64,000 nucleotides of DNA from Mesorhizobium sp. (GTDB lineage: Bacteria > Pseudomonadota > Alphaproteobacteria > Rhizobiales > Rhizobiaceae). Positions 1 through 64,000 of this stretch are shown here, piece after piece; position 1 is the stretch's first letter; every line of letters begins with the position of its first letter. The notes below the pieces were generated by a model, which did not search any database, was not told the origin of the DNA, and worked only from the letters and a program-made list of their open reading frames with translations. Made by a program: the position numbers and the translations under genes. Where the stretch lies: assembly GCA_004020545.1 (NCBI GenBank), contig SAQE01000024.1, positions 1-64,000 of the forward strand. The letters are read 5' to 3'.

Positions 1-235
1 CGAGATCGCGAACCTGCCGGCACAACCCATAACCCGTCGGCCCAGCCTCGAAGCAGACGTGCAGCCGATCATACTTTCTTCCCAGCCTCTTGATCGTCCG
101 CTCGATCGCCGCAGGACTATTCTCAACCTCGCCGACAAACCGGACCTCGCCGGTGCGGCCGCCCTCCGCGATCGCAACCGCGTGCTTCTTCTTGGCTACA
201 TCAAACGCGACAAATGCTTCGCTATACTCTCCCAT
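1..235 (-). CDS. IS110-family transposase, N-terminal part (cut by window edge)
   Basis: The first 78 residues of a DEDD-type recombinase of the IS110 family are visible; the rest lies left of the window. The N-terminus reads FVAFDVAK (residues 8-15), where D12 fits the first catalytic acidic residue, and CFEAGPTGYG (61-70) carries E63, the expected second one. Both are hallmark blocks of IS110 proteins. The start at 235 is preceded by GGAGG seven bases upstream. Members of this family move DNA without classical terminal inverted repeats and are guided by a structured RNA made from the non-coding end of the element. Whether this copy is intact cannot be judged here. Confidence 0.88.
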   Translation of the reverse strand, partial: MGEYSEAFVAFDVAKKKHAVAIAEGGRTGEVRFVGEVENSPAAIERTIKRLGRKYDRLHVCFEAGPTGYGLCRQVRDL

Positions 236-663
236 GGCTCGCCCTCCGTGCGTGAGGATCGGCTCGGCCCATCCGAGCAACCCTCGTCTCTTAATCGCAC
301 GAAAGGGCGGGCCACCGATCTCAGCCCCGGAACATGACGTCTAGGACGGTCGGCGGTCGAAGCGGCCTTTTACAGTCTTCATCGATTGCGCCTGAGGAGC
401 TTCCGTTGTGCGCTCACGTCAGTCATTGCTGCCTACTTGACCATCCATCGAAAGCCAACATTGTCGGCTACTGTGGGCAGTTCTTTGCTCGGGCAAGCAG
501 CAGCCGACGCGCCGCCACCGGACCGGCGGAACAGAATCCGCATGCCTTTGACGCCGGGATCGTGGCTGGTTCACTTTCGGCGGCACGGTTGGCTGACGCA
601 AATGGCAGCCTGACCAAAGCTGACGTCAGCAATGGGCGGATATCGAAAGTCTGCGACCGTCGG
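236..663. other. Non-coding stretch upstream of IS110 transposase; possible element end and guide-RNA region
   Basis: No credible gene is seen between the transposase start and the oxidoreductase stop. In IS110-group elements (as opposed to IS1111-group) the bridge/seeker RNA is encoded in the non-coding end 5' of the transposase, so roughly 236-450 is where such an RNA and the element boundary would lie. A GC-rich hairpin (CCGCC at 512-516 with GGCGG at 525-529) is present but lies rather far out. The exact element end cannot be placed because IS110 elements lack inverted repeats and the other end is outside the window. Confidence 0.35.
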
Positions 664-1779
664 CTAGTCCGGCATCGCGAACTCACTGGCGAGATCGACA
701 GCGCGGCCCTCGCGGGCTGATCGCTGGGCGGCGAGGCCCATGACGACGGCCCACCAGCCGTCTTGCAAGGTCACCTCGACATTGCCTTGCCCGCGCACTG
801 CGGCGACAAAGCGGAGGTGCTCGAAATAGGTCGAGCCATTGTGATCGCCTGCCTCGAGCAGTCGGACATCGACCGGAATCTCCAGCAGGCGCGGCCCCGG
901 CGGATTGCGCGGACTGACGATCAGCTCCGACACGGGCGCGGCGCCCAGATGCCGCGGCCAGAAGCGACCCGGTCCCGGAACCCGGCATTCGATCTTGCCG
1001 CTGCCACCGATCGCACAGAGTTCCTCCTGGTATCGACTGCCCTCGGCGAACATGCACAGCTCTAGCATAGCGCGCGCACCGCTCGCGAAATCGACCAGCA
1101 CATAGCCATGGTCGAGAATATCCGGCGTCTCGCCGCCATAACGTTCCTCAAGATGGTTTCTGGCCTGCCCCGCGCTCGCCATCACGCGGACAGGATCGGA
1201 TCTGAGGATCAGCCGCATCAGGTCGAAGAAGTGGCAGCACTTCTCGACGAAGGTGCCGCCGGTATTGCGGTTGAAGCGGTTCCAGTCGCCGACCTTGGCC
1301 AGGAAGGGAAAACGGTGCTCGCGAATGGTCAGCATGCGAATGCCGCCGGTGACGCCGCCGGCCTGTTCGACGAAAGCGGCGACAGGCGGCATGTAGCGGT
1401 ATTCCATCGCCACCCACACCAGCGGAAGCCTTGCCTTCAGCGCCGCGATGCGCGTCTCGTCGTCGGCGGCCGTGAAAAGCGGTTTTTCCACCAGGACCGG
1501 TAGCGGCCGCTGCGCGGCGATCTCCTCCAACTGGCTGAGGTGGCGATGGTTGGGGCTGGCGATCAGAACGCAGTCGACCCCTTCCGTGGCCAGCAATTCG
1601 GCGATCGACACCGCCGGTCGTGCATCCGGCGCCAGGCCCAATGACGCTGCCATCATGCCGGGGTCGGGCTCGAAGATGGCGGCCACATGCGCATCAGGCA
1701 ACAGTGCGATGTTGCGGATATGCTCCTGGCCCATCATACCGCAGCCGACAATGCCGTAGCCGATCGATGATTTGGTCAC
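664..1779 (-). CDS. Gfo/Idh/MocA family NAD(P)-dependent oxidoreductase
   Basis: A 371-residue cytoplasmic dehydrogenase. The N-terminal Rossmann fold shows GIVGCGMMG (residues 9-17); ASPNHRH (74-80) and the family-defining EKP motif (98-100) follow, then the C-terminal alpha/beta domain of sugar and inositol dehydrogenases. The start is taken as GTG at 1779, because GGAAGG sits eight bases upstream and the preceding codons do not resemble the family; an ATG further upstream would add 21 unlikely residues. It lies 17 bp downstream of a GntR-type regulator on the same strand, so the two are probably co-transcribed. The substrate is unknown; a sugar, polyol or uronate derivative is likely by family. 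Confidence 0.85.
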   Translation of the reverse strand: MTKSSIGYGIVGCGMMGQEHIRNIALLPDAHVAAIFEPDPGMMAASLGLAPDARPAVSIAELLATEGVDCVLIASPNHRHLSQLEEIAAQRPLPVLVEKPLFTAADDETRIAALKARLPLVWVAMEYRYMPPVAAFVEQAGGVTGGIRMLTIREHRFPFLAKVGDWNRFNRNTGGTFVEKCCHFFDLMRLILRSDPVRVMASAGQARNHLEERYGGETPDILDHGYVLVDFASGARAMLELCMFAEGSRYQEELCAIGGSGKIECRVPGPGRFWPRHLGAAPVSELIVSPRNPPGPRLLEIPVDVRLLEAGDHNGSTYFEHLRFVAAVRGQGNVEVTLQDGWWAVVMGLAAQRSAREGRAVDLASEFAMPD

Positions 1780-1796
1780 TCGGCGCCTTCCATCTC

Positions 1797-2534
1797 TTAT
1801 TTGAAACGAGTCACGTAACGCGCCGCGTCCGGATCGAACCAACTGCGGGAATATTCCACACTGTCTCCGTCCCCGGCCCAGGCAATGCGTTCGATGAACC
1901 CCACGACCTCGCCCGGCCGAGGTCTGAAATCGGCCGGGGCCCAGCCCGGGGCGGGCGCGACGCCGACACGATCCTCGGCGCGAACGATCGAAAAGCCGAG
2001 GGCCAGCCGGTAGTGGAGATAGAGCGATTCCGACAGGTCATCGCGCTCGAGCCGCTCGGCTCGGCTGGCATCGAGCCAGATCTCCTCGGCCGCTGCCGGT
2101 TCGCCGTCGAGCCGACGCAGCCGACGGATGCGGTAGGCATCAAGGGCGCTGCCGAACTCCGGCAGATCGGACGGCTTGGGTAGCCGTTCGACCGACAGCA
2201 CCTCGGCGGTCGGGAGTCCGCCGCCGTCGATGCGCTCCAGCCTAAAGAAGGCGTAGACCCCGAGCAGGTCGCCGCGCGCCCGCACATAGTTGCCCGATCC
2301 CTGGACGCGGTCGAGCAGGCCTTTTTCGGTGAGGTCGGCCAGCGCGCGCCTCAGCGTGCCGACGGCAATCCCGAGGCTCGCGGCCATCTCGCGTTCCGGC
2401 GGAAGCCGCGCCCCGTCGGCCAGCCGTCCGGCCGCGATTTCGCGGATCAGCATTTCGCTGATCTGCAAATGCACGGGTAGAGGACCGCGCATCTGGCTGG
2501 ATCGGTGGCCGCGCTCGGTTCTCGTTAGCTGCAT
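1797..2534 (-). CDS. GntR-family transcriptional regulator with UTRA ligand domain
   Basis: A 245-residue regulator of the HutC subfamily. Residues about 20-85 form the winged helix-turn-helix, with PPEREMAASLG and a GSGNYVRA wing. Residues about 95-235 form a UTRA-type effector-binding domain ending in a typical SRSWFDPDAARY stretch. The start at 2534 has AGGTGG just upstream. It precedes the Gfo/Idh/MocA gene by 17 bp and is divergent from the luciferase-like monooxygenase at 2647. The shared intergenic region holds a near-perfect palindrome (2574-2587), so this protein probably controls both units in response to a small metabolite that cannot be named from sequence. Confidence 0.87.
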   Translation of the reverse strand: MQLTRTERGHRSSQMRGPLPVHLQISEMLIREIAAGRLADGARLPPEREMAASLGIAVGTLRRALADLTEKGLLDRVQGSGNYVRARGDLLGVYAFFRLERIDGGGLPTAEVLSVERLPKPSDLPEFGSALDAYRIRRLRRLDGEPAAAEEIWLDASRAERLERDDLSESLYLHYRLALGFSIVRAEDRVGVAPAPGWAPADFRPRPGEVVGFIERIAWAGDGDSVEYSRSWFDPDAARYVTRFK

Positions 2535-2573
2535 GTCCACCTTTTCCTGCGGCCTCAGAAAATTGATACAGTA

Positions 2574-2587
2574 TTGATCTACATCAA
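2574..2587. promoter_or_regulatory. Candidate GntR operator palindrome
   Basis: TTGATCTACATCAA is symmetric at 12 of 14 positions and sits between the divergent GntR regulator and monooxygenase genes, 40 bp from the first start and 60 bp from the second. A further TTGATAC half-site lies just left of it at about 2563. Size and location fit an autoregulated GntR operator; binding is inferred. Confidence 0.45.
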
Positions 2588-2646
2588 ATCGAATGCTACG
2601 CAAGCCCCATTCGCCGCCAACGCAACGAACTCTTGAAGGACGAGCA

Positions 2647-3804
2647 ATGACTGTCGTCCCCATTACCTCACCGGATCTGGATGCGGCTGAGGTCGCCTGG
2701 TTCGCCGCGCTCTGTTCGGACGACTATCGCTATCTCGGCGTGCCCGACGGCGCACTGCGCTCGAGCTGGGCGCACTGCTCCGAGATCGTGAGGACCTCCG
2801 AGGAGCTCGGCTTCCGCAACATCCTGTGCCCGTCGTCCTATCAGGTCGGGCAGGACACGTTGAGCTTCGTCGCCGGCTGCGCGCCGATCACCTCGAGGAT
2901 CAATCTGCTCGCGGCCGTGCGTTGCGGCGAGATGCAGCCGATCATGCTTGCACGCACCATCGCGACGCTGGACCACATGCTTGAAGGCCGGCTGACGGTG
3001 AACATCATCTCGTCGGACTTTCCCGGCGAAACGGCCGACAGCACCTACCGCTATCAGCGCTCGCGGGAGGTGGTGCAGATCCTGCGCCAGGCCTGGACCC
3101 AAGATGCGATCGATTTCGAGGGCGAGGTCTATCGTTTCAAGGGCGTCCCGACGGCGCCGGCAAAGCCCTACCAGCAGAATGGAGGGCCGTTGCTCTATTT
3201 CGGCGGCTATTCGCCCGATGCGCTCGATCTTTGCGCCGAACAGTGCGACGTCTACCTGATGTGGCCGGAGACGAAGGAGGAACTCGCCGGCCGCATGAAA
3301 TCGGTGCACGAGCGGGCCGCGCGCCATGGGCGCACCCTCGACTACGGATTGCGTGTCCACATGATCGTGCGCGACACCGAAGCCGAAGCGAAGGACTATG
3401 CCCGCGAGCTGGTTTCGAAGCTGGATGACGAGCAGGGCAGGGCGATCCGCGAGCGGGCGCTCGATGCCCGATCGCTTGGCGTATCGCATCAGGCCAAGGC
3501 GCGCGAGATCGCCGACGCGGAAGGTTATGTCGAGCCGCATCTGTGGACCGGCGTCGGGCGGGCGCGCTCGGGCTGCGGCGCAGCGCTGGTGGGCTCAGCC
3601 GATCAGGTGCTGTCGGAAATCGAGGCATATATGAAGTTGGGCATCCGAGCCTTCATCTTCTCCGGCTATCCGCATCTCGACGAAGCGCGGCATTTCGGCA
3701 CCAAGGTGCTTCCTCAGCTCAAGACGTGCTCGTTGCCGCATGCCTACGGGCGTGTGCCGGACCGGGTTCCGGCAACACCATTGGGAAGGGGGGAGCGCCA
3801 CTGA
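2647..3804 (+). CDS. LLM-class flavin-dependent monooxygenase (SsuD-like)
   Basis: A 385-residue luciferase-like TIM-barrel monooxygenase close in length to alkanesulfonate monooxygenase SsuD (about 380). These enzymes use reduced FMN and O2 to oxidise sulfonates, nitriloacetate-type chelators, dibenzothiophene sulfone or similar compounds. The ATG at 2647 has AAGGACG upstream; a longer frame back to 2593 lacks a ribosome site and family similarity. Its TGA overlaps the ATG of the flavin reductase (TGATG at 3802-3806), which fits a two-component system with coupled translation. No sulfonate ABC transporter is adjacent, so the substrate remains open. Confidence 0.85.
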
Positions 3805-4289
3805 TGGAGCATTTCGTGTGCGACCCACGTCTGTTGCGCAACGCATTCGGGCGCTTCGCCACCGGTGTCACGGTCGTCACCACCGGCACGGCCGACGGCC
3901 CGGTCGCCATCACCGCCAACAGCTTCTCGTCCGTCTCGCTCGATCCGCCGCTGGTGCTCTGGTCGATCGGCCGCCATTCACGCCGGTTCGACGCCTTCGC
4001 CAATGCCGCGTACTATGCCATTCACGTGCTGGCGGACGATCAGATCGAACTTTGCTGGCGCTTTTCGAAGTCAGGGACCGATTTTGCCGGCCTCGAATTG
4101 ACGTGGAACGGGCACGGCGTGCCGCTGCTGCCGCGGGCGCTGGCGCGGTTCGAATGCAGCGTCGCGGACCGCTTCCCGGCGGGCGACCATATGATCCTGC
4201 TTGGACGCGTTCTTGAACTGGAAACGCAGGAAGGTCTGCCGCTGCTCTTTGCCGGCGGCAAGTCCCGTCCTCAAGGCGACGGCGGATGA
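3804..4289 (+). CDS. Flavin reductase domain protein (monooxygenase partner)
   Basis: A 161-residue FMN-binding split-barrel reductase. The block FGRFATGVTVVTT near the N-terminus and NSFSSVSLDPPLV are typical of the family (usually about 160-170 residues), which supplies FMNH2 to class C monooxygenases using NAD(P)H. It starts inside the stop codon of the upstream LLM monooxygenase, so the pair is almost certainly co-translated. The C-terminus ends in GGKSRPQGDGG, less conserved than the usual FF-GG-Y tail. The last 19 bases overlap the 3' end of the convergent LacI-type gene. Confidence 0.87.
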   Translation: MEHFVCDPRLLRNAFGRFATGVTVVTTGTADGPVAITANSFSSVSLDPPLVLWSIGRHSRRFDAFANAAYYAIHVLADDQIELCWRFSKSGTDFAGLELTWNGHGVPLLPRALARFECSVADRFPAGDHMILLGRVLELETQEGLPLLFAGGKSRPQGDGG

Positions 4290-5338
4290 GGCTCGGCGCC
4301 GGCCGGAGCTGGTGCGGTCGACCGGCGCACCACCAGGTGGCAGGCGAGCTCGACGCGGCGCGGCGGCAGCATCGAATGGGCCATGTCGTCGAGCAGGAGG
4401 CTGAGCGCTGCCGAGCCGATCTCGCGCATGGGAATGTGCATCGTCGTCAGCGGCGGGTTGCAGAAGGCTGCCTGCGGCAGGTCGTCCATGCCGACGACCG
4501 AGACATCGGCCGGCACCGAGTATCCGGCCTCCTGGATGCCGGCGATGGCGCCGAAGGCCAAACTGTCGCCCGCCGTCAGCACGGCCGTGAAATCGAGGCC
4601 GCGATCCGCGATGCGGGCGGTGACGGCCTTGCTTGCAAGCTCCGGAAGCCAGTCTTCAACCTCGACCACGAGGTCGTCGAAGCCGGTGATGCCGCCCGCC
4701 ATCAGCGCGTCGCGCCAGCCTTCGTAACGGCGCTCGATGGTGCGTCGGCCGCGCCGCATCAGGAACAGGATGCGGCGGTGGCCAAGACCGATGAGGTGCC
4801 GCGCGGCGAGCATGGCGGCGGAGCGGTTGCAGGGCGTCACGCTCGAATGGCGCATCGAGGGATCGTCGCCGTTGACGAGCACGATCGGCTTGGAAAAGCC
4901 GGCCGTCAGCGTCAGCACGTCAGCATCATCCAGCGTCAGAAAGAGACAGCCGGCGACGCTGTCATCGCGTTCGGATTCGCGCAGGAGGGCGATTTCGTCC
5001 TCGGGCGTCGCGACCGGCCGGGTCACCAGCTCGACGCCCAGCAGTCGGGCGCGTTCGTTGAGCCCGTCGAGGACGTGATAGGTGAACTGGTTGCGGGCGC
5101 TGTCGACCATGGCCACGCTGCTTGCAGCCAGGATGACCTTGCGGCCGGCAACCGAGGCCGGGATGGCGTAATTCATCGACTTCGCCGTCTCGATGATCGT
5201 GGCGCGAAGGTCATCCTTGACGCCGCCGACGCCGCTCAGCGCGCGGGAGGCGGTGCTGACGGAGACGCCGCACCGCGCCGCGATCTCTTCCAGTCGAACA
5301 CGGCGGCTGGGGCGGCCGCGCTTGCCCTGGATCGTCAT
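4271..5338 (-). CDS. LacI-family transcriptional regulator
   Basis: A 355-residue repressor-type protein. The DNA-binding headpiece (about residues 10-35) contains the VSVSTASRAL recognition helix. It is followed by the hinge and a periplasmic-binding-protein-like sensor domain (LVNGDDP, GLGHRRILFL, VVGMDDLPQAAF). The start at 5338 is preceded by GGAGG. It is divergent from the uronate operon that starts at 5449, so it most likely represses that operon and is released by an intermediate or imported oligosaccharide. The 3' end overlaps the flavin reductase by 19 bp. Confidence 0.9.
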   Translation of the reverse strand: MTIQGKRGRPSRRVRLEEIAARCGVSVSTASRALSGVGGVKDDLRATIIETAKSMNYAIPASVAGRKVILAASSVAMVDSARNQFTYHVLDGLNERARLLGVELVTRPVATPEDEIALLRESERDDSVAGCLFLTLDDADVLTLTAGFSKPIVLVNGDDPSMRHSSVTPCNRSAAMLAARHLIGLGHRRILFLMRRGRRTIERRYEGWRDALMAGGITGFDDLVVEVEDWLPELASKAVTARIADRGLDFTAVLTAGDSLAFGAIAGIQEAGYSVPADVSVVGMDDLPQAAFCNPPLTTMHIPMREIGSAALSLLLDDMAHSMLPPRRVELACHLVVRRSTAPAPAGAEPHPPSP

Positions 5339-5448
5339 AGGTTCCCGCGCCTCCGGCAAAATCGTCCAAATCTGCAAAAAATTTTCACATTGCGCAAGAA
5401 AAATCCCTGTGAAACAGTTCGCGTGAGGCGGGAGAAACGGGAGGAGTG
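5339..5448. promoter_or_regulatory. Divergent LacI/uronate-operon control region
   Basis: This 110-bp AT-richer gap must hold both promoters. It contains the perfect palindrome TTGCGCAA (5390-5397), flanked by an inverted pair TTTCACA (5383-5389) and TGTGAAA (5408-5414). LacI-family operators are usually palindromes with a central CG, which TTGCGCAA satisfies. Assignment as operator is inference. Confidence 0.4.
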
Positions 5449-6549
5449 ATGCCGCTTTCGGCCGAACGCCTGAATTCCGCGCTTACGAGCCTCGTGGCCG
5501 GCATGACCGGCTTGCGCCATGACGGGCGCTTCGATGAGCCCAATCTCGACGGGACGCCGGGAGACTATGTCAGCTTCGACAGCTGGGAATGGCCGCAGGG
5601 CGTCGGACTCTATGGCCTGGTCCGGCTGTGGGCGCAGACCGGCGAGGATCGGCTGCTGCAGACGATCGAGGCCTGGTACGACCGGCGCATCGCGGCCGGA
5701 CTGCCTGCGATGAACGTCAACACCACCGCGCCTCTGCTGGCGCTGAGCGAATTGTGGCGGCGCCGGCGCCAGCCGCGCTTCGAGCCGGTCTTGCGCGACT
5801 GGGCCGAGCGGGTGGTCACCGCGATGCCGCGGACGCCCGAAGGCGGCTTCCAGCACAATGTTTCGGACCGGGTCAACGACGACGAATTGTGGGACGACAC
5901 CTTGTTCATGGTGGCGCTGTTTCTTGCATCCTACGGCCAGGCCGCCGGCCAGCGCCGCTTCGTCGAGGAGGCGGAACGGCAGTTCCTCGTCCACGCCCGT
6001 TATCTCGCCGATCCGGTGTCGGGGCTGTGGTTCCACGGCTGGAGTTTCGACGGCCGGCACAATTTCGCCCGCGCGCTTTGGGGCAGGGGCAATGCCTGGA
6101 TCACGGTCGGTATTCTCGATCTGGTGGAGTTGGCCGAGATTACGCCCTCGGTGCAGGGCTATTTGCTCGGCATCCTAGAGACGCAGATCAAGGCGCTGCT
6201 CGGACTCCAGTCGGAGTCGGGCGCATGGCACACCTTGCTCGACGATCCGAGCTCCTACAAAGAGATCTCCGCTACGGCCGGCTTTGGCTATGGGCTGCTG
6301 AAGGCCGCACGGCTGGGAATCGGTCCGGCGCAATGCAGGGCCGCCGGTCTCCGCGCCCTGGAGGCGGTGGTGGCCAACATCGACGACAAAGGGGTTGTGG
6401 CGAATGTCTCCTACGGCACACGCATGGGCCATGACCTGCAGTTCTACCGTGACATCCCCATCCATCCGACCGGCTATGGGCAGGCGCTCGCTATCCTGTG
6501 CCTGACCGAAGGGGCACTGCATCTGCAATCGAAGGTGGAAGCGGCATGA
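5449..6549 (+). CDS. GH105/GH88-type unsaturated uronyl hydrolase
   Basis: A 366-residue (alpha/alpha)6-barrel enzyme similar in size to YteR (373). These hydrolases remove the 4,5-unsaturated uronic acid left at the non-reducing end by polysaccharide lyases, by hydrating the double bond. DELWDDTLFM (145-154) is the catalytic block, D150 being the likely acid/base, and WGRGNAW (211-217) is a family signature. There is no signal peptide, so it acts in the cytoplasm on imported oligosaccharides. The ATG at 5449 is preferred over GTG at 5446 because GGAGG lies four bases before it. Its TGA overlaps the next ATG. Linkage preference (rhamnose or another neighbour) cannot be read from sequence. Confidence 0.85.
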   Translation: MPLSAERLNSALTSLVAGMTGLRHDGRFDEPNLDGTPGDYVSFDSWEWPQGVGLYGLVRLWAQTGEDRLLQTIEAWYDRRIAAGLPAMNVNTTAPLLALSELWRRRRQPRFEPVLRDWAERVVTAMPRTPEGGFQHNVSDRVNDDELWDDTLFMVALFLASYGQAAGQRRFVEEAERQFLVHARYLADPVSGLWFHGWSFDGRHNFARALWGRGNAWITVGILDLVELAEITPSVQGYLLGILETQIKALLGLQSESGAWHTLLDDPSSYKEISATAGFGYGLLKAARLGIGPAQCRAAGLRALEAVVANIDDKGVVANVSYGTRMGHDLQFYRDIPIHPTGYGQALAILCLTEGALHLQSKVEAA

Positions 6550-7379
6550 TGCGAACGCTCTACGGCACATCGCCGGCGGACATTGCCGGCATGGATACGG
6601 AGCGGCTGAGGTCCGAATTCCTGGTCGACCGCCTGTTCCGGCCGGACGCGATCGAATTCGTCTATACCCATGTCGACCGCATGATCATCGGCGGTGCGGT
6701 TCCCGTCGCCAAGCCGCTGATGTTCGGCAACGGGGCCGATGTCGGCACGGAGCTCTTCTTCACGGCGCGTGAGATGGGCATCGCCAATCTTGGCGGCAGC
6801 GGCACGGTCGCCGTGGACGGCAGGCGCTTTACCCTGGCCAACCGCGACATCGCCTATATCGGACGTGGCGCGCGCGAGGTGACGCTGGAGAGCGACGATC
6901 CGGAGAGGCCGGCGCGCTTCTACATGAACTCGGTGCCGGCCGGCGCCGACATTCCCCACCGTCTCATCTCCAGGAGTGAAGCCAAGCCGCTGGTCCTGGG
7001 CGAGGAGGCGCGCGCCAACAAGCGCACGCTGCGCATGTATATCCACCCCGAAGTGGCCCCGTCATGCCTTCTGCTGATGGGCATCACCGACCTCGCGCCA
7101 GGCAGCGTGTGGAACACCACGCCGCCGCATCTGCATGAGCGGCGCATGGAGGCCTATTGCTATTTCGACCTCGCCGCTGCGGACCGGGTCGTCCATCTGA
7201 TGGGCCGGCCCGACAATACCCGCCATCTGATGGTCGCCGACGGCAATGTTGTCCTGTCGCCGGCCTGGTCGATCCATATGGGCGCGGGCACCGGTCCCTA
7301 CGGCTTTGTCTGGGGCATGACAGGGGAGAACCAGGCCTACACCGATGTCGACCCGGTTGCCGTGAAGGATTTGCGATGA
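6546..7379 (+). CDS. kduI: 5-dehydro-4-deoxy-D-glucuronate isomerase KduI
   Basis: A 277-residue cupin-fold isomerase, near-identical in length to E. coli KduI (278). It converts 5-keto-4-deoxyuronate, the open form of the unsaturated uronate released by the upstream hydrolase, to 2,5-diketo-3-deoxygluconate. The zinc ligands of the E. coli enzyme (H196, H198, E203, H245) match H195, H197 and E202 in PHLHERRMEAY and H244 in WSIHMGAG. The start overlaps the hydrolase stop (ATGATG at 6546-6551) and the TGA overlaps the following ATG, so translation is coupled throughout. Confidence 0.93.
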   Translation: MMRTLYGTSPADIAGMDTERLRSEFLVDRLFRPDAIEFVYTHVDRMIIGGAVPVAKPLMFGNGADVGTELFFTAREMGIANLGGSGTVAVDGRRFTLANRDIAYIGRGAREVTLESDDPERPARFYMNSVPAGADIPHRLISRSEAKPLVLGEEARANKRTLRMYIHPEVAPSCLLLMGITDLAPGSVWNTTPPHLHERRMEAYCYFDLAAADRVVHLMGRPDNTRHLMVADGNVVLSPAWSIHMGAGTGPYGFVWGMTGENQAYTDVDPVAVKDLR

Positions 7380-9895
7380 GCGTGGCCGCGCAAAGCGTTC
7401 AGACCGATTTCACGCTGCGCAGGCCGCTTGCGGCCGGGCGGCCGATCGCCCACTGGCGGCTCGGACCTGTCACCGAGCAGCGCTACGACGTGGCCGATCA
7501 GCCCATGAAGGGCGAGATGGATCCCTTCTTCTTCCTGACCAAGCACAAGAATTTCATCCCGCATGAATATCCGTGCCGCACGCAATTCGCAGCGGAACGT
7601 CGCGGCAAGCGGCCTCTGGTCAGCTCCGAATTCAGCGCCGGGCGCATCTGGCTGCCCTTCGCCTCGCCGCGTATCGACCTGTCGGGTTTCTGGTTCCGGC
7701 CGACGGTGCTTGGAACCTGGGCCGAGACGATGATCGATGCTGCTTCGGCCGGCAAGGCGCTGGTGCGGCTGCGCACATGCGGCGGCGCCATACTCTTCGC
7801 CAACGGCGAGGAGGTCGGCTGGATGGCGCCCTACGGCCGCAACCTGGAAACCGCCGAGAACTTCAGAATTGCGCTCAAGGCCGGTCGCAACGAAATCCGG
7901 ATATGGTTCGACGATCTCGCCGAGCGCGACGCCCGCTACTATTTCCAACTCGACTATCTGTCAGGTCCAACCGCTGCGGTCGCGTTGCCAATCGAGGTCG
8001 AGGGTGCGGTTGCGGATGCGATGGAGGCGGCGCTCGACGACATGCGTTTCGAGCGTCCCGCTTATGACCGCGGCGAGGTAGCGTTGGTCACCGGCGTGGC
8101 GTTGCCGCGCGACGCCGCGGTCGCTGTCGAGATCGAGGGCGATTTCATGTCGATCGAGGCGCCGGTGCGCTTTGCCTTCGATCTGCCCGCTGGCCAGAAG
8201 CGCCTGCCAATTGGCGATACCGAGCAACTGCCTGCCGACTTTCGTCATTTCAAGGTGACGCTGGCGATCGGAGGCCATGCCGTATCGCGCGTCTTCGGCG
8301 TGGAGATCTGCCACGCGCGCCGCCAGGCCGCCGCGCCGGAAACGCTTGCCGCGCGCATCGACGAGGCGCTCGTTGAAGTCGCCGATCATGCCGAGGCCGA
8401 CACGGTGCGCGCGCTGGCACGGCTGGCGATCGGGCAGGCGGGCGCCGAGACGGACGCCATGGTCTCCGGGGCTCTGCCTGCGATCGAGGATTGTCACGAT
8501 TGCGCCGATTTCATCCTGGTGCCGCTGCTGTGGTGCCGCAAGGCCTATGGCGATCGGCTGGAAGCAGATCTGCGCGCGCGTGTCGACATGGCCATCCTCG
8601 GCTACCACTATTGGATGGACGAGCCCGGCAATGACGTGCAGTGGTATTTCTCCGAGAACCACGCGCTGCTCTTTCACACCGCAGCCTATATTGCCGGCGC
8701 CCTTCTGCCGGAAGCATGCTTCGTGCGGTCGGGCCGCCTTGGCCGCGAGCAGTCCGCCGTGGGCGCCGCGCGGGTGCGGGCCTGGCTCGATCATTTCGAG
8801 GCATGGGAAATGGCCGAGTTCAATTCGGCGCCCTACTTCCCGATCGACCTCAAGGGTCTGTGCGCGCTCTACGCGCTGGCTCCCGACAAGGACATCGCCG
8901 AACGTGCCGGCAACGCGGTGATACGCCTGCTGGAGATCGTCGCCCGCTCGGCCCATCACGGCATCCTCACCGGCGCGCAAGGCCGTTCCTATGAGCACAC
9001 GCTGCGCGCCGCGCGCTCGCTTGAGCTATCGGGCATTTGTCGTATGGTTTGGGGCAAGGGCAACTACGGCATGCGCTTCCACGCGTTGCCGCAACTGGCG
9101 CTTTGCCTGCGCGACCACGGCATGAGCGTTCCAGCCGAGCTGGCGGCGATCGCCTCCGTCACCGACGATACGGCCTGGGAATGGACGTTCGCGCAGGGGC
9201 AGGACCGCTTCGCGCGGCTCTATCACCACAAGACGCGTGACCATGCGATGGGCAGCGCGGCCAGCTATCGCTGGAACCAATGGGGCTACCAGGAAACCGT
9301 GATCCATGCCCGGCTGGGCAGAGATCCGGATGCACAGATCTGGATCAACCATCCGGGCGAAGTCCTGCAGTCGGGATATGGCAGGCCGTCCTATTGGGGC
9401 GGCTCCGGCACCTTGCCGCGGGTTCACCAATACCGCGACCTCGCCGTCGTCAGCTTCACCTGCTCGGATGAGCAGCCTGACTTCACGCACGCCTGGTTTC
9501 CGGCGAGTGTCTTCGAGACCGTGCGCGTGGATGGCCACCTGGCGTTCGCGCAATCGGGCGATGCTTTCGCCATGCTGAAAACCGATGTGCCGCTGACGCC
9601 GGTCAAGACCGGTCCGACGGCCGGCAACGAGTTGCGGGCTGCAGGCCGCAGGGCGACATGGATCGTTCGCCTCGGCGACCGGACCGTCGATCTGCAAACG
9701 CTCGACGCTTGGGCGGCCGCCTTCGCGGACCTGTCGGTGCGGTCGGGTTCCGACGGCGAACTGATCGTCGAAGATCCGGATTACGGCACCGTGCGTTTCC
9801 TCGCCGACGCGAGGGTCGTGGCTGAGGGGCGGATGCTCGATCCGGCCAACTGGACCGTGCGCGGCGACGCGACGCGCATGAAACGCCAGGAGTAG
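7376..9895 (+). CDS. Uncharacterised 839-residue protein of uronate operon, putative polysaccharide lyase
   Basis: I do not recognise a named family with certainty. The protein has no signal peptide and seems to have three parts: an N-terminal beta-rich region (about 1-340, including a LRTCGGAILFANGEEVGW lectin-like stretch), a helical middle (about 350-690) with the motif SENHALLFH (S426-H434), and a beta-rich C-terminus. This layout, and ENH in a helical toroid, recall heparinase/chondroitin-lyase-type polysaccharide lyases. It is translated from an ATG overlapping the kduI stop (7376-7379). The context (unsaturated uronyl hydrolase plus KduI) calls for a lyase that makes the unsaturated end. 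Alternatives are a glycoside hydrolase or a non-catalytic toroid. Confidence 0.6.
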   Translation: MSVAAQSVQTDFTLRRPLAAGRPIAHWRLGPVTEQRYDVADQPMKGEMDPFFFLTKHKNFIPHEYPCRTQFAAERRGKRPLVSSEFSAGRIWLPFASPRIDLSGFWFRPTVLGTWAETMIDAASAGKALVRLRTCGGAILFANGEEVGWMAPYGRNLETAENFRIALKAGRNEIRIWFDDLAERDARYYFQLDYLSGPTAAVALPIEVEGAVADAMEAALDDMRFERPAYDRGEVALVTGVALPRDAAVAVEIEGDFMSIEAPVRFAFDLPAGQKRLPIGDTEQLPADFRHFKVTLAIGGHAVSRVFGVEICHARRQAAAPETLAARIDEALVEVADHAEADTVRALARLAIGQAGAETDAMVSGALPAIEDCHDCADFILVPLLWCRKAYGDRLEADLRARVDMAILGYHYWMDEPGNDVQWYFSENHALLFHTAAYIAGALLPEACFVRSGRLGREQSAVGAARVRAWLDHFEAWEMAEFNSAPYFPIDLKGLCALYALAPDKDIAERAGNAVIRLLEIVARSAHHGILTGAQGRSYEHTLRAARSLELSGICRMVWGKGNYGMRFHALPQLALCLRDHGMSVPAELAAIASVTDDTAWEWTFAQGQDRFARLYHHKTRDHAMGSAASYRWNQWGYQETVIHARLGRDPDAQIWINHPGEVLQSGYGRPSYWGGSGTLPRVHQYRDLAVVSFTCSDEQPDFTHAWFPASVFETVRVDGHLAFAQSGDAFAMLKTDVPLTPVKTGPTAGNELRAAGRRATWIVRLGDRTVDLQTLDAWAAAFADLSVRSGSDGELIVEDPDYGTVRFLADARVVAEGRMLDPANWTVRGDATRMKRQE

Positions 9896-9983
9896 GGAGG
9901 AAATCGGCTGCGGCCCTCAAGAGGAGAGGGCGGGGCGGCTTGGACGGTCGGGGCGCGGCCCCGGACAAAGGAGGAGACGAAGC

Positions 9984-11252
9984 ATGACCAAGACCCGCAC
10001 TGTGCTGGCCGCGATATCGGTCAGCCTGCTCGCATCGACCAGCGCGTTTGCCGGCGACGTGCGCATCATGTGGTACTCGGACGGTGTCGAAGGGGATGTC
10101 ATCCAGGACCTACTAAACCGCTTCATGAAGGACAACCCGGATATACACGTCACGCTCGACAACGTTGCCTACAAGGTCATCCAGGAGCAACTGCCCATCC
10201 AGCTCGAAGCCGGTCAGGGACCGGATATCGCCCGCGTCACCAACATCAAGGAACTCGCCCAGCACTGGCTCGACCTCAGGCCGCTTGTGACCGATCCGAA
10301 ATACTGGGACGACAATTTCGGCGACACGCTCGACTGGATGCGACCCGACGGCTCCAAAGCCATTCCCGGTTTCATGACCCAGCTTACGCTTACCGGCGGC
10401 TTCGCCAACAAGACGCTGTTCGAACAGGCCGGCGTGGCATTGCCGGGCGACAAGGCAAGCTGGGATGACTGGATCAACGCCGCCGCCGAGGTGGCGAAGA
10501 GCCAGCAGCTTCCAGCCGCCTTCGCGATCGACCGCTCTGGCCATCGCATTTCTGGCGCCAACATCTCCTACGGCGCAAACTATATCGGACCCGATAGCAC
10601 GCCGGCGAAGGTGGACGACGGCACCAAGGCATTCGTCGGCAAGCTCGTCGACTGGACCGCCAAGGGACTGATGCTGAAGGATACCTGGGTCTCGGCGGCA
10701 GGCTCGACCTATCGCGCGGCCGCCGACGATTTCGTCAATGCCCAGATCCCATTCTACTATTCGGGAAGCTGGCAGGTCGCCAATTTGTCGACCAAGATCG
10801 GCGACAGCTTCGACTGGGTGGCGACCGGTTCGCCTTGCGGCACCGCCGGCTGCTCGGGCGTGAAAGGCGGCGCGGCCCTGGTCGCCATCAAATACACGAA
10901 GAACCCCAAGGATGTCGCCAAGGTCATGGAATATCTGGCCCGCGAAGATGTCGTGAAAGAGTTCAGCGAACGCACGCTGTTCCTGCCGGCGCACAAGGGC
11001 GTGATCGAGAAAGGCGGACTGAAGTGGGTTTCGACCGACAAGAATGTCGGTCCGGCGCTCGACAAGTTCGTCAAGGCCGCAGGTGAGACGCTGCCGGCGG
11101 CCGACGCGCTGCCGCCGTGGAAGTGGGCCAACGCCTATTACGCGGCGCTGGTAACCCGTGTCAGCCAGGTGATGGCCGGCGAGCTCACGCTCGACGACGC
11201 CTGGGGCAAGGTCGACCAGGACATCGCCGACAAGGTCGCAGAGGCCAAGTGA
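9984..11252 (+). CDS. Sugar ABC transporter, periplasmic substrate-binding protein
   Basis: A 422-residue extracellular solute-binding protein of family 1. A cleavable signal peptide is clear (positive MTKTR, hydrophobic core, STSAFA before GDV, cleavage near residue 23). The mature part has the usual EAGQGPDIARV and TLTGGFANKTLFEQAGV blocks of oligosaccharide binders. GGAGGAG lies eight bases upstream of the ATG. The 88-bp gap after the 839-residue gene is the longest in the operon and may hold extra expression control. It delivers substrate to the two permeases that follow; by context the ligand is a short uronate-containing oligosaccharide. Confidence 0.92.
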   Translation: MTKTRTVLAAISVSLLASTSAFAGDVRIMWYSDGVEGDVIQDLLNRFMKDNPDIHVTLDNVAYKVIQEQLPIQLEAGQGPDIARVTNIKELAQHWLDLRPLVTDPKYWDDNFGDTLDWMRPDGSKAIPGFMTQLTLTGGFANKTLFEQAGVALPGDKASWDDWINAAAEVAKSQQLPAAFAIDRSGHRISGANISYGANYIGPDSTPAKVDDGTKAFVGKLVDWTAKGLMLKDTWVSAAGSTYRAAADDFVNAQIPFYYSGSWQVANLSTKIGDSFDWVATGSPCGTAGCSGVKGGAALVAIKYTKNPKDVAKVMEYLAREDVVKEFSERTLFLPAHKGVIEKGGLKWVSTDKNVGPALDKFVKAAGETLPAADALPPWKWANAYYAALVTRVSQVMAGELTLDDAWGKVDQDIADKVAEAK

Positions 11253-12271
11253 CCGCCGCCGCGACACTCAAGACATGGACAGGCGCCGCTCTCGCTGCGC
11301 CTGTCGTCTGGCTGGCATCGATCGTCAACGTGCCGCTCAAGTCCTGGCAGCGTGCGACGGGCACCGGCGGCATGGCCGCCTTCTTCCTTGCCCCGAACAT
11401 GGCGATCTTCGGCATCTTCGTGCTGGTGCCGCTGGTCATCAACTTCTTCTATTCGGCCACGTCCGGAACGGCCTACTTCCTGCAGGATCGCACCTATGTC
11501 GGGCTGGAGCAATATCAGCGCCTGCTCGACTGCGGCAGCTATCTGGATACTGCCACCTGCCGCGAGGATCTCTTCTGGAAGGCCGTGCACAATACGGGCC
11601 TGTTCGTCGTCGTGCAGGTGGCGATGATGACGATCGTGTCGATCGCAACCGCGCTGATCCTCAACCGCGAGATCGTGGGGCGCAGCTTCTGGCGCGCGGT
11701 GTTCTTCTTTCCAGTGCTGCTGTCGCCCGTCGTCACCGGCCTGATCTGGCGCTGGATCCTGCAACGCCAGGGCCTGCTGAACCTGATCGTCCACGACATG
11801 GGAGGCGAGCCGTACAACTGGCTGACCGATCGTTTCTGGGCTTTCACCGCCGCTGTCAGCGTTTCGGTCTGGGCCCATATGGGCTTCTACACGCTCATCC
11901 TGCTTGCCGGCCTGCAGGCGATCCCACGCGACCTTTACGAGGCTGCCGAGATGGACGGCACCAAACCGGCGCGGGTATTCTGGCGCATCACGCTGCCGCT
12001 CTTGATGCCGAACCTGCTTGTCGTCATCGTGCTGGCACTGATCCGGGCCGTGCAAATATTCGACGAGGTCTATGTGCTGACCGGAGGAGGGCCGGGGACC
12101 TCCACGCTCTATCTCACGCAGTACATCTATGAGATCGGCTTCGCCTCTCTGCTGCGCAATCCGGGGCTGGCTTCGGCGGCTTCCATCCTGATGGGGCTGG
12201 TGTTGGTCGTGCTCACCCTGCTTCAGCTGCAGGTCGGACGTAGGGGCGAACGGAAGGGGGCGCGCGAATGA
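11249..12271 (+). CDS. Sugar ABC transporter permease (MalF/UgpA type)
   Basis: A 340-residue inner-membrane permease with six or more hydrophobic segments and the cytoplasmic EAA loop EAAEMDGTKPARVFWRITLP that contacts the ATPase. The start is GTG at 11249, overlapping the TGA of the binding protein (GTGA), which marks translational coupling. The periplasmic loop after the first main segment contains two cysteines (SYLDTATC region), which is slightly unusual. It pairs with the permease encoded next. Confidence 0.92.
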   Translation: MTAAATLKTWTGAALAAPVVWLASIVNVPLKSWQRATGTGGMAAFFLAPNMAIFGIFVLVPLVINFFYSATSGTAYFLQDRTYVGLEQYQRLLDCGSYLDTATCREDLFWKAVHNTGLFVVVQVAMMTIVSIATALILNREIVGRSFWRAVFFFPVLLSPVVTGLIWRWILQRQGLLNLIVHDMGGEPYNWLTDRFWAFTAAVSVSVWAHMGFYTLILLAGLQAIPRDLYEAAEMDGTKPARVFWRITLPLLMPNLLVVIVLALIRAVQIFDEVYVLTGGGPGTSTLYLTQYIYEIGFASLLRNPGLASAASILMGLVLVVLTLLQLQVGRRGERKGARE

Positions 12272-13320
12272 GCGGCGTCGTGTCATTCCTGACCCGCCGG
12301 CGCGGCGGCCGCTTCTGGCATTGGACGGACATCGTGAGCTGGCTGTGGCTCATCGGCGGCCTGGTCGTCATGTTCGGCCCGGCCATCTGGCTGGTGGGCT
12401 CGTCGTTCAAGACGCCGGCGCAGCTTGCCGAGTTCCCGCCGACCATCCTGCCCTATGTCAGCCAGCAGGCGACGGTAGAAGGTCACGACAAGCCGCTCAC
12501 TCTCTACAGGGTGAAGCTGCCGGACGGTTCGACCAAGGTGCTGGCCGAGCTGCGCCGCATCGGCACCGTGGCGCAGATGGTGGACCCGAAGGCGCCGAAC
12601 GATATCGTGAAGGTCAACATCGCCAGCCGTGAACCGGTGCGCGAAATAGGCTTCGCGACGGAGAACTACACCGAGCCGTTCGTCCATTTCGACTTCCTGC
12701 GCTATCTGCGCAATTCGGTTTTCGTGACGGCAATGGCGACGCTGATCACGCTGCTTACCAATTCGATGGCCGCCTTCGCCCTGTCGAAATACAGGTTTCG
12801 CGGCCGCGACCTTACCATGCTGTTGATCGTCGGTACTCTGATGGTGCCGCTGTCGGTCATCCTGGTGCCGCTCTATTCGGTGGTGAGCGCCGTCGGCCTG
12901 CTCGATTCACTGTGGGGCGTGATCCTGCCGACGGTGGCGACGCCGACCGGCGTATTCCTGTTGCGTCAATATATGCTGACCATCCCGGACGAGCTCTTGG
13001 ACGCGGCGCGCATGGATAATGCGTCCGAATGGCAAATCTACTGGCGTATCGTGTTGCCTCTTGCCGCGCCGGCGCTCGCGGTGCTCGCGATCTTTTCGGT
13101 CGTCTGGCGCTGGAACGACTTCCTTTGGCCGCTGGTGGTTCTGTCGCGCAAGGAGCTCTACACGCTCCAGGTCGGGCTCAACACCTATGCCGGCCAGCTC
13201 AATGTGCAGTGGCATTACATCCTGGCGATGACCGTGGTGACCATGATCCCCGTCGTCCTCGTCTTCGTCTTCCTGCAGCGCTACATCACGTCCGGCATTG
13301 CCGGCACCGGGCTGAAGTGA
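12268..13320 (+). CDS. Sugar ABC transporter permease (MalG/UgpE type)
   Basis: A 350-residue inner-membrane permease, longer than the usual 270-300 because of a periplasmic insertion of about 90 residues between the first membrane segment and the conserved core (about residues 55-140). The EAA loop is DAARMDNASEWQIYWRIVLP. It starts within the stop of the previous permease (ATGA, 12268-12271). Similar large first loops are known in some MalG-type permeases of oligosaccharide importers; here it may contact the binding protein. Confidence 0.92.
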   Translation: MSGVVSFLTRRRGGRFWHWTDIVSWLWLIGGLVVMFGPAIWLVGSSFKTPAQLAEFPPTILPYVSQQATVEGHDKPLTLYRVKLPDGSTKVLAELRRIGTVAQMVDPKAPNDIVKVNIASREPVREIGFATENYTEPFVHFDFLRYLRNSVFVTAMATLITLLTNSMAAFALSKYRFRGRDLTMLLIVGTLMVPLSVILVPLYSVVSAVGLLDSLWGVILPTVATPTGVFLLRQYMLTIPDELLDAARMDNASEWQIYWRIVLPLAAPALAVLAIFSVVWRWNDFLWPLVVLSRKELYTLQVGLNTYAGQLNVQWHYILAMTVVTMIPVVLVFVFLQRYITSGIAGTGLK

Positions 13321-13328
13321 GGGGTGTC

Positions 13329-14417
<1,089 letters not shown>

Positions 14418-14633
14418 AGCGGCTGCCGCTGGCGTTGGCCAAGAAACGCCTCCCGCAGCGAGGCGGCCGTTTGGATTCTCCGTCCAAGGCCCCGGAGCAG
14501 CTGCGCTACAGTGTCGACAAAGGACGATTTGTCACGGCGCGTAAAGGAATGCAAAAGGAGTGGCGCCTCTAAAAGCGCAGAACTATCAAATTCAATTGTT
14601 GCGTCGGCGTCGAACCGCCAAAGACGCATGCGG

Positions 14634-16004
14634 TCAATCGCCTCCGTACATGACCCTCGGCAGCCATATGACGATCGAGGGGAACACGATGCACAGTCCT
14701 ACTCCGATCGCCTGCAGGCACAAGAAGGGGACCGCGGATCGGAAGATCGTCGCCATCGATATCTCCGGCGGCGCAACACTCTTCAGGTAAAACAGCGAAT
14801 AGCCGAACGGTGGGCTCAGGAACGCCATCTGCATGTTGACCATGAAAATAACGCCATACCACAGCGGCACGTCTTCAGGAGCCACACCGGCCAAGCCGAA
14901 CGTGCCGCCGAATTCGAGTGACTTAAGGATGGGTAGAAATATCGGTACGGTGAGAAGGAGAATGCCCACCCAGTCCAGAAACATGCCCAGGACGAACAGG
15001 ATGATCATCATCAGGACAAGAATGCCATAAGGCGCCAAGCCTGTTCCGAGTATGGATTCGGCAACGAAGTTCTGCCCACCCTTTAAGATAAAGAAGCCGA
15101 CGAACATGGTGGCACCGAAGAATATCCACATGACCATCGCCGTGGCCTTGAGCGTCGCGACACTGGCTTCCCGGATCGTGTCCCAGGTCAGGCGCCGATG
15201 CGCGGCGCAGACGATGAAAGCACCGAACGTGCCGATGCCGGCGGCCTCGACCGGCGTGGCAATGCCCATGAAGATGACCCCGAGCACAAGCAGGATCAGC
15301 AGTATCGGCATGAACGTGCGGCGCAAAAGCTTGAGTTTTTGGATGAAGGCAATGCGCTCGTTCGGTGGCAACGCCGGGCCGAGCTTGGGGTTGATGTAAC
15401 AGCGCGCCGTCACGTAGGCGACGTACATCCCGGACAGCAGCAGCCCGGGAAACACCGACCCGATCAAAAGCTCGCCCAGCGACTGCTGCGCCACCACCGC
15501 ATAGACGATCGCCATGACGGAAGGGGGTATGAGAATGCCAAGGGTCCCGCCAGCAAGAAGCGAGCCGCAGGCGAGCTTGGCGTCGTAGTTGCGGCGAAGC
15601 ATGGCGGGCAGCGCGATCATGCCCATCGTCACTTCCGTCGCTCCGACCACGCCGACCATCGCGGCCAGCAGCGTGCAGGAGACGACCGTGGCCGAGGCGA
15701 GCCCGCCTTTCAGTCCACCCAGCCATTTGTAGACGACGTCGAACAGTTCCTCGATGATACCCGCCTTCTCGAGAATCGCGGCCATGAAGATGAAAAGCGG
15801 CACCGCCGAGAGCTGATAATCCGTCATGAACGGGAAGACCCGAGACGGCAGCATGTTCAGCATGGCCGAATTGCCGAACAGAAAGAGGAAAAGCACGGCA
15901 AGGCTGCCGGTGCAAAAGGCCATCGGCAATCCGAGCAGCAAAAGGACGCCCAGACCCCCGAACATCAATATGCTGAGCCACAGGATCGGAAGCTCGAGAC
16001 CCAT
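14634..16004 (-). CDS. dctM: TRAP transporter large permease DctM
   Basis: A 456-residue, strongly hydrophobic protein with about 12 membrane segments, the size and pattern of the DctM/TRAP-L ion-transporter subunit (usually 425-460). It imports an organic acid together with sodium ions. Conserved stretches include PLFIFMAAILEKAG near the N-terminus and GTLGILIPPS in the middle. It is the third gene of a dctP-dctQ-dctM operon, three bases after the small permease stop. It is convergent with the sugar ABC ATPase gene. Confidence 0.93.
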   Translation of the reverse strand: MGLELPILWLSILMFGGLGVLLLLGLPMAFCTGSLAVLFLFLFGNSAMLNMLPSRVFPFMTDYQLSAVPLFIFMAAILEKAGIIEELFDVVYKWLGGLKGGLASATVVSCTLLAAMVGVVGATEVTMGMIALPAMLRRNYDAKLACGSLLAGGTLGILIPPSVMAIVYAVVAQQSLGELLIGSVFPGLLLSGMYVAYVTARCYINPKLGPALPPNERIAFIQKLKLLRRTFMPILLILLVLGVIFMGIATPVEAAGIGTFGAFIVCAAHRRLTWDTIREASVATLKATAMVMWIFFGATMFVGFFILKGGQNFVAESILGTGLAPYGILVLMMIILFVLGMFLDWVGILLLTVPIFLPILKSLEFGGTFGLAGVAPEDVPLWYGVIFMVNMQMAFLSPPFGYSLFYLKSVAPPEISMATIFRSAVPFLCLQAIGVGLCIVFPSIVIWLPRVMYGGD

Positions 16005-16007
16005 CGC

Positions 16008-17111
16008 TCAGCCAATCCTTCCGAATGCAGTCGCGATGTCTCGCATCAGCCGGGACAGACCCTGAAGCAACAGGAGCGCCGCCCCGGCGGGGATCGCGAG
16101 CTTTACCGGCCAGTATTGAATGCCCCATTCGGTGAACGAGCGTTCGCCAACCGCCATGGCATCACTCGCAAACCGCCATCCTGTGACCAGCATGGTGCCG
16201 GTGAACAGGAAAAAGAAGGCCGAGGTGATGATGTCGCAGATAGCCCGACCGCGTTCGGAGAGGTGGCTATAGACGATGTCGACCCTCACATGGGTTTCGT
16301 CGCGATAGGCATAGGCTCCTGCCAGCATGTACTGCATGCCGAACATGAGAAACATGCTCTCATGCACCCAGTTCGTCGGCGAGTTGAAGACGTAACGGGC
16401 CACGACCTCGTAATAATAGGCGATGACCGCGAGGACTGACCAGTAGGCGACCAACTCGCCCGTCACTCTTGCCAGCCGATCAACGGGCCGGAAAACAGCG
16501 AGCGGAGCTTTGACCGGCGAGGCGGGTACGTCAGTCACCAGCGGATGGGTGTCGGTTGGGGCCGGTTGGACCTCACGTTGGCGAGCGCGGCGAACCAGGC
16601 CCGGCATCAGAAAGACGTCGCCCGCGAGAACAAGGCCGAGGAGAATTCCGGCAATTCGGGCAAGGGTGTTCGAGCGGGCGAGTCCAGCAATGGCAGCAGC
16701 GTCATTGCCGTGAGCCGTCACCGCATCCGCCTCGGCCTTCGCAAGGCGACCGGCGGCACCGCTCTTGCCGGATGTGACATCGGCCCTGGTTTGCGTCAGG
16801 ACCCTTTCGGCATGCTCCGCTTGGGATCGAGCCAGCGACAATGCTTCGCGCCCATCCCGCACCTGGGCACTGGTCCAGAGAACAGCGACGAAGAACGGGA
16901 TGAACAAGAACCCCCAGCGGCTCTTCAGGTAGAAACGGTGCATGCCGAGAAAACCGGCAGTGACCAGGAAGAAATAGGCGAGGAACAAATTGGCTCGGCC
17001 GGCGTCGCGTCGAGCCCGCTCGCGATAGACGAAGAAGACCGCGGCAAGCGGAAAGACCACGAGGCTCGACCAGTAGAGCCAGTGCGGCAGCACAAATGTG
17101 AGTGAGGGCAT
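16008..17111 (-). CDS. dctQ: TRAP transporter small permease DctQ with N-terminal TM2-like extension
   Basis: At 367 residues this is about twice the normal DctQ length (160-200). The last 160 residues are an ordinary four-helix DctQ (EVVARYVFN, VHESMFLMFG, RGRAICDII). The first 75 or so residues form a membrane module with FLAYFFLVTAGFLGMHRFYL, matching the TM2 domain pattern in which a G-x-H-R-F-Y-L turn links two helices. A charged, probably coiled-coil stretch (about 82-130, rich in Ala, Glu and Arg) and another membrane helix separate the two. It lies between dctP and dctM. The extra domain may act in assembly or sensing; that is inference. Confidence 0.85.
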   Translation of the reverse strand: MPSLTFVLPHWLYWSSLVVFPLAAVFFVYRERARRDAGRANLFLAYFFLVTAGFLGMHRFYLKSRWGFLFIPFFVAVLWTSAQVRDGREALSLARSQAEHAERVLTQTRADVTSGKSGAAGRLAKAEADAVTAHGNDAAAIAGLARSNTLARIAGILLGLVLAGDVFLMPGLVRRARQREVQPAPTDTHPLVTDVPASPVKAPLAVFRPVDRLARVTGELVAYWSVLAVIAYYYEVVARYVFNSPTNWVHESMFLMFGMQYMLAGAYAYRDETHVRVDIVYSHLSERGRAICDIITSAFFFLFTGTMLVTGWRFASDAMAVGERSFTEWGIQYWPVKLAIPAGAALLLLQGLSRLMRDIATAFGRIG

Positions 17112-17169
17112 CGGCGACTGCCTCTTGAAGGAGAGTGCGCCCGCCCGGACAGGACGGGCGCGGAGAGCC

Positions 17170-18288
17170 TCAGAGGTTGATCGACAGCCCCTGATACATG
17201 TCCGGCGTTACGTAGCCGAGAGTCGGGTTCTCCATCACCTCAAGCTGCAGCTTGAAGATGCGCGCCGCGTCCTTGTCCTTGTTGGCCCATTCGAACCAGA
17301 TCGGCACCGCGATTTCCTGGAACTTCTGGAGGTCTTCCGCGCCAAGCCGGTTGATTTCAATGCCCGCGTCGGTGAATTTGTGCCAAGCCTCCATGTCGGC
17401 CTTCTGGATGGCCCCGAAATGGATGTTCGAATAGACTTGGATTTCGTCTTCGACGAACTTCTTGAGGTTGTCCGGGATTTGGTTCCAGACACTCATGTTG
17501 ACGGCGAAATCCATCAGGTCGACGGGCTGATACACCGACATCAGTCCAGGCGGCCCCATGGAAATGTATTTGGTCACCTGCTGGAAGCCGAGCGCCCAGT
17601 TTACCGCCGGGCCCGTGTAGTCGGCCGCATCGATCGTGCCTTTCTCCAGCGCTGAGAACACCTCGCCGCCCGGCAGCAGCGTCGTCTTGGCGCCGGCTTT
17701 CGCAAAGGTTTCGGCGATCATGCCGCCCGGTACACGCAGCTTCAGATCCCTGAAATCCTCGATCGAGCGGATCGGTGTCTTGGAGTGGATGATGTTCGGG
17801 CCGTGTTGAATGCGGTTGACGTAGTAAAGACCTTGTTTCGCATAAAGGTCGCGCGCGGCCTGCAGACCACCTTTTGAATAGAAAAAGATGTCCCATTCGT
17901 GCGGATAGCGCAGCCCCATCGTGTAAGAGGACAGGAACGCTGCGGCGGGAAGCTTTCCGGCCCAGTAAAGTGAAAACGAGTTCATCGCCTCCAGAACGCC
18001 GTTCTTCACCCCGTCGAGGAGTTCGAAGTCGCCAACGATGTCCTTCGCCTTGAACGGCTGAAATTCGAGTTGTCCTCCGGTCTTTTCCTTGATGGTGCCA
18101 CACCAGTTCTGGAAAGTTTCAAGTCCGACACCTGCCGGCCACGACGTTTGAATTTTCCAGGTGATTGTGTCAGCGGCCCCTGCCCTTCGAACCCAGGGAG
18201 CGGTAACCGCCGTCGCCGTCAGCCCAGCGACAAGTCCGCTCGTCTTTAGAAATCTTCGCCTTGATTGGGAACGCGATTCTCCGTCCAT
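17170..18288 (-). CDS. dctP: TRAP transporter substrate-binding protein DctP, Tat-exported
   Basis: A 372-residue periplasmic binding protein. SRRRFLKTSG near the N-terminus is a twin-arginine motif, and the AGAADT region gives a likely cleavage site near residue 38, so it is exported folded. LRVPGG carries the arginine that usually binds the ligand carboxylate. DYTGPAVNWALGF resembles the 2-oxoacid/lactate-binding TakP-like branch. The start at 18288 is chosen because GGGAGGAAG precedes it by a few bases. It heads the operon, 58 bp before dctQ. The ligand is probably a monocarboxylate, not proven. Confidence 0.9.
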   Translation of the reverse strand: MDGESRSQSRRRFLKTSGLVAGLTATAVTAPWVRRAGAADTITWKIQTSWPAGVGLETFQNWCGTIKEKTGGQLEFQPFKAKDIVGDFELLDGVKNGVLEAMNSFSLYWAGKLPAAAFLSSYTMGLRYPHEWDIFFYSKGGLQAARDLYAKQGLYYVNRIQHGPNIIHSKTPIRSIEDFRDLKLRVPGGMIAETFAKAGAKTTLLPGGEVFSALEKGTIDAADYTGPAVNWALGFQQVTKYISMGPPGLMSVYQPVDLMDFAVNMSVWNQIPDNLKKFVEDEIQVYSNIHFGAIQKADMEAWHKFTDAGIEINRLGAEDLQKFQEIAVPIWFEWANKDKDAARIFKLQLEVMENPTLGYVTPDMYQGLSINL

Positions 18289-18899
18289 TGTCTTCCTCCC
18301 TGTTCGGCGAGCGGACAAAATGATAGGCCCGCCGCCGGTCTCAAAGACTTAAAACCAATGACACAAGGATGTCCCTTTTGGTGGTTCAGAGCTGCCCATT
18401 TTCGCAATCGCTTCCGGCCGAATTGCCCACAAACGAGAGCGAAAGGAAACCGTGCAGCTTACAAGTAACATAGCGCGGCGCGACCATTTTCAATCGCTGG
18501 ACGTCCGGACCATAGTATGCTCGTGCGGTTTTAATAAATCCATCGTGAGTGGGTCATCGTCTGGCAAACGCGGCGTTCCTGCTGATCCAGCGCTCGGCGT
18601 GACTTCCGTCCCTTGCTGCTCATGTCGGAATGTTGGCCAGGTGACTGCACTTCATGGTCCCGGTCTGCATTGAAGCAGCATGCCGCCAGCGGTGCTGACC
18701 GCCGCCTCGATGGCTAAGGCAATGCTGGGATTCAGATCGCTGACCGCAATCCGGCTTGCATTTTCGTCCCAACGAACTTTCCAACCTCCAGCCGCGCGGC
18801 CATCGCTGACCCGTGCCAGAAACCGCAGGATGAGCAGAATTTGCCGTACTAATCCGCAGAAAAAAGTACGGCGTCGGTATCGCTAAGTCGTTGAAAACA
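18289..18899. other. Intergenic region upstream of TRAP operon
   Basis: About 610 bp without a believable gene; short open frames here have no ribosome site and no family resemblance. Base composition looks lower in GC than the flanks, especially 18,350-18,560. It should contain the TRAP operon promoter near its left end. The right end abuts the duplicated tRNA-Arg 3' end. Confidence 0.6.
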
Positions 18900-18945
18900 T
18901 GGTGATCCCGGCAGGAATCGAACCTGCGACCTACAGATTAGGAAT
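18900..18945 (-). repeat. Duplicated 3' end of tRNA-Arg(CCT), candidate attachment site
   Basis: These 46 bases match the 3' part of the complete tRNA-Arg at 21053-21098 from the CCA end through the T arm to the anticodon CCT, with only two differences. Both differences fall in the T stem and keep the pair (G-C here, A-T there). Similarity stops right after the anticodon, so this is not a functional tRNA. This is the classic footprint of a tyrosine-integrase element inserted at a tRNA 3' end. Confidence 0.85.
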
Positions 18946-19268
18946 TTGTCAGACGGTCTTTCCCGCTGTTTCCCAATGCCGATCGTTACACGGTTGCGCC
19001 TATTCAGAATGCGGCTAAACACAGCCGGCTGCACGAGCCCGTAGACACCGCAGCCCTGATTCCGCACATGCTGGAAGCCTTCGTCCGTTCGGATCGCGGT
19101 TGGTGCAGCCGTAAGGCGAAGGCCGGCCGTGCCCCTCAACCAGTGGCGTCTCCAGCCAGCGGTGCAACGCGAAGCGGTGCTCAAGGGGACAGCTCCGCCT
19201 GAAGCTGTCCTAGTGGCTTTACCCTAAGCGGAGCATCAGTTCCGGCAACAGGCTGGCAAGATTATCGA
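18946..19268. other. Island-internal stretch without recognisable gene
   Basis: About 320 bp between the duplicated tRNA end and the ABC membrane protein gene. An integrase remnant might be expected here, but neither strand gives a recognisable recombinase motif such as R..HxxR..Y. I see nothing else in it. Confidence 0.5.
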
Positions 19269-20291
19269 TCAATTCTGGCTGTGCGCTGAATGTCCGGTTT
19301 GCGCGGGATGATCGCCGTCGACCCACTGGACGATCATCCGGAATTGCACTTTCGCTTGCGAATACGCGCGATAGAAGTCGAGAAGTTCTCCCGTGGGTTC
19401 CGACAAGCGTTGGAAGCCCGAAATGAAGGCGACGACCGTGCCGATCGTCGTCTGCCCGCGGATCACAAGATAGCCGCCAACGATCAGGACCATCAGGGAC
19501 CCCACCGCGTTGGCTATATTCAGCAACGTCTTCAGCCCGAATTTCAACAAATAGAATTCAATGCGAGTGCTGAAGATCGTGCGTATGGTGCGAAAGGCTG
19601 CTCGGCGCTTCGTCGAGTGGCTGGCGAAGGAATTGACTGCTTGGTTGCCAAGCTTTCGGACCAGCACGACCTGCCGTTCCACGAGTGTGTTCAGGTCCTT
19701 CTGCATGTAAAGCGCAAGCAGGATTTGCGGCAGGAGTGACACGCCGCTGACCAGAGCGATCACCGGCTGCATGTAGATCATGTAAGATGCGACGGAGATC
19801 ATCAGCGTGACGTTGACTACGCAATCAGAGATGCTGGTGCCGACAAATCCGCCAACATAGTCGATCTCGTTGCCGATGATGCCGGCGGTCTGACCACTCC
19901 TTGCGTGCTCGCGCGCGGACCTTTGCGTGGCGACGAGAGCGAGTTGGTCGCGGGCCGTCTTCACCACGCTCTCTCCGACCCAGCCCTGATAGACGATCAG
20001 TGCGTATTTCAGCCCCGCATGCAGGAGTATAGCCGCAAGATAAAGGCCGCCGAGCATCAGGAGCGCCCGTACGTTCTTGTCGGCAATCGCCACATCGACG
20101 ACCCGTCTCTGCAGGTCGATGGGGATAAAGTTGGCCAAGGCAACCGAAATTGCGATCACGCTGACATAGACCTGATGCATGCCGCTGACGCGCCGGACAA
20201 AACTGGGAAACTTCTCGCCAGGGCGCATCGCGTCGGCCATGGGCTCAAACGGGGCGAAGCGCCGCGCAATTGTCGCGAAAATTCCGCTCAC
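19269..20291 (-). CDS. ABC exporter-type transmembrane domain protein lacking an ATPase domain
   Basis: A 340-residue protein with the six-helix fold of ABC exporters (about residues 35-325): AILLHAGLKYALIVYQGWVG, then the long-helix pattern, and ending with TTIGTVVAFISGFQRLSEP, which in full exporters leads into the nucleotide-binding domain. Here it stops after VQFRMIVQWVDG, and no Walker A or LSGGQ follows in any downstream frame. It starts with GTG at 20291, overlapping the TGA of the ATPase fragment (GTGA). It may be a stable membrane-only protein or a gene truncated during island decay; a separate ATPase is not present nearby. Confidence 0.65.
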   Translation of the reverse strand: MSGIFATIARRFAPFEPMADAMRPGEKFPSFVRRVSGMHQVYVSVIAISVALANFIPIDLQRRVVDVAIADKNVRALLMLGGLYLAAILLHAGLKYALIVYQGWVGESVVKTARDQLALVATQRSAREHARSGQTAGIIGNEIDYVGGFVGTSISDCVVNVTLMISVASYMIYMQPVIALVSGVSLLPQILLALYMQKDLNTLVERQVVLVRKLGNQAVNSFASHSTKRRAAFRTIRTIFSTRIEFYLLKFGLKTLLNIANAVGSLMVLIVGGYLVIRGQTTIGTVVAFISGFQRLSEPTGELLDFYRAYSQAKVQFRMIVQWVDGDHPAQTGHSAHSQN

Positions 20292-20743
20292 CTTCGGTGC
20301 GCCTCCGTCGCCTCCATTTCCGGTCCAGCCGACAAGGGCAACGTACCCTGTCGGTGACCAGCTGAACGGGCATCCTCAATCAGGCCCGGGACTGTCGCTC
20401 GGCCATGCCTTGCGCGCCTGAAGCCGAGACCGTAACTCGCTAGGATGATTGCTCCGATGATGACGGCCTCGCGGCCTTCACCGACAACACCGGAAACGAT
20501 CGCCGCGACGATCAGGATCGGAACCAGCGGATTGCGAAACTGCCGCAACAGGACCGCCAGCGCTTGTTCTCGCCAATGATCGGCGAACGTGTTTGGCCCG
20601 TGGCGCGAAAGCCCGTTGCGCGCCTCGGTCGAAGTCAGCCCGGTAGGCCGAGAGCGGCATTCCTGCAGCACCTCGATAGCCGGTCGCGACCAGTAGGGCT
20701 CGCCCACGCCGCGCCACGTTGGGGAGGCTGAGTTCTCGATCAT
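20288..20743 (-). pseudogene. N-terminal fragment of a P-type cation ATPase
   Basis: About 150 codons. The first 115 match the start of P2/P3-type cation ATPases: a cation-ATPase N domain (GLTSTEA..GLSRHGPNT) and the first membrane hairpin (LVPILIVAAIVSGVVGEG, then AVIIGAIILAS). The sequence then leaves the family pattern, and the phosphorylation (DKTGT) and ATP-binding domains of the normally about 900-residue pump are missing. It resembles the magnesium/calcium branch. Non-functional as an ion pump. Its stop overlaps the GTG of the following ABC membrane protein, perhaps by chance after a deletion. Confidence 0.7.
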
Positions 20744-21052
20744 CACGATTTGATAGCGAAGAAGGCCGCGCGCCCCCTTGATCGGCATCAAGGCCGGGAG
20801 AATTTACGATCCGAGCTGAAGCAGGCAGGCTGCGCGATAGATGCGCTGGAGAGCTCTGAGCGTTGCGTGAACCGGGACCATCGTCCTGCCGGGAGCCGCT
20901 GCTAGGTCCTACCGACAGGTTGGTAGCGCCAAATCGCGCGGAGACTTTCGGCCAGGGCTCAGCCAACAGTCAGGGGAGCCTCCTCGCTAACCTACAGAAA
21001 TCTCGACCCAATTCCGAGACCGTTCGACAGCGCCAAAATTGCAGTGACTGAG
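20744..21052. other. Island-internal intergenic stretch
   Basis: About 310 bp between the ATPase fragment and the tRNA-Arg 3' end. Open frames crossing it have no family resemblance. This is where the integrase gene of a tRNA-targeting element usually lies, and none is present. Confidence 0.5.
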
Positions 21053-21129
21053 TGGTGATCCCGACAGGAATCGAACCTGTGACCTACAGATTAGGAATCT
21101 GCCGCTCTATCCTACTGAGCTACGGGACC
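21053..21129 (-). tRNA. tRNA-Arg (anticodon CCT)
   Basis: A 77-nt cloverleaf ending in encoded CCA. The acceptor stem is GGTCCCG paired with CGGGATC, the D arm contains AGCTCAGTAGGATAGAGC, and the anticodon arm CAGATTCCTAATCTG presents CCT. The T arm contains GGTTCGATTCC. It reads AGG codons. The 3' end of this gene (lower coordinates) is the insertion point of the small island to the left; the gene itself is intact. Confidence 0.95.
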
Positions 21130-21258
21130 ACGCGGCCAGACACATAGCCGCTTCGGGCCGGTTCGCCAAGAGGTGTTGCTGGCTTGCCGAGCAACACCTT
21201 GCTCCACGGCGCCGGCCGGGCGGCGGCGGGCCACCTCGCTGCCGTGCCGCAAAGGCGG

Positions 21259-22422
21259 TCAGGCGGCCAACGCGGTCTCCGCCAGCCTCACCCAATAGCT
21301 CATGCCATGCGGGATGACCTCGTCGTTGAAATCATAGGCCGGATGGTGCAGGCCGGCGCTGTCGCCATTGCCGATGAAGATGAAGGCGCCGGGGCGCGCC
21401 TCCAGCATGTAGGAAAAATCCTCGCCGCCCATCACCGGCTGGATGGCGCGGTGGACATGCGCGTCGCCGGCGACGTCGGCCGCGATATCGCTGGCGAACA
21501 CCGTCTCTTCCGCATGGTTGAAGGTGACGGGATAGTTGGCGTCGTAGTCGACCTCGATCGTCGCGCCGAAGGCCGACGCAAGGCCGGCACAGATGGTGCG
21601 CATGCGTTCTTCCGCTTTCCTGGCCACCTCTTTCTTCAGCGTACGCACCGTGCCGGCGATCTCGGCCTGTTCCGGAATGACGTTGTAGGCATCGCCGGCG
21701 TGGAATTTCGTCACCGACACCACGACGGCCTCGACCGGATCGGTGTTGCGCGAGGCAATGGTCTGCAGAGCGCTGACCAACTGGCTGGCGACGACGATCG
21801 GGTCGATCGTGCCGTGCGGCATGGCCGCATGGCCGCCGTGCCCCTTGACGGTGATGGTGAATTCGGCGGTCGCCGCCATGATCGGGCCGGGCTTGATGGC
21901 GAACTCGCCGACGGGAAGGCCGGGCATGTTGTGCATGCCGAACACCTTCGAGATGCCGAAGCGCTCCATCATGCCGTCCTTGACCATTTCATTGCCGCCG
22001 CCGCCGCCTTCCTCGGCCGGCTGGAAGATCACCGCCACGGAACCGGCGAAATTGCGCGTCTCGGCCAGGTATTTGGCGGCGCCGAGCAGCATGGCGGTGT
22101 GGCCGTCATGGCCGCAGGCATGCATCTTGCCGGGGACTGTCGACGCATAGGGCTTGCCGGTGATCTCATTGATCGGCAACGCGTCCATGTCGGCGCGCAG
22201 CCCGATGGTCGGACCCTCGCCCTTGCGGCCGCGAATGATGCCGACGACACCGGTTTTGCCGAGCCCCGTCACGACCTCGTCGCAGCCGAAGGCCATCAGC
22301 TTGTCGGTGACGAAGCCGGCGGTCTGGAAGACGTCGAAGTTCAACTCAGGCGTCCGGTGCAGATGGCGCCGCCAGCCGGCGACTTCTTCCTGCATTTCCG
22401 CGGCACGGTTGAGAATTGGCAT
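21259..22422 (-). CDS. M20-family amidohydrolase (HipO/N-acyl-amino acid type)
   Basis: A 387-residue zinc-dependent amidohydrolase of the M20D type, which cleaves N-acyl amino acids, hippurate or related amides in the cytoplasm. Metal-binding and catalytic blocks are GLRADMDALP (74-83), HACGHDGH (101-108) and FQPAEEGGGGG; the dimerisation domain contains KGHGGHAAMPH. Length and motifs are complete. It is a single gene, preceded by a 215-bp gap to the divergent D,D-carboxypeptidase. It is the first gene on the core side of the tRNA-Arg. Confidence 0.9.
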   Translation of the reverse strand: MPILNRAAEMQEEVAGWRRHLHRTPELNFDVFQTAGFVTDKLMAFGCDEVVTGLGKTGVVGIIRGRKGEGPTIGLRADMDALPINEITGKPYASTVPGKMHACGHDGHTAMLLGAAKYLAETRNFAGSVAVIFQPAEEGGGGGNEMVKDGMMERFGISKVFGMHNMPGLPVGEFAIKPGPIMAATAEFTITVKGHGGHAAMPHGTIDPIVVASQLVSALQTIASRNTDPVEAVVVSVTKFHAGDAYNVIPEQAEIAGTVRTLKKEVARKAEERMRTICAGLASAFGATIEVDYDANYPVTFNHAEETVFASDIAADVAGDAHVHRAIQPVMGGEDFSYMLEARPGAFIFIGNGDSAGLHHPAYDFNDEVIPHGMSYWVRLAETALAA

Positions 22423-22637
22423 AATCGGTCCATCTCTTTGTTGGGGCAGACGGTTCAGGTCCGCTGCCCGGCAATTGTGATTGCCTGGCGCTTTGCCATT
22501 TTGGCGTCACATAGGGTAAATAGCACGCAACGATGCGGTCCTGGGTCGAGGGTCGGTCCGCACCATGCTGGCTATCGCGTAACGAAATCTTACGGAGCCA
22601 GCGGCGACTACGGCAAGAGGCGATTTCGGAATAGATC

Positions 22638-23810
22638 ATGCGGCAAGGGCATTTCCTCAACCTATTGCTTGCGGGCGGGCTGGCGCTGCCGATGCTCTGT
22701 GGCGCCGCGCGCGCCAATCCGGTGGTTCTCTTTGACTTGAAGAGCGGCAAGGTGCTGGAGCATCAGGATGCCTTCAAGCGCTGGTATCCGGCCTCGCTCA
22801 GCAAGCTGATGACGGCCTATGTCACGTTCCGGGCGATCGGCGCCGGCGAGGTGGCGCTCGATTCGCCGATCAAGGTGACGAAACACTCGGCCGGCGAGCC
22901 GCCGAGCAAGATGGGCTTCAAGCCAGGCTCGGTGATGCGGCTCGACAATGCGCTGAAGATGATGCTGGTCAAGTCGGCCAACGACATCGCCATGGCCGTC
23001 GGCGAGAACATCGGCGGTTCGCAGGAGGCCTTTGCCGACCGTATGAACGCCGAGGCCGCCAGGCTCGGCATGACCGGCACGCATTTCGTCAACCCGAACG
23101 GGCTCTATTCGCCGGACCAGTACACGACCGCGCGCGACCTCGCCGTCCTGGTGACGGCGCTGCGCAACGACTTCCCGCAATATGCGCCATGGTTCTCCAT
23201 CGAGGGACTTGCCGTCGGCAAGAAGGCGCTTCCCAACTACAATCTCCTGATCGGCCGCTACCCGGGCGCCGACGGCATGAAGACCGGCTTCGTCTGCTCC
23301 TCGGGCTTCAACATGATCGGTTCGGCGACGCGCAATGGCCGCACGCTGGTTGCCGTGGTGCTTGGCGAAAAATCCGCCATCAGCCGCGCCGAAGCCGCTG
23401 CGAAGCTGCTCGACCAGGGTTTTGATACGCCGGCCGCCGGCTCGACGACGCTCGCGGCGCTCAAGCCCTATGGCGACACGCTGTCGCCCAACGATCTGCA
23501 TGACGAGATCTGCAAGAAGAAGACGAAAGAAGAGCAATCCGAGGCGGCACCTACCGTTGACGCCAAGAACAAGCCGAAATCGCCTTACCAGGTGAAACTC
23601 GACCACCCGACGCTGATCGCGGTCGGCCTCGGCGGCGCCACCGGTCCGGCGCCAAAGGCTTTCGTCGACCAAACCGATCAGAACTACGCCGATGTGCCGC
23701 TGCCGACCTGGCGGCCGGACAAGCCGCTGCCGGCCGACGCCGCGCCCGCCGCGACAGGAACGGCCGCTGCCGCCGTGCAGGGCGACCAGCCGGCCAAGGC
23801 CGCCAACTAG
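22638..23810 (+). CDS. D-alanyl-D-alanine carboxypeptidase (penicillin-binding protein 5/6 type)
   Basis: A 390-residue serine carboxypeptidase that trims the terminal D-Ala of peptidoglycan stem peptides in the periplasm. A signal peptide covers residues 1-26 (ends GAARA). The three active-site motifs are SLSK (53-56), SAN (113-115) and KTG (215-217). The C-terminal 110 residues are low-complexity, rich in Lys, Pro and Ala, instead of the usual membrane-anchoring amphipathic helix. The ATG at 22638 follows a weak ribosome site. The next gene starts 14 bp after its stop. Confidence 0.92.
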   Translation: MRQGHFLNLLLAGGLALPMLCGAARANPVVLFDLKSGKVLEHQDAFKRWYPASLSKLMTAYVTFRAIGAGEVALDSPIKVTKHSAGEPPSKMGFKPGSVMRLDNALKMMLVKSANDIAMAVGENIGGSQEAFADRMNAEAARLGMTGTHFVNPNGLYSPDQYTTARDLAVLVTALRNDFPQYAPWFSIEGLAVGKKALPNYNLLIGRYPGADGMKTGFVCSSGFNMIGSATRNGRTLVAVVLGEKSAISRAEAAAKLLDQGFDTPAAGSTTLAALKPYGDTLSPNDLHDEICKKKTKEEQSEAAPTVDAKNKPKSPYQVKLDHPTLIAVGLGGATGPAPKAFVDQTDQNYADVPLPTWRPDKPLPADAAPAATGTAAAAVQGDQPAKAAN

Positions 23811-23824
23811 CGGGTGAGCAAGCG

Positions 23825-24937
23825 ATGAGCAGCGGCTTCCCCATTCCCGTCTCGGTAGTCACCGGCTTTCTCGGCGCCGGCAAGACGACGCTGCTCAACC
23901 GGCTGCTCAAGGAGCCGCAGCTTACCGACACGGCGGTGATCATCAATGAGTTCGGCGAGGTGGCGATCGACCATCTTCTGGTCGAGCAGGCCTCGGACGG
24001 CATCATCCAGCTTTCGGACGGCTGCCTCTGCTGCACGGTGCGCGGCGATCTCGTCGATACGCTGGCCGACCTCGTCGACCGGCTGCAGACCGGCCGCATC
24101 GCCCGGCTTGCCCGCGTCGTGGTCGAAACCACCGGCCTTGCGGACCCCGCGCCGGTGCTGCAGTCGATCATGGCGCATCCGGCGCTGGTGCGGGCTTTCC
24201 GGCTCGACGGCGTCATCACGCTGGTCGACGCCGTCAACGGCGAGGCGACCCTCGATGCCCATGTCGAGGCGGTGAAGCAGGCGGCGGTCGCCGACCGCAT
24301 CGTGCTGACCAAGACCGACCTTGCCGAGGCGGGGGATGTCGAGGCTCTGCGGGCGCGGCTTCGTCAGATAAACCCGAACGCCGTGCTGCTCGACGTCAAC
24401 GATCCCGGCACGGGCACCGCGTCATTGTTCGATTGCGGCCTCTACAATCCCGAAACCAAGAGCGCCGATGTTCGGCGCTGGCTCGGCGAAGAGGCAACGC
24501 ATGGCCACGACCATCACCACCACGACGATGACCATGACCGCGGCCATCATCATCACGACCGCCGCCACGATGCCCGCGTGCACTGCCACTCGCTCGTCCA
24601 TGACGGACCGGTGCCGTTCTCGGCGATCGAGACGTTCCTCGATCTCTTGCGCTCGACGCATGGTGAGAAGCTGTTGCGCATGAAGGGCGTCATCGAGCTC
24701 GCGGAAGATCCGTCGAGGCCGTTGGTCATCCATGGCGTGCAGAAGATCCTGCACCCGCCGGCAAGGCTGCCGGCCTGGCCGGACGGCCAGCGCGGCACCC
24801 GACTGGTGCTGATCACGCTCGATATGCCTGAAGACTATGTCCAGCGGCTGTTCGCCGCCTTCACCAATCGGCCGTCGATCGACACGCCGGACCGGGCGGC
24901 GCTCGAAGCCAATCCGCTGGCGATCGCCGGGCTGTGA
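23825..24937 (+). CDS. CobW-like G3E-family GTPase (putative metal chaperone)
   Basis: A 370-residue GTPase of the CobW/YjiA/ZNG group. Walker A is GFLGAGKT (14-21), the metal-binding motif is CLCC (C67, C69, C70) and the specificity loop TKTD sits near residue 160. A histidine-rich stretch (about 222-255) that should bind zinc or cobalt separates the GTPase from the C-terminal CobW_C domain. Such proteins deliver zinc or cobalt to client enzymes. It lies 14 bp after the carboxypeptidase gene. No Zur box is obvious, and the cobalt-insertion genes cobS/cobT are 17 kb away. Confidence 0.9.
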   Translation: MSSGFPIPVSVVTGFLGAGKTTLLNRLLKEPQLTDTAVIINEFGEVAIDHLLVEQASDGIIQLSDGCLCCTVRGDLVDTLADLVDRLQTGRIARLARVVVETTGLADPAPVLQSIMAHPALVRAFRLDGVITLVDAVNGEATLDAHVEAVKQAAVADRIVLTKTDLAEAGDVEALRARLRQINPNAVLLDVNDPGTGTASLFDCGLYNPETKSADVRRWLGEEATHGHDHHHHDDDHDRGHHHHDRRHDARVHCHSLVHDGPVPFSAIETFLDLLRSTHGEKLLRMKGVIELAEDPSRPLVIHGVQKILHPPARLPAWPDGQRGTRLVLITLDMPEDYVQRLFAAFTNRPSIDTPDRAALEANPLAIAGL

Positions 24938-24956
24938 TTGGAAAGCCCGCTACTAG

Positions 24957-25196
24957 TTAAGCCGCGCCGCCGCGCTCGACCAGGAAGCGATGGCCTCCGG
25001 CTACCGCTGCCGTTTCGATCAACTGATGGCCGGCATCGGCGCAGAAGGCCGGAATGTCGATCACGGCGAGCGGATCGGTGGTCTCCAGCCACAGACGGCT
25101 GCCCGGCCGCATCGCGGCCAGACGCTTGCGGGCCTTGAGCACCGGCAGCGGACAGTTCAGGCCCTTGAGATCGTAGGTGGTGGCGTGCTTTGCCAA
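24957..25196 (-). CDS. tusA: TusA-family sulfur carrier protein
   Basis: A 79-residue protein of the TusA/SirA/YedF fold, with the family motif C15-P-L-P18 in GLNCPLPVLKA; the cysteine carries persulfide sulfur for tRNA thiolation or molybdenum-cofactor work. Length is typical (75-81). It ends 19 bp from the convergent CobW gene, and the L,D-transpeptidase gene ends 11 bp upstream of its start on the same strand, so it may be read from that transcript. Confidence 0.9.
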   Translation of the reverse strand: MAKHATTYDLKGLNCPLPVLKARKRLAAMRPGSRLWLETTDPLAVIDIPAFCADAGHQLIETAAVAGGHRFLVERGGAA

Positions 25197-25207
25197 GCTG
25201 AAAGATC

Positions 25208-26503
25208 TCAGCCGCCGAACATGCCGAGCAGCTTCTTCTTCAGCTTGGACACGGTGCCTTCGTCAGCGCTGGCCGCCTGTGTCTCAGCCGCCGGCTGGGC
25301 CGGCGCCACCTCGACGCCCGCAGTGACAACCTGCTGTTGCGCTGCCTGCTTGGCGGCTTCCTTCTCGGCCAAAGCCTGCGCCTTGGCAGCTTCCTTGGCG
25401 GCCTTGGCCGCCTCGATCGCCGCCAGCCGCTGTTCCTCGGCCTTGCGCTTGGCTTCCTTCTCTGCATCGAGCGCCGCCATCTTGCGGCCAAGCGGCGAAT
25501 CGATGCGGCCCATGCGCACCGTCTCGGTCACCGAGCCGTCGGCATTCATCGATGGCGGGTCGATCGGCACGCGCTCGCCGCGGGCGCGGCGCTTCGACCA
25601 GTCGGAAACGATGCTGGCTTCCTTGATGCCGGCAATGGTCGGCTTCGGCGCCGGGGTGCTCGAGTTCACGGCCGCGCTGTAGGCCGCGTCATAACGCTTC
25701 TCGTAATCGGCATAGGCCGTCTTCAACGAATCCGGCTGGGCGGTCGCCGGGCAGGGGCCTGTCGGGTCGAAGGTCGTGCCTTCGGGCGCGACCTGGTTGA
25801 AGACGTAGCGTTTCTCGCAGACGTCGACCTTCGGCGGCACCTTGGTGATCTCGAAATTGTCGTATCCGACCTTCAGCATCTTCCAGAAGTCGTAGTTCGG
25901 GTCGTTGCGGTAGCGCGCCATGTTGGCGGCGGTCATGCGGAACGGGAAGGCCTGGATCTGGAACTCGGTCTGGCCGCCCTGGAAGGCGTCGCGGCCGAAG
26001 GCGTAGATCTGCTCGATCTGCGCGTCGGTCATCGAATAGCAGCCGGACGAAGAGCAGGCGCCGTGCACCATGAGATTGGTGCCGCTGCGGCCGTTGGCGC
26101 GGTCATAGGCGTTGGGATAGCCGATGTTGAACGACAGATGATAGTTCGAGCGCGGGTTCATCTGCGACGGACGTACCGTGTAGAAGCCTTCCGGCGCCTG
26201 GCGGTCGCCCTCGGTGTATTTGGGGCCGAGCTTGCCCGACCACTTGCAGATGTCGTAGCTGGCGACGAGATCGTAGCGGCCGTTGGTCTTGGCCTTCCAG
26301 ATCTCCAGCTTGCCTTCTTCCTTGAAGATGCGTGCCATCACCGAGGAGGTGCGGACCATGCCCTTGGCCTTCATGTCGGCGAGGATCTTGTCCGGCAGCG
26401 GCTTGTTGGCCTCCGGCGCGAAATCCTTCATCGACGAATTATTGCAGCCGGCAATGCCTATCGAGGCGATCAGGACTCCGGAGCGGGCTAGCTTGGCAAA
26501 CAT
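25208..26503 (-). CDS. L,D-transpeptidase family lipoprotein (YkuD domain)
   Basis: A 431-residue envelope protein. The start at 26503 gives a lipoprotein signal with IAGC as lipobox (C20). The YkuD domain (about 55-225) includes H147 and the catalytic C155 in HGACSSSGCYSM, typical of enzymes that form or edit 3-3 peptidoglycan crosslinks or attach proteins to the wall. The last 110 residues are Ala/Lys/Glu-rich and likely an extended coiled coil, ending LKKKLLGMFGG. An ATG 14 codons upstream is possible but would hide the lipobox. It precedes tusA by 11 bp. Confidence 0.88.
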   Translation of the reverse strand: MFAKLARSGVLIASIGIAGCNNSSMKDFAPEANKPLPDKILADMKAKGMVRTSSVMARIFKEEGKLEIWKAKTNGRYDLVASYDICKWSGKLGPKYTEGDRQAPEGFYTVRPSQMNPRSNYHLSFNIGYPNAYDRANGRSGTNLMVHGACSSSGCYSMTDAQIEQIYAFGRDAFQGGQTEFQIQAFPFRMTAANMARYRNDPNYDFWKMLKVGYDNFEITKVPPKVDVCEKRYVFNQVAPEGTTFDPTGPCPATAQPDSLKTAYADYEKRYDAAYSAAVNSSTPAPKPTIAGIKEASIVSDWSKRRARGERVPIDPPSMNADGSVTETVRMGRIDSPLGRKMAALDAEKEAKRKAEEQRLAAIEAAKAAKEAAKAQALAEKEAAKQAAQQQVVTAGVEVAPAQPAAETQAASADEGTVSKLKKKLLGMFGG

Positions 26504-26707
26504 CGGTACGGCTACGTCTCTTCTCTCGGCCAATGGCTTCGGCATGGCCAGGTCCGCAGGCTGAACACCAATGGACCGTAAACCCGTTAACCTTGAAAAT
26601 TCCTTACCGCAAGCCTCAGCCAACCCCTCACGGCGATTTCCATTGAGCCGAATCCGGCGGCATTTTTGTGGCGAAATTCGTCATCATGGCCACAGTTGAA
26701 TGCAGGA

Positions 26708-27658
26708 TCAGAGGCTGCGGCCCATGGCCAGGTATTTCTCGCGGCGCTGCTCGCGGAAGTCGGTGTTGGCGCCGGCAAAGTCCTTCATCGTCTTGGCGAT
26801 CAGGTCGCCGGTGGCGGCAATCACCGTTTCCGGCGCCCGCTGGGCGCCGCCCATCGGCTCGGGAACGATGGCGTCGATGATCTTCATCTCGAGAAGATCC
26901 TGGGCGGTGATCTTCATGTTGGTCGCCGCGTCCTTGGAGCGGGTGGTGTCGCGCCACAGGATCGAGGCCGCGCCCTCGGGCGAAATCACCGAATAGATGG
27001 CATGTTCCAGCATGTAGACGCGGTTGGCGGTGGCGATGGCTATAGCGCCGCCGGAGCCGCCTTCGCCGATGACGACCGAGATCGACGGCACCTTGAGCGC
27101 CAGGCAGGCCGAGGTCGAGCGCGCTATGGCCTCTGCCTGGCCGCGCTCCTCCGCGCCGACGCCGGGATAGGCGCCGGCAGTATCCACCAGCGTCAGAAGC
27201 GGGATCTTGAAGCGATCGGCAAGCTCCATCAGCCGCACCGCCTTGCGGTAGCCTTCGGGACGCACCGAACCGAAATTATGCTTCAGGCGGCTCGCCGTGT
27301 CCGAGCCCTTTTCCTGGCCGATCACCGCAACCGGCTCGCCGCGAAAGCGGGCGAAACCGCCGACGATCGCCTGGTCCTCGCCGAAATTGCGGTCTCCGGC
27401 CAAAGGCGTGAAATCGCTGAACAAACCCTTGATGTAGTCGATGCAGTGCGGCCTGTCGGGGTGGCGCGCCACCTGCACCTTCTGCCAGGGGGTGAGCGCC
27501 TTGTAGAGATCGCGCAGCGCGTCGCGCGAGCGCTTCTCCAGCCTGTTGATTTCGTCGGCGACATCGACTGCCTCGCCGTTCTCCGCAAGCTTCTTCAGCT
27601 CGAGGATCTTGAGCTCAAGATCCTGCACCGGCTTTTCGAAATCGAGGTAATTGTACAT
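26708..27658 (-). CDS. accA: Acetyl-CoA carboxylase carboxyltransferase subunit alpha
   Basis: A 316-residue AccA that, with AccD, transfers the carboxyl group from biotin to acetyl-CoA in fatty-acid synthesis. The whole protein matches: MYNYLDFEKPV at the start, LTPWQKVQVARHPDRPH, TLVDTAGAYPG, and GEGGSGGA for the oxyanion region. Length is usual (316-319). The start at 27658 is fixed by the conserved MYNYLDFEKP N-terminus. It lies 99 bp downstream of xerD on the same strand. Confidence 0.97.
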   Translation of the reverse strand: MYNYLDFEKPVQDLELKILELKKLAENGEAVDVADEINRLEKRSRDALRDLYKALTPWQKVQVARHPDRPHCIDYIKGLFSDFTPLAGDRNFGEDQAIVGGFARFRGEPVAVIGQEKGSDTASRLKHNFGSVRPEGYRKAVRLMELADRFKIPLLTLVDTAGAYPGVGAEERGQAEAIARSTSACLALKVPSISVVIGEGGSGGAIAIATANRVYMLEHAIYSVISPEGAASILWRDTTRSKDAATNMKITAQDLLEMKIIDAIVPEPMGGAQRAPETVIAATGDLIAKTMKDFAGANTDFREQRREKYLAMGRSL

Positions 27659-27757
27659 GCTTGGGCGGGCCGATCCGTCGGAAGGCAATGGCTGGCGGAA
27701 CCCTGGAAATGCTGGCTCCGGGCGGTGGAACGTCGCCATCACATAGCGATATGAGGC

Positions 27758-28672
27758 CTAGTCGGCAAGCGGATGATGATCGTTGACCAGCCGCACCAGC
27801 CGCTCCTCCAGCACATGGGTATAGATCTGCGTGGTGGAGATATCGGCGTGGCCAAGCAGTTGCTGCACGGCCCTGAGATCGGCGCCGTTCTGTAAGAGAT
27901 GGCTGGCAAAGGCATGGCGAAGCACATGCGGCGAGATCTTCGCCGAGGCGATGCCGGCCCGGGCCGCCAACCCTTTGAGATCGCGGGCGAAAACCTGCCG
28001 GGGGAGATGGCCGCTGTCGGAGGAAGCCGGAAACAGATAGGGGCTCTCGGCAAAGGCCGGTCGTTCGGCCCTTGTTGCAAGCCATGCCCGCATCGCGTCG
28101 CGCGCCTTGGCCGACAGCGGCACCATGCGTTCCTTGTCGCCCTTGCCGCGCACCATGAAAAAACGGTCGTCGCGCTGCGCCACCGTCACCGGCAGGCCGA
28201 CCAGCTCGGAAACGCGCAGGCCAGTGGCATAGAGCACCTCGACCAGCGCATGCAGGCGCAGCGCCGCCAGCCGGTCGCCGTCCGGCGCGGCACCGCCCGC
28301 TTCCTCGGCCGCGCGGTCGAGCAGGCGGCTGGTCTCGGCTTCGGTCATCGTCTTCGGCAGCGGCCGGCCCTTCTTTGGGCCGTCCAGCGTGCCGGTCGGG
28401 TCGTCGCCGCGCAGGCCCTCGGCATAGAGGAATTTGAAGAACTGGCGGATCGCCGATAATTTTCGCGCCTGCGAGGTCGGCGCGAAGCCTCTGGCCGCGA
28501 TGTCGTCGAGATAGGCTCGGATATCGGCCGCTCCCGCTGCCGCCAGCCCGCCGCCGATCGAGGCGGAAGCGTCTTCCAGGTCGCGGCGATAGGAGGAAAG
28601 CGTGTTCTCGGCCGCCCCCCGCTCGGCGCTCATCATCTCCAGGAAGGCTTCGATGCGGGCGGCGCTGTTCAT
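27758..28672 (-). CDS. xerD: Tyrosine recombinase XerD
   Basis: A 304-residue chromosome-dimer resolvase subunit acting with XerC at dif. An N-terminal SAM-like core-binding domain (about 1-90) precedes the catalytic domain with R153 (TGLRVSEL), K177 (RGKGDKER), H249 and R252 ([11 protein letters not shown]), H275 ([15 protein letters not shown]) and nucleophile Y284. All six are intact. It starts 10 bp after a 50-residue membrane protein gene and is followed by accA. Confidence 0.95.
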
Positions 28673-28682
28673 CTGGCCGGGA

Positions 28683-28835
28683 TCAGTTCTTCTTCGGATT
28701 GAGCTTTTCCGCCGGAATGCGCACGCTCATTTCCGCCTTCTTCGGTTCGACGAACATCGCCAGCGCGAACATCGCGCCATAGGCAATGCCTGCAAGAACC
28801 GCCAGCGTCACGACAAAGCGAAACAATGTCGGCAT
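28683..28835 (-). CDS. 50-residue single-pass membrane protein upstream of xerD
   Basis: A short gene of 51 codons: [17 protein letters not shown] at the start, one hydrophobic helix (about residues 5-28, [18 protein letters not shown]), then a basic tail with [16 protein letters not shown] and PKKN at the end. The stop lies 10 bp before the xerD start and the codon use is that of the neighbours, so it is probably co-transcribed with xerD. It is divergent from aroK. I believe similar 50-residue proteins occur at this place in other Rhizobiales, but no function is known to me. Confidence 0.75.
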
Positions 28836-29017
28836 TCAGATTTCGCCCGTCTTTTCCAAACCCTGTGCCCTTATGGGACGCCAATCCGACCAATTCAAGG
28901 ACGAAGGATTTTGTCGGCGAAGGTTCCGTTGGAAAGCCGCACGATCCTGTCCGCTTGCGGCGCCATGCTTGACGCAAACAGGCTTTTGATGTCGATACGG
29001 CGCAAAAGAGGTTCCGC

Positions 29018-29629
29018 ATGAACGCGCTGCCAGCAAATCCGCCGGATGAAGGCCGTATCGCGCTGCTCGAAACGCTCGGCAGCCGTTCGGTCGTCTTTGT
29101 CGGCCTGATGGGTGCCGGCAAGACGGCGATCGGCCGCAAGGTGGCGGCGATGCTTTCGCTGCCCTTCATCGACAGCGACCAGGAGATCGAGAGCGTATCG
29201 CGCATGACCGTGCCGGAACTGTTCGAGCGCTATGGCGAGCCCGAGTTCCGGGCGCTGGAGCAACGGGTGATCCTGCGGCTGCTCGAGAACGGCCCGCAGG
29301 TGCTGTCGACCGGCGGCGGCGCCTTCATGAACGCGCAGACGCGCGAGGCGATCGCGAGCCATGGCGTATCGGTCTGGCTGAAGGCCGATCTCGGTCTCCT
29401 GATGGAGCGGGTCTCGAAGAAGCAGAACCGGCCGCTCCTGAAGAATCCCGATCCGCGCGGCGTGCTGGAGCGGCTGATGAGCGAGCGCTATCCGGTCTAT
29501 GCCACGGCCGACATCACCGTTCCGACCCGCGACGACCGCAAGGAAGTCATCGCCGGCGAGGTGGTGTGCGCGCTTTGCGCCTACCTCGGTGTCGCCGCGA
29601 TCACCACCAGCGACGAGGTGGAGCCGTGA
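29018..29629 (+). CDS. aroK: Shikimate kinase
   Basis: A 203-residue kinase that phosphorylates shikimate in aromatic amino-acid synthesis. Walker A is GLMGAGKT (29-36), the shikimate-binding aspartate is in FIDSDQEIE (D54), and TGGGAF plus RPLLK form the substrate and lid regions. It has an N-terminal extension of about 22 residues compared with E. coli AroK, common in rhizobia. Its TGA overlaps the GTG of aroB (GTGA at 29626-29629). Confidence 0.95.
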
Positions 29630-30771
29630 GCCATACAGAACCGGTTAAGGTCGAGGTTGGGCTCGGCGACCGTGCCTATGACATTTTGATCGGGCCGGGC
29701 CTGCTTTCCGGCGCCGGAACCGAAATCGCGGACCGCCTTCCCGGCACCCGCGCGGCCATCGTCACCGACGAGACCGTCGCCGCCGCGCATCTCGAAACGC
29801 TGAAGGCCGGCCTGGAAAAAGGCGGCATCCAGGCGGCCGTCATCACGTTGCCGGCCGGCGAGAAGACCAAGAGTTTTGCCCGCCTCGAAGAGGTGGTCGA
29901 CGGCGTGCTCGCCGCCAAGCTCGAACGCCGCGACGTTGTCGTGGCTCTCGGCGGCGGCGTCATCGGAGACCTTGCCGGCTTCGCAGCCGGCATCGTGCGG
30001 CGCGGGATGAATTTCGTGCAGGTGCCGACATCGCTGCTGGCGCAGGTCGATTCTTCCGTCGGCGGCAAGACCGGCATCAACAGCGCCCGCGGCAAGAACC
30101 TGGTCGGGGTCTTCAACCAGCCCAAGCTGGTGCTGGCCGACACCGGCGTGCTCGACACGCTGCCGATCCGCGAGTTCCGCGCCGGCTATGCCGAGCTCGC
30201 CAAATACGGGCTGATCGACCGCCCCGGCTTCTTCGCCTGGCTGGAGGAGAACTGGCAAAAGGTGTTCGCCGGCGGCCCGGAGCGGACCGAAGCCATCGCC
30301 GAGGCCTGCCGCGCCAAGGCCGATGTGGTTGCCCGCGACGAGTTCGAGACCGGCGATCGTGCGTTGCTCAATCTCGGCCATACATTCGGCCATGCGCTCG
30401 AAGCCGCCACCAATTATGACGGCGCCCGCCTCGTCCACGGCGAGGGCGTCGCCATCGGTATGGCCCTGGCGCACCGTTTTTCCGCGCGCCTCAATCTGGC
30501 GAGCCCGGACGACGCAAGCCGTGTCGAAGCGCATCTTCGCGCCGTCGGCCTGCCCTGGCGGATGGCCGACATATCAGGCGAATTGCCGGACGCCGAGGCG
30601 CTGCTTGGCTTCATCACCCAGGACAAGAAGGTTTCGCGCGGCGCGCTCACCTTCATCCTGACGCGTGGTATCGGCCAGGCCTTCATCGCCAAGGACGTGC
30701 CGCCCTCGGAAGTGCTGTCCTTCCTCAAGGCGAGCCATCCCGAATGGCTCAAGATGAGCCATTCCAGATGA
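29626..30771 (+). CDS. aroB: 3-dehydroquinate synthase
   Basis: A 381-residue NAD- and metal-dependent cyclase making 3-dehydroquinate. [15 protein letters not shown] (NAD site), [10 protein letters not shown], and the metal-binding region [14 protein letters not shown] with [11 protein letters not shown] are all present. The start is the GTG overlapping the aroK stop; MSHTEPVKV fits the family N-terminus. The TGA overlaps the ATG of the following CBS-domain protein, so aroK, aroB and that gene form one coupled operon. Confidence 0.96.
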
Positions 30772-31658
30772 TCGACGCCGGCTGGATTGCCGCAGCCGTC
30801 CTTGCCGCCATCGTCGTGCTGGCGCTTTTGTTCCGCACACGACTGCTTGCCGCGTTCGGCTACACGCTGCGGCCAGTCGAGCCGATGGCGCCCGAGGACG
30901 ATGAATCGGACGAGGCCGGCGACGATACCCGCCGCAACGGGCAGGCGCGCGAGGACCGCGACCGGCTGAGCGCACTGTTCGATCTCGAGGAACTCGAAGT
31001 GTCGGATGTGATGGTCCACCGAACCAACATGCGCTCGGTCAATGCCGACGATCCGCCGGAAATGGTGGTGCGCGAGATCCTGCAGAGCCCGCATACGCGC
31101 ATGCCGCTGTGGAAAGGCTCGCTCGACAACATCGTCGGCGTGCTGCACGCCAAGGATCTGCTGAGGGCGCTCAACGAAGTCGGCAACGATTTTTCCAAGA
31201 TCGACGTGATGAAGATCGCGTCGAAGCCATGGTTCGTGCCCGACACCACCACCTTGCAGGACCAGCTCAACGCCTTCCTGCGCCGCAAGGCGCATTTCGC
31301 CATCGTCGTCGACGAATATGGCGAGATGGAAGGGCTGGTGACGCTGGAAGACATCATCGAAGAGATCGTCGGCGAGATCGCCGACGAGCACGACGTCGAC
31401 ATGCAAGGCGTCAAGCAGGAGGCGGACGGGTCGGTCGTCGTCGACGGCATGGTGCCGATCCGCGATCTCAACCGGGCGCTCGACTGGGATCTGCCGGACG
31501 AGGAGGCCACGACGATCGCCGGCCTCGTCATCCACGAAACGCAGACGATCCCCGAGGAGAAGCAGGCCTTCACCTTCCACGGCAAGCGCTTCGTGGTGAT
31601 GAAGCGCGACAAGAACCGCATTGCGAGGCTGAGGATCCGGCCCGCCGGCGAGGGCTAA
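30768..31658 (+). CDS. CorC/HlyC-type CBS-domain protein lacking the DUF21 membrane domain
   Basis: A 296-residue protein with one N-terminal membrane helix (about 4-24), an acidic linker ([11 protein letters not shown]), a CBS pair beginning [14 protein letters not shown] (about 75-195) and a C-terminal CorC_HlyC transporter-associated domain. Rhizobial proteins at this place usually carry a full DUF21 membrane domain and run to about 430 residues; here it is replaced by one helix and an acidic segment. The ATG at 30768 overlaps the aroB stop (ATGA), favouring it over an ATG at 30744. Likely role: magnesium/cobalt efflux or membrane-stress regulation; without DUF21 it may be only the regulatory part. 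Confidence 0.8.
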
Positions 31659-31659
31659 A

Positions 31660-31762
31660 GCATGTCTCCCGAAAGTGGGAACCGGTTTAGGGACCAAGAC
31701 ATGCGTAAAATCAAAAACCTAAAGCGCACGGAGCGAATCTGAAAGATCGCGACGCGCTTAGG
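31660..31762. repeat. Rhizobial palindromic intergenic element (double hairpin)
   Basis: Two adjacent imperfect palindromes fill the gap between convergent genes: GCATGTC...GACATGC (31660-31704) enclosing GGGAACCGG, and CCTAAAGCGC...GCGCTTAGG (31718-31762). The first shares its ends and core with elements at 48877 and 53155. Such mosaic elements are widespread in rhizobial intergenic spaces and may act as bidirectional transcript ends. Confidence 0.75.
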
Positions 31763-31771
31763 TATCTTGAC

Positions 31772-33316
31772 TCAAATTTCCTTCGTCGAGCGCTCGCTGA
31801 GCATCGCACCCGTTTCAGCATCGACAGCCGCCAGGCTGACGTCGTAGCCCCACAGGCTTCGGATATGGCGCAGGGTCGCGTCGCGACTTTCCTCCTCGAG
31901 CAGGATGCCGTCCTTGACGTTGTGCTGCAGCCGCAGATGCCGGTTTCCCAGGAGGTCCACATCAACCACCTGGATGTCGGGTCGTCTCGCCCCCACGTCG
32001 TAGCTTTGGGCCAGCGCGGACCGTATCTTGCTATAGCCACGCTCATTGTGGATCGACGCGACTTCGAAATGCGGCTCGTCGGCGCCGTCGGCCAGCACGA
32101 AGAGCCGCCATTTCCGGATCAGGGCCGGGCTCAGATACTGGCGAATGAAGGATTCGTCACGGTGGTTGGCCCAGGCATCGAGCAGGGTGTCGCGCCAGTC
32201 GCCGCGGCCGGCGATGTCCGGGAACCAGTCGCGGTCCTCCGCGGTCGGTTCGGTTGAGATGCGCTGGATATCCTGCATCATGTCGAGACCCAGCGCGTAG
32301 GGATTGATGCCGGAAAAACGCGGGTCGTCGAAGGCCGGCTGGAAGACCACGTTCGAATGGTTGCGCAAGATTTCGAGCATGGCGCCTTCACTGATGCGGC
32401 CGCGATCGAAAAGCATGTTCATGAGCGTGTAATGCACGAAGGTGGCGCAGCCCTCGTTCATCACCTGGGTTTGCCGCTGCGGGTAAAAATACTGCGCAAT
32501 GACACGCACGATCCTGACAATCTCGCGCTGCCAAGGCTGAAGGACGAGGCTGTTCTTCTCGAGAAAGTACAGCAGGTTCTCCTCGGGCAGATTGAGCGAT
32601 TTCTTCCGCTCCGCGAGGCTCTCGTCCTCTGCTTCCGGCTTGTTCTTTCCCTGGGAGGGCGGCAACGTCCGCCAGAGATCGTTGAAGGAACGCTCCTCGT
32701 ATTCAAGGCGCTCGCGCAGCCCTTCGCGCTGCTGCTCCGATGACAGCTTCGGCGGCCGGTGGTAGCGGAAGACGCCTTGCTCCATCAGCGCGTGGGCGGA
32801 ATCGAGCATGGCCTCCACGGGGGCCAGGCCATGCCGTTCCTCGCACCGGGCGATGTAGCTCTTGGCAAAATCCAGGTAGCTCAGGATGCCCCCGGCGTCG
32901 GTCCACTGCCGGAAGAGATGATTGTTCTTGAAAAAATGGTTGTGGCCCAGTGCCGCATGGGCGGTCACCAGGGCCTGCAATGCCATGGTGTTCTCTTCCA
33001 TGAGGTAGACGATGCAGGGATTGGAGTTGATGACCAATTCGTAGGCCAAACCGCGCGCGCCCTTGCGGTAGAGAAGCTCGTCATAGAGGAAACGCTTGCC
33101 GAACGACCAATGGCGATACATCAGCGGCATGCCGACCGATGAATAGGCGTCGAGCATCTGTTCGGAGGAAATGACCTCCATCTGCACCGGATAGATGTCG
33201 AGGCGAAGCTCTTCCTTCCCGATCGCCTCGATCTCGTCGTAGACCCGCGACAGTTTCGCGAAATCCCAGTCAGACCCGGAAAACAAAAGTTCGGATTTGC
33301 GCGCCTGACTGACCAT
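31772..33316 (-). CDS. SpoVR family protein
   Basis: A 514-residue SpoVR/YcgB protein of unknown biochemistry. The family hallmark blocks GHNHFFKNN, EGCATFVHY and NPYALG are intact, and the length matches (about 500-515). Despite the name, these proteins are mostly in non-sporulating bacteria and co-occur with PrkA and YeaH. It is the last gene of the prkA-yeaH-spoVR operon, starting 27 bp after the yeaH stop. It is convergent with the CBS-domain gene, with a palindromic repeat between. Confidence 0.92.
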   Translation of the reverse strand: MVSQARKSELLFSGSDWDFAKLSRVYDEIEAIGKEELRLDIYPVQMEVISSEQMLDAYSSVGMPLMYRHWSFGKRFLYDELLYRKGARGLAYELVINSNPCIVYLMEENTMALQALVTAHAALGHNHFFKNNHLFRQWTDAGGILSYLDFAKSYIARCEERHGLAPVEAMLDSAHALMEQGVFRYHRPPKLSSEQQREGLRERLEYEERSFNDLWRTLPPSQGKNKPEAEDESLAERKKSLNLPEENLLYFLEKNSLVLQPWQREIVRIVRVIAQYFYPQRQTQVMNEGCATFVHYTLMNMLFDRGRISEGAMLEILRNHSNVVFQPAFDDPRFSGINPYALGLDMMQDIQRISTEPTAEDRDWFPDIAGRGDWRDTLLDAWANHRDESFIRQYLSPALIRKWRLFVLADGADEPHFEVASIHNERGYSKIRSALAQSYDVGARRPDIQVVDVDLLGNRHLRLQHNVKDGILLEEESRDATLRHIRSLWGYDVSLAAVDAETGAMLSERSTKEI

Positions 33317-33343
33317 CGGCCCCCGTCCTGTCGACCCACAACC

Positions 33344-34654
33344 TCACGCGCTCTTGCGCAGCGCCGGCTGCCTGGCGAAGAGCTCGCGAAAGACCGGGTA
33401 GATGTCCGCCGGAGCGGCTATGCGCCTCATCTGGAAATTCGGCCATTTCCCGTCCACGGCGCTGTAAGCGCGCCAGAGCGACGTCCCGTTCTCGGTCGAG
33501 CCGAAAATGTGGCTTTCCCGCTCGTCGATGATCTCCACATAGGCGAAATACTGGCAAAGGCGCATGAGCCTGCGGTCGAGCAGCTCGATGCAGCGCTCAG
33601 AGTCGGTGGCGAAGTTGTCGCCGTCGGAAGCCTGCGCGGCGTAGATGTTCCATTCGGCGGCCGGATAGCGCTGCTCGATGATGCGCTGCATTTCCTCGAG
33701 CGCCGTGGAAACCACGGTGCCGCCGCTTTGGGTGTGGTAGAAGAAAGTGTGCTCGTCAACCTCCTTGGCCTCGTGGGTGTGACGAATAAAGACGATCTCG
33801 GTCCGTTCGTAGCGCCGCGTCAGGAACAGATGCAGCAGCACGAAAAAGCGTTTGGCCAGATCCTTCTCGCGCTCGCCCATCGATCCCGAGACGTCCATCA
33901 GACAGAACATCACGGCATTTGCATTCGGCAGGGGCTGGGGGTCGAAGCGACTGAACCGAATGTCGACCGGATCGACATAGGCGATCCGCTTTCGCCGGCG
34001 CTCGAGCCGTTCGAGCTCCTCGCGCAGAATGGCGATGCGCTCGCGCGTTGCCGCGTTTGACGGCTTCGATTCCAGCTCGGCGAGCTGCCGGGCTATCGCA
34101 TCCAATTCCTCTTGCTTGGGCCGCTTCAGCGCGATGCGGCGTCCGTGGCTGTTTCGCATGGTGCGCCCGACATTGATGTTGGTCGGCGACCCGGTTGCCG
34201 CGAAGCCTGCCCGCCTCGGCTTGAAGCTCAATATCTGCTTGAGATTGAGCTTGACCAGATCGGGCAGTTCGAGGTCCTCGAAGAAGAGGTCGAGCACCTC
34301 CTCGCGCGACAGCACAAAGCGGAAGTCGTCTTCGGATTCCGTGTTTCCCGGAGCCGAAGAGCCCGCGCCCCCGCCACCAGGCTTGGGGATCAGGTCGCCG
34401 GGGCTGAACGTCTTGTTTCCGGGCAGGATGTGCTGGCGACGGCCGCTGTCCTTGGCGTCGCTGAACGTCGGCTCGCTGATGCCTTTCCGAGGCATCGGCA
34501 CGGCGTGCTCCCGGTCTATCTCGGCGATGCCGCTTGTCCGGATCTTGTCGCGGATGCTGCGCTTGAGCTCTTCATGCGCGCGCTTGAGGAAGCGCTGGCG
34601 ATTGCCCAGGCTTTTGTCCTTCGGGTTCAGGCGGCGGTCGATGAAGATCGGCAT
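33344..34654 (-). CDS. yeaH: YeaH/YhbH family protein (DUF444)
   Basis: A 436-residue protein of the DUF444 family. The N-terminus FIDRRLNPKDKSLGNRQRF is conserved, and a von Willebrand-like domain carries DVSGSMGE (about 250), a MIDAS-type metal site. It is encoded between prkA (19 bp upstream) and spoVR. In E. coli and relatives these three genes are co-regulated in nitrogen starvation and stationary phase. The exact role is unknown; partnership with the PrkA kinase is inferred from conserved linkage. Confidence 0.92.
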   Translation of the reverse strand: MPIFIDRRLNPKDKSLGNRQRFLKRAHEELKRSIRDKIRTSGIAEIDREHAVPMPRKGISEPTFSDAKDSGRRQHILPGNKTFSPGDLIPKPGGGGAGSSAPGNTESEDDFRFVLSREEVLDLFFEDLELPDLVKLNLKQILSFKPRRAGFAATGSPTNINVGRTMRNSHGRRIALKRPKQEELDAIARQLAELESKPSNAATRERIAILREELERLERRRKRIAYVDPVDIRFSRFDPQPLPNANAVMFCLMDVSGSMGEREKDLAKRFFVLLHLFLTRRYERTEIVFIRHTHEAKEVDEHTFFYHTQSGGTVVSTALEEMQRIIEQRYPAAEWNIYAAQASDGDNFATDSERCIELLDRRLMRLCQYFAYVEIIDERESHIFGSTENGTSLWRAYSAVDGKWPNFQMRRIAAPADIYPVFRELFARQPALRKSA

Positions 34655-34673
34655 GGAACCGCTCCAGCTTTGC

Positions 34674-36623
34674 TCAGCCTGCCTTGTTCACGCGCATGTA
34701 CCAGTCGACCAGTCGGCGCACCTGCCGCTGAGTATAGCCGCGTTCCGCCATCCGCTGCACGAATTCGTTGTGCCGCTTCTCCGTGACGCTGTCCTGCTTG
34801 GAGCCGAAGCTGATCACCGGCAGCAGGTCCTCGACCTGACCGAACATGCGCTTCTCGATGACCTCGCGAAGCTTTTCGTAGCTCGTCCAGGATGGATTGC
34901 GGCCATGGTTGCGCGCCCGGGCGCGCAAGGTGAATTTGACCACTTCGTTGCGGAAGTCCTTGGGATTGGCGATGCCGGCCGGCTTTTCGACCTGCGACAG
35001 TTCCTTGTCCAGGACCTCGCGGTTGAGGATCTGGCCGGTATCGGGGTCCTTGTAGTCCTGGTCCTCGATCCAGGCATCGGCGTAGGCGATATAGCGGTCG
35101 AAAAGGTTCTGGCCGTACTCACTGTACGATTCCAGATAGGCCTTTTGGATCTCGTGACCGATGAACTCGGCATAGCGCGTCGCGAGCTCCGATTTGATGA
35201 ACTCGAGGTAGGCAGCTTCCGTCTCCTTCGGGAATTGTTCGCGCTTGATCGCCTCCTCCAGGATATAGATCAGATGCACGGGATCGGCGGCCACCTCCTT
35301 GGTGTCGTAGTTGAAGGTCTGCGACAGAATCTTGAAGGCGAAGCGCGTGCTGACGCCGGTCATGCCTTCGTCGACGCCGGCGGCATCGCGATATTCCTGG
35401 ACCGACTTGGCCTTCGGGTCGATCTCCTTGAGGTTCTCGCCGTCATAGGCGCGCATCTTGGTGTAGAGCGGCGAGTTCTCGTGCTCGGCAAGGCGCGTCG
35501 AAACGGTGAAGCGGCTGAGGATGTCCAGCACTTCAGGTGCGCAGGGACTGTTCGCCAGATCGCTCTCGCGCAGAAGTTTCTCGTAAATTTGCCTTTCTTC
35601 GGTGATGCGAAGGCAATACGGAACCTTGACCACGAGGATGCGGTCGAGAAAGGCCTCATTGTTCTTGTTGTTCTTGAACTGCTGCCATTCCGATTCGTTG
35701 GAGTGGGCAACGACGATGCCCTGATAGGGGAAGGCGCCGAAATTCTCGGTGCCGTTGTAGCTGCCTTCCTGGGTTGCCGTCAGCAGGGGGTGCAGGACCT
35801 TGATCGGCGCCTTGAACATCTCGACGAATTCGAGCAGGCCCTGCGTGGTCCGGTTCAGGCCGCCGCTGTAGGAATAGGCATCCGGATCTGACTGGCTGAA
35901 GTGTTCCAATTGCCTGATGTCGACCTTGCCGACCAGGGCGGAGACGTCCTGATTGTTCTCGTCGCCCGGCTCGGTCTTGGCGATGGCGATCTGACGCAGC
36001 CGCGACGGCGCCAGCTTGACCACGCTGAATTTGGAAATGTCGCCGGAGAGTTCGTCGAGGCGCTTGGCCGCCCAGGGCGAGATCAATCCGCTGAGCCGGC
36101 GGCGGGCGATCCCGTATTTGTCTTCCAACAGATCGCCCATGCGATCGGGATTGAAAAGGCCGAGTGGCGATTCAAAGACCGGACTGATCTGGTTGCCGAC
36201 CTTCAGCGTATAGATCGGGCGCTGTTCCATCAGTTTCTTCAACCGTTCGGCAAGCGAGGATTTGCCGCCGCCGACCGGGCCGAGCAGATAGAGGATCTGC
36301 TTGCGCTCTTCGAGCCCCTGCGATGCATAGCGGAAATATCCCGCAATGCGCTCGATCGTATCCTCCATTCCGTAGAAGTCCGAGAAGGAGGGATAGATCT
36401 TGATCGTACGGTTCGAAAAAATACGCCCGAGCCGCTCGTCCTTGCTGGTGTCGACCAGGTTCGGCTCGCCTATTGCCTCGACCATGCGTTCGGGTGCTGA
36501 GGCGTACATGGATTTGTCTTCACGGCAGGCAAGCAGATACTGCTGAAGGCTGATCTCTTCCTGGGCCGCGTTCGAGTAAATCTCCGAAAACAGGTCGAAG
36601 ACGTCTGATTGATTCTCGCGCAT
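34674..36623 (-). CDS. prkA: PrkA family serine protein kinase
   Basis: A 649-residue kinase (YeaG in E. coli). The N-terminal AAA+-like domain has Walker A GPVGGGKS (115-122); the C-terminal third is the PrkA kinase-like domain. Length fits the usual 640-650. It is the first gene of the operon with yeaH and spoVR. The PrkA system is linked to stress survival and prolonged nitrogen starvation; targets in rhizobia are not known. The promoter should lie in the 36,624-36,720 interval. Confidence 0.94.
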   Translation of the reverse strand: MRENQSDVFDLFSEIYSNAAQEEISLQQYLLACREDKSMYASAPERMVEAIGEPNLVDTSKDERLGRIFSNRTIKIYPSFSDFYGMEDTIERIAGYFRYASQGLEERKQILYLLGPVGGGKSSLAERLKKLMEQRPIYTLKVGNQISPVFESPLGLFNPDRMGDLLEDKYGIARRRLSGLISPWAAKRLDELSGDISKFSVVKLAPSRLRQIAIAKTEPGDENNQDVSALVGKVDIRQLEHFSQSDPDAYSYSGGLNRTTQGLLEFVEMFKAPIKVLHPLLTATQEGSYNGTENFGAFPYQGIVVAHSNESEWQQFKNNKNNEAFLDRILVVKVPYCLRITEERQIYEKLLRESDLANSPCAPEVLDILSRFTVSTRLAEHENSPLYTKMRAYDGENLKEIDPKAKSVQEYRDAAGVDEGMTGVSTRFAFKILSQTFNYDTKEVAADPVHLIYILEEAIKREQFPKETEAAYLEFIKSELATRYAEFIGHEIQKAYLESYSEYGQNLFDRYIAYADAWIEDQDYKDPDTGQILNREVLDKELSQVEKPAGIANPKDFRNEVVKFTLRARARNHGRNPSWTSYEKLREVIEKRMFGQVEDLLPVISFGSKQDSVTEKRHNEFVQRMAERGYTQRQVRRLVDWYMRVNKAG

Positions 36624-37062
36624 GATGCTTTGCCTCGGAGCCGATAGGCTGCCAATCGGCTCATCGTCTCTTCAACTGCCGGAAAGCGCTGTTTGTTCCC
36701 GACAAACGCTAATCGTCAGCTTCGATCACCGAGGTGTGAGGGAACCACTCCGCGTGGCCGAAAAGAAGCGCCGCGTCGCGCATCCCGATGTGAACTCTAG
36801 TCGCCCACCCCGAATCGACAGCCAAGATCAGTGTGCGCTCGGTCGACCCATTTGCCAACACAAAACAGAAGCGTCGACGCTGCGGTGTGATGTCGCCGCA
36901 AGGTAACCGGCAGTGGTACTGACTGCCGCTGCATCGACCGCCTTGCGGCGCGCGAGCCAGCGCAGCGGACGCTCGATCGGGCATCGAGGCGGCAAAGCGC
37001 CCTATGCGGACAGAATGCTGTCTAAGAGCTTCAAGGAAGGATCTCGTATTCGTTTTTCGCAC
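36624..37062. other. Intergenic region upstream of prkA
   Basis: About 440 bp. On the minus strand an open frame with an end resembling a real coding sequence runs from about 36,709 to 37,062 (last residues GHAEWFPHTSVIEADD), but it has no clear ribosome site and I do not recognise a family, so it is not called as a gene. The left end should contain the prkA promoter. Confidence 0.45.
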
Positions 37063-37428
37063 CTACATGTCGTGGTCGGGAACGTAGAGACAGAACGAAT
37101 GCTGAGAGTTTACGTCGCCGCCGGGCTTGCACTCGTGAAAGAACTCGTCGCGCGAACGCTTGATCCGCCTGTCGGTGTAGGGAATGACCTCCCCGGTGGA
37201 GAGCTGGTATCCATACTTGGTTTCCTTCACATCGGCTGTGGGCGCTTGATAGCAGTCCAACCCCGCGCAGCATGAGCTGTCGTACTGCCAGCCCTTGGGC
37301 GCCTGATGCGCGGCGGCCGGAGCCGAGAGGAAGGCCGCCAAGGCTATCGCCGGAAACAGCCGCAGAGGCTGCAAACTGCCTGAGCGCCCATTGCCATGCC
37401 CGGCTGGAACTCGATACGTCGTCTTCAT
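37063..37428 (-). CDS. Secreted Cys-rich hypothetical protein
   Basis: A 121-residue protein with an N-terminal signal sequence (hydrophobic LFPAIALAAFLSA, cleavage after APAAA near residue 40). The mature part has five cysteines: a DSSCCAGLDC cluster, HEC and SFC. Small rhizobial exported proteins with the pattern D-x-CC-x-x-x-D-C followed by C-V/L-Y-V-P are common and uncharacterised; this looks like one. The function is unknown; disulfide-stabilised periplasmic protein is an inference. It may be co-transcribed with a 42-codon frame just upstream. Confidence 0.7.
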   Translation of the reverse strand: MKTTYRVPAGHGNGRSGSLQPLRLFPAIALAAFLSAPAAAHQAPKGWQYDSSCCAGLDCYQAPTADVKETKYGYQLSTGEVIPYTDRRIKRSRDEFFHECKPGGDVNSQHSFCLYVPDHDM

Positions 37429-37434
37429 GGGTGG

Positions 37435-37563
37435 TCACCCCTCGGAGGCGCCGGTCGGGGGCATCGGCTCTCCGGTCTGGCTAACAATCCGCCCGGCATG
37501 GATGAGGGCTTCCTCCAGAACCGGGCCGTCAAGCAAACTGCCAGACCAGGGAAAATGTTCCAT
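37435..37563 (-). CDS. Possible 42-residue small protein
   Basis: An open frame beginning MEHFPWSGSLLDGPVLEEAL and ending six bases before the start of the Cys-rich protein gene. Third-position GC is high like neighbouring genes. There is no strong ribosome site and no family I recognise. It could be the short first gene of a two-gene unit or a chance frame. Confidence 0.3.
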   Translation of the reverse strand: MEHFPWSGSLLDGPVLEEALIHAGRIVSQTGEPMPPTGASEG

Positions 37564-37742
37564 GATCTTGTTCACGCGGCCGAGTCGAGCGCCCGCGCAT
37601 TTCGATGGCGCGGGAGGGGTGCGGGTCCACTGTTGGCGAGCCAACCTCTTGCAGCCCCTGACCAATCCTTAACTGGACGCCTGCCGCGCTCGCGTGCACT
37701 CTTTGCCGAGGGCGATCAGAGCTGGGTGGCCAGGAGATGACG

Positions 37743-38555
37743 ATGATCGATCGGCGGCGTTTTGTCCTTGCGTCCGTTGCCGCGCTGCTGCCGGCAGGGG
37801 CGTCGGCAGCCTGGCGGCTGCGCCAGCCGGCGCCGCAAACCGTCGACTACGGGCCGGCCAAGCTCGATATCTACGCACGCGAAGGCGCCAAGGGCGATCC
37901 GGTCGTCTTCTTCATCCATGGCGGCGCCTGGCGGATCGGCAACCGCAACAACGTCAACGCCAAGCCAGGCTTCCTGCTCGCCAGGGGCTTCCTGTTCGTA
38001 TCGATCGATTACCGCATGCTGCCCAAGGCCGACGTCGCCGCCCAGGCGGGCGACGTGGAAAAGGCCTATGCCTATGTGCGCGCCAATATCGCCAGCTATG
38101 GCGGCGATCCGGACCGCATCGTGGTGATGGGTCACTCGGCCGGCTGCCATCTGGCGGCACTGACGGGGCTTCGCGGCGGCTTGCCCGGCGTCGCCGCGCT
38201 GGTGCTCGACGATACCGAAGCCTATGACATCGAGGCTCTGGCCAGGGCGCAGGGCGGCAGGCTGCGGCCGATCTACGCGCAGGCGTTTTCGGATCCGGGC
38301 CAGTGGCGCGCGCTGTCACCCGCGACCTATATCGGGATGGCCAAGCATCCGCCCGTGTTCGTCGCCTACTCGAACCCGCCGATCCGCGCGACCGCTGCGC
38401 ATGACTTCGCGGATAGGCTGCGGACGGCCGGCAACAAGGTCACACTGTTCGACGGCAGCGCCTATTCGCACATGGCAATCAACCGGCGCTTCGGCGAGGA
38501 CGGCGATGCGTTGACCGCCGCGGTCATGGCTTTCCTGAAGGCGACGGTCACCTGA
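37743..38555 (+). CDS. Exported alpha/beta hydrolase (HSL/carboxylesterase type)
   Basis: A 270-residue hydrolase. DRRRFVLAS at the N-terminus with a hydrophobic stretch ending GASA looks like a twin-arginine signal, so the enzyme is probably periplasmic. HGGAW (59-63) forms the oxyanion hole and GHSAG (130-134) holds nucleophile S132; H in AYSHMAIN near residue 237 is the likely catalytic histidine. The start at 37743 is preferred to 37737 because AGGAG ends directly at 37736. Similar to kynurenine formamidase/arylesterase-type proteins, but the substrate is unknown. The 300 bp to its left hold no convincing gene apart from the possible 42-residue frame. Confidence 0.82.
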   Translation: MIDRRRFVLASVAALLPAGASAAWRLRQPAPQTVDYGPAKLDIYAREGAKGDPVVFFIHGGAWRIGNRNNVNAKPGFLLARGFLFVSIDYRMLPKADVAAQAGDVEKAYAYVRANIASYGGDPDRIVVMGHSAGCHLAALTGLRGGLPGVAALVLDDTEAYDIEALARAQGGRLRPIYAQAFSDPGQWRALSPATYIGMAKHPPVFVAYSNPPIRATAAHDFADRLRTAGNKVTLFDGSAYSHMAINRRFGEDGDALTAAVMAFLKATVT

Positions 38556-38941
38556 TCGCCGGCGAAACTGGATCACGTCAAAGTCGGTGGAAGCGGCCCG
38601 CGCCGACACATGCGAACGCTTCGAGGCGCTACTCGACAGCGCGCTGTCGCGCCCGGGCCGTTCCCCGCCGAAGCGGTGATCTGGGGCCGTTCATCGTTTC
38701 GCGGAACGCAATTCCAGACGGAAAGCCGTTCGCACTTTTCCTGGGATTGCTCCGAGCGGGCTCGGGCAGCATCGGTCAAGCTCCGCCGAGGAGTTCGACG
38801 GCATGGTTCGGATGCTGGTCGATCCATCTTGATGACCGGTCAGGCACGCCGCGACTAATTGTGGGCGAGGCGGTGCAACCTTTGGAGGGAAGGGGCGTTC
38901 GCGTTCTAGTTGAACGTCACCCCTGAAAGGCCCTGCCCGAG
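38556..38941. other. Intergenic region with palindromic repeat
   Basis: About 385 bp between the hydrolase and the SGNH esterase. It contains the palindromic element at 38708-38750 and the upstream control region of the esterase-acyltransferase pair. Nothing else is recognisable. Confidence 0.6.
38708..38750. repeat. GCAATTCC-type palindromic intergenic repeat
   Basis: Ends GCAATTCC and GGGATTGC are inverted, enclosing GACGGAAAGCCGTT and CACTTTTCCT. The same arrangement recurs at 46231-46274 and 51080-51124, so this is a dispersed repeat family. One base in the right arm departs from perfect symmetry. Confidence 0.75.
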
Positions 38942-40006
38942 ATGATTGATAAACGCGCGCAGGCGACCCTGATGGCCGCATTGTTGCTTGTCATCGGGTT
39001 CGCTGCCTGGCCAACATATGCTGCCGAGCCAGCCTTGAAGAATGCCCGGCTGATCGGACGGTTTCTCGACGCCGGCGATCGGGCGGCTTTCGAGTGGCCC
39101 GGCAGCGCGATCGAGTTCGCGTTCGCGGGCAGTTGGCTGGACGTCGTGCTTGACGATCGCGGCAAGAACAGCCTGGTGCTGGATGTCGACGGCAAACTGT
39201 CCCGGATCGATCTGAAGAAAGGCTCCAACACCTACCGTCTTGTCGCGACGCAGGGTGCGGATCGCCACTCCGTCCGGCTCGTGCGCCGTACCGAGGCGTT
39301 TTTCGGAACCACCACTCTCAAGGATGTGCGCACCGATGGCACGCTTCTGCGGCCTGAGCCGAAGAAGCGCAGCCTGTTAGTGATCGGCGATTCGATTTCC
39401 GCCGGTTACGGCATCGAGGGCAAGGACGCGAAGTGCAAGTTCAGCGCCGATACGGAAAATCAGTACCTTACCTATGCCGCGATCACGGCGCGACGCTACG
39501 ATGCGGACGTAATCACCTTGGCCGCTTCGGGAAAGGGGCTCGTTCGCAACTTTCAGGGAGCCAAGGGGCGCACAATGGTGGATTTGTACGACCGGGTCCT
39601 GCCCTCGCGGCGGGATCGCGAAGCGCTGCCCAAAACCGACGTCATCATCATTCATCTCGGGATGAACGATTTCAGTGGCGGTGCCCGGCCCGCCAATTTT
39701 GCCGCCAGCTATGCCGAATTGCTGGCGAAACTGCGTGCCAATGCACCTGATGCGATGATCTACGCCGGGTTTGGGCCATTGCTAACGGGCGAGGACTTCG
39801 CTGCGGCGGACAAGGCGGTGGACGACGTGGTCAAGCAGCGGCGTGACGCCGGCGACAGCAAGACGGCGATGATCCGCTTCACCGAACCGCCTGGGGCGTC
39901 GTTGCGCGGCTGCGACTGACATCCCAACGAGGCCGGCCAGCAACGCATGGCCAATCAGCTTGAGGACAGGATCGAGGCGGACCTCGGCTGGACGCAAACC
40001 CGATGA
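38942..40006 (+). pseudogene. CE2-like SGNH esterase interrupted by in-frame TGA
   Basis: An exported esterase with a signal peptide (cleavage near residue 28), a beta-sandwich domain (about 30-135) and an SGNH domain, the layout of carbohydrate esterase family 2. Block I is GDSISAG with nucleophile S151; block III is GMNDF with N242. Translation hits TGA at 39917-39919 after RGCD, one codon before HPNEAGQQRMA, which holds the catalytic histidine; the family usually has a Trp or similar in that codon (TGG to TGA would be one change). The same frame stays open to TGA at 40004-40006, overlapping the next ATG. So the 325-residue product lacks its catalytic His, and the original protein was 354 residues. 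Sequencing error or readthrough are alternatives. Confidence 0.82.
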
Positions 40007-41067
40007 AGGCAGCATCCGCGGCTGGCTTGCAAGACGCCGGCGCGCCGGCGCGTGGGCGGACCATCCATTCTAAACTGCTCGGCCTGCAGGTGCTGCGGTT
40101 TGCGGCTGCCTTTTTCGTGGTCCTGTTCCATCTTGGCGTCAGCTTGCAGATCGAATTTGGAAACCGGACCAACGTCTTCCACAACGGCGCGGTTGGGGTC
40201 GACATCTTCTTTGTCATCAGCGGCTTCATCATCGCCTACACGACCGATCCCCAAAAAGGCGCGCTGTATTTCGTCAGGCGTCGGCTTATGCGCATCGTCC
40301 CACTCTACTGGACGCTGACGGCGGGCATTGCGGTCCTGGCCATGCTAAAGCCCGGTCTGCTGAATTCGACCGTGATCAACGGCGAGACCTTGATCAAGTC
40401 CCTGTTCTTCGTCCCGTTCGCAAAAGCGAATGGAGCCGTGCAGCCGATCCTGTTTCTGGGTTGGACGCTGAATTATGAGATGTTCTTCTACGGCATCTAT
40501 GCCGCGTGCCTGGCGCTCGGCCAGCGCAGCGCGCTCGTGCCGGCCGCAATCATCATACTTCTCGTCGCCGCCACGAGTCTCGTGAAGTTGGATTACGTCC
40601 CGTGGCGGTTCTACACCAATCCTTTGATGCTCGAATTCGTGCTCGGCATCGGCCTTTACCTTCTTTACAGGCGCAGTCCCGCGATCTTTCACGGGCGCTC
40701 GCTGCCGATATTCCTCATGTTTGTGGCGGCTATGGCGTTGCGCGCGCCGTTGCTCGAGATCCATTGGCTGGTGGCCTACGGTATTCCGGCGGTGCTGCTG
40801 GTCGCCGCCGTCCTGCCATGGGCGCCGGCCCCGACGCCAATCGTCCTGTTCATGGTTCTGCTGGGGAACGTGTCCTATTCGCTCTACCTCTCGCACCCTT
40901 ACGTGCTTCAACTCGCCGTCAAACTGATGCCGGACCACGCGGGAACCGCCACGCAGGTCCTGCTGGGCGGTGCCGCCTGCGTGCTTTCAGTTGCTCTGTC
41001 GATCGTGCTGTACTTTACGATCGAACGGCCGGCTCAGCTTGCCGCGCCTGTCCCGAAGCGTCGATGA
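40003..41067 (+). CDS. Acyltransferase 3 family membrane protein (OafA/ExoZ type)
   Basis: A 354-residue integral membrane acyltransferase with about ten helices. LRFAAAFFVVLFHLGV carries the conserved histidine (H43), and RRRLMRIVPLYW is the second family block; GVDIFFVISGFII is also typical. These enzymes transfer acetyl or succinyl groups to surface polysaccharides or lipid-linked sugars. The start ATG overlaps the distal TGA of the SGNH esterase frame (ATGA, 40003-40006), evidence of a coupled pair. In OafA-type systems an SGNH domain is often fused to this membrane domain; here the two are separate genes. Confidence 0.9.
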   Translation: MKAASAAGLQDAGAPARGRTIHSKLLGLQVLRFAAAFFVVLFHLGVSLQIEFGNRTNVFHNGAVGVDIFFVISGFIIAYTTDPQKGALYFVRRRLMRIVPLYWTLTAGIAVLAMLKPGLLNSTVINGETLIKSLFFVPFAKANGAVQPILFLGWTLNYEMFFYGIYAACLALGQRSALVPAAIIILLVAATSLVKLDYVPWRFYTNPLMLEFVLGIGLYLLYRRSPAIFHGRSLPIFLMFVAAMALRAPLLEIHWLVAYGIPAVLLVAAVLPWAPAPTPIVLFMVLLGNVSYSLYLSHPYVLQLAVKLMPDHAGTATQVLLGGAACVLSVALSIVLYFTIERPAQLAAPVPKRR

Positions 41068-41082
41068 TAAGGCTCGCTGCAC

Positions 41083-41385
41083 CTACCAGAGGGTCTTCTC
41101 GCCGGGCGCGGCCGGCTCGATCGCGAGCGCGTGCACGCCGGCCTTCAACTCGTCGGCAAGCAGTTCGTTGACGGCGCGGTGGCGGTCGACGCGGCTCATG
41201 CCGGAAAAATTCGGCGAGACGATGCGGACGCGGAAATGCGTCTCGCCGGTGCCGTCGAAGGTGGCGTGGTGACCGGACTCGACATGATGATGGCCGGCAT
41301 GAAGGTGGCTTTCGTTGATGACGATGAGCCTTTCGGGCGAAAACGCCGCCTTCAGCTTGCTTTCCATCGTCGACTGTATGGACAT
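41083..41385 (-). CDS. bolA: BolA family protein
   Basis: A 100-residue BolA-type protein. HAGHHHVESGHHATFDGTGE holds the loop histidines, and ETHFRVRIVSPNFSGMSRVDRHR is the helix-turn-helix-like KH-fold core. BolA proteins bind [2Fe-2S] clusters with monothiol glutaredoxins and act in iron homeostasis or stress. Length is normal. It is divergent from the J-domain protein gene, an order common in Rhizobiales. Confidence 0.93.
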   Translation of the reverse strand: MSIQSTMESKLKAAFSPERLIVINESHLHAGHHHVESGHHATFDGTGETHFRVRIVSPNFSGMSRVDRHRAVNELLADELKAGVHALAIEPAAPGEKTLW

Positions 41386-41521
41386 CGGGGCTTCCCTTCA
41401 CCACATCTACGGCACCGCCGTAAAATCTGCATTTTCGACCGCTTTTAAGCCGCGATTCAGCGGTTAGGGCGATCATCTGCGAAATGTCAATTCTTGTTTC
41501 GCACTAGCGAACAGCCCATAA

Positions 41522-42145
41522 ATGGGTGAGATGAAACCGTATCCCAAATATTTCGAGAAAATCCGCATCCGGCCGGAAAAGGACGCGGAGCTGAAGTCGC
41601 GCGCGCCGGTCTGCCAGTGGGATGGCTGCAAGGAGGCCGGTACGCATCGGGCGCCGGTCGGACGGCTGAAGGAGGGCGAGTATTTCCGCTTCTGCTTCGA
41701 GCATGTGCGCGAATACAACAAGAGCTTCAATTACTTCTCGGGCGTGTCGGACAGCGAGATCGCCCGCTTCCAGAAGGAGGCGCTGACCGGCCATCGGCCG
41801 ACCTGGCGCATGGGCGCCAATGGCGGCGGGATGCGTTCGGCGCCGGATTTCGCGCAACAACGCTCCGGCCGCGCCGGCTACTACAACCGCATGCGCGACC
41901 CCTTCAATCTGTTCGGCGCCGGGGGGCGCGAGGTGCGCGAGCGCAAGGCAAAGCCGCTTGAGGCCAAGGCACTGGAAACGCTTGGCCTTGATACAAAGGC
42001 GACTGGCAAGGATATCAAGGCGCGCTATAAGGAACTCGTGAAGCGCCACCATCCTGACGCGAACGGTGGCGACAGGGGTTCGGAAGACCGGTTCCGCGAC
42101 GTGCTGCAGGCCTATCGCGTGCTCAAGCAAGCAGGATTGTGCTGA
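41522..42145 (+). CDS. J-domain (DnaJ-like) protein with N-terminal cysteine cluster
   Basis: A 207-residue protein with a short C-terminal J domain (about 150-205): ALETLGL, then HPD (177-179) and FRDVLQAYRVL, enough to stimulate an Hsp70 ATPase. The N-terminal half is not G/F-rich DnaJ but has C31, C36, C58 and H61, a possible zinc site, and the block REYNKSFNYF. It follows bolA divergently and precedes cobS. The architecture recurs in alphaproteobacteria as far as I know; the client is unknown. Start could also be the ATG at 41531. Confidence 0.88.
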   Translation: MGEMKPYPKYFEKIRIRPEKDAELKSRAPVCQWDGCKEAGTHRAPVGRLKEGEYFRFCFEHVREYNKSFNYFSGVSDSEIARFQKEALTGHRPTWRMGANGGGMRSAPDFAQQRSGRAGYYNRMRDPFNLFGAGGREVRERKAKPLEAKALETLGLDTKATGKDIKARYKELVKRHHPDANGGDRGSEDRFRDVLQAYRVLKQAGLC

Positions 42146-42166
42146 GCGGCCCTACGGTCCGTGTCG

Positions 42167-42193
42167 TTTTCCAACTTTCATAAGGTTGGAAAA
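42167..42193. terminator. Hairpin after J-domain gene
   Basis: TTTTCCAAC and GTTGGAAAA form a perfect nine-base stem with a nine-base loop, 22 bp after the stop of the J-domain gene. There is no long T tract, so termination is likely but unproven; the A-rich right arm would give U in the other direction. Confidence 0.45.
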
Positions 42194-42268
42194 GGCTCTA
42201 AGACCGCCCCCGAACAAAATCGATTGCCGGCGAAACGCGGCGTTTCGCACGTGGAGACGTTGATAGTG

Positions 42269-43255
42269 ATGAACAAGGTCGATCGCGACATCGCCAACCT
42301 GCCCGACACGACGGTGTCGGTAAGGGAGAAATTCGGCTTCGACTCCAAGATGGTGGTGCCCGCCTATTCGGTGTCGTCCGAGCATGTGCCCGACATCGAC
42401 CCGGACTATCTGTTCGACAGAGCGACGACATTGGCGATCCTCGCCGGCTTTGCCTACAACCGCCGCGTCATGGTGTCGGGCTATCACGGCACCGGCAAGT
42501 CGACGCATATCGAGCAGGTCGCCGCCCGCCTCAACTGGCCATGCGTGCGCGTCAACCTCGACAGCCATGTCAGCCGCATCGATCTCGTCGGCAAGGATGC
42601 CATCGTCGTCAAGGAAGGCCTGCAGATCACCGAATTCCGCGACGGCATCCTGCCCTGGGCCTATCAGCACAATGTGGCGCTCTGCTTCGACGAGTACGAT
42701 GCCGGCCGCCCCGACGTGATGTTCGTCATCCAGCGCGTGCTGGAATCGTCCGGTCGCCTGACGCTGCTCGACCAGAGCCGCGTCATCCGCCCACATCCGG
42801 CCTTCCGCTTGTTCGCCACCGCCAACACGGTCGGCCTCGGCGACACCACCGGCCTCTATCACGGCACGCAGCAGATCAACCAGGCGCAGATGGACCGCTG
42901 GTCGATCGTCACCACGCTCAACTACCTGCCGCACGACAACGAGGTGAACATCGTGCTGGCCAAGGCCAAGCACTACCGCGACAACAAGGGCAAGGAGATC
43001 GTCAACAAGATGGTGCGCGTCGCCGACATGACGCGCTCGGCCTTCATCAATGGCGATCTCTCGACGGTGATGAGCCCGCGTACGGTGATCACCTGGGCTG
43101 AGAATGCCGAGATCTTCGGCGACATCGGCATGGCGTTCCGGCTGACCTTCCTCAACAAGTGCGACGAGTTGGAGCGTTCGGTGGTGGCCGAATTCTATCA
43201 GCGCGCCTTCGGCGAGGATCTGCCGGAGAGCGCCGCCAACGTGGTGCTGGGGTAA
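42269..43255 (+). CDS. cobS: Aerobic cobaltochelatase subunit CobS
   Basis: A 328-residue AAA+ ATPase. It works with CobT and CobN to insert cobalt into hydrogenobyrinate a,c-diamide in aerobic B12 synthesis. Walker A GYHGTGKS (71-78), Walker B LCFDEYD and the block [21 protein letters not shown] (quoted region 90-112) match Pseudomonas denitrificans CobS closely. The N-terminus [13 protein letters not shown] is conserved, placing the start at 42269 or at the in-frame GTG at 42251. cobT follows 35 bp downstream. No cobalamin riboswitch is visible upstream. Confidence 0.96.
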
Positions 43256-43290
43256 GCGCGTACCGGAAGGCTTCGCGCAGGGAATGATCG

Positions 43291-45189
43291 ATGGCGGGTC
43301 CGGGCGACAACACGCGCAACAAGCCGAAGAACGGGTCTGAAGCGGACAGCTTCAAGCGCGCCGTCACCGTCTGCATGCGCGCCGTCGCCGGCGACAAGGA
43401 CCTCGAGGTCGGCTTCGCCAAGGACCGGCCGGCACTGGCCGGCAACCGCGCGCGGCTGCCCGAACTGCCGAAGAAGGCTTCCCGCAACGACATCGCCATC
43501 ACCCGCGGCATCGGCGATTCCATGGCGCTGAAGCGGGCCTGCCACGACGCGCGCATCCACACGAAGCTGGCGCCTGAAGGCAAGCTCGCGCGGGCTATTT
43601 TCGACGCCGTCGAACAAGCGCGCGTCGAGGCGATCGGCAGCCGCGCCATGCAGGGCGTGGCCGACAACATAGGCTCGATGCTCGAGGACAAATACGCCAA
43701 GGCAAACCTCGTCGACGTCAAGGACAAGGCCGATGCGCCGCTCGAGGAGGCGGTGGCGCTGATGGTGCGCGAAAAGCTCACCGGCCGTCCCGTGCCGAAG
43801 AGCGCCGAGCGGCTTGTCGATCTGTGGCGCCCCTGGGTCGAGGAGAAGGCCAGCACCGATCTCGACGGCCTGTCGGCGAAGCTCGACGACCAACAGGCTT
43901 TCGGGCGCATCGTGCGAGACATGCTCGTCTCCATGGAAATGGCCGAGGAACTCGGCGATGACCAGGAGACCGAGGACACGGAGGACAACGAGGAAAACGA
44001 GCAGCAGGGCGAGGAGCAGAGCGAGGAAGGCGGCGAGGAGGATTCCGGCTCGGATCAGTCGCAGTCGGAGGATGCCGAGGCGTCCGCCGACGAGGAAGAG
44101 TCGGCCGAGACGGAGGCGACGGACGCCACATCGGACGACCTCTCCGACGAGGACGATTCCGATGCCGAGACACCGGGCGAGGCGCGCCGCAACGACAATC
44201 CGTTCCTCAACCTGCCGAAGGAAATCGACTACAAGGTCTTCACCACGGCCTTCGACGAGACGGTCGGCGCCGAGGATCTTTGCGAGGAGGAGGAACTCGA
44301 CCGGCTGCGCGCCTTCCTCGACAAGCAGCTCGCCAATCTCTCCGGCGTGGTCGGCCGGCTGGCCAACCGGCTGCAGCGCCGCCTGATGGCGCAGCAGAAC
44401 CGCTCCTGGGATTTCGACCTGGAGGAAGGCTATCTCGATCCGGCGCGGCTGGTGCGCGTCGTCATCGATCCGATGCAGCCGCTGTCCTTCAAGCAGGAGC
44501 GCGACACCAAGTTCCGCGACACGGTGGTGTCGCTGGTGCTCGACAATTCAGGCTCGATGCGCGGGCGGCCGATCACGGTAGCCGCGACCTGTGCCGACAT
44601 TCTGGCGCGCACGCTGGAGCGCTGCGGCGTTTCGGTGGAAATCCTCGGCTTCACCACGCGCGCCTGGAAAGGCGGGCAGGCGCGTGAGAAATGGCTGAAG
44701 GACGGCAAGCCGCCGAATCCGGGCCGGCTCAACGATCTGCGTCATATCATCTACAAGTCCGCCGACCATCCGTGGCGGCGCGCGCGGCGCAATCTCGGCC
44801 TGATGATGCGCGAGGGACTGCTCAAGGAAAACATCGACGGCGAGGCGCTGCTTTGGGCGCACAACCGGCTGATCGGCCGGCCCGAGCAGCGCAAGATCCT
44901 GATGATGATCTCGGACGGCGCGCCGGTCGACGATTCGACGCTTTCGGTCAATCCCGGCAACTATCTGGAGCGGCATCTGCGCGCGGTGATCGAACTGATC
45001 GAGACGCGCTCGCCGGTCGAATTGCTCGCCATCGGCATCGGCCACGACGTCACGCGCTACTATCGCCGCGCCGTCACCATCGTTGATGCGGAGGAACTGG
45101 CCGGCGCCATGACAGAGCAGTTGGCATCGCTGTTCGGCGAGGAGAGCGCGCGCGACACGCGACGCGGCGGCTTGCGGCGCGCCGGATGA
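43291..45189 (+). CDS. cobT: Aerobic cobaltochelatase subunit CobT
   Basis: A 632-residue partner of CobS. The N-terminal domain (about 1-215) is followed by a very acidic Glu/Asp-rich linker (about 220-297) and a C-terminal von Willebrand domain with the MIDAS motif DNSGSMRG (about 417). This is the standard CobT architecture. The large chelatase subunit CobN is not in the window. Its last bases overlap the start of the phytase-like gene (ATGA at 45186-45189). Confidence 0.96.
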
Positions 45190-46208
45190 TCTTTTCGCGA
45201 GGCGGATTCCGGCGGACGGTTTTCGCTTGCACGATTGCCTGTACCGCGGTTTTGCCAGCCGTTGCCGAGGGACCCGCCGCAGTCGAGGCGGTCGAGATTT
45301 CGGCGCAGCCGATCAGCCAGTTCCACGTCGGCCATGACGAAAAGCTGTTCGGACCGCTCGAATTCGTCGGCGGGCTGGAGATGACCTCGTCGTCGCGCGA
45401 TTTCGGCGCGCTGTCGGCCTTCCGATTTCTGAAAGCGGGCAGCGACTTCATCGGCGTCGCCGACACCGGCTTCTGGTTCTTCGGCACTATCAGCCACGAT
45501 GCCGACAGGCGCCCCTCGGGCGTGTCGAATTTCCGCATGCAGCAGATGGTCGACGCTTCGGGCCGGCCGATCGACGAGAAGTGGGAAGTCGATGCGGAAG
45601 GCCTCGCGGTCAAGGATGGCATCGCCACCGTCGGTTTCGAGCGTGAGCAGCGCGTCGTCCAGTTCGAGATCGACCCGGACAACATGAAGGCGCCCTTCAA
45701 GACGCTCGACTATCTGGTTCCGGCCCGGGAGCTGCGCCAGAACCGCGGCTTCGAGACGGTCACGCATGCCAATCCCTACGGCCAGCACGAGGGCGGCCTG
45801 GTCGTGGTCTCGGAAAAGAGCCTCGACAAGGCCGGCGACATCTATGCCGCCCTCATCGAGGGACCGAGGAGGGGCGTCTTCACCATCAAGCGCAACGGCG
45901 ATTTCGACATCACCGACGGCGCCTTCCTGCCGGATGGCGACCTGCTTCTGCTCGAGCGCAGCTTCTCGATGGCGCGCGGGGTGAAGATGCGGCTGCGGCG
46001 CATCTATGGCGAGAGCGTCGAGAAGGGCGCGGTCGCCGACGGACCGGTGCTGATGGAAGCCGACATGGGCTACCAGATCGACAATATGGAAGGGCTCGAC
46101 GTCTGGACCCGCGATGACGGCGCGCTGATGGTTTCACTGATGTCGGACGACAATCACTCGATCCTGCAGCGCAATCTCTATCTGGAATTCATCCTGCACC
46201 AGGATTGA
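45186..46208 (+). CDS. Phytase-like (esterase-like) secreted protein
   Basis: A 340-residue protein with a signal peptide (ends VLPAVA, about residue 27) and a beta-propeller of the phytase-like domain found in alphaproteobacteria ([47 protein letters not shown]). The Asp/Glu-rich loops suggest calcium binding; phosphatase or esterase activity is only a family guess. It is translationally coupled to cobT by overlap, and this neighbourhood seems conserved in rhizobia, though a B12 role is not evident. Confidence 0.82.
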
Positions 46209-46230
46209 GCAGCGCTTGGTTTTGTTTCAG

Positions 46231-46274
46231 GCAATTCCGGATGGAGAACCGCTACACATTTTTCCCGGAATTGC
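46231..46274. repeat. GCAATTCC-type palindromic intergenic repeat
   Basis: GCAATTCC and GGAATTGC are perfect inverted ends of a 44-bp element located between the convergent phytase-like and GT-C genes. The interior (GATGGAGAACCGCTACACAT) closely resembles the copies at 38708 and 51080. Its position between convergent stops would suit a transcript end. Confidence 0.8.
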
Positions 46275-46282
46275 CGTGATCC

Positions 46283-48061
46283 TCAGCGGACTTTGTAGAT
46301 CTCGACCGGCTTGTTCGCCGTCGCGCTGTCCAATTCCAGCCATTCGGGGACGTCCCGATTCAACAATCGCGCGGCCAGGCCGTCGGGAGCCTCGGCGGCC
46401 AGCGACAGCTCTTCCGAATTGCCGCGGCATATGGCGATCAGCCCGACATGCTCGCGCTGGACGATGGCGTGGGCGGCGTCCGCTGTCCGCATGAAGGCGT
46501 CGAGCATGGCGAGGTTGCCGTCGACATTGCGGTGGTAGGGGCCGGCCAACGCCCTATGGCCGGTAAACATCACTATGGCCGAGCCGAGATTGGAGGATGC
46601 AAGCACCGTCGTTGCCGGCATGGCGGCCAGATCGCCTAAGTCCGCGGCCTTGCCGCAGGTCAGCGCATGATCCGCGTCGGAATTGATCCCTCCGGGGGCC
46701 TTGTGGACCACGGACTGTGCCGCCACCGCGACGCCCGCCCAGGTCGCGTTAAGCGACACCAGCCATGCCGCCGCGATGCGGGTGGAGACGCGCCATGGCT
46801 GCGCGGCGCTCGCCTGCAGGCGAATCCCGGCGATCCAGGCCGACAGCGGCAGCACCGCGAAGGCGACCGAGAAGGTCGAGCCGCGCACCTGCCAGAGGCT
46901 TAAGGCGAAAGCGACGACCAGCAGCGCGGCGACAAGGGCTTCCTCGCGACGCAGGCGGCGGCTGCGGAGCTGAAGACCGATCAACAGCATCGCGATGAAG
47001 GGCGTCACATAGCGCGCCGCCATCAGCTTCGGCTGCTTGACGGCCACGCTGAGGAAGGGCTGCGCCTCGACGACGTCGTTCAGCCAATAGGTGCGAACGC
47101 GCTCGTCCATGCCGGCATAGGGCGATGCCAGGCATTGCGGGAAGAACACGATCCCGACGGCCGCGACAGCGACGGCCAATGCGGACATTGAGACGAGCCG
47201 CGTCCCGGCCGTCGATTGCCCGGGCAAGCCCGCAATCGCCGCCAGGCCGAAGCCGGACAGCGCCGCGATCACGAACTGGAAGGCCGAGAAGGCATCGCAC
47301 TGGGCCACGCCCCAGGCCGGTGGCGGTATGGTGGCAGCAAGGACCGCCGAGGCTATGACGGCAAATCCGATGCCGAAGTCGCGCGCGGTCGGGCGCTCCC
47401 TCTCATCGAGGATGAAGAGCACGGCGGCGCAGGCGCCAAGCGCCGCCACATAGGGCGCTGTCTCCATGCCGACGGCGAGCGTGAGGCCCGCGCACAGGCC
47501 GGACAGAAGGGCCGCCGGCCGCCAGAAGGGCGCCTCCATCAGAAGCCAGAGGCCGGCTGCCGTCAAAAGGAGCTGGACATTGTGGTGGTCGAGCGTGCCG
47601 GGGTTGAAAATGCCGAGAAAGAACAGCGCCGCGGTCGACAGGACCAGCGACGGCATCGCCACGTCGGTACCAGCAAAGCGCCGCGAAGCGCGCAGGATGA
47701 CGAATATGGTGAGTCCATAAAGCGAGAGCGGCCAGATGATCTGCGCCGCTCTTTCGGCGGCGGCGGTGCTGGCGCCCAGCGCCTGGAAGGCGAGGATGAT
47801 CAGCGCGATCGGCGCATCTACCAGTCGCGACCAGTGCATGAGGAAGCCGCCGGCGAGGCCCATCCGGTACTGGTGGAGATCGAACCAGCTCTGGCCTGCC
47901 AGCAGGTCGCGGACTTCGACCAACCTCAGCATGCTGTCGTTGTCGGCGCCAAGGTCCGCGATCGTCGGGAAGCCGGAGATCGCATTGATCGCCAGCACGA
48001 GCAGCGTCGCGCAGAGCGCGAGCAGGAAATCATGTTTCCAACCGGTGTCCTGGATGGTCAT
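46283..48061 (-). CDS. GT-C-type multi-pass membrane protein
   Basis: A 592-residue integral membrane protein with about 12 helices and a C-terminal soluble part (about 470-592). The first extracytoplasmic loop carries ADNDSMLRLVEVRDLL (D40, D42), the acidic motif seen in GT-C glycosyltransferases such as STT3/PglB and PMT relatives, and HHNVQ (about 165) is also typical. It probably moves a sugar from a polyprenyl-phosphate donor to an envelope acceptor. No neighbouring polysaccharide genes help to define it. Conserved unnamed rhizobial family. Confidence 0.72.
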   Translation of the reverse strand: MTIQDTGWKHDFLLALCATLLVLAINAISGFPTIADLGADNDSMLRLVEVRDLLAGQSWFDLHQYRMGLAGGFLMHWSRLVDAPIALIILAFQALGASTAAAERAAQIIWPLSLYGLTIFVILRASRRFAGTDVAMPSLVLSTAALFFLGIFNPGTLDHHNVQLLLTAAGLWLLMEAPFWRPAALLSGLCAGLTLAVGMETAPYVAALGACAAVLFILDERERPTARDFGIGFAVIASAVLAATIPPPAWGVAQCDAFSAFQFVIAALSGFGLAAIAGLPGQSTAGTRLVSMSALAVAVAAVGIVFFPQCLASPYAGMDERVRTYWLNDVVEAQPFLSVAVKQPKLMAARYVTPFIAMLLIGLQLRSRRLRREEALVAALLVVAFALSLWQVRGSTFSVAFAVLPLSAWIAGIRLQASAAQPWRVSTRIAAAWLVSLNATWAGVAVAAQSVVHKAPGGINSDADHALTCGKAADLGDLAAMPATTVLASSNLGSAIVMFTGHRALAGPYHRNVDGNLAMLDAFMRTADAAHAIVQREHVGLIAICRGNSEELSLAAEAPDGLAARLLNRDVPEWLELDSATANKPVEIYKVR

Positions 48062-48196
48062 GCTGGCGGCGATGTCCTGGATCGTTTTCGCGATCCTGCA
48101 CCAACAGCCGTAACAAAGTGTAAAGCCGATGGAGGCGGATAGCCGGGATCGTCAGGCGATGGCGGGCTGGCCCGAGCGGCGAGCGGCCGATAGGGA

Positions 48197-48859
48197 TCAC
48201 CGCCCGTTGGCTGCGATCCAGATCACGTGACGGGCGCCGCGTTTGCCGCGGGCGCGCTCGACAATGAAGCCCGCCTGCTTCAGCCGCCGCGTGAAACCGC
48301 TATCCGGTCCTTGCGACCAAACAGCCAGGACGCCGCCGGGCTTCAATGCGGCGCGCGCGCCTGCGAGGCCCGCGGCGCTATAGAGCGAGTCATTTCCCTT
48401 GTAGACGATGCCTTCGGGACCATTATCGACGTCGAGCAGGATGGCGTCCCAAGCGGCCGCTTCCGCCCTTATCAGTTGACCGACATCAGCCTCGCGAATG
48501 GTGACGCGGGGATCGTCCAGGCAGCCGGCGAATATCCCGGACATCGGGCCGCGCGCCCAGGCGACGACCTCGGGGACCAGTTCGGCAACGGTAACAGCAG
48601 CGTTCCCATCAAGCGCGGCAAGGGCGGCGCGCAAGGTGAAGCCCATGCCGAGCCCGCCGATGAGGATATTTGGCTGCTTGCGGCCAGCGATCCGCTCGCA
48701 GGAAAGCTTGGCGAGTGCCTCCTCGGAGCCGCTGAGGCGGCTGTTCATAAGCTCATTGGCGCCCAGCATGATCGAGAATTCAGCGCCGCGCCGCTTCAGA
48801 CGAAGCTCCTCAGCGCCGTCGGGCGTACGGGCTGAAGCAAGCTGAACCCAGGGGATCAT
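48197..48859 (-). CDS. Spermidine synthase-like SAM-dependent protein
   Basis: A 220-residue protein of the spermidine synthase/methyltransferase fold. LIGGLGMGFTLRAAL is the cofactor loop, EADVGQLI and AILLDVDNGPEG follow as in spermine/spermidine synthase-like proteins, but it is shorter than SpeE (about 280) and lacks the N-terminal beta domain. Start at 48859 (MIPWVQLASA) is the family N-terminus. A palindromic repeat lies 18 bp upstream. True polyamine synthesis is doubtful; it may be a methyltransferase. Confidence 0.82.
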   Translation of the reverse strand: MIPWVQLASARTPDGAEELRLKRRGAEFSIMLGANELMNSRLSGSEEALAKLSCERIAGRKQPNILIGGLGMGFTLRAALAALDGNAAVTVAELVPEVVAWARGPMSGIFAGCLDDPRVTIREADVGQLIRAEAAAWDAILLDVDNGPEGIVYKGNDSLYSAAGLAGARAALKPGGVLAVWSQGPDSGFTRRLKQAGFIVERARGKRGARHVIWIAANGR

Positions 48860-48876
48860 GCTCTCTCTTTTTGTTG

Positions 48877-48925
48877 GAGCATGATCTTTTCCAAAAACCG
48901 GTTCCCACTTTTTGGGATCATGCTC
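48877..48925. repeat. GAGCATGATC-type palindromic intergenic repeat
   Basis: GAGCATGATC at the left and GATCATGCTC at the right form a perfect ten-base inverted pair around AACCGGTTCCCAC, 49 bp in total. It shares the GGTTCCCACTTT core with elements at 31660 (reverse sense) and partly with 53155. It fills the gap between yhhQ and the spermidine synthase-like gene and touches the yhhQ stop codon. Confidence 0.78.
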
Positions 48926-49605
48926 TAGACCGCGAGTGCCGGCTGGTTCCAGCGGGCGGCGACGAGGCGGTAAGGGATCAGCGCGACAACGGCGATGATC
49001 AGCTTGACCGAGAGATCGCCGAGCGCCCAGGAGACCCAGCGCATGGTCTCGACCGGCAGAACGCCCATTAGCGGCGCCGTCTCCAGCGCGAAGCTGTCGT
49101 TCGGCCCGACAAAGGCAAATGCAGCGGAAAAGGCGACGCCGAAGAACACGGCGGTGTCGAACACCGAACCGACCAGCGTGCCGACGATCGGCGCGCGCCA
49201 CCAGCTCTGCCGGCGCAGGCGGTTGAACACGGTGACGTCGAGCAGTTGCGCGATGAGGAAGGCGGCGCCGGAAGCGGCCGCGATCCGCACCAGCCGGTCG
49301 GCGGCGGTCTCGAATTCGATCAGGCCGTGGCGAAACAGGAAGGGCGGCACGAGGATCGAGCAGGTCACCGCCGTCATGAAGCCGACGAACACCACCTTGC
49401 GCGCCACCACCGGCCCATAGCGGCGATTGGCAAGGTCGGTGACGAGGAAGGAGAAGGGATAGGTGAAGGCGCCCCAAGTGAGCAGGTCGGCCAACGACAG
49501 GCCGCCGATCTGGCCCTGCATCGGGAACTGGACGAGGATGTTCGACGCCACGACGACGAGCGACATGGCGGCCACGAAAGGCAGGTATCGTGTAAGGAAA
49601 TTCAT
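48925..49605 (-). CDS. yhhQ: Queuosine-precursor transporter YhhQ family
   Basis: A 226-residue inner-membrane protein with six or seven helices, of the VUT/QPTR family (COG1738) that imports queuine or preQ1/preQ0 precursors for tRNA queuosine. TWGAFTYPFSFLVTDLANRRYG is the family signature with its Asp and Arg. The start at 49605 (MNFLTRYLPF) is chosen because upstream codons would run through a candidate preQ1 riboswitch, which itself supports the function. Confidence 0.9.
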   Translation of the reverse strand: MNFLTRYLPFVAAMSLVVVASNILVQFPMQGQIGGLSLADLLTWGAFTYPFSFLVTDLANRRYGPVVARKVVFVGFMTAVTCSILVPPFLFRHGLIEFETAADRLVRIAAASGAAFLIAQLLDVTVFNRLRRQSWWRAPIVGTLVGSVFDTAVFFGVAFSAAFAFVGPNDSFALETAPLMGVLPVETMRWVSWALGDLSVKLIIAVVALIPYRLVAARWNQPALAV

Positions 49606-49633
49606 TTTTTTATCCTGGGTGATGGAACCAGCC
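49598..49633 (-). promoter_or_regulatory. Candidate preQ1-I riboswitch overlapping yhhQ start
   Basis: Read on the minus strand, CTGG-TTCCATCAC-CCAG forms the P1 hairpin with the GGTTC and A-CCC elements of the preQ1-I aptamer. It is followed by the A-rich tail (GATAAAAAAATGAA) that inserts into the P1 groove. CAT in the loop can pair with ATG of the start codon as the pseudoknot helix P2, so ligand binding would hide the start of yhhQ. The loop is shorter than in the Bacillus and Thermoanaerobacter aptamers. Placement just before a queuosine-precursor transporter is the strongest support. Confidence 0.7.
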
Positions 49634-49663
49634 GAGCGCCATGTCCAGCGCTCGCTCATGTCG

Positions 49664-49690
49664 TCGAGCACCGGTTGGGCCGGTGCTCGA
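49664..49690. terminator. Strong hairpin between rpmB and yhhQ
   Basis: TCGAGCACCGG and CCGGTGCTCGA form a perfect 11-bp stem with a five-base loop. It lies downstream of rpmB and upstream of the preQ1 candidate on the same strand. There is no T tract, so it may be a rho-independent-like barrier, an RNA stability element or part of an extended yhhQ leader. Confidence 0.5.
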
Positions 49691-49723
49691 GGCGGTCGTC
49701 CCCCGCCTGAAAAAGGGCGCGCT

Positions 49724-50020
49724 TTAAGCGGCCGGCTGTTCGGCCAGCTTCTTGGCGATCTGCTTTTTCAGGAGACGGGCGCGCTGCGACAGCTCCTTGG
49801 CGTCGGCCTTGGCCAGGAACGCGTCGAGGCCGCCGCGATGCTCGACCGAACGCAGCGCGTTGGCCGAAATGCGCAGGCGCACGTTCTGGTTCAACACTTC
49901 GGAAATCAGCGTCACGTTGACCAGGTTCGGCAGGAAGCGGCGCTTGGTCTTGTTGTTGGCATGGCTCACATTGTTGCCGGTCTGGACTGCCTTGGCAGTG
50001 AGCTCGCAGGTGCGGGACAT
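49724..50020 (-). CDS. rpmB: 50S ribosomal protein L28
   Basis: A 98-residue ribosomal protein bL28. [29 protein letters not shown] is the conserved start (quoted start [10 protein letters not shown]), and [21 protein letters not shown] the conserved middle; the C-terminal Lys/Ala-rich tail is the alphaproteobacterial form. It is a single gene, divergent from the DUF3108 gene, and ends before a strong hairpin. Confidence 0.97.
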
Positions 50021-50281
50021 CTTGTCTAACCTTCAGTTCTTAACCTGCCAAACCATTCTGCCCGCGCCGGTCGGCGCGCGGTCTCGGTCAGGCGGCCTTT
50101 GGAAAAGTTGGCGTTCCTTAGTTGCATTTCGCCACTGCGTCAAGCTCCGGCGCGTGCGTAGTGACGTGACGCGCTCCATATTCCATATTAAGGCCGGATT
50201 TTGCCGTATAAGCCCTTCGCGAAGGGATTGCCAGGCTGGAGGAAAGCGTTTCCGGCCAGGATCAAGGATTCGCCGCCCGCC

Positions 50282-51073
50282 ATGCTTCGACCATCCCGCG
50301 CAATTGTTGCCCTGCTCGCCCTCGCCGTCCCGACGACAGGTTTCGCCGCAGCCTCGCCGCAGGCCTTCAAGGGTGAATATACGGTATCGTTCCTCGGCCT
50401 TTCGATCGCCAGGGCGACGTTTTCGAGCCGCTACGAGGGCGACGCCTATGCGATCGACGGCACGGTCGCGGCCGCCGGCCTCGGCAGGCTGTTCGACGAC
50501 ACCAAGGGCACGATCTCGTCGAAAGGCACGATTTCCGGCCAGCAGATGCAGCCGCGGGCCTTCAGGGCGGACTATACCTCCGGCAAGAAGGCGTCTGTCG
50601 TCGACATCCGCTTCGCCAATGGCGGTGTCGCCTCGACGGAAGTCATTCCGCCGCCGAAAAAGCGCGATCCCAAGAGCTGGGTGCCGGTCGGCGACGGCGA
50701 CCTGAAGTCGGTGCTCGATCCGATGGCGGCGACTGTCATCCATGCCGACAGCCTGGACAAGGTCTGCGGGCGGACCGTCAAATTTTATGACGGCGAGATG
50801 CGCGCCAACCTGTCGCTGACCTATGCCTCGAAAGGCTCGATCTCGGTGCCCGGCTACAAGGGCGACACCGTCACCTGCAAGATGGGCTTCGAGCCCGTGG
50901 CGGGCTATCGCAAGGGGCGCAAGGCGCTGGAGTTCCTCAAGAACAAGAGCCGCATGATGGTGACGTTTGCACCGCTCGGCCAATCCGGCGTATATGCGCC
51001 GATCCGCGCCACGGTCGGGACCCAGATCGGTCCGCTGACCATCAGCGCGAGACGGTTCGAAGCAGTCGAATAG
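50282..51073 (+). CDS. DUF3108 domain exported protein
   Basis: A 263-residue protein with a signal peptide (LALAVPTTGFAA, cleavage near residue 23) and a DUF3108 beta-barrel-like domain: GEYTVSFLGLSIARATF at the start, VCGRTVKFYDG, and TCKMGFEPVAGYRKG. Such proteins are thought to be periplasmic, lipocalin-like and envelope-related. The function is unknown. Its 3' end is followed by a palindromic repeat. Confidence 0.85.
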   Translation: MLRPSRAIVALLALAVPTTGFAAASPQAFKGEYTVSFLGLSIARATFSSRYEGDAYAIDGTVAAAGLGRLFDDTKGTISSKGTISGQQMQPRAFRADYTSGKKASVVDIRFANGGVASTEVIPPPKKRDPKSWVPVGDGDLKSVLDPMAATVIHADSLDKVCGRTVKFYDGEMRANLSLTYASKGSISVPGYKGDTVTCKMGFEPVAGYRKGRKALEFLKNKSRMMVTFAPLGQSGVYAPIRATVGTQIGPLTISARRFEAVE

Positions 51074-51079
51074 TTTTAC

Positions 51080-51124
51080 GCAATTCCGGACGGAAAAACC
51101 GTTACACACTTTTCCTGGAATTGC
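51080..51124. repeat. GCAATTCC-type palindromic intergenic repeat
   Basis: A 45-bp copy with GCAATTCC and GGAATTGC ends and interior GACGGAAAAACCGTTACAC, just after the DUF3108 stop. It is the cleanest copy of the family together with 46231-46274. Confidence 0.8.
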
Positions 51125-51160
51125 TTTTAGGGCGCCGCGGCGCGCCGCCGGGGGGCAGGT

Positions 51161-52048
51161 ATGGGGCGCGCAACACTGATCGGTTTCTCGGCGGTAGCCA
51201 TGTGGGCGCTGCTCGCGCTGCTCACCGACGCCTCCGGGCAGGTGCCGCCGTTCCTTTTGTCCGCCATCACCTTCGCCATCGGCACATGTGTCGGGCTTGC
51301 CGCAAGGCTGGTTATGCCAGCTCCCGACAAGCGCCAGAAAATACCGCCGCAAGTGTGGCTGATCGGGATTGCGGGCCTGTTCGGCTACCACTTCTTCTAC
51401 TTCACGGCGCTGCGCAATGCGCCTGCCGTCGAGGCGAGCCTGATCGCCTATCTGTGGCCGCTGCTCATCGTGCTCGGCTCGGCGCTGATGCCGGGCGAAC
51501 GGCTGGCCTGGAACCATGTCGTCGGCGCGCTGCTGGGCCTTGCGGGCACTTTCCTGATCGTCACCAAGGGCGGAGGCCTCGCCTTCGACGCGCGCTACAC
51601 CTTCGGCTATGCGATGGCGGGCGTCTGCGCGCTTGTCTGGTCGTCCTATTCGCTCCTGTCGCGGCGGTTCCCGTCGGTGCCGACCTCGATCGTCACGTGG
51701 TTCTGTGCCGCCACGTCGGTGCTTTCGCTCGTCTGCCATCTTTTGCTTGAAAAAACCGTGCTGCCCGACGGTCCGGGGCAGTGGTTGGCGGTCGTCGGGC
51801 TCGGCCTGATGCCGGTGGGGGCCGCCTTCTATGCCTGGGATATCGGCGTCAAGCGCGGCAACATCCAGGTGCTGGGGGCGGCGAGCTATGCAGCGCCGCT
51901 TTTGTCGACGCTGGTGCTGATTGCGGCAGGTGTCGCCGAACCGTCGCTGCGCATCCTCGCGGCCTGCGTGCTCATCACCGGCGGAGCGGCGCTTGCCGCG
52001 AAGTCCTTCTTGCTGCGCAAGCCGGCGACCGGCGGAGCAGGCGCATGA
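51161..52048 (+). CDS. EamA/DMT-family transporter (YddG-like)
   Basis: A 295-residue membrane protein with ten predicted helices in two EamA repeats (about 5-130 and 145-275). FGYHFFYFTALRNAPAVEASLI and the second-repeat YSLLSRRFPS resemble the aromatic amino-acid exporter branch (YddG). It probably exports amino acids or similar metabolites. The ATG at 51161 has GGGGGCAGGT before it. The stop overlaps the start of the lysoplasmalogenase-like gene (ATGA at 52045-52048). Confidence 0.87.
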   Translation: MGRATLIGFSAVAMWALLALLTDASGQVPPFLLSAITFAIGTCVGLAARLVMPAPDKRQKIPPQVWLIGIAGLFGYHFFYFTALRNAPAVEASLIAYLWPLLIVLGSALMPGERLAWNHVVGALLGLAGTFLIVTKGGGLAFDARYTFGYAMAGVCALVWSSYSLLSRRFPSVPTSIVTWFCAATSVLSLVCHLLLEKTVLPDGPGQWLAVVGLGLMPVGAAFYAWDIGVKRGNIQVLGAASYAAPLLSTLVLIAAGVAEPSLRILAACVLITGGAALAAKSFLLRKPATGGAGA

Positions 52049-52713
52049 TGCCGTTTGCGGGCGGCATCGACGCCAATCCGAACGCGACGCTTTTGTTTTC
52101 GATCGCCGCCGCCGCGATCTATGCCCTTGCGCTCGAGCTGTCGCCGCGCCTTGCCCGTTCCGCCGCGAAGACGCTGGCCGTCGCCTTGCTGGCGGCGCTC
52201 GCCGTCATGCAGGGCGGTCCGCTGCTGCTCATCGCGGCGCTGGCGCTTAGCGCCGCCGGTGACGCGTTCCTCTCGCGCGACGGCGAAAAGGCCTTCCTTG
52301 GCGGGTTGGCGAGCTTCCTCGTCGCGCATGTCGCCTATGTCGTCCTGTTCCTCAAGGTAGGCGGCGGGATCGGGTTGCTCACCGCGCAATTCTGGCGCGG
52401 CGCGATCGCATTAGCGATGGCGGCGTTCGTTGTCGCGATGCTTGCCGCGCTCTGGCGTCGCGTCGGTCCATCGCTGCGTGTTCCGATCGCCGTCTATGCC
52501 GCGGCGATCCTCGCCATGGGAATTTCGGCGCTCACCACCTACCCTTGGGTCATCGCCGGCGCGGTGCTGTTCATGGCCTCGGACGGGCTGCTGGCGGCGG
52601 AGCGCTTCCTGCTTGCTGCGATCTCGCCGCATCGCGTCTGGATGCGCTACGCGGTCTGGGTGCTGTACTACGCGGCGCAGTTGTCAATCACCCTCGGTTT
52701 CTTGCTGAGTTAA
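52045..52713 (+). CDS. YhhN family membrane protein (lysoplasmalogenase-like)
   Basis: A 222-residue protein with about eight helices of the YhhN/TMEM86 family, whose animal member hydrolyses lysoplasmalogens. LSAAGDAFLSRD and MASDGLLAAERF carry the two conserved aspartates, which supports a hydrolase-like membrane active site. It is translationally coupled to the EamA gene, and its end overlaps the convergent cupin gene by four bases. Confidence 0.87.
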   Translation: MMPFAGGIDANPNATLLFSIAAAAIYALALELSPRLARSAAKTLAVALLAALAVMQGGPLLLIAALALSAAGDAFLSRDGEKAFLGGLASFLVAHVAYVVLFLKVGGGIGLLTAQFWRGAIALAMAAFVVAMLAALWRRVGPSLRVPIAVYAAAILAMGISALTTYPWVIAGAVLFMASDGLLAAERFLLAAISPHRVWMRYAVWVLYYAAQLSITLGFLLS

Positions 52714-53141
52714 GCGGTTCTCGGCTGCCAGCCCGGCTCGGCCAGCTCGAAGGCGGCGAAGTCGAAGCCCGGCGCCACCGTGCAGCCGACCAGCGTCCAT
52801 TCGCCGAGGCTGCGGGCCGACTGCCACCAGCCGGCCGGCACGACGATCTGCGGCCGCTCACCCGCGGCAAGTGCCGCGCCCAGCACCTGTTCGATGACGG
52901 CGCCGGTGCCTTCCTCATGCATGGCGAGCGCCAGCGGCGCGCCGGCATAGAAGTGCCAGACCTCCGCCGCGTCCTTCACCCGGTGCCAGGCCGAAAGCTG
53001 GCCCTGCTCCAAAAGGAAATAGATCGCGGTCGAATGGCCGCGCAGGCCTCCCGAGCCGTCGCGAAAAGTCTCGGCATACCAGCCGCCCTCGGGATGCGGC
53101 TTGAGATCAAGTGTTGCGATGATTTCGGCTGCGCTGGTCAT
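52710..53141 (-). CDS. DUF985 cupin-domain protein
   Basis: A 143-residue cupin of the DUF985 family. PHPEGGWYAETFRD near the N-terminus is the hallmark; WHRVKDAAEVWHFYAG gives metal-binding-type histidines. The start at 53141 is preferred because the in-frame ATG at 53162 falls in the palindromic repeat and adds residues outside the family. Isomerase or sugar-binding roles have been proposed for relatives; the function here is unknown. It lies 58 bp after the gloB stop on the same strand. Confidence 0.88.
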   Translation of the reverse strand: MTSAAEIIATLDLKPHPEGGWYAETFRDGSGGLRGHSTAIYFLLEQGQLSAWHRVKDAAEVWHFYAGAPLALAMHEEGTGAVIEQVLGAALAAGERPQIVVPAGWWQSARSLGEWTLVGCTVAPGFDFAAFELAEPGWQPRTA

Positions 53142-53154
53142 GCCGGTCTTTGCT

Positions 53155-53202
53155 TGATGCATGTCGTTATCCCAAAACCGCACTTTTGGACGACATGCAT
53201 CA
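53155..53202. repeat. TGATGCATGTCG-type palindromic intergenic repeat
   Basis: TGATGCATGTCG and CGACATGCATCA form a perfect 12-base inverted pair around ATCCCAAAACCGCACTTTTGG, 48 bp in total. It lies between gloB and the cupin gene, and its last three bases are the gloB stop codon. It belongs to the same broad group as 31660 and 48877. Confidence 0.8.
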
Positions 53203-53967
53203 GAAATTGTCCTTGCGCTTGCGGATCTCGGCGAACACCTCGACGTCGCTCGCCCGCTGCATGCCGAGATGCCTGCGGATTGCCGGATCGTGCCAGCGCA
53301 GGAACGGATTCGTCGACAGTTCCTCGCCGATCGTCGTCGGCAGGGTCGGCTTGTTGTCGACGCGCAGCGCCTCGATCCTGGCGGCGCGCTCCTTCAAGGC
53401 CGAATTCGTGGGGTCGACGGTCAGCGCGAAGCGGGCGTTGGCCAAGGTGTATTCGTGGCCGCAATAGATCACCGTCTCGGCCGGAAGAGCGGCAAGCTTC
53501 TTCAGCGATTCGTACATCACGGGCGGCTTGCACTCGAAGATCCGGCCACAGCCCAACGCGAACAGCGTGTCGGCGGTGAAGGCCACTTTCGAGGCCGGCA
53601 GGTGGTAAGAGACGTGGCCGACAGTGTGGCCCGGCGTTTCGATGACGTCGATCCTTTCCTCGCCAAGGCGGATGACGGAGCCTTGCCTGACGGTCTCGTC
53701 GATGCCGGGGATCTTTGCCTTTTCCGCCTCCGGTCCGACGATGGTGAGCTTGAAGCGCTCCTTCAGGGCCAGATTGGCCTCGACATGGTCGCCATGATGA
53801 TGCGTGGTCAGGATCATGGTCGGCGTCCAGCCGGTGCGCTTGACCGCCGCCAGGATCGGGGCTTCCTCCGGAGCGTCGATGATCGCCGTCTGCCCGCTTT
53901 CGGGGTCGTGCACCAGCACGCCGAAATTGTCGGTGCGGCACATGAACTGTTCGATTTCGACCGGCAT
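53200..53967 (-). CDS. gloB: Hydroxyacylglutathione hydrolase (glyoxalase II)
   Basis: A 255-residue metallo-beta-lactamase-fold thioesterase that hydrolyses S-lactoylglutathione in methylglyoxal detoxification. THHHGDH (55-61) holds the first metal site; ETPGHTVGHVSYH and YCGHEYTLANARFA are the other metal- and glutathione-binding blocks, and TNPFLRW is typical of the C-terminal domain. The start at 53967 (MPVEIEQF) matches the usual length of about 255. It is divergent from the methyltransferase gene. Confidence 0.94.
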   Translation of the reverse strand: MPVEIEQFMCRTDNFGVLVHDPESGQTAIIDAPEEAPILAAVKRTGWTPTMILTTHHHGDHVEANLALKERFKLTIVGPEAEKAKIPGIDETVRQGSVIRLGEERIDVIETPGHTVGHVSYHLPASKVAFTADTLFALGCGRIFECKPPVMYESLKKLAALPAETVIYCGHEYTLANARFALTVDPTNSALKERAARIEALRVDNKPTLPTTIGEELSTNPFLRWHDPAIRRHLGMQRASDVEVFAEIRKRKDNF

Positions 53968-54066
53968 CTCGTCGCTCTCCGTTATCGCCGCAGACATAGG
54001 GCGGCCGGCCGCCGATGTCATCCGCCTTTGTTGAACTCGTCGGATATCGCGGCTACCGTTCCGGCC

Positions 54067-54846
54067 ATGCATTCCGATATCGTCGACCTTCGCTCCTTCT
54101 ATTCGACCACGCTTGGCCGCCTGGCCGAGCGCGCGATCACCATGGCGCTGTCGTCGATATGGGCGACCGTTCCGAACGAACGCCTGGTCGGCCTGGGCTA
54201 CACGCTGCCCTGGCTGGAGCGGTTCGGCGCCGATGCCGAGCGCGTCTTCGCCTTCATGCCGGCGACGCAAGGGGCGGTGGTCTGGCCGGCGACCGGACCG
54301 ACGGCGACGGCGCTGGTCTTCGATGAGGAGCTGCCGTTGGTCGATTCCTGCATCGACCGCATGCTGCTCGTGCACTCGCTGGAACACGTCGAGAACCCGC
54401 GCGAGACGCTGAACGAGATCTGGCGCGTGCTGTCGCCCGCGGGCAGGGTCGTCATCGTCGTGCCGAACCGGCGTGGCGTCTGGGCGCGCTTCGAGCACAC
54501 GCCCTTCGGCAACGGCCGGCCGTTCTCGCGCGGCCAGCTCACCGAATTGCTGCGCGAAGCGAATTTCACGCCCGCCGCATGGTCCGACGCGCTGTTCTTC
54601 CCGCCGTCGCCGCGGCGCTTCATGATGCGGTTCCACAATGTGCTGGAGCGCGCCGGCCGGCGATTCTGGCCGATCTTTTCCGGCGTCATCGTCGTCGAGG
54701 CGCAGAAGCGGCTCTACCAGGGCGTCCCTGCCGCGCAGCGCGCCTCGCGTCGCGTTTTCGTCCCGGTCTTCTCGCCGCAGGGCGCGACGACGCTCGGGCG
54801 CCGGGCTGCCGATCCGGTGCCGCCGAGGCGAGTGACGCGTTCGTGA
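54067..54846 (+). CDS. Class I SAM-dependent methyltransferase
   Basis: A 259-residue methyltransferase-11-like protein. VHSLEHVENPRETLNEIWRVL and GRVVIVVPNR are the post-motif-I blocks, but the usual LDVGCGTG cofactor loop is not visible; FMPATQGAVVWP occupies its place. That pattern recurs in rhizobial proteins encoded beside gloB, so it is probably the normal form of this family. The substrate is unknown. The last 40 residues are basic and probably flexible. Confidence 0.82.
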   Translation: MHSDIVDLRSFYSTTLGRLAERAITMALSSIWATVPNERLVGLGYTLPWLERFGADAERVFAFMPATQGAVVWPATGPTATALVFDEELPLVDSCIDRMLLVHSLEHVENPRETLNEIWRVLSPAGRVVIVVPNRRGVWARFEHTPFGNGRPFSRGQLTELLREANFTPAAWSDALFFPPSPRRFMMRFHNVLERAGRRFWPIFSGVIVVEAQKRLYQGVPAAQRASRRVFVPVFSPQGATTLGRRAADPVPPRRVTRS

Positions 54847-54953
54847 TCGGGGCCACGCCTTGCATCGCATGGCCATCATCACCCTATCTCAAGGACGGGC
54901 TCGGGGCGCGGCATCGTCGCCGATGACCATTCCCGGAAGCAGGGATTTCGCAC

Positions 54954-56777
54954 ATGGACTACCAAACGGATGACAAGCTGGGAACCGGACAGGCCGCGTT
55001 CTCGGTCGAGACCAGCAGCCTCTCCGACCAGGTGGCGACAATCAGGCAGGCGCTGAAGACGTCGCCGGTGCGCAGGCAACTCCTGTGGGTCTCGATCGGC
55101 ATTGTCGGCGTCATCGTCGCGACCTCGATCGGGCAGGTCCTGCTCAATCGCTGGAACCAGCCTTTCTACGACGCCCTGGCGCGGCGCGACCTGCCGGGTT
55201 TCCTGCACCAGCTGATGGTCTTTGCCGGAATTGCCGGCAGCCTGCTGGTGCTCAATGTCGGCCAGACCTGGCTCAACCAGACGATCCGGCTGAGGCTGCG
55301 CGAAGCGCTGACGCTGGACCTGATCGATGAATGGATGCGGCCGGCGCGCGCCTTCCGGCTCACCCATGCGGGCGCCATCGGCGTCAATCCCGACCAGCGC
55401 ATGCAGCAGGACGCCGGGCATCTCTCCGACCTTTCGACCGATCTCGGGGTCGGCCTGCTGCAATCCTTCATCCTGCTTGTGTCCTTCATCGGCGTGCTGT
55501 GGGAACTTTCCTCCGGGTTCGTCTTCCATGTCGGCGGCCATTCGCTGGCGATACCCGGCTACATGGTCTGGGCGGCGATCCTCTATGCCGGCATCGCGTC
55601 CTGGCTGAGCTGGCTGGTGGGCAGGCCGCTTATCCGCTTCAACAGCGATCGCTACACGCGCGAGGCGGAGCTGCGCTCCTCCGTGGTTCGCGTCAACGAG
55701 AATGTCGACGCCATCGCGCTCGCCCATGGCGAGGCGGACGCCAGGCGGCAGATCGAGCTTGATCTCGGCACCGTTCTCGGCGCCATGCGGCGCATCTACA
55801 GCGCCCAGATCAACCTGTCCTGGGTCACCGATGCCTATGGCTGGATCACCGTGGTGGCGCCGATCCTTGTCGCGGCGCCGGTCTATTTCGCGGGCGACAT
55901 CAGCTTCGGCGGATTGATGATGGCGGTCGGTGCCTTCAACCAGGTGAATTCCTCGCTGCGCTGGTTCATCAACAATATCGGCGCCATCGCCGACTGGCGG
56001 GCAACGCTGATGCGAGTCGCCGACTTCCGCATCGCGCTTGGCGAAACCGACATCCTGCATGCCAAGGAAAGCTGTATCGAGTTGGGCGAGAACGCGAATG
56101 GCACGCTGACATTCGACAAACTCGAAGTCGCGTCGCCCGACGGCTGCACCAGGCTTGCCGAGACGGCCGTCGAGATAAAGGCCGGAGAGCGCGTCATGAT
56201 CACCGGCGATCCGCGCGCCGGCAAGACGCTGTTCTTCCGCGCCATCGCCGGCCTCTGGCCTTGGGGATGCGGCCGCATCGGCATGCCGGCCGGGGAGACG
56301 CCGTTCTTCGTGCCGCGCACGCCCTATTTCCCGCTCGGCATGCTGCGCGATGTGCTCAACCATGCCGAAGGCGCCAAGATCGACGATGCCGAGATCTCGG
56401 CGGTGCTTGGCGAAGTCGGCCTGGAGCGCCTGTCGTCCCAGCTCGACCGTTCGGCGCGCTGGGAACATGAACTGGCCGACGACGAACAGCGGCTGCTCGC
56501 CTTTGCCCGGCTCGCGCTGAGGAAGCCGAAATGGGTGATCATCGACGAAGCGCTGGATACGTTCGACGGCGCCACGTTACGGCGCGTGCTGGCGATGCTG
56601 CAGGCCCGGCTGCCGGATGCCGCCATCCTCAATATCGGGCGTGGCCTGCACAACATCCAGTTCTTCCCGCGGGCGCTCACCATCATCAAGGACAGCGGCG
56701 GATCGGCGCTGAAGCCGGCCCGCCTGCGCGCCGGGGCGATCGAACCTCCACCAGTTGCCGCCCATCGCAAGAAATAG
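54954..56777 (+). CDS. BacA/SbmA-related ABC transporter (BclA/YddA-like)
   Basis: A 607-residue fusion of an SbmA/BacA-type membrane domain (about 35-330, with NRWNQPFYDAL and WRLWLT-like NQTIRLRLREALT blocks) and an ABC ATPase domain (about 375-590). Relatives import peptides such as plant NCR peptides or bleomycin and affect very-long-chain lipids. Walker A GDPRAGKT (about 418-425) and Walker B VIIDEA are intact, but the signature is LADDEQRL (507-514) and the H-loop region reads NIGRGLHN (560-567) with no histidine at the usual place, where relatives have VGHR. ATP use may therefore be altered. Confidence 0.88.
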   Translation: MDYQTDDKLGTGQAAFSVETSSLSDQVATIRQALKTSPVRRQLLWVSIGIVGVIVATSIGQVLLNRWNQPFYDALARRDLPGFLHQLMVFAGIAGSLLVLNVGQTWLNQTIRLRLREALTLDLIDEWMRPARAFRLTHAGAIGVNPDQRMQQDAGHLSDLSTDLGVGLLQSFILLVSFIGVLWELSSGFVFHVGGHSLAIPGYMVWAAILYAGIASWLSWLVGRPLIRFNSDRYTREAELRSSVVRVNENVDAIALAHGEADARRQIELDLGTVLGAMRRIYSAQINLSWVTDAYGWITVVAPILVAAPVYFAGDISFGGLMMAVGAFNQVNSSLRWFINNIGAIADWRATLMRVADFRIALGETDILHAKESCIELGENANGTLTFDKLEVASPDGCTRLAETAVEIKAGERVMITGDPRAGKTLFFRAIAGLWPWGCGRIGMPAGETPFFVPRTPYFPLGMLRDVLNHAEGAKIDDAEISAVLGEVGLERLSSQLDRSARWEHELADDEQRLLAFARLALRKPKWVIIDEALDTFDGATLRRVLAMLQARLPDAAILNIGRGLHNIQFFPRALTIIKDSGGSALKPARLRAGAIEPPPVAAHRKK

Positions 56778-56829
56778 CTTTATTTCGCCGCGATCGCGGG
56801 GAAGAATCCGGGTGTGGTCGGAGCTCGCC

Positions 56830-57630
56830 ATGCCGAAGCTGCTCAGCCTGCTTGCCTGCCTTGCCTGCGCCGAGGCTGCGCCAATGCCTGCGATTGACGA
56901 CGGCGCCCCGGTCGATGTCGAGCTCGTGCTGGCTGTCGATATCTCGCAATCGATGGACGAAGGCGAGTTCGCCTTGCAGCGCGCCGGCTATGTCGAGGCG
57001 CTGCGCCATCCCGACTTCATCAACGCGGTGCGTTCGGGGCAAAGCGGCCGCGTCGCGCTCGCCTATTTCGAATGGGCGGGCGTCGTGCGCGACGACGGCG
57101 TGATCGCCTGGCAGATCGTCGACGGCGCGGACAGCGCCAACGCCTTTGCCGACAAGATCGCGGGCCGGCCGTTCCGAAGCTTTCGCGGCACCTCGATCTC
57201 GGGCGCTCTCGGCTTCGGCGCCGCGCTTTTGGAGAAAAACGGCTTTTCGGCGCCGCGCCGGGTCATCGACATATCGGGGGACGGGCCCAACAATGCCGGG
57301 CTGCCCGTCGCCGTGACGCGCGATGCCGCTATAGCCAAGGGCATGATCATCAACGGCCTGCCGATCCTGATCAGTCCTTCGCCGAGCGTCAGCCGTCTCG
57401 ATCGCTACTACGCCGATTGCGTCACCGGCGGCCCTGGCTCGTTCGTGCTGCCGATCTATGCGGCGTCCGAATTCTCGACCGCGATCCGCCGCAAGCTGAT
57501 CCAGGAGGTGAGCGGCATCGGCGATGCCAGGAGGATTCGCGTCGATGCGGAGGCGCCGACCGACTGCCTGCTTGGCGAGCGCCTGCGGCGACGGTTTTCC
57601 GATCCGTATTTTCCGGAACTGGACCGGTGA
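56830..57630 (+). CDS. DUF1194 von Willebrand-type exported protein
   Basis: A 266-residue protein with a short signal peptide (ends ACAEA, about residue 16). A von Willebrand A-like DUF1194 domain carries the MIDAS D37-x-S39-x-S41 in AVDISQSMDEGE. FRGTSISGAL and DISGDGPNNAG complete the metal site. It is common in alphaproteobacteria; a role in protein-protein contacts in the envelope is plausible, otherwise unknown. It follows the ABC gene by 52 bp. Confidence 0.88.
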   Translation: MPKLLSLLACLACAEAAPMPAIDDGAPVDVELVLAVDISQSMDEGEFALQRAGYVEALRHPDFINAVRSGQSGRVALAYFEWAGVVRDDGVIAWQIVDGADSANAFADKIAGRPFRSFRGTSISGALGFGAALLEKNGFSAPRRVIDISGDGPNNAGLPVAVTRDAAIAKGMIINGLPILISPSPSVSRLDRYYADCVTGGPGSFVLPIYAASEFSTAIRRKLIQEVSGIGDARRIRVDAEAPTDCLLGERLRRRFSDPYFPELDR

Positions 57631-57641
57631 GGACCTTTTAA

Positions 57642-57686
57642 GCCAATCCAGGGCGGACGACCGCGACGCAGCTTTGCTGGAATCGC
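57642..57686. repeat. Degenerate palindromic intergenic repeat
   Basis: GCCAATCCA and TGGAATCGC are imperfect inverted ends around GGGCGGACGACCGCGACGCA, between the convergent DUF1194 and glycosyltransferase genes. Spacing and layout match the GCAATTCC family, but many bases differ, so it may be an old copy. Confidence 0.45.
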
Positions 57687-57695
57687 GGCATGCGC

Positions 57696-58631
57696 TCAGG
57701 CCGCCCGGGCGCCATATTTGGCGCGGAACTCGTCATAGCAATCGCGGCGCCAGCGCCGGCCGACGACATAGCCACGTACCAGTTCGGTCGGCGAGTAGCC
57801 GAGCGCCTTGGACGACCGGTTGGCGAGATAGCCGGAAAAGGCCTGTGGCAGCCTGCCTTTGAGGATGTCGGCGATGATCTGCCGCGCGATCATATAGGGC
57901 GGCACGTCGGGATAGCGGTCGGCGATGTAAGGGTGTTTGCCGATCAGGTTGGCATAGGCCTCGACATAACCGTCGCGGCGGCCGGAAATCGAATTTTCCG
58001 AATTGTACTTCTTCCAGTCGATATCCTCCGACAGCAAGGCGCCGCCGCGGTTGGCAAAACGCAGCAGCAGCTCGCGGTCCTGCATGCGCGTGATGTCGCT
58101 GTCAAAGCCGCCGATCGCAAGCAGCGAGTCGTGCCGGGCGGTGATCGCCGAGCCGGCGATGAAGATCGTCTGCGAGACCAGCGCGCGCTGCAGCGTGCTC
58201 TTGTCGAGCAAGGCCTGGCGATTGATGCATTTGGTGCTGCGATTGCCCTTCACCGAGATGAAGGAGCTGATCAGCACTTCGAGCGAAGGGTTCCTCTCGA
58301 ACTGCGACAGCGTCCGGTCCAGGCGGTCCGGCAGGTAGACATCGTCCGAATCGAGGAAGGTCACGATCGGCGCCCGCGCGCGCTCGATGCCCGCGTTGCG
58401 CGCCGCATTGGCGCCTCGCCATTTCGCGCCGACATAGATCAGTCTGGGATCGCGAATTTCGGCGAGCGCCAAGGCCGTTCCGTCGGTCGAGCCGTCATCG
58501 ACGACAATGTGCTCGAAGCGGGTAAGTGTCTGCGCAAGAACGCTTTCCACGGCGCGCACGACCTGGCTGCGCCGGTTGTGGGTCGGCGTGATCACGGTGA
58601 TCAGCGGGGCCGTGTCGGAAGCAGTCGGCAT
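57696..58631 (-). CDS. Family 2 glycosyltransferase
   Basis: A 311-residue GT-A fold glycosyltransferase. ITPTHNR, DDGSTDGT and FLDSDDVYLPDRL are the nucleotide-sugar and metal-binding blocks of GT2. There is no membrane segment, so it is cytoplasmic or peripheral. It probably adds a sugar to a surface glycan. The upstream neighbour on the same strand (199 bp away) is a second GT2-like gene. Confidence 0.9.
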   Translation of the reverse strand: MPTASDTAPLITVITPTHNRRSQVVRAVESVLAQTLTRFEHIVVDDGSTDGTALALAEIRDPRLIYVGAKWRGANAARNAGIERARAPIVTFLDSDDVYLPDRLDRTLSQFERNPSLEVLISSFISVKGNRSTKCINRQALLDKSTLQRALVSQTIFIAGSAITARHDSLLAIGGFDSDITRMQDRELLLRFANRGGALLSEDIDWKKYNSENSISGRRDGYVEAYANLIGKHPYIADRYPDVPPYMIARQIIADILKGRLPQAFSGYLANRSSKALGYSPTELVRGYVVGRRWRRDCYDEFRAKYGARAA

Positions 58632-58830
58632 CTAACTTTCGTCACGGAGCGGATAAACGACGACCGGATGGATCTCGTACCTGCCCTTCCATGTCCGCCC
58701 CCCGGTGGATTCGACAAACGCTACAGAAAAGCGGCGCTTATGTCACCTGAAGCGTCGCTTCGTGGCCAAGTTCAGAGCGAATTTCCCAAAATCAGGCGGT
58801 TTGAGAGCAACACTTGCTGGCGATTTATTC

Positions 58831-59823
58831 TCAACTGTGCCCGACGAAGTCAGGCACGATTTCGATTTCGTCGCGAACGAGACCGGCTGCCAAGCTGAAT
58901 TGGCCGAAGAATGCCAAGGTATAAAAGGCCAGCCCTACCGCCAGCGAAAACGGAATCTGCCAAAGCGGCATGCCTGTCTGCGGCGCATGACGTATCACGC
59001 GCCGCATTGTGCGCCATGACATGGTCCCCCAGCGGCTGAACGACTTCGCGATCCGCTGGCTGCGGTTGGGGGCATGCAGCGCGACGAATTTCCGGTCGGC
59101 GTCTCGGCCGGTCACCAGCGCACGCCAGTAGAAGAACCGCCAGCCGCGCGGGCAGTAATGATGAACGCGAGCGTTGACGCTGAGAAGTTCGTGGCCTTCG
59201 CGCCGCAGCTGATGCAGCAGCAAGGTACAGGAAACCTTGAAGCCGTTGTTTTCCGGAAAGGGGTGGCTGAAAATCCAGTCGCGCCGAAAAGCCACGTTGT
59301 TGGCGTTGATTGCTCGCTTCTCGGCGAATCTCTGGTCTCCCCGGGCCACTGGGAAGAACCAGATCAAAGCAAAGGTCCTTGAAAAGAAGTCGTCGCACAA
59401 AAGATATGTATAGCCGTTTACGCAGACGATTTCGGGATCCTGAAATGGGCTCAGGAGGGTTGAAAGCCAGCCCGGCTCCGGAACCGTGTCAGAGTCCATG
59501 AAGACCACGAGTTTTCCGTCGGTTGCCGAGATGCCATTATTCTTGAGGTCGTAATATCGCCCACCGGGACAGGCCGCGAAGGTCACTTCGGCTAACTGTG
59601 TCAGCTGCGGCGCTTCTGCCTCGATGCGGCTTTGCAACGATGAGGTGTCCGCATTTTGTCCGGCATGAGAGATAACGACTTTCGGTCTGGCGAAGCCGGT
59701 TGAGGAGACCACAGCGATCTCGCGCGCCAAGGCGGTCAGCCCGACGCCCATCTCGTCCCAGTCTATGAACTGGGCATTTTCCATCTCTACGACAATTGAA
59801 TAGGTTGGACGTTTGTCGACCAT
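58831..59823 (-). CDS. Family 2-like glycosyltransferase with C-terminal membrane helix
   Basis: A 330-residue protein. FMDSDTVPEPGWLSTLL contains the D-x-D motif (about 128-130), and FRRDWIFSHPFPEN is a typical acceptor region. A hydrophobic segment (about 288-312, SLAVGLAFYTLAFFGQFSLAAG) probably anchors it. The start at 59823 (MVDKRPTYSIVVEMEN) gives a normal GT2 N-terminus. Codon use looks less GC-rich than in metW and metX just upstream, hinting at acquisition. It lies 68 bp after metW. Confidence 0.82.
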   Translation of the reverse strand: MVDKRPTYSIVVEMENAQFIDWDEMGVGLTALAREIAVVSSTGFARPKVVISHAGQNADTSSLQSRIEAEAPQLTQLAEVTFAACPGGRYYDLKNNGISATDGKLVVFMDSDTVPEPGWLSTLLSPFQDPEIVCVNGYTYLLCDDFFSRTFALIWFFPVARGDQRFAEKRAINANNVAFRRDWIFSHPFPENNGFKVSCTLLLHQLRREGHELLSVNARVHHYCPRGWRFFYWRALVTGRDADRKFVALHAPNRSQRIAKSFSRWGTMSWRTMRRVIRHAPQTGMPLWQIPFSLAVGLAFYTLAFFGQFSLAAGLVRDEIEIVPDFVGHS

Positions 59824-59891
59824 CGTTGCGCAATCAGTTTGCCTGAGCCATATCGCTATAAGGCTCTGGACCCCGCCGTCAACGATGGAGC

Positions 59892-60506
59892 CTATCGCCT
59901 CAACAAAAACACCGCCTGCTGGCCGAAGAAGTTCCAGAACCACCACGGCATCGACAGGCCGATCTTCTGGCCGTTGGCATCGAGCGCGGTCGCCTTCTCG
60001 ACGGTGGCGCCAAGCTCCTCGCACAGGTTGACGAAGTCGCGGATGGTGCAGAAGTGGATGTTCGGCGTGTCGTACCAGGAATAGGGCAGGTCCTTGGTGA
60101 CCGGCATCCGGCCCTTGATCAGCAGCGAGAAGCGCACCCGCCAGTGGCCGAAATTGGGGAAGGAGACGATGGCGCGGTTGCCGATCCGGAGCAGCTCGTC
60201 GAGCACCAGCTTCGGATTGCGGGTCGCCTGCAGGGTCTGCGACAGCACGACGAAATCGAAGCCCTTGTCGGGGTAGAATCCGAGATCCTTGTCGGCATCG
60301 CCCTGGATGACGCTGAGGCCGCGCGCCACGCATTCGTTGACGCCGCGCTGCGACAGTTCCATGCCGCGGCCGTCGACTTGCCTGGTTTCCTGCAGAAGCT
60401 CCAGAAGCACGCCGTCGCCGGAGCCGACATCGAGCACGCGCGAATTGGGCGGAATGAGATCGGCGACGACGTCGAGATCGACGCGCTGGGCGCGGTTGAC
60501 GCTCAT
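59892..60506 (-). CDS. metW: Methionine biosynthesis protein MetW
   Basis: A 204-residue SAM-dependent methyltransferase-fold protein that partners with MetX in homoserine acetylation in many proteobacteria. LDVGSGDGVLL is the cofactor loop, and LSQTLQATRNP and SFPNFGHWRVR are family blocks. The start at 60506 is preferred to the ATG at 60512 because GGAGG is then seven bases away. It lies 79 bp downstream of metX, under the same SAM-II control. Confidence 0.94.
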   Translation of the reverse strand: MSVNRAQRVDLDVVADLIPPNSRVLDVGSGDGVLLELLQETRQVDGRGMELSQRGVNECVARGLSVIQGDADKDLGFYPDKGFDFVVLSQTLQATRNPKLVLDELLRIGNRAIVSFPNFGHWRVRFSLLIKGRMPVTKDLPYSWYDTPNIHFCTIRDFVNLCEELGATVEKATALDANGQKIGLSMPWWFWNFFGQQAVFLLRR

Positions 60507-60585
60507 GAGCATACCTCCGGCCTTGGAGCATTTGCAGCCGATGGCGTCGCGGAAATGCGGCCAAGACAAATAGATCGCGAGCCGC

Positions 60586-61767
60586 TCACAGGCTGAGTCC
60601 CCTGGCGCGGGCTGCGGAGGCAATGAAGCCGTTGATGGCCGCGAACAGTTCCGGCTCGTCGAGCAGGAAGGCATCGTGGCCGCGATCGGTCTCAATCTCG
60701 ACGAAGGAGACGGAGGCACCGGCAGCATTGAGCGCATGGACGACCGAGCGGCTCTCTCCGGTCGGGAACAGCCAGTCGCTTGTGAACGAGACCAGGCAGA
60801 AGCGCGTCTTCGTGCCGGCGAAGGCATCGGCCAGGCGTCCGCCGTGGTCAGCGGCGAGGTCGAAATAGTCCATCGCGCGGGTCAGATAGAGGTAGGAGTT
60901 GGCGTCGAAGCGGTCGACGAAGGTCATACCCTGGTGGCGCAGATAGCTCTCGATCTGGAAATCGGCATCGAAACCGAAGGTGAGCGCCTCGCGATCCTGC
61001 AGGTTGCGGCCGAATTTGCGATGCAGCGCTGCTTCCGAGAGGTAAGTGATATGCGCCGCCATGCGCGCCACGGCGAGCCCCTTTTCCGGGCGCCTGCCGA
61101 AATCGAGATATTTGCCGCCGTGCCAGTCCGGATCGGCCATGACGGCCTGCCGCCCGACTTCGTGGAACGCGATGTTCTGCGAGGAATGGCGGGCGCCGGT
61201 GGCGATCGGCAACGCGGAAAACACACGCTCCGAATGGCTGGCGGCCCATTCCAGCACCTGCATGCCGCCCATCGAGCCGCCGACCACGCAAAACAGCTTC
61301 TCGATGCCGAAATGGTCGACCAGCATGAGCTGCGCGCGCACCATGTCGCGGATGGTGATGATCGGCAGGTCGAGCCCGTAGGGCTTGCCCGTTGCCGGAT
61401 TGGTCGAGGCGGGGCCGGTGGAGCCGAGGCAGCCGCCGATGACGTTCGCGCAAATGACGAAAAAGCGGTTGGTGTCGATGATCTTGCCGGGACCGATCAG
61501 CACCTCCCACCAACCGGGCTTGCCGGTCACCGGATTGGTGTTGGCGACATGCTGGTCGCCGGTCAGCGCGTGGCAGACGAGGATGGCATTGGAACGGGCG
61601 TCGTTGAGGGTGCCGTAGGTCTGGTAAGCGACCTGGAATGGCGACAGCAGCGTGCCCGCATCGAGCTTCAACGGTTTGTCGGGTCCGAACTGCAACACAG
61701 GGCTCGACGGATTGTCGGCCTCGATGTTGGTCCTTGCAGCACGCTGAGCGGCCATTCTATTCCCCAT
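60586..61767 (-). CDS. metX: Homoserine O-acetyltransferase
   Basis: A 393-residue alpha/beta-hydrolase-fold acetyltransferase, first committed step of methionine synthesis. GGSMGGMQ holds the nucleophilic serine, and [12 protein letters not shown] the catalytic histidine; [22 protein letters not shown] is the conserved N-terminal block. Start at 61767 or 12 bases further in (MAAQ). A SAM-II riboswitch and terminator lie in its leader, so methionine supply shuts it down through SAM. It forms an operon with metW. Confidence 0.96.
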
Positions 61768-61815
61768 CCAGCCCGCATCGATACCATCGACGCGGTGTCC
61801 GGCCGGCAGCGGACA

Positions 61816-61849
61816 ACAAAAAACCGGCTTGCCTTCGCAAAGCCGGTTA
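61816..61849 (-). terminator. Intrinsic terminator in metX leader
   Basis: On the minus strand AACCGGCTTTGC-GAAG-GCAAGCCGGTT forms a strong stem followed by a run of T (TTTTTTG). It lies 14 bases after the SAM-II core and 50 bases before metX. This is a textbook attenuator; whether the aptamer competes directly with it is inferred. Confidence 0.85.
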
Positions 61850-61863
61850 CAGGTTGCAAACGG

Positions 61864-61917
61864 CCCTTTAGCGAATTGTTTAACGTGGCTGCAAGCCGAC
61901 CGGCCAAATCACCACGG
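61864..61917 (-). promoter_or_regulatory. SAM-II riboswitch upstream of metX
   Basis: On the minus strand CGTGG-TGATTTGG opens the aptamer, GCTTGCAGCCACG closes P1, and GTTAAACAATTCGCTAAAGGG supplies the pseudoknot strand with the conserved GCTAAAG. This matches the SAM-II (metA) consensus known from Rhizobiales metA/metX leaders. SAM binding is expected to lower metX-metW expression. Confidence 0.92.
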
Positions 61918-62062
61918 GAAGTCCGGCTGCTCTTCTAGGGCCAGCGCCGCGCTTCGTCAATGGCAGCAAGTCTTGGCGCAAGCGCCGGCACTCGACATTC
62001 CGGGCCATGGCCTGTATTTCCGCTGCGGCCTCAGACGGAGGCCCTCTCGACGGATTGGCGAC

Positions 62063-63166
62063 ATGAAGCAGGATCAGGCACGTCCAACGCCCCGCGCGGG
62101 CATCATGGACATCGAGGCCTATGTGCCGGGCAAGAGCACCGCGCCGGCAGGCGTTGCGAAGGTCTACAAGCTGTCGTCCAACGAGAACCCGCTCGGGCCT
62201 TCGCCGAAGGCGATCGAGGCCGCGCGTGAGGTGGCGGCGAAGCTCGACGTCTATCCCGACGGCTCCGCCCGCCGGCTGCGCGAGGCGATCGCCGAGGTGC
62301 ACGGCCTCAACCCGGCAAACATCGTTTGCTCGAACGGCTCCGACGAGATCCTGGGCCTCCTGGCGCAGACATATCTGGCGCCAGGAGACGAGGCCGTGTT
62401 CACCGAACATGCCTTCATGGTCTACAAGATCTACATCCAGGCGGCGGGCGCCAAGCCGGTGTCGGTCAAGGAAACCGACGAGCGCGCCGACGTCGACGCG
62501 ATTCTGGCCGCTGTCACGCCGCGCACGAAAATCGTATTCCTTGCCAACCCCAACAATCCGACCGGCACCTACGTGCCGTTCCAGGAGGTGCGCCGGCTGC
62601 ACGCGGCGCTGCCGAAGAACGTGCTTCTGGTGCTCGACGCGGCCTATGCCGAATATGTGCGGCGCAACGACTACGAAGCCGGCATCGAGCTGGCGAGCAG
62701 TTCCGAGAACGTCGTCATGACCCGCACCTTCTCCAAGCTCGGCCTCGGCGGCGCGCGCGTCGGCTGGATGTACGGGCCGGCGCATGTCGTCGACGCGATC
62801 AACCGGGTGCGCGGTCCCTTCAACGTCAACGCGACCGCGATCGAGGCGGGGATCGCGGCGATCCGCGACCGCGCCCATGTCGAGCGCAGCGTGGCACACA
62901 ACGAGAAATGGCTGGCCTGGGTCAGCGAGCAGGTGACCCTGCTCGGGCTGCGCGTCACCCCCAGCGTCGGCAATTTCGTGCTGATCCATTTTCCCGACGA
63001 CCAGCGGCATTCGGCGGCGGCCGCGGACGACTATCTGAGCGCGCGCGGCTATATCCTGCGCCGTGTCACCGGCTACGGCTTTCCCAACGCGCTGCGCATG
63101 AGCATCGGCACCGAAGAGGCCAATCGCGGCGTCGTCGAAGCGCTGACGACTTTCCTGAAAAGCTAG
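62063..63166 (+). CDS. hisC: Histidinol-phosphate aminotransferase
   Basis: A 367-residue PLP aminotransferase. [13 protein letters not shown] is the N-terminal signature, the PLP lysine is K225 in [11 protein letters not shown], and [10 protein letters not shown] is the cofactor aspartate/asparagine block. It makes histidinol phosphate and, in rhizobia, may also transaminate aromatic acids, which would fit its pairing with tyrC. Start at 62063 ([13 protein letters not shown]) is the normal N-terminus. tyrC begins six bases after the stop. Confidence 0.94.
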
Positions 63167-63172
63167 AGCACC

Positions 63173-64000
63173 ATGACATCACCGATGTTCGAAAGAATAG
63201 CGCTGGTCGGCATCGGCCTGATCGGTTCGTCGCTCGCCCGTGTCATCCGCCGCGAAGGCCTGGCGCGCCACATCGCCATTGCGACGCGCAGCAAATCGAC
63301 GCTCAAACGAGCCGAGGAACTCGGTCTCGGCGATTCCTACACGACCGAGGCCAAGGAAGCGGCGCGCGATGCCGATCTCATCATCGTCTCGGTGCCGGTC
63401 GGATCGTCCGGCGAGGTCGCCGCCGAGATCGCGCCGGCGCTGAAGAAGGGGGCGATCCTCACCGATGTCGGCTCGACCAAGGCCTCGGTGATCGCGCAGA
63501 TCGAGCCGCATGTGCCGGAGGGCGTGCACTTCATCCCCGGCCACCCGCTGGCGGGCACGGAAAAATCGGGGCCGGATGCCGGCTTCGCCGATCTTTTCGA
63601 CAATCGCTGGTGCATCTTCACGCCGCTGCCGGACACCGATCCGGAGGCGCTGGAGAAGCTGTCGGAGTTCTGGCGGCGTTGCGGCTCCAACATCGACACG
63701 ATGGACCCGCAGCATCATGACATGACCTTGGCCATCGTCTCGCATCTGCCGCACATTATCGCCTACAACATCGTCGGCACCGCCGACGACCTGGAATCGG
63801 TGACCAAGACGGAAGTCATCAAATATTCCGCTTCCGGCTTCCGCGACTTCACCCGTCTTGCCGCCTCGGACCCGACCATGTGGCGCGACGTGTGCCTGCA
63901 CAACAAGGACGCGATCCTGGAAATGCTGGCGCGCTTCTCGGAGGATCTGGCCTCGCTGCAGCGGGCGATCCGCTGGGGCGACGGCGAAAAGCTGTTCGAC
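63173..64000 (+). CDS. tyrC: Prephenate/arogenate dehydrogenase TyrC (cut by window edge)
   Basis: The first 276 codons of a TyrA-type dehydrogenase; no stop occurs before the right edge. VGIGLIGSSL (12-21) is the NAD(P)-binding loop, and GHPLAGTEKSGP with ATVSHLPH-like IVSHLPHIIAYN are the prephenate-binding blocks. It oxidises cyclohexadienyl substrates toward tyrosine. It begins six bases after hisC, the usual hisC-tyrC order next to metX in Rhizobiales. About 30-40 residues are probably missing. Confidence 0.93.
   Translation, partial: MTSPMFERIALVGIGLIGSSLARVIRREGLARHIAIATRSKSTLKRAEELGLGDSYTTEAKEAARDADLIIVSVPVGSSGEVAAEIAPALKKGAILTDVGSTKASVIAQIEPHVPEGVHFIPGHPLAGTEKSGPDAGFADLFDNRWCIFTPLPDTDPEALEKLSEFWRRCGSNIDTMDPQHHDMTLAIVSHLPHIIAYNIVGTADDLESVTKTEVIKYSASGFRDFTRLAASDPTMWRDVCLHNKDAILEMLARFSEDLASLQRAIRWGDGEKLFD

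Follow-up and report, generated by a model that had tools for sequence, protein, structure and literature searches.

A candidate cytoplasmic toroid/beta-sheet uronate lyase encoded between KduI and an ABC importer in Mesorhizobium

The stretch analysed here (the window) comprises 64,000 nucleotides of Mesorhizobium sp., contig SAQE01000024.1. The gene of interest, Q, belongs to an operon that also encodes a GH105/GH88-type hydrolase, the isomerase KduI and an ABC importer, with a divergent regulator of the LacI family (Table 1). A first-pass annotation from the letters alone described Q as an 839-residue polysaccharide lyase candidate without a clear family, translationally coupled to GH105 and KduI genes. 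Its coordinates and length are right by translation (839 residues and a stop), the GH105 and KduI identities were borne out by family matches, and the coupling holds: the KduI start codon (ATG, 6546) and the GH105 stop (6547-6549) overlap, as do the Q start codon (ATG, 7376) and the KduI TGA (7377-7379). The Q ORF is a real gene, as third codon positions gather most of the differences between Q and four orthologues (87-95% identical); by codon position the differences are 27/23/97 for the L002 orthologue and 63/57/242 for that of L005. A longer Q ORF from 7157 was rejected because close orthologues keep the ATG at 7376, and a plus-strand ORF at 4286-5449 (387 aa, no family) was rejected as a gene because the minus strand there encodes LacI. 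The GH105 gene may start at 5446, 5449 or 5503.

Table 1. Features of the Q operon and of the Q protein (positions in the window)
Feature	Position	Strand	Basis
LacI-family regulator, divergent	4271..5377	-	family match, conserved place
GH105/GH88-type hydrolase, putative unsaturated uronyl hydrolase	5446..6549	+	PF07470 2.8e-82; PDB 3qwt, 3pmm
KduI, 5-dehydro-4-deoxy-D-glucuronate isomerase	6546..7379	+	NF002091 371.5 bits, cut-off 250
Q, candidate intracellular polysaccharide/oligosaccharide lyase, 839 aa	7376..9895	+	translation, orthologues, model, fold matches
Q residues 19-206, N-terminal beta-sandwich, like GH2 sugar-binding domain	7430..7993	+	model
Q residues 230-311, second beta region	8063..8308	+	DSSP on model
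Q residues 321-594, alpha/alpha toroid	8336..9157	+	model, fold matches
N428-H429 of ENH, candidate carboxylate neutraliser and catalytic His	8657..8662	+	invariant; role from motif and spacing
Y487, candidate catalytic Tyr, 59 residues after N428	8834..8836	+	invariance; spacing compared with Table 4 of PMC12088678 (available excerpt)
R537-x-Y539 (GRxY)	8984..8992	+	invariant in 9/9 of the alignment picked for spread
Q residues 599-836, C-terminal antiparallel beta domain	9170..9883	+	model, fold matches
H659 of HP motif, candidate beta-domain His, 172 residues after Y487	9350..9352	+	alignments
ABC importer solute-binding protein, hydrophobic signal-like N-terminus	9984..11252	+	PF01547
ABC importer permease 1	11249..12271	+	PF00528; start set by homology to L020
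ABC importer permease 2	12268..13320	+	PF00528
ABC importer ATPase, UgpC/MalK type	13329..14417	+	NF008653 455 bits, cut-off 432; start from NF008653 match

The window's genome has one Q and one GH88/105 gene over cut-off, with a second KduI elsewhere, and GH28 is absent from it. The TRAP transporter genes DctM, DctQ and DctP adjoin the operon (14634-18318, minus strand). The GH105 protein also matches NF051900, “beta-galactosidase BglB” (556.9 bits, cut-off 420). This NCBIfam name for 5446-6549 conflicts with the KduI context, and our literature search found no paper supporting it; if the name is right, the uronate story is left resting on KduI and Q alone.

A scan of genome contigs, one genome per species, gave at least 589 confirmed stretches of the Q family, which occurs in 9 of 398 genomes drawn evenly from the phylum. 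The 80 named loci used below are the best 80 of these at least 589 stretches, hence the closest ones by selection, and they encode proteins 60-95% identical to Q. Subfamily A (about 50% identity to Q and more) is found in Rhizobiales, Rhodobacterales and other classes of the phylum; subfamily B (about 29-36%) includes Rhizobium, Sinorhizobium and Thioclava. An archaeal homologue from Haladaptatus (661 aa, 27% identity over 61% of Q) is without most of the N-terminal beta modules. Among 60 listed of 200 plasmid records, the relatives are “hypothetical protein” or unannotated apart from KduI. Database searches support the lack of a clear family noted in the first-pass annotation. No match of Q exceeded the cut-off in Pfam or NCBIfam (hmmscan), and phmmer with two profile searches returned chance matches only and no credible sequence relative in the PDB. 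Fourteen aligned members (alignment A1, with 13 of 18 relatives) had weak Pfam matches only, the best with E 0.017, and three distant members had none at E <= 1. These weak matches, DACNK in 2 of 14 members and DUF7407, RodZ_C and BetaGal_gal-bd in one each (best E 0.017-0.062), were rejected.

The gene neighbourhood is well conserved. By gene clustering of the 80 named loci, GH105 is present in 80, the solute-binding protein in 79, KduI in 78, the two permeases in 77 and 75, and LacI in 59; tblastn found LacI matches also in the named loci that the clustering missed. With the starts adopted here, the KduI/Q overlap measures four bases in 62 of 78 loci. In L048 and L087, Q directly follows GH105, with KduI not between. 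Thirteen further loci were surveyed (L100-L105 and L157-L163), and GH105 lies inside the cluster in 11 of them, the exceptions being L160 (genome G041) and L104 (Haladaptatus); family members of these two loci may do something else. TRAP genes replace the ABC genes in L101, L159 and L163. In L161, a DUF2264 protein (2860-4713; PF10022, PF20938), a domain that we take to be GH154, immediately precedes KduI in a neighbourhood of subfamily B. The Haladaptatus homologue, encoded on a plasmid (L104:12016-14001), keeps ENH, Y, GRxY and HP; nearby are genes for a heparinase II/III protein of 1304 aa and a protein resembling acetylxylan esterase, and numerous Gfo/Idh genes.

Seven of 61 related genomes have PF07470 above the cut-off, and all of these seven have a subfamily A Q one gene away; the eighth genome with Q, G041, carries a subfamily B member. 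KduI is commoner, exceeding the cut-off in 26 of 61. The seven co-occurrences are not independent, since these genomes are relatives of one another and the operon travels as one piece. A co-occurrence test with RhaD did not discriminate.

A separate observation concerns window 664-4289, which encodes a Gfo/Idh oxidoreductase, a GntR/UTRA regulator, an LLM monooxygenase and a flavin reductase. The monooxygenase matches PDB 7olf/7oh2, presumably SmoC, at 730 bits. The best PDB match of the Gfo/Idh protein is 8zn9, followed by 8qc3/8qc2, the NAD+-dependent sulfoquinovosidases ArSqgA/FlSqgA (PMC10755693). The set looks like a sulfoquinovose desulfonation module (sulfo-SMO plus a GH188-like enzyme). 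Its Gfo/Idh, GntR and LLM genes adjoin the Q operon in 31-32 of the 80 loci, on its upstream or its downstream side and in either orientation (L020:3273-6915, L040:3689-6800 and L066:17285-20300 are examples); an aldo/keto reductase, perhaps SmoB-like, is added in 10 loci.

The AlphaFold2 model of Q (pLDDT 86.6; under 50 at residues 425-427, 480-486 and 538-543) agrees with the beta/helical toroid/beta layout proposed earlier, except that two beta modules precede the toroid. Whole-model Foldseek was filled by matches to the GH2-like N-terminal domain, with the alginate lyase Alg17c at rank 23; because that domain swamped the search, residues 312-839 were modelled separately (pLDDT under 50 at 663-674). 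For this part Foldseek places lyases at ranks 1-17, with moderate scores for a predicted model, and the 50 matches listed by VIA-align comprise 48 lyases, one epimerase and one cellulase. The closest folds to the toroid and beta part are those of glycosaminoglycan (GAG) and alginate lyases. As modelled, Q has the fold of the toroid/beta-sheet lyase class (PL8, 12, 15, 17, 21, 23, 33, 35, 39).

Sequence profiles link Q to no lyase in Pfam, NCBIfam or the PDB, or by hhalign with PL17-like and PL26 proteins. No sequence similarity to Q was detected for the PL35 GAG lyases (GAGase II/VII, 8khv and 8khw; chondroitinase, 9o3q), whose chains are absent from its PDB results (phmmer and two profile searches), or for the PL15 lyase Atu3025 of Agrobacterium (3a0o), which acts on alginate. 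Q differs from PL35 by two further beta modules at its N-terminus, by showing no signal peptide and by its partner genes. The HGHFD motif in the beta domain of the PL17 alginate lyase Alg17c (4nei) has no equal in Q, which has HP there; no PL17 Pfam match was found in Q, and hhalign against 11 PL17-like proteins gave a probability of 0.1-0.3%. KduI argues against alginate-type uronates, and as a partner of Q it speaks against alginate as the substrate. PL26 PcRGLX (5xq3, 5xqg, 5xqj, 5xqo) is an exo-lyase on rhamnogalacturonan I (RG-I), and its type of substrate is possibly common to Q. However, Q has no PcRGLX Pfam match, the window's genome has no PF19501 match, and hhalign of Q with six PL26 proteins gave 0.1-0.2%. 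In four fold searches with the Q models, the 50 matches listed for each include no PcRGLX structure. Of the alignments used, A4 comprises 11 ORFs drawn from 8 regions, two of which share just 20-22% identity with the first ORF, and A7 holds 6 of 8 regions, L175 and L182 being left out. Rhizobial Hepar_II_III proteins were left out as comparators; 6 of 10 such loci have an ORF without the NH dipeptide.

The ENH motif pointed out earlier corresponds to residues 427-429 and is invariant in 54/54, 14/14 and 9/9 aligned sequences. Alignments A2 and A3 hold 53 of the 80 named loci, picked for diversity, plus the window; A5 (9 sequences) and A6 (14 sequences) were hand-picked for spread. Among nine sequences reaching down to 27% identity there are 47 invariant columns, in which N428 is the sole Asn; the invariant His of the toroid/beta part are H429, H434, H659 and H705, and the invariant Tyr are Y412, Y487 and Y539. 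Thus N428-H429, Y487, Y539 and H659 persist down to the archaeal homologue. PL17 has HNH where Q has ENH. The Asn-Tyr spacing of 59 in Q falls within the range of 53-63 computed for known lyases: 54 (PL35, PL12, PL15), 57 (PL17), 53 (PL39), 59 (PL8, 1RWA) and 63 (PL23) from Table 4 in the available excerpt of PMC12088678, and 53 (PL33) from that of PMC11848413. The Tyr-His spacing is 172 in Q and, by our computation, 130-166 in those of these lyase families that have His after Tyr; the listed His of PL8 and PL23 stands before Tyr. Randomly placing the same invariant residues reaches the Asn-Tyr window in 5.4% of 200,000 trials and the Asn-Tyr-His arrangement (130-175) in 1.1%, which is modest support, because the windows were chosen with this case already known. 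Judged from sequence, N428, H429, Y487 and H659 would resemble the Asn/His/Tyr/His set of lyases, with near-fitting spacing and neighbouring loops of low pLDDT.

The fold comparison and this invariant set support the candidate lyase. A signal peptide was said to be lacking, and the peak mean Kyte-Doolittle value (11-residue stretch, first 35 residues) is indeed 0.19 in Q versus 2.55 for the signal of the solute-binding protein; in the 80 orthologues it ranges from -0.38 to 1.58. We believe that Q is quite probably a cytoplasmic lyase that acts on uronates, belongs to the toroid/beta-sheet class and feeds GH105 and KduI, its chemistry, residue roles, site and substrate being inferred. The proposal of an intracellular lyase on imported oligosaccharides is supported as a reading. 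In the presumed route, the ABC importer would take up a short acidic oligosaccharide whose uronic acid has the gluco or galacto configuration (GlcA or GalA), to be held in the cleft between the toroid and the beta domain of Q. Q would cleave the bond at C4 of the uronate by beta-elimination, with N428 (and H429) neutralising the carboxylate and H659 and Y487 serving as base and acid. At its non-reducing end the product would bear a 4,5-unsaturated uronate, which GH105 would remove, and the freed sugar would open to DHU for isomerisation by KduI and then for a KduD-type reductase. A KduD-like gene lies downstream in 20 of the 80 loci, its representative being just under the NCBIfam cut-offs. 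Oligogalacturonate lyase (Ogl, PL22) has a beta-propeller fold and is unrelated to Q as a protein. It is nonetheless the pathway analogue of this reading, being cytoplasmic, acting on imported oligosaccharides and supplying DHU to KduI-KduD (available part of PMC12838403). The Rha-GlcA lyases of PL27/PL42 were rejected as relatives, since that group consists of beta-propellers (excerpt of PMC8377490).

What the lyase would cut is a question of its own. DHU, the substrate of KduI, derives from GAGs and pectin (available part of PMC12838403); the uronate should therefore be GlcA or GalA, with IdoA possible. As the core operon encodes no enzymes beyond Q, GH105 and KduI, lyase and GH105 alone should suffice to break down the imported ligand; [Rha-GalA]n, Rha-GlcA-x or an oligoglucuronate would do. 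Given a lyase, we tentatively suggest oligosaccharides of RG-I type; rhamnosyl-glucuronate or glucuronan fragments would be our next guesses. A LacI-type regulator, RhiR, is predicted to control a rhamnogalacturonide cluster in Rhizobiales (available part of PMC3870299). It is quite possible, and only somewhat short of an even chance, that the main substrate of such a lyase is instead glucuronan, GAG-like or bacterial exopolysaccharide fragments: the nearest folds are GAG and alginate lyases, and the window's genome is without GH28. An alpha/beta hydrolase, perhaps a deacylase, is encoded downstream of Q in 29 of the 80 loci, and the subfamily B member of G041, a genome with no GH105 over cut-off, adjoins a GH38 alpha-mannosidase and an Opp-type importer (L160:8416-13993). 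Against this, KduI points to GlcA or GalA and away from alginate-type uronates (for DHU, see the excerpt of PMC12838403), and subfamily B has a pectin-like context, with GH28 in L102 and L162 and L-rhamnose catabolism adjoining L103.

The earlier claim that the operon needs an enzyme making 4,5-unsaturated uronates is not compelling on its own, as GH105 and KduI could process oligosaccharides cut beforehand outside the cell. Q could then be a glycoside hydrolase or another trimming enzyme on a toroid scaffold, with unsaturated oligosaccharides made outside by other organisms and imported, and GH105-KduI taking the unsaturated end. Cutting outside, as with RhiT/RhiN, would spare an inner lyase (available part of PMC3870299), the N-terminal beta-sandwich of Q is GH2-like, and toroids of GH92, GH95, GH63 and GH127 occur further down the Foldseek list. 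We nevertheless regard this as unlikely: the best matches over the toroid and beta domain are lyases, the invariant residues resemble the lyase set, and no GH family is over cut-off for Q in Pfam or NCBIfam. That Q is a C5-epimerase preparing uronates of the imported oligosaccharide for another enzyme is very improbable: human dermatan sulfate epimerase 1 (His205/Tyr261/Tyr473) has the same fold and a similar residue set, the match to Q being of fold only, but GH105 and KduI handle products of elimination rather than of epimerisation, and it is not obvious why a catabolic operon that includes an importer would need an epimerase.

We return to the lyase. Its mechanism class is known; its sequence family, its architecture and its metabolic place in rhizobia are not described in the open-access literature searched, where we recognised no paper on Q, its operon or a like lyase. 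The Q family is a good candidate for a new lyase family, in the sense of being absent from Pfam, NCBIfam and PDB sequences, and Q probably represents a new intracellular lyase family of rhizobia and relatives. A wider picture is more doubtful: a toroid lyase family with a GH2-like module, spread over Rhizobiales, Rhodobacterales, other classes and haloarchaea, would cut, in the cytoplasm, the rhamnosyl-uronate linkages of plant-derived oligosaccharides and complete an intracellular lyase-GH105-KduI route for fragments of rhamnogalacturonan or arabinogalactan type. If true, the finding would name a protein that is “hypothetical” wherever seen annotated and that occurs in at least 589 stretches of a collection with one genome per species, and would extend the toroid/beta-sheet lyases by one sequence family. 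It would also fill in a catabolic operon found in bacteria of roots and nodules, and the adjoining solute-binding protein would offer a simple way to test which acidic oligosaccharides are imported by rhizobia.
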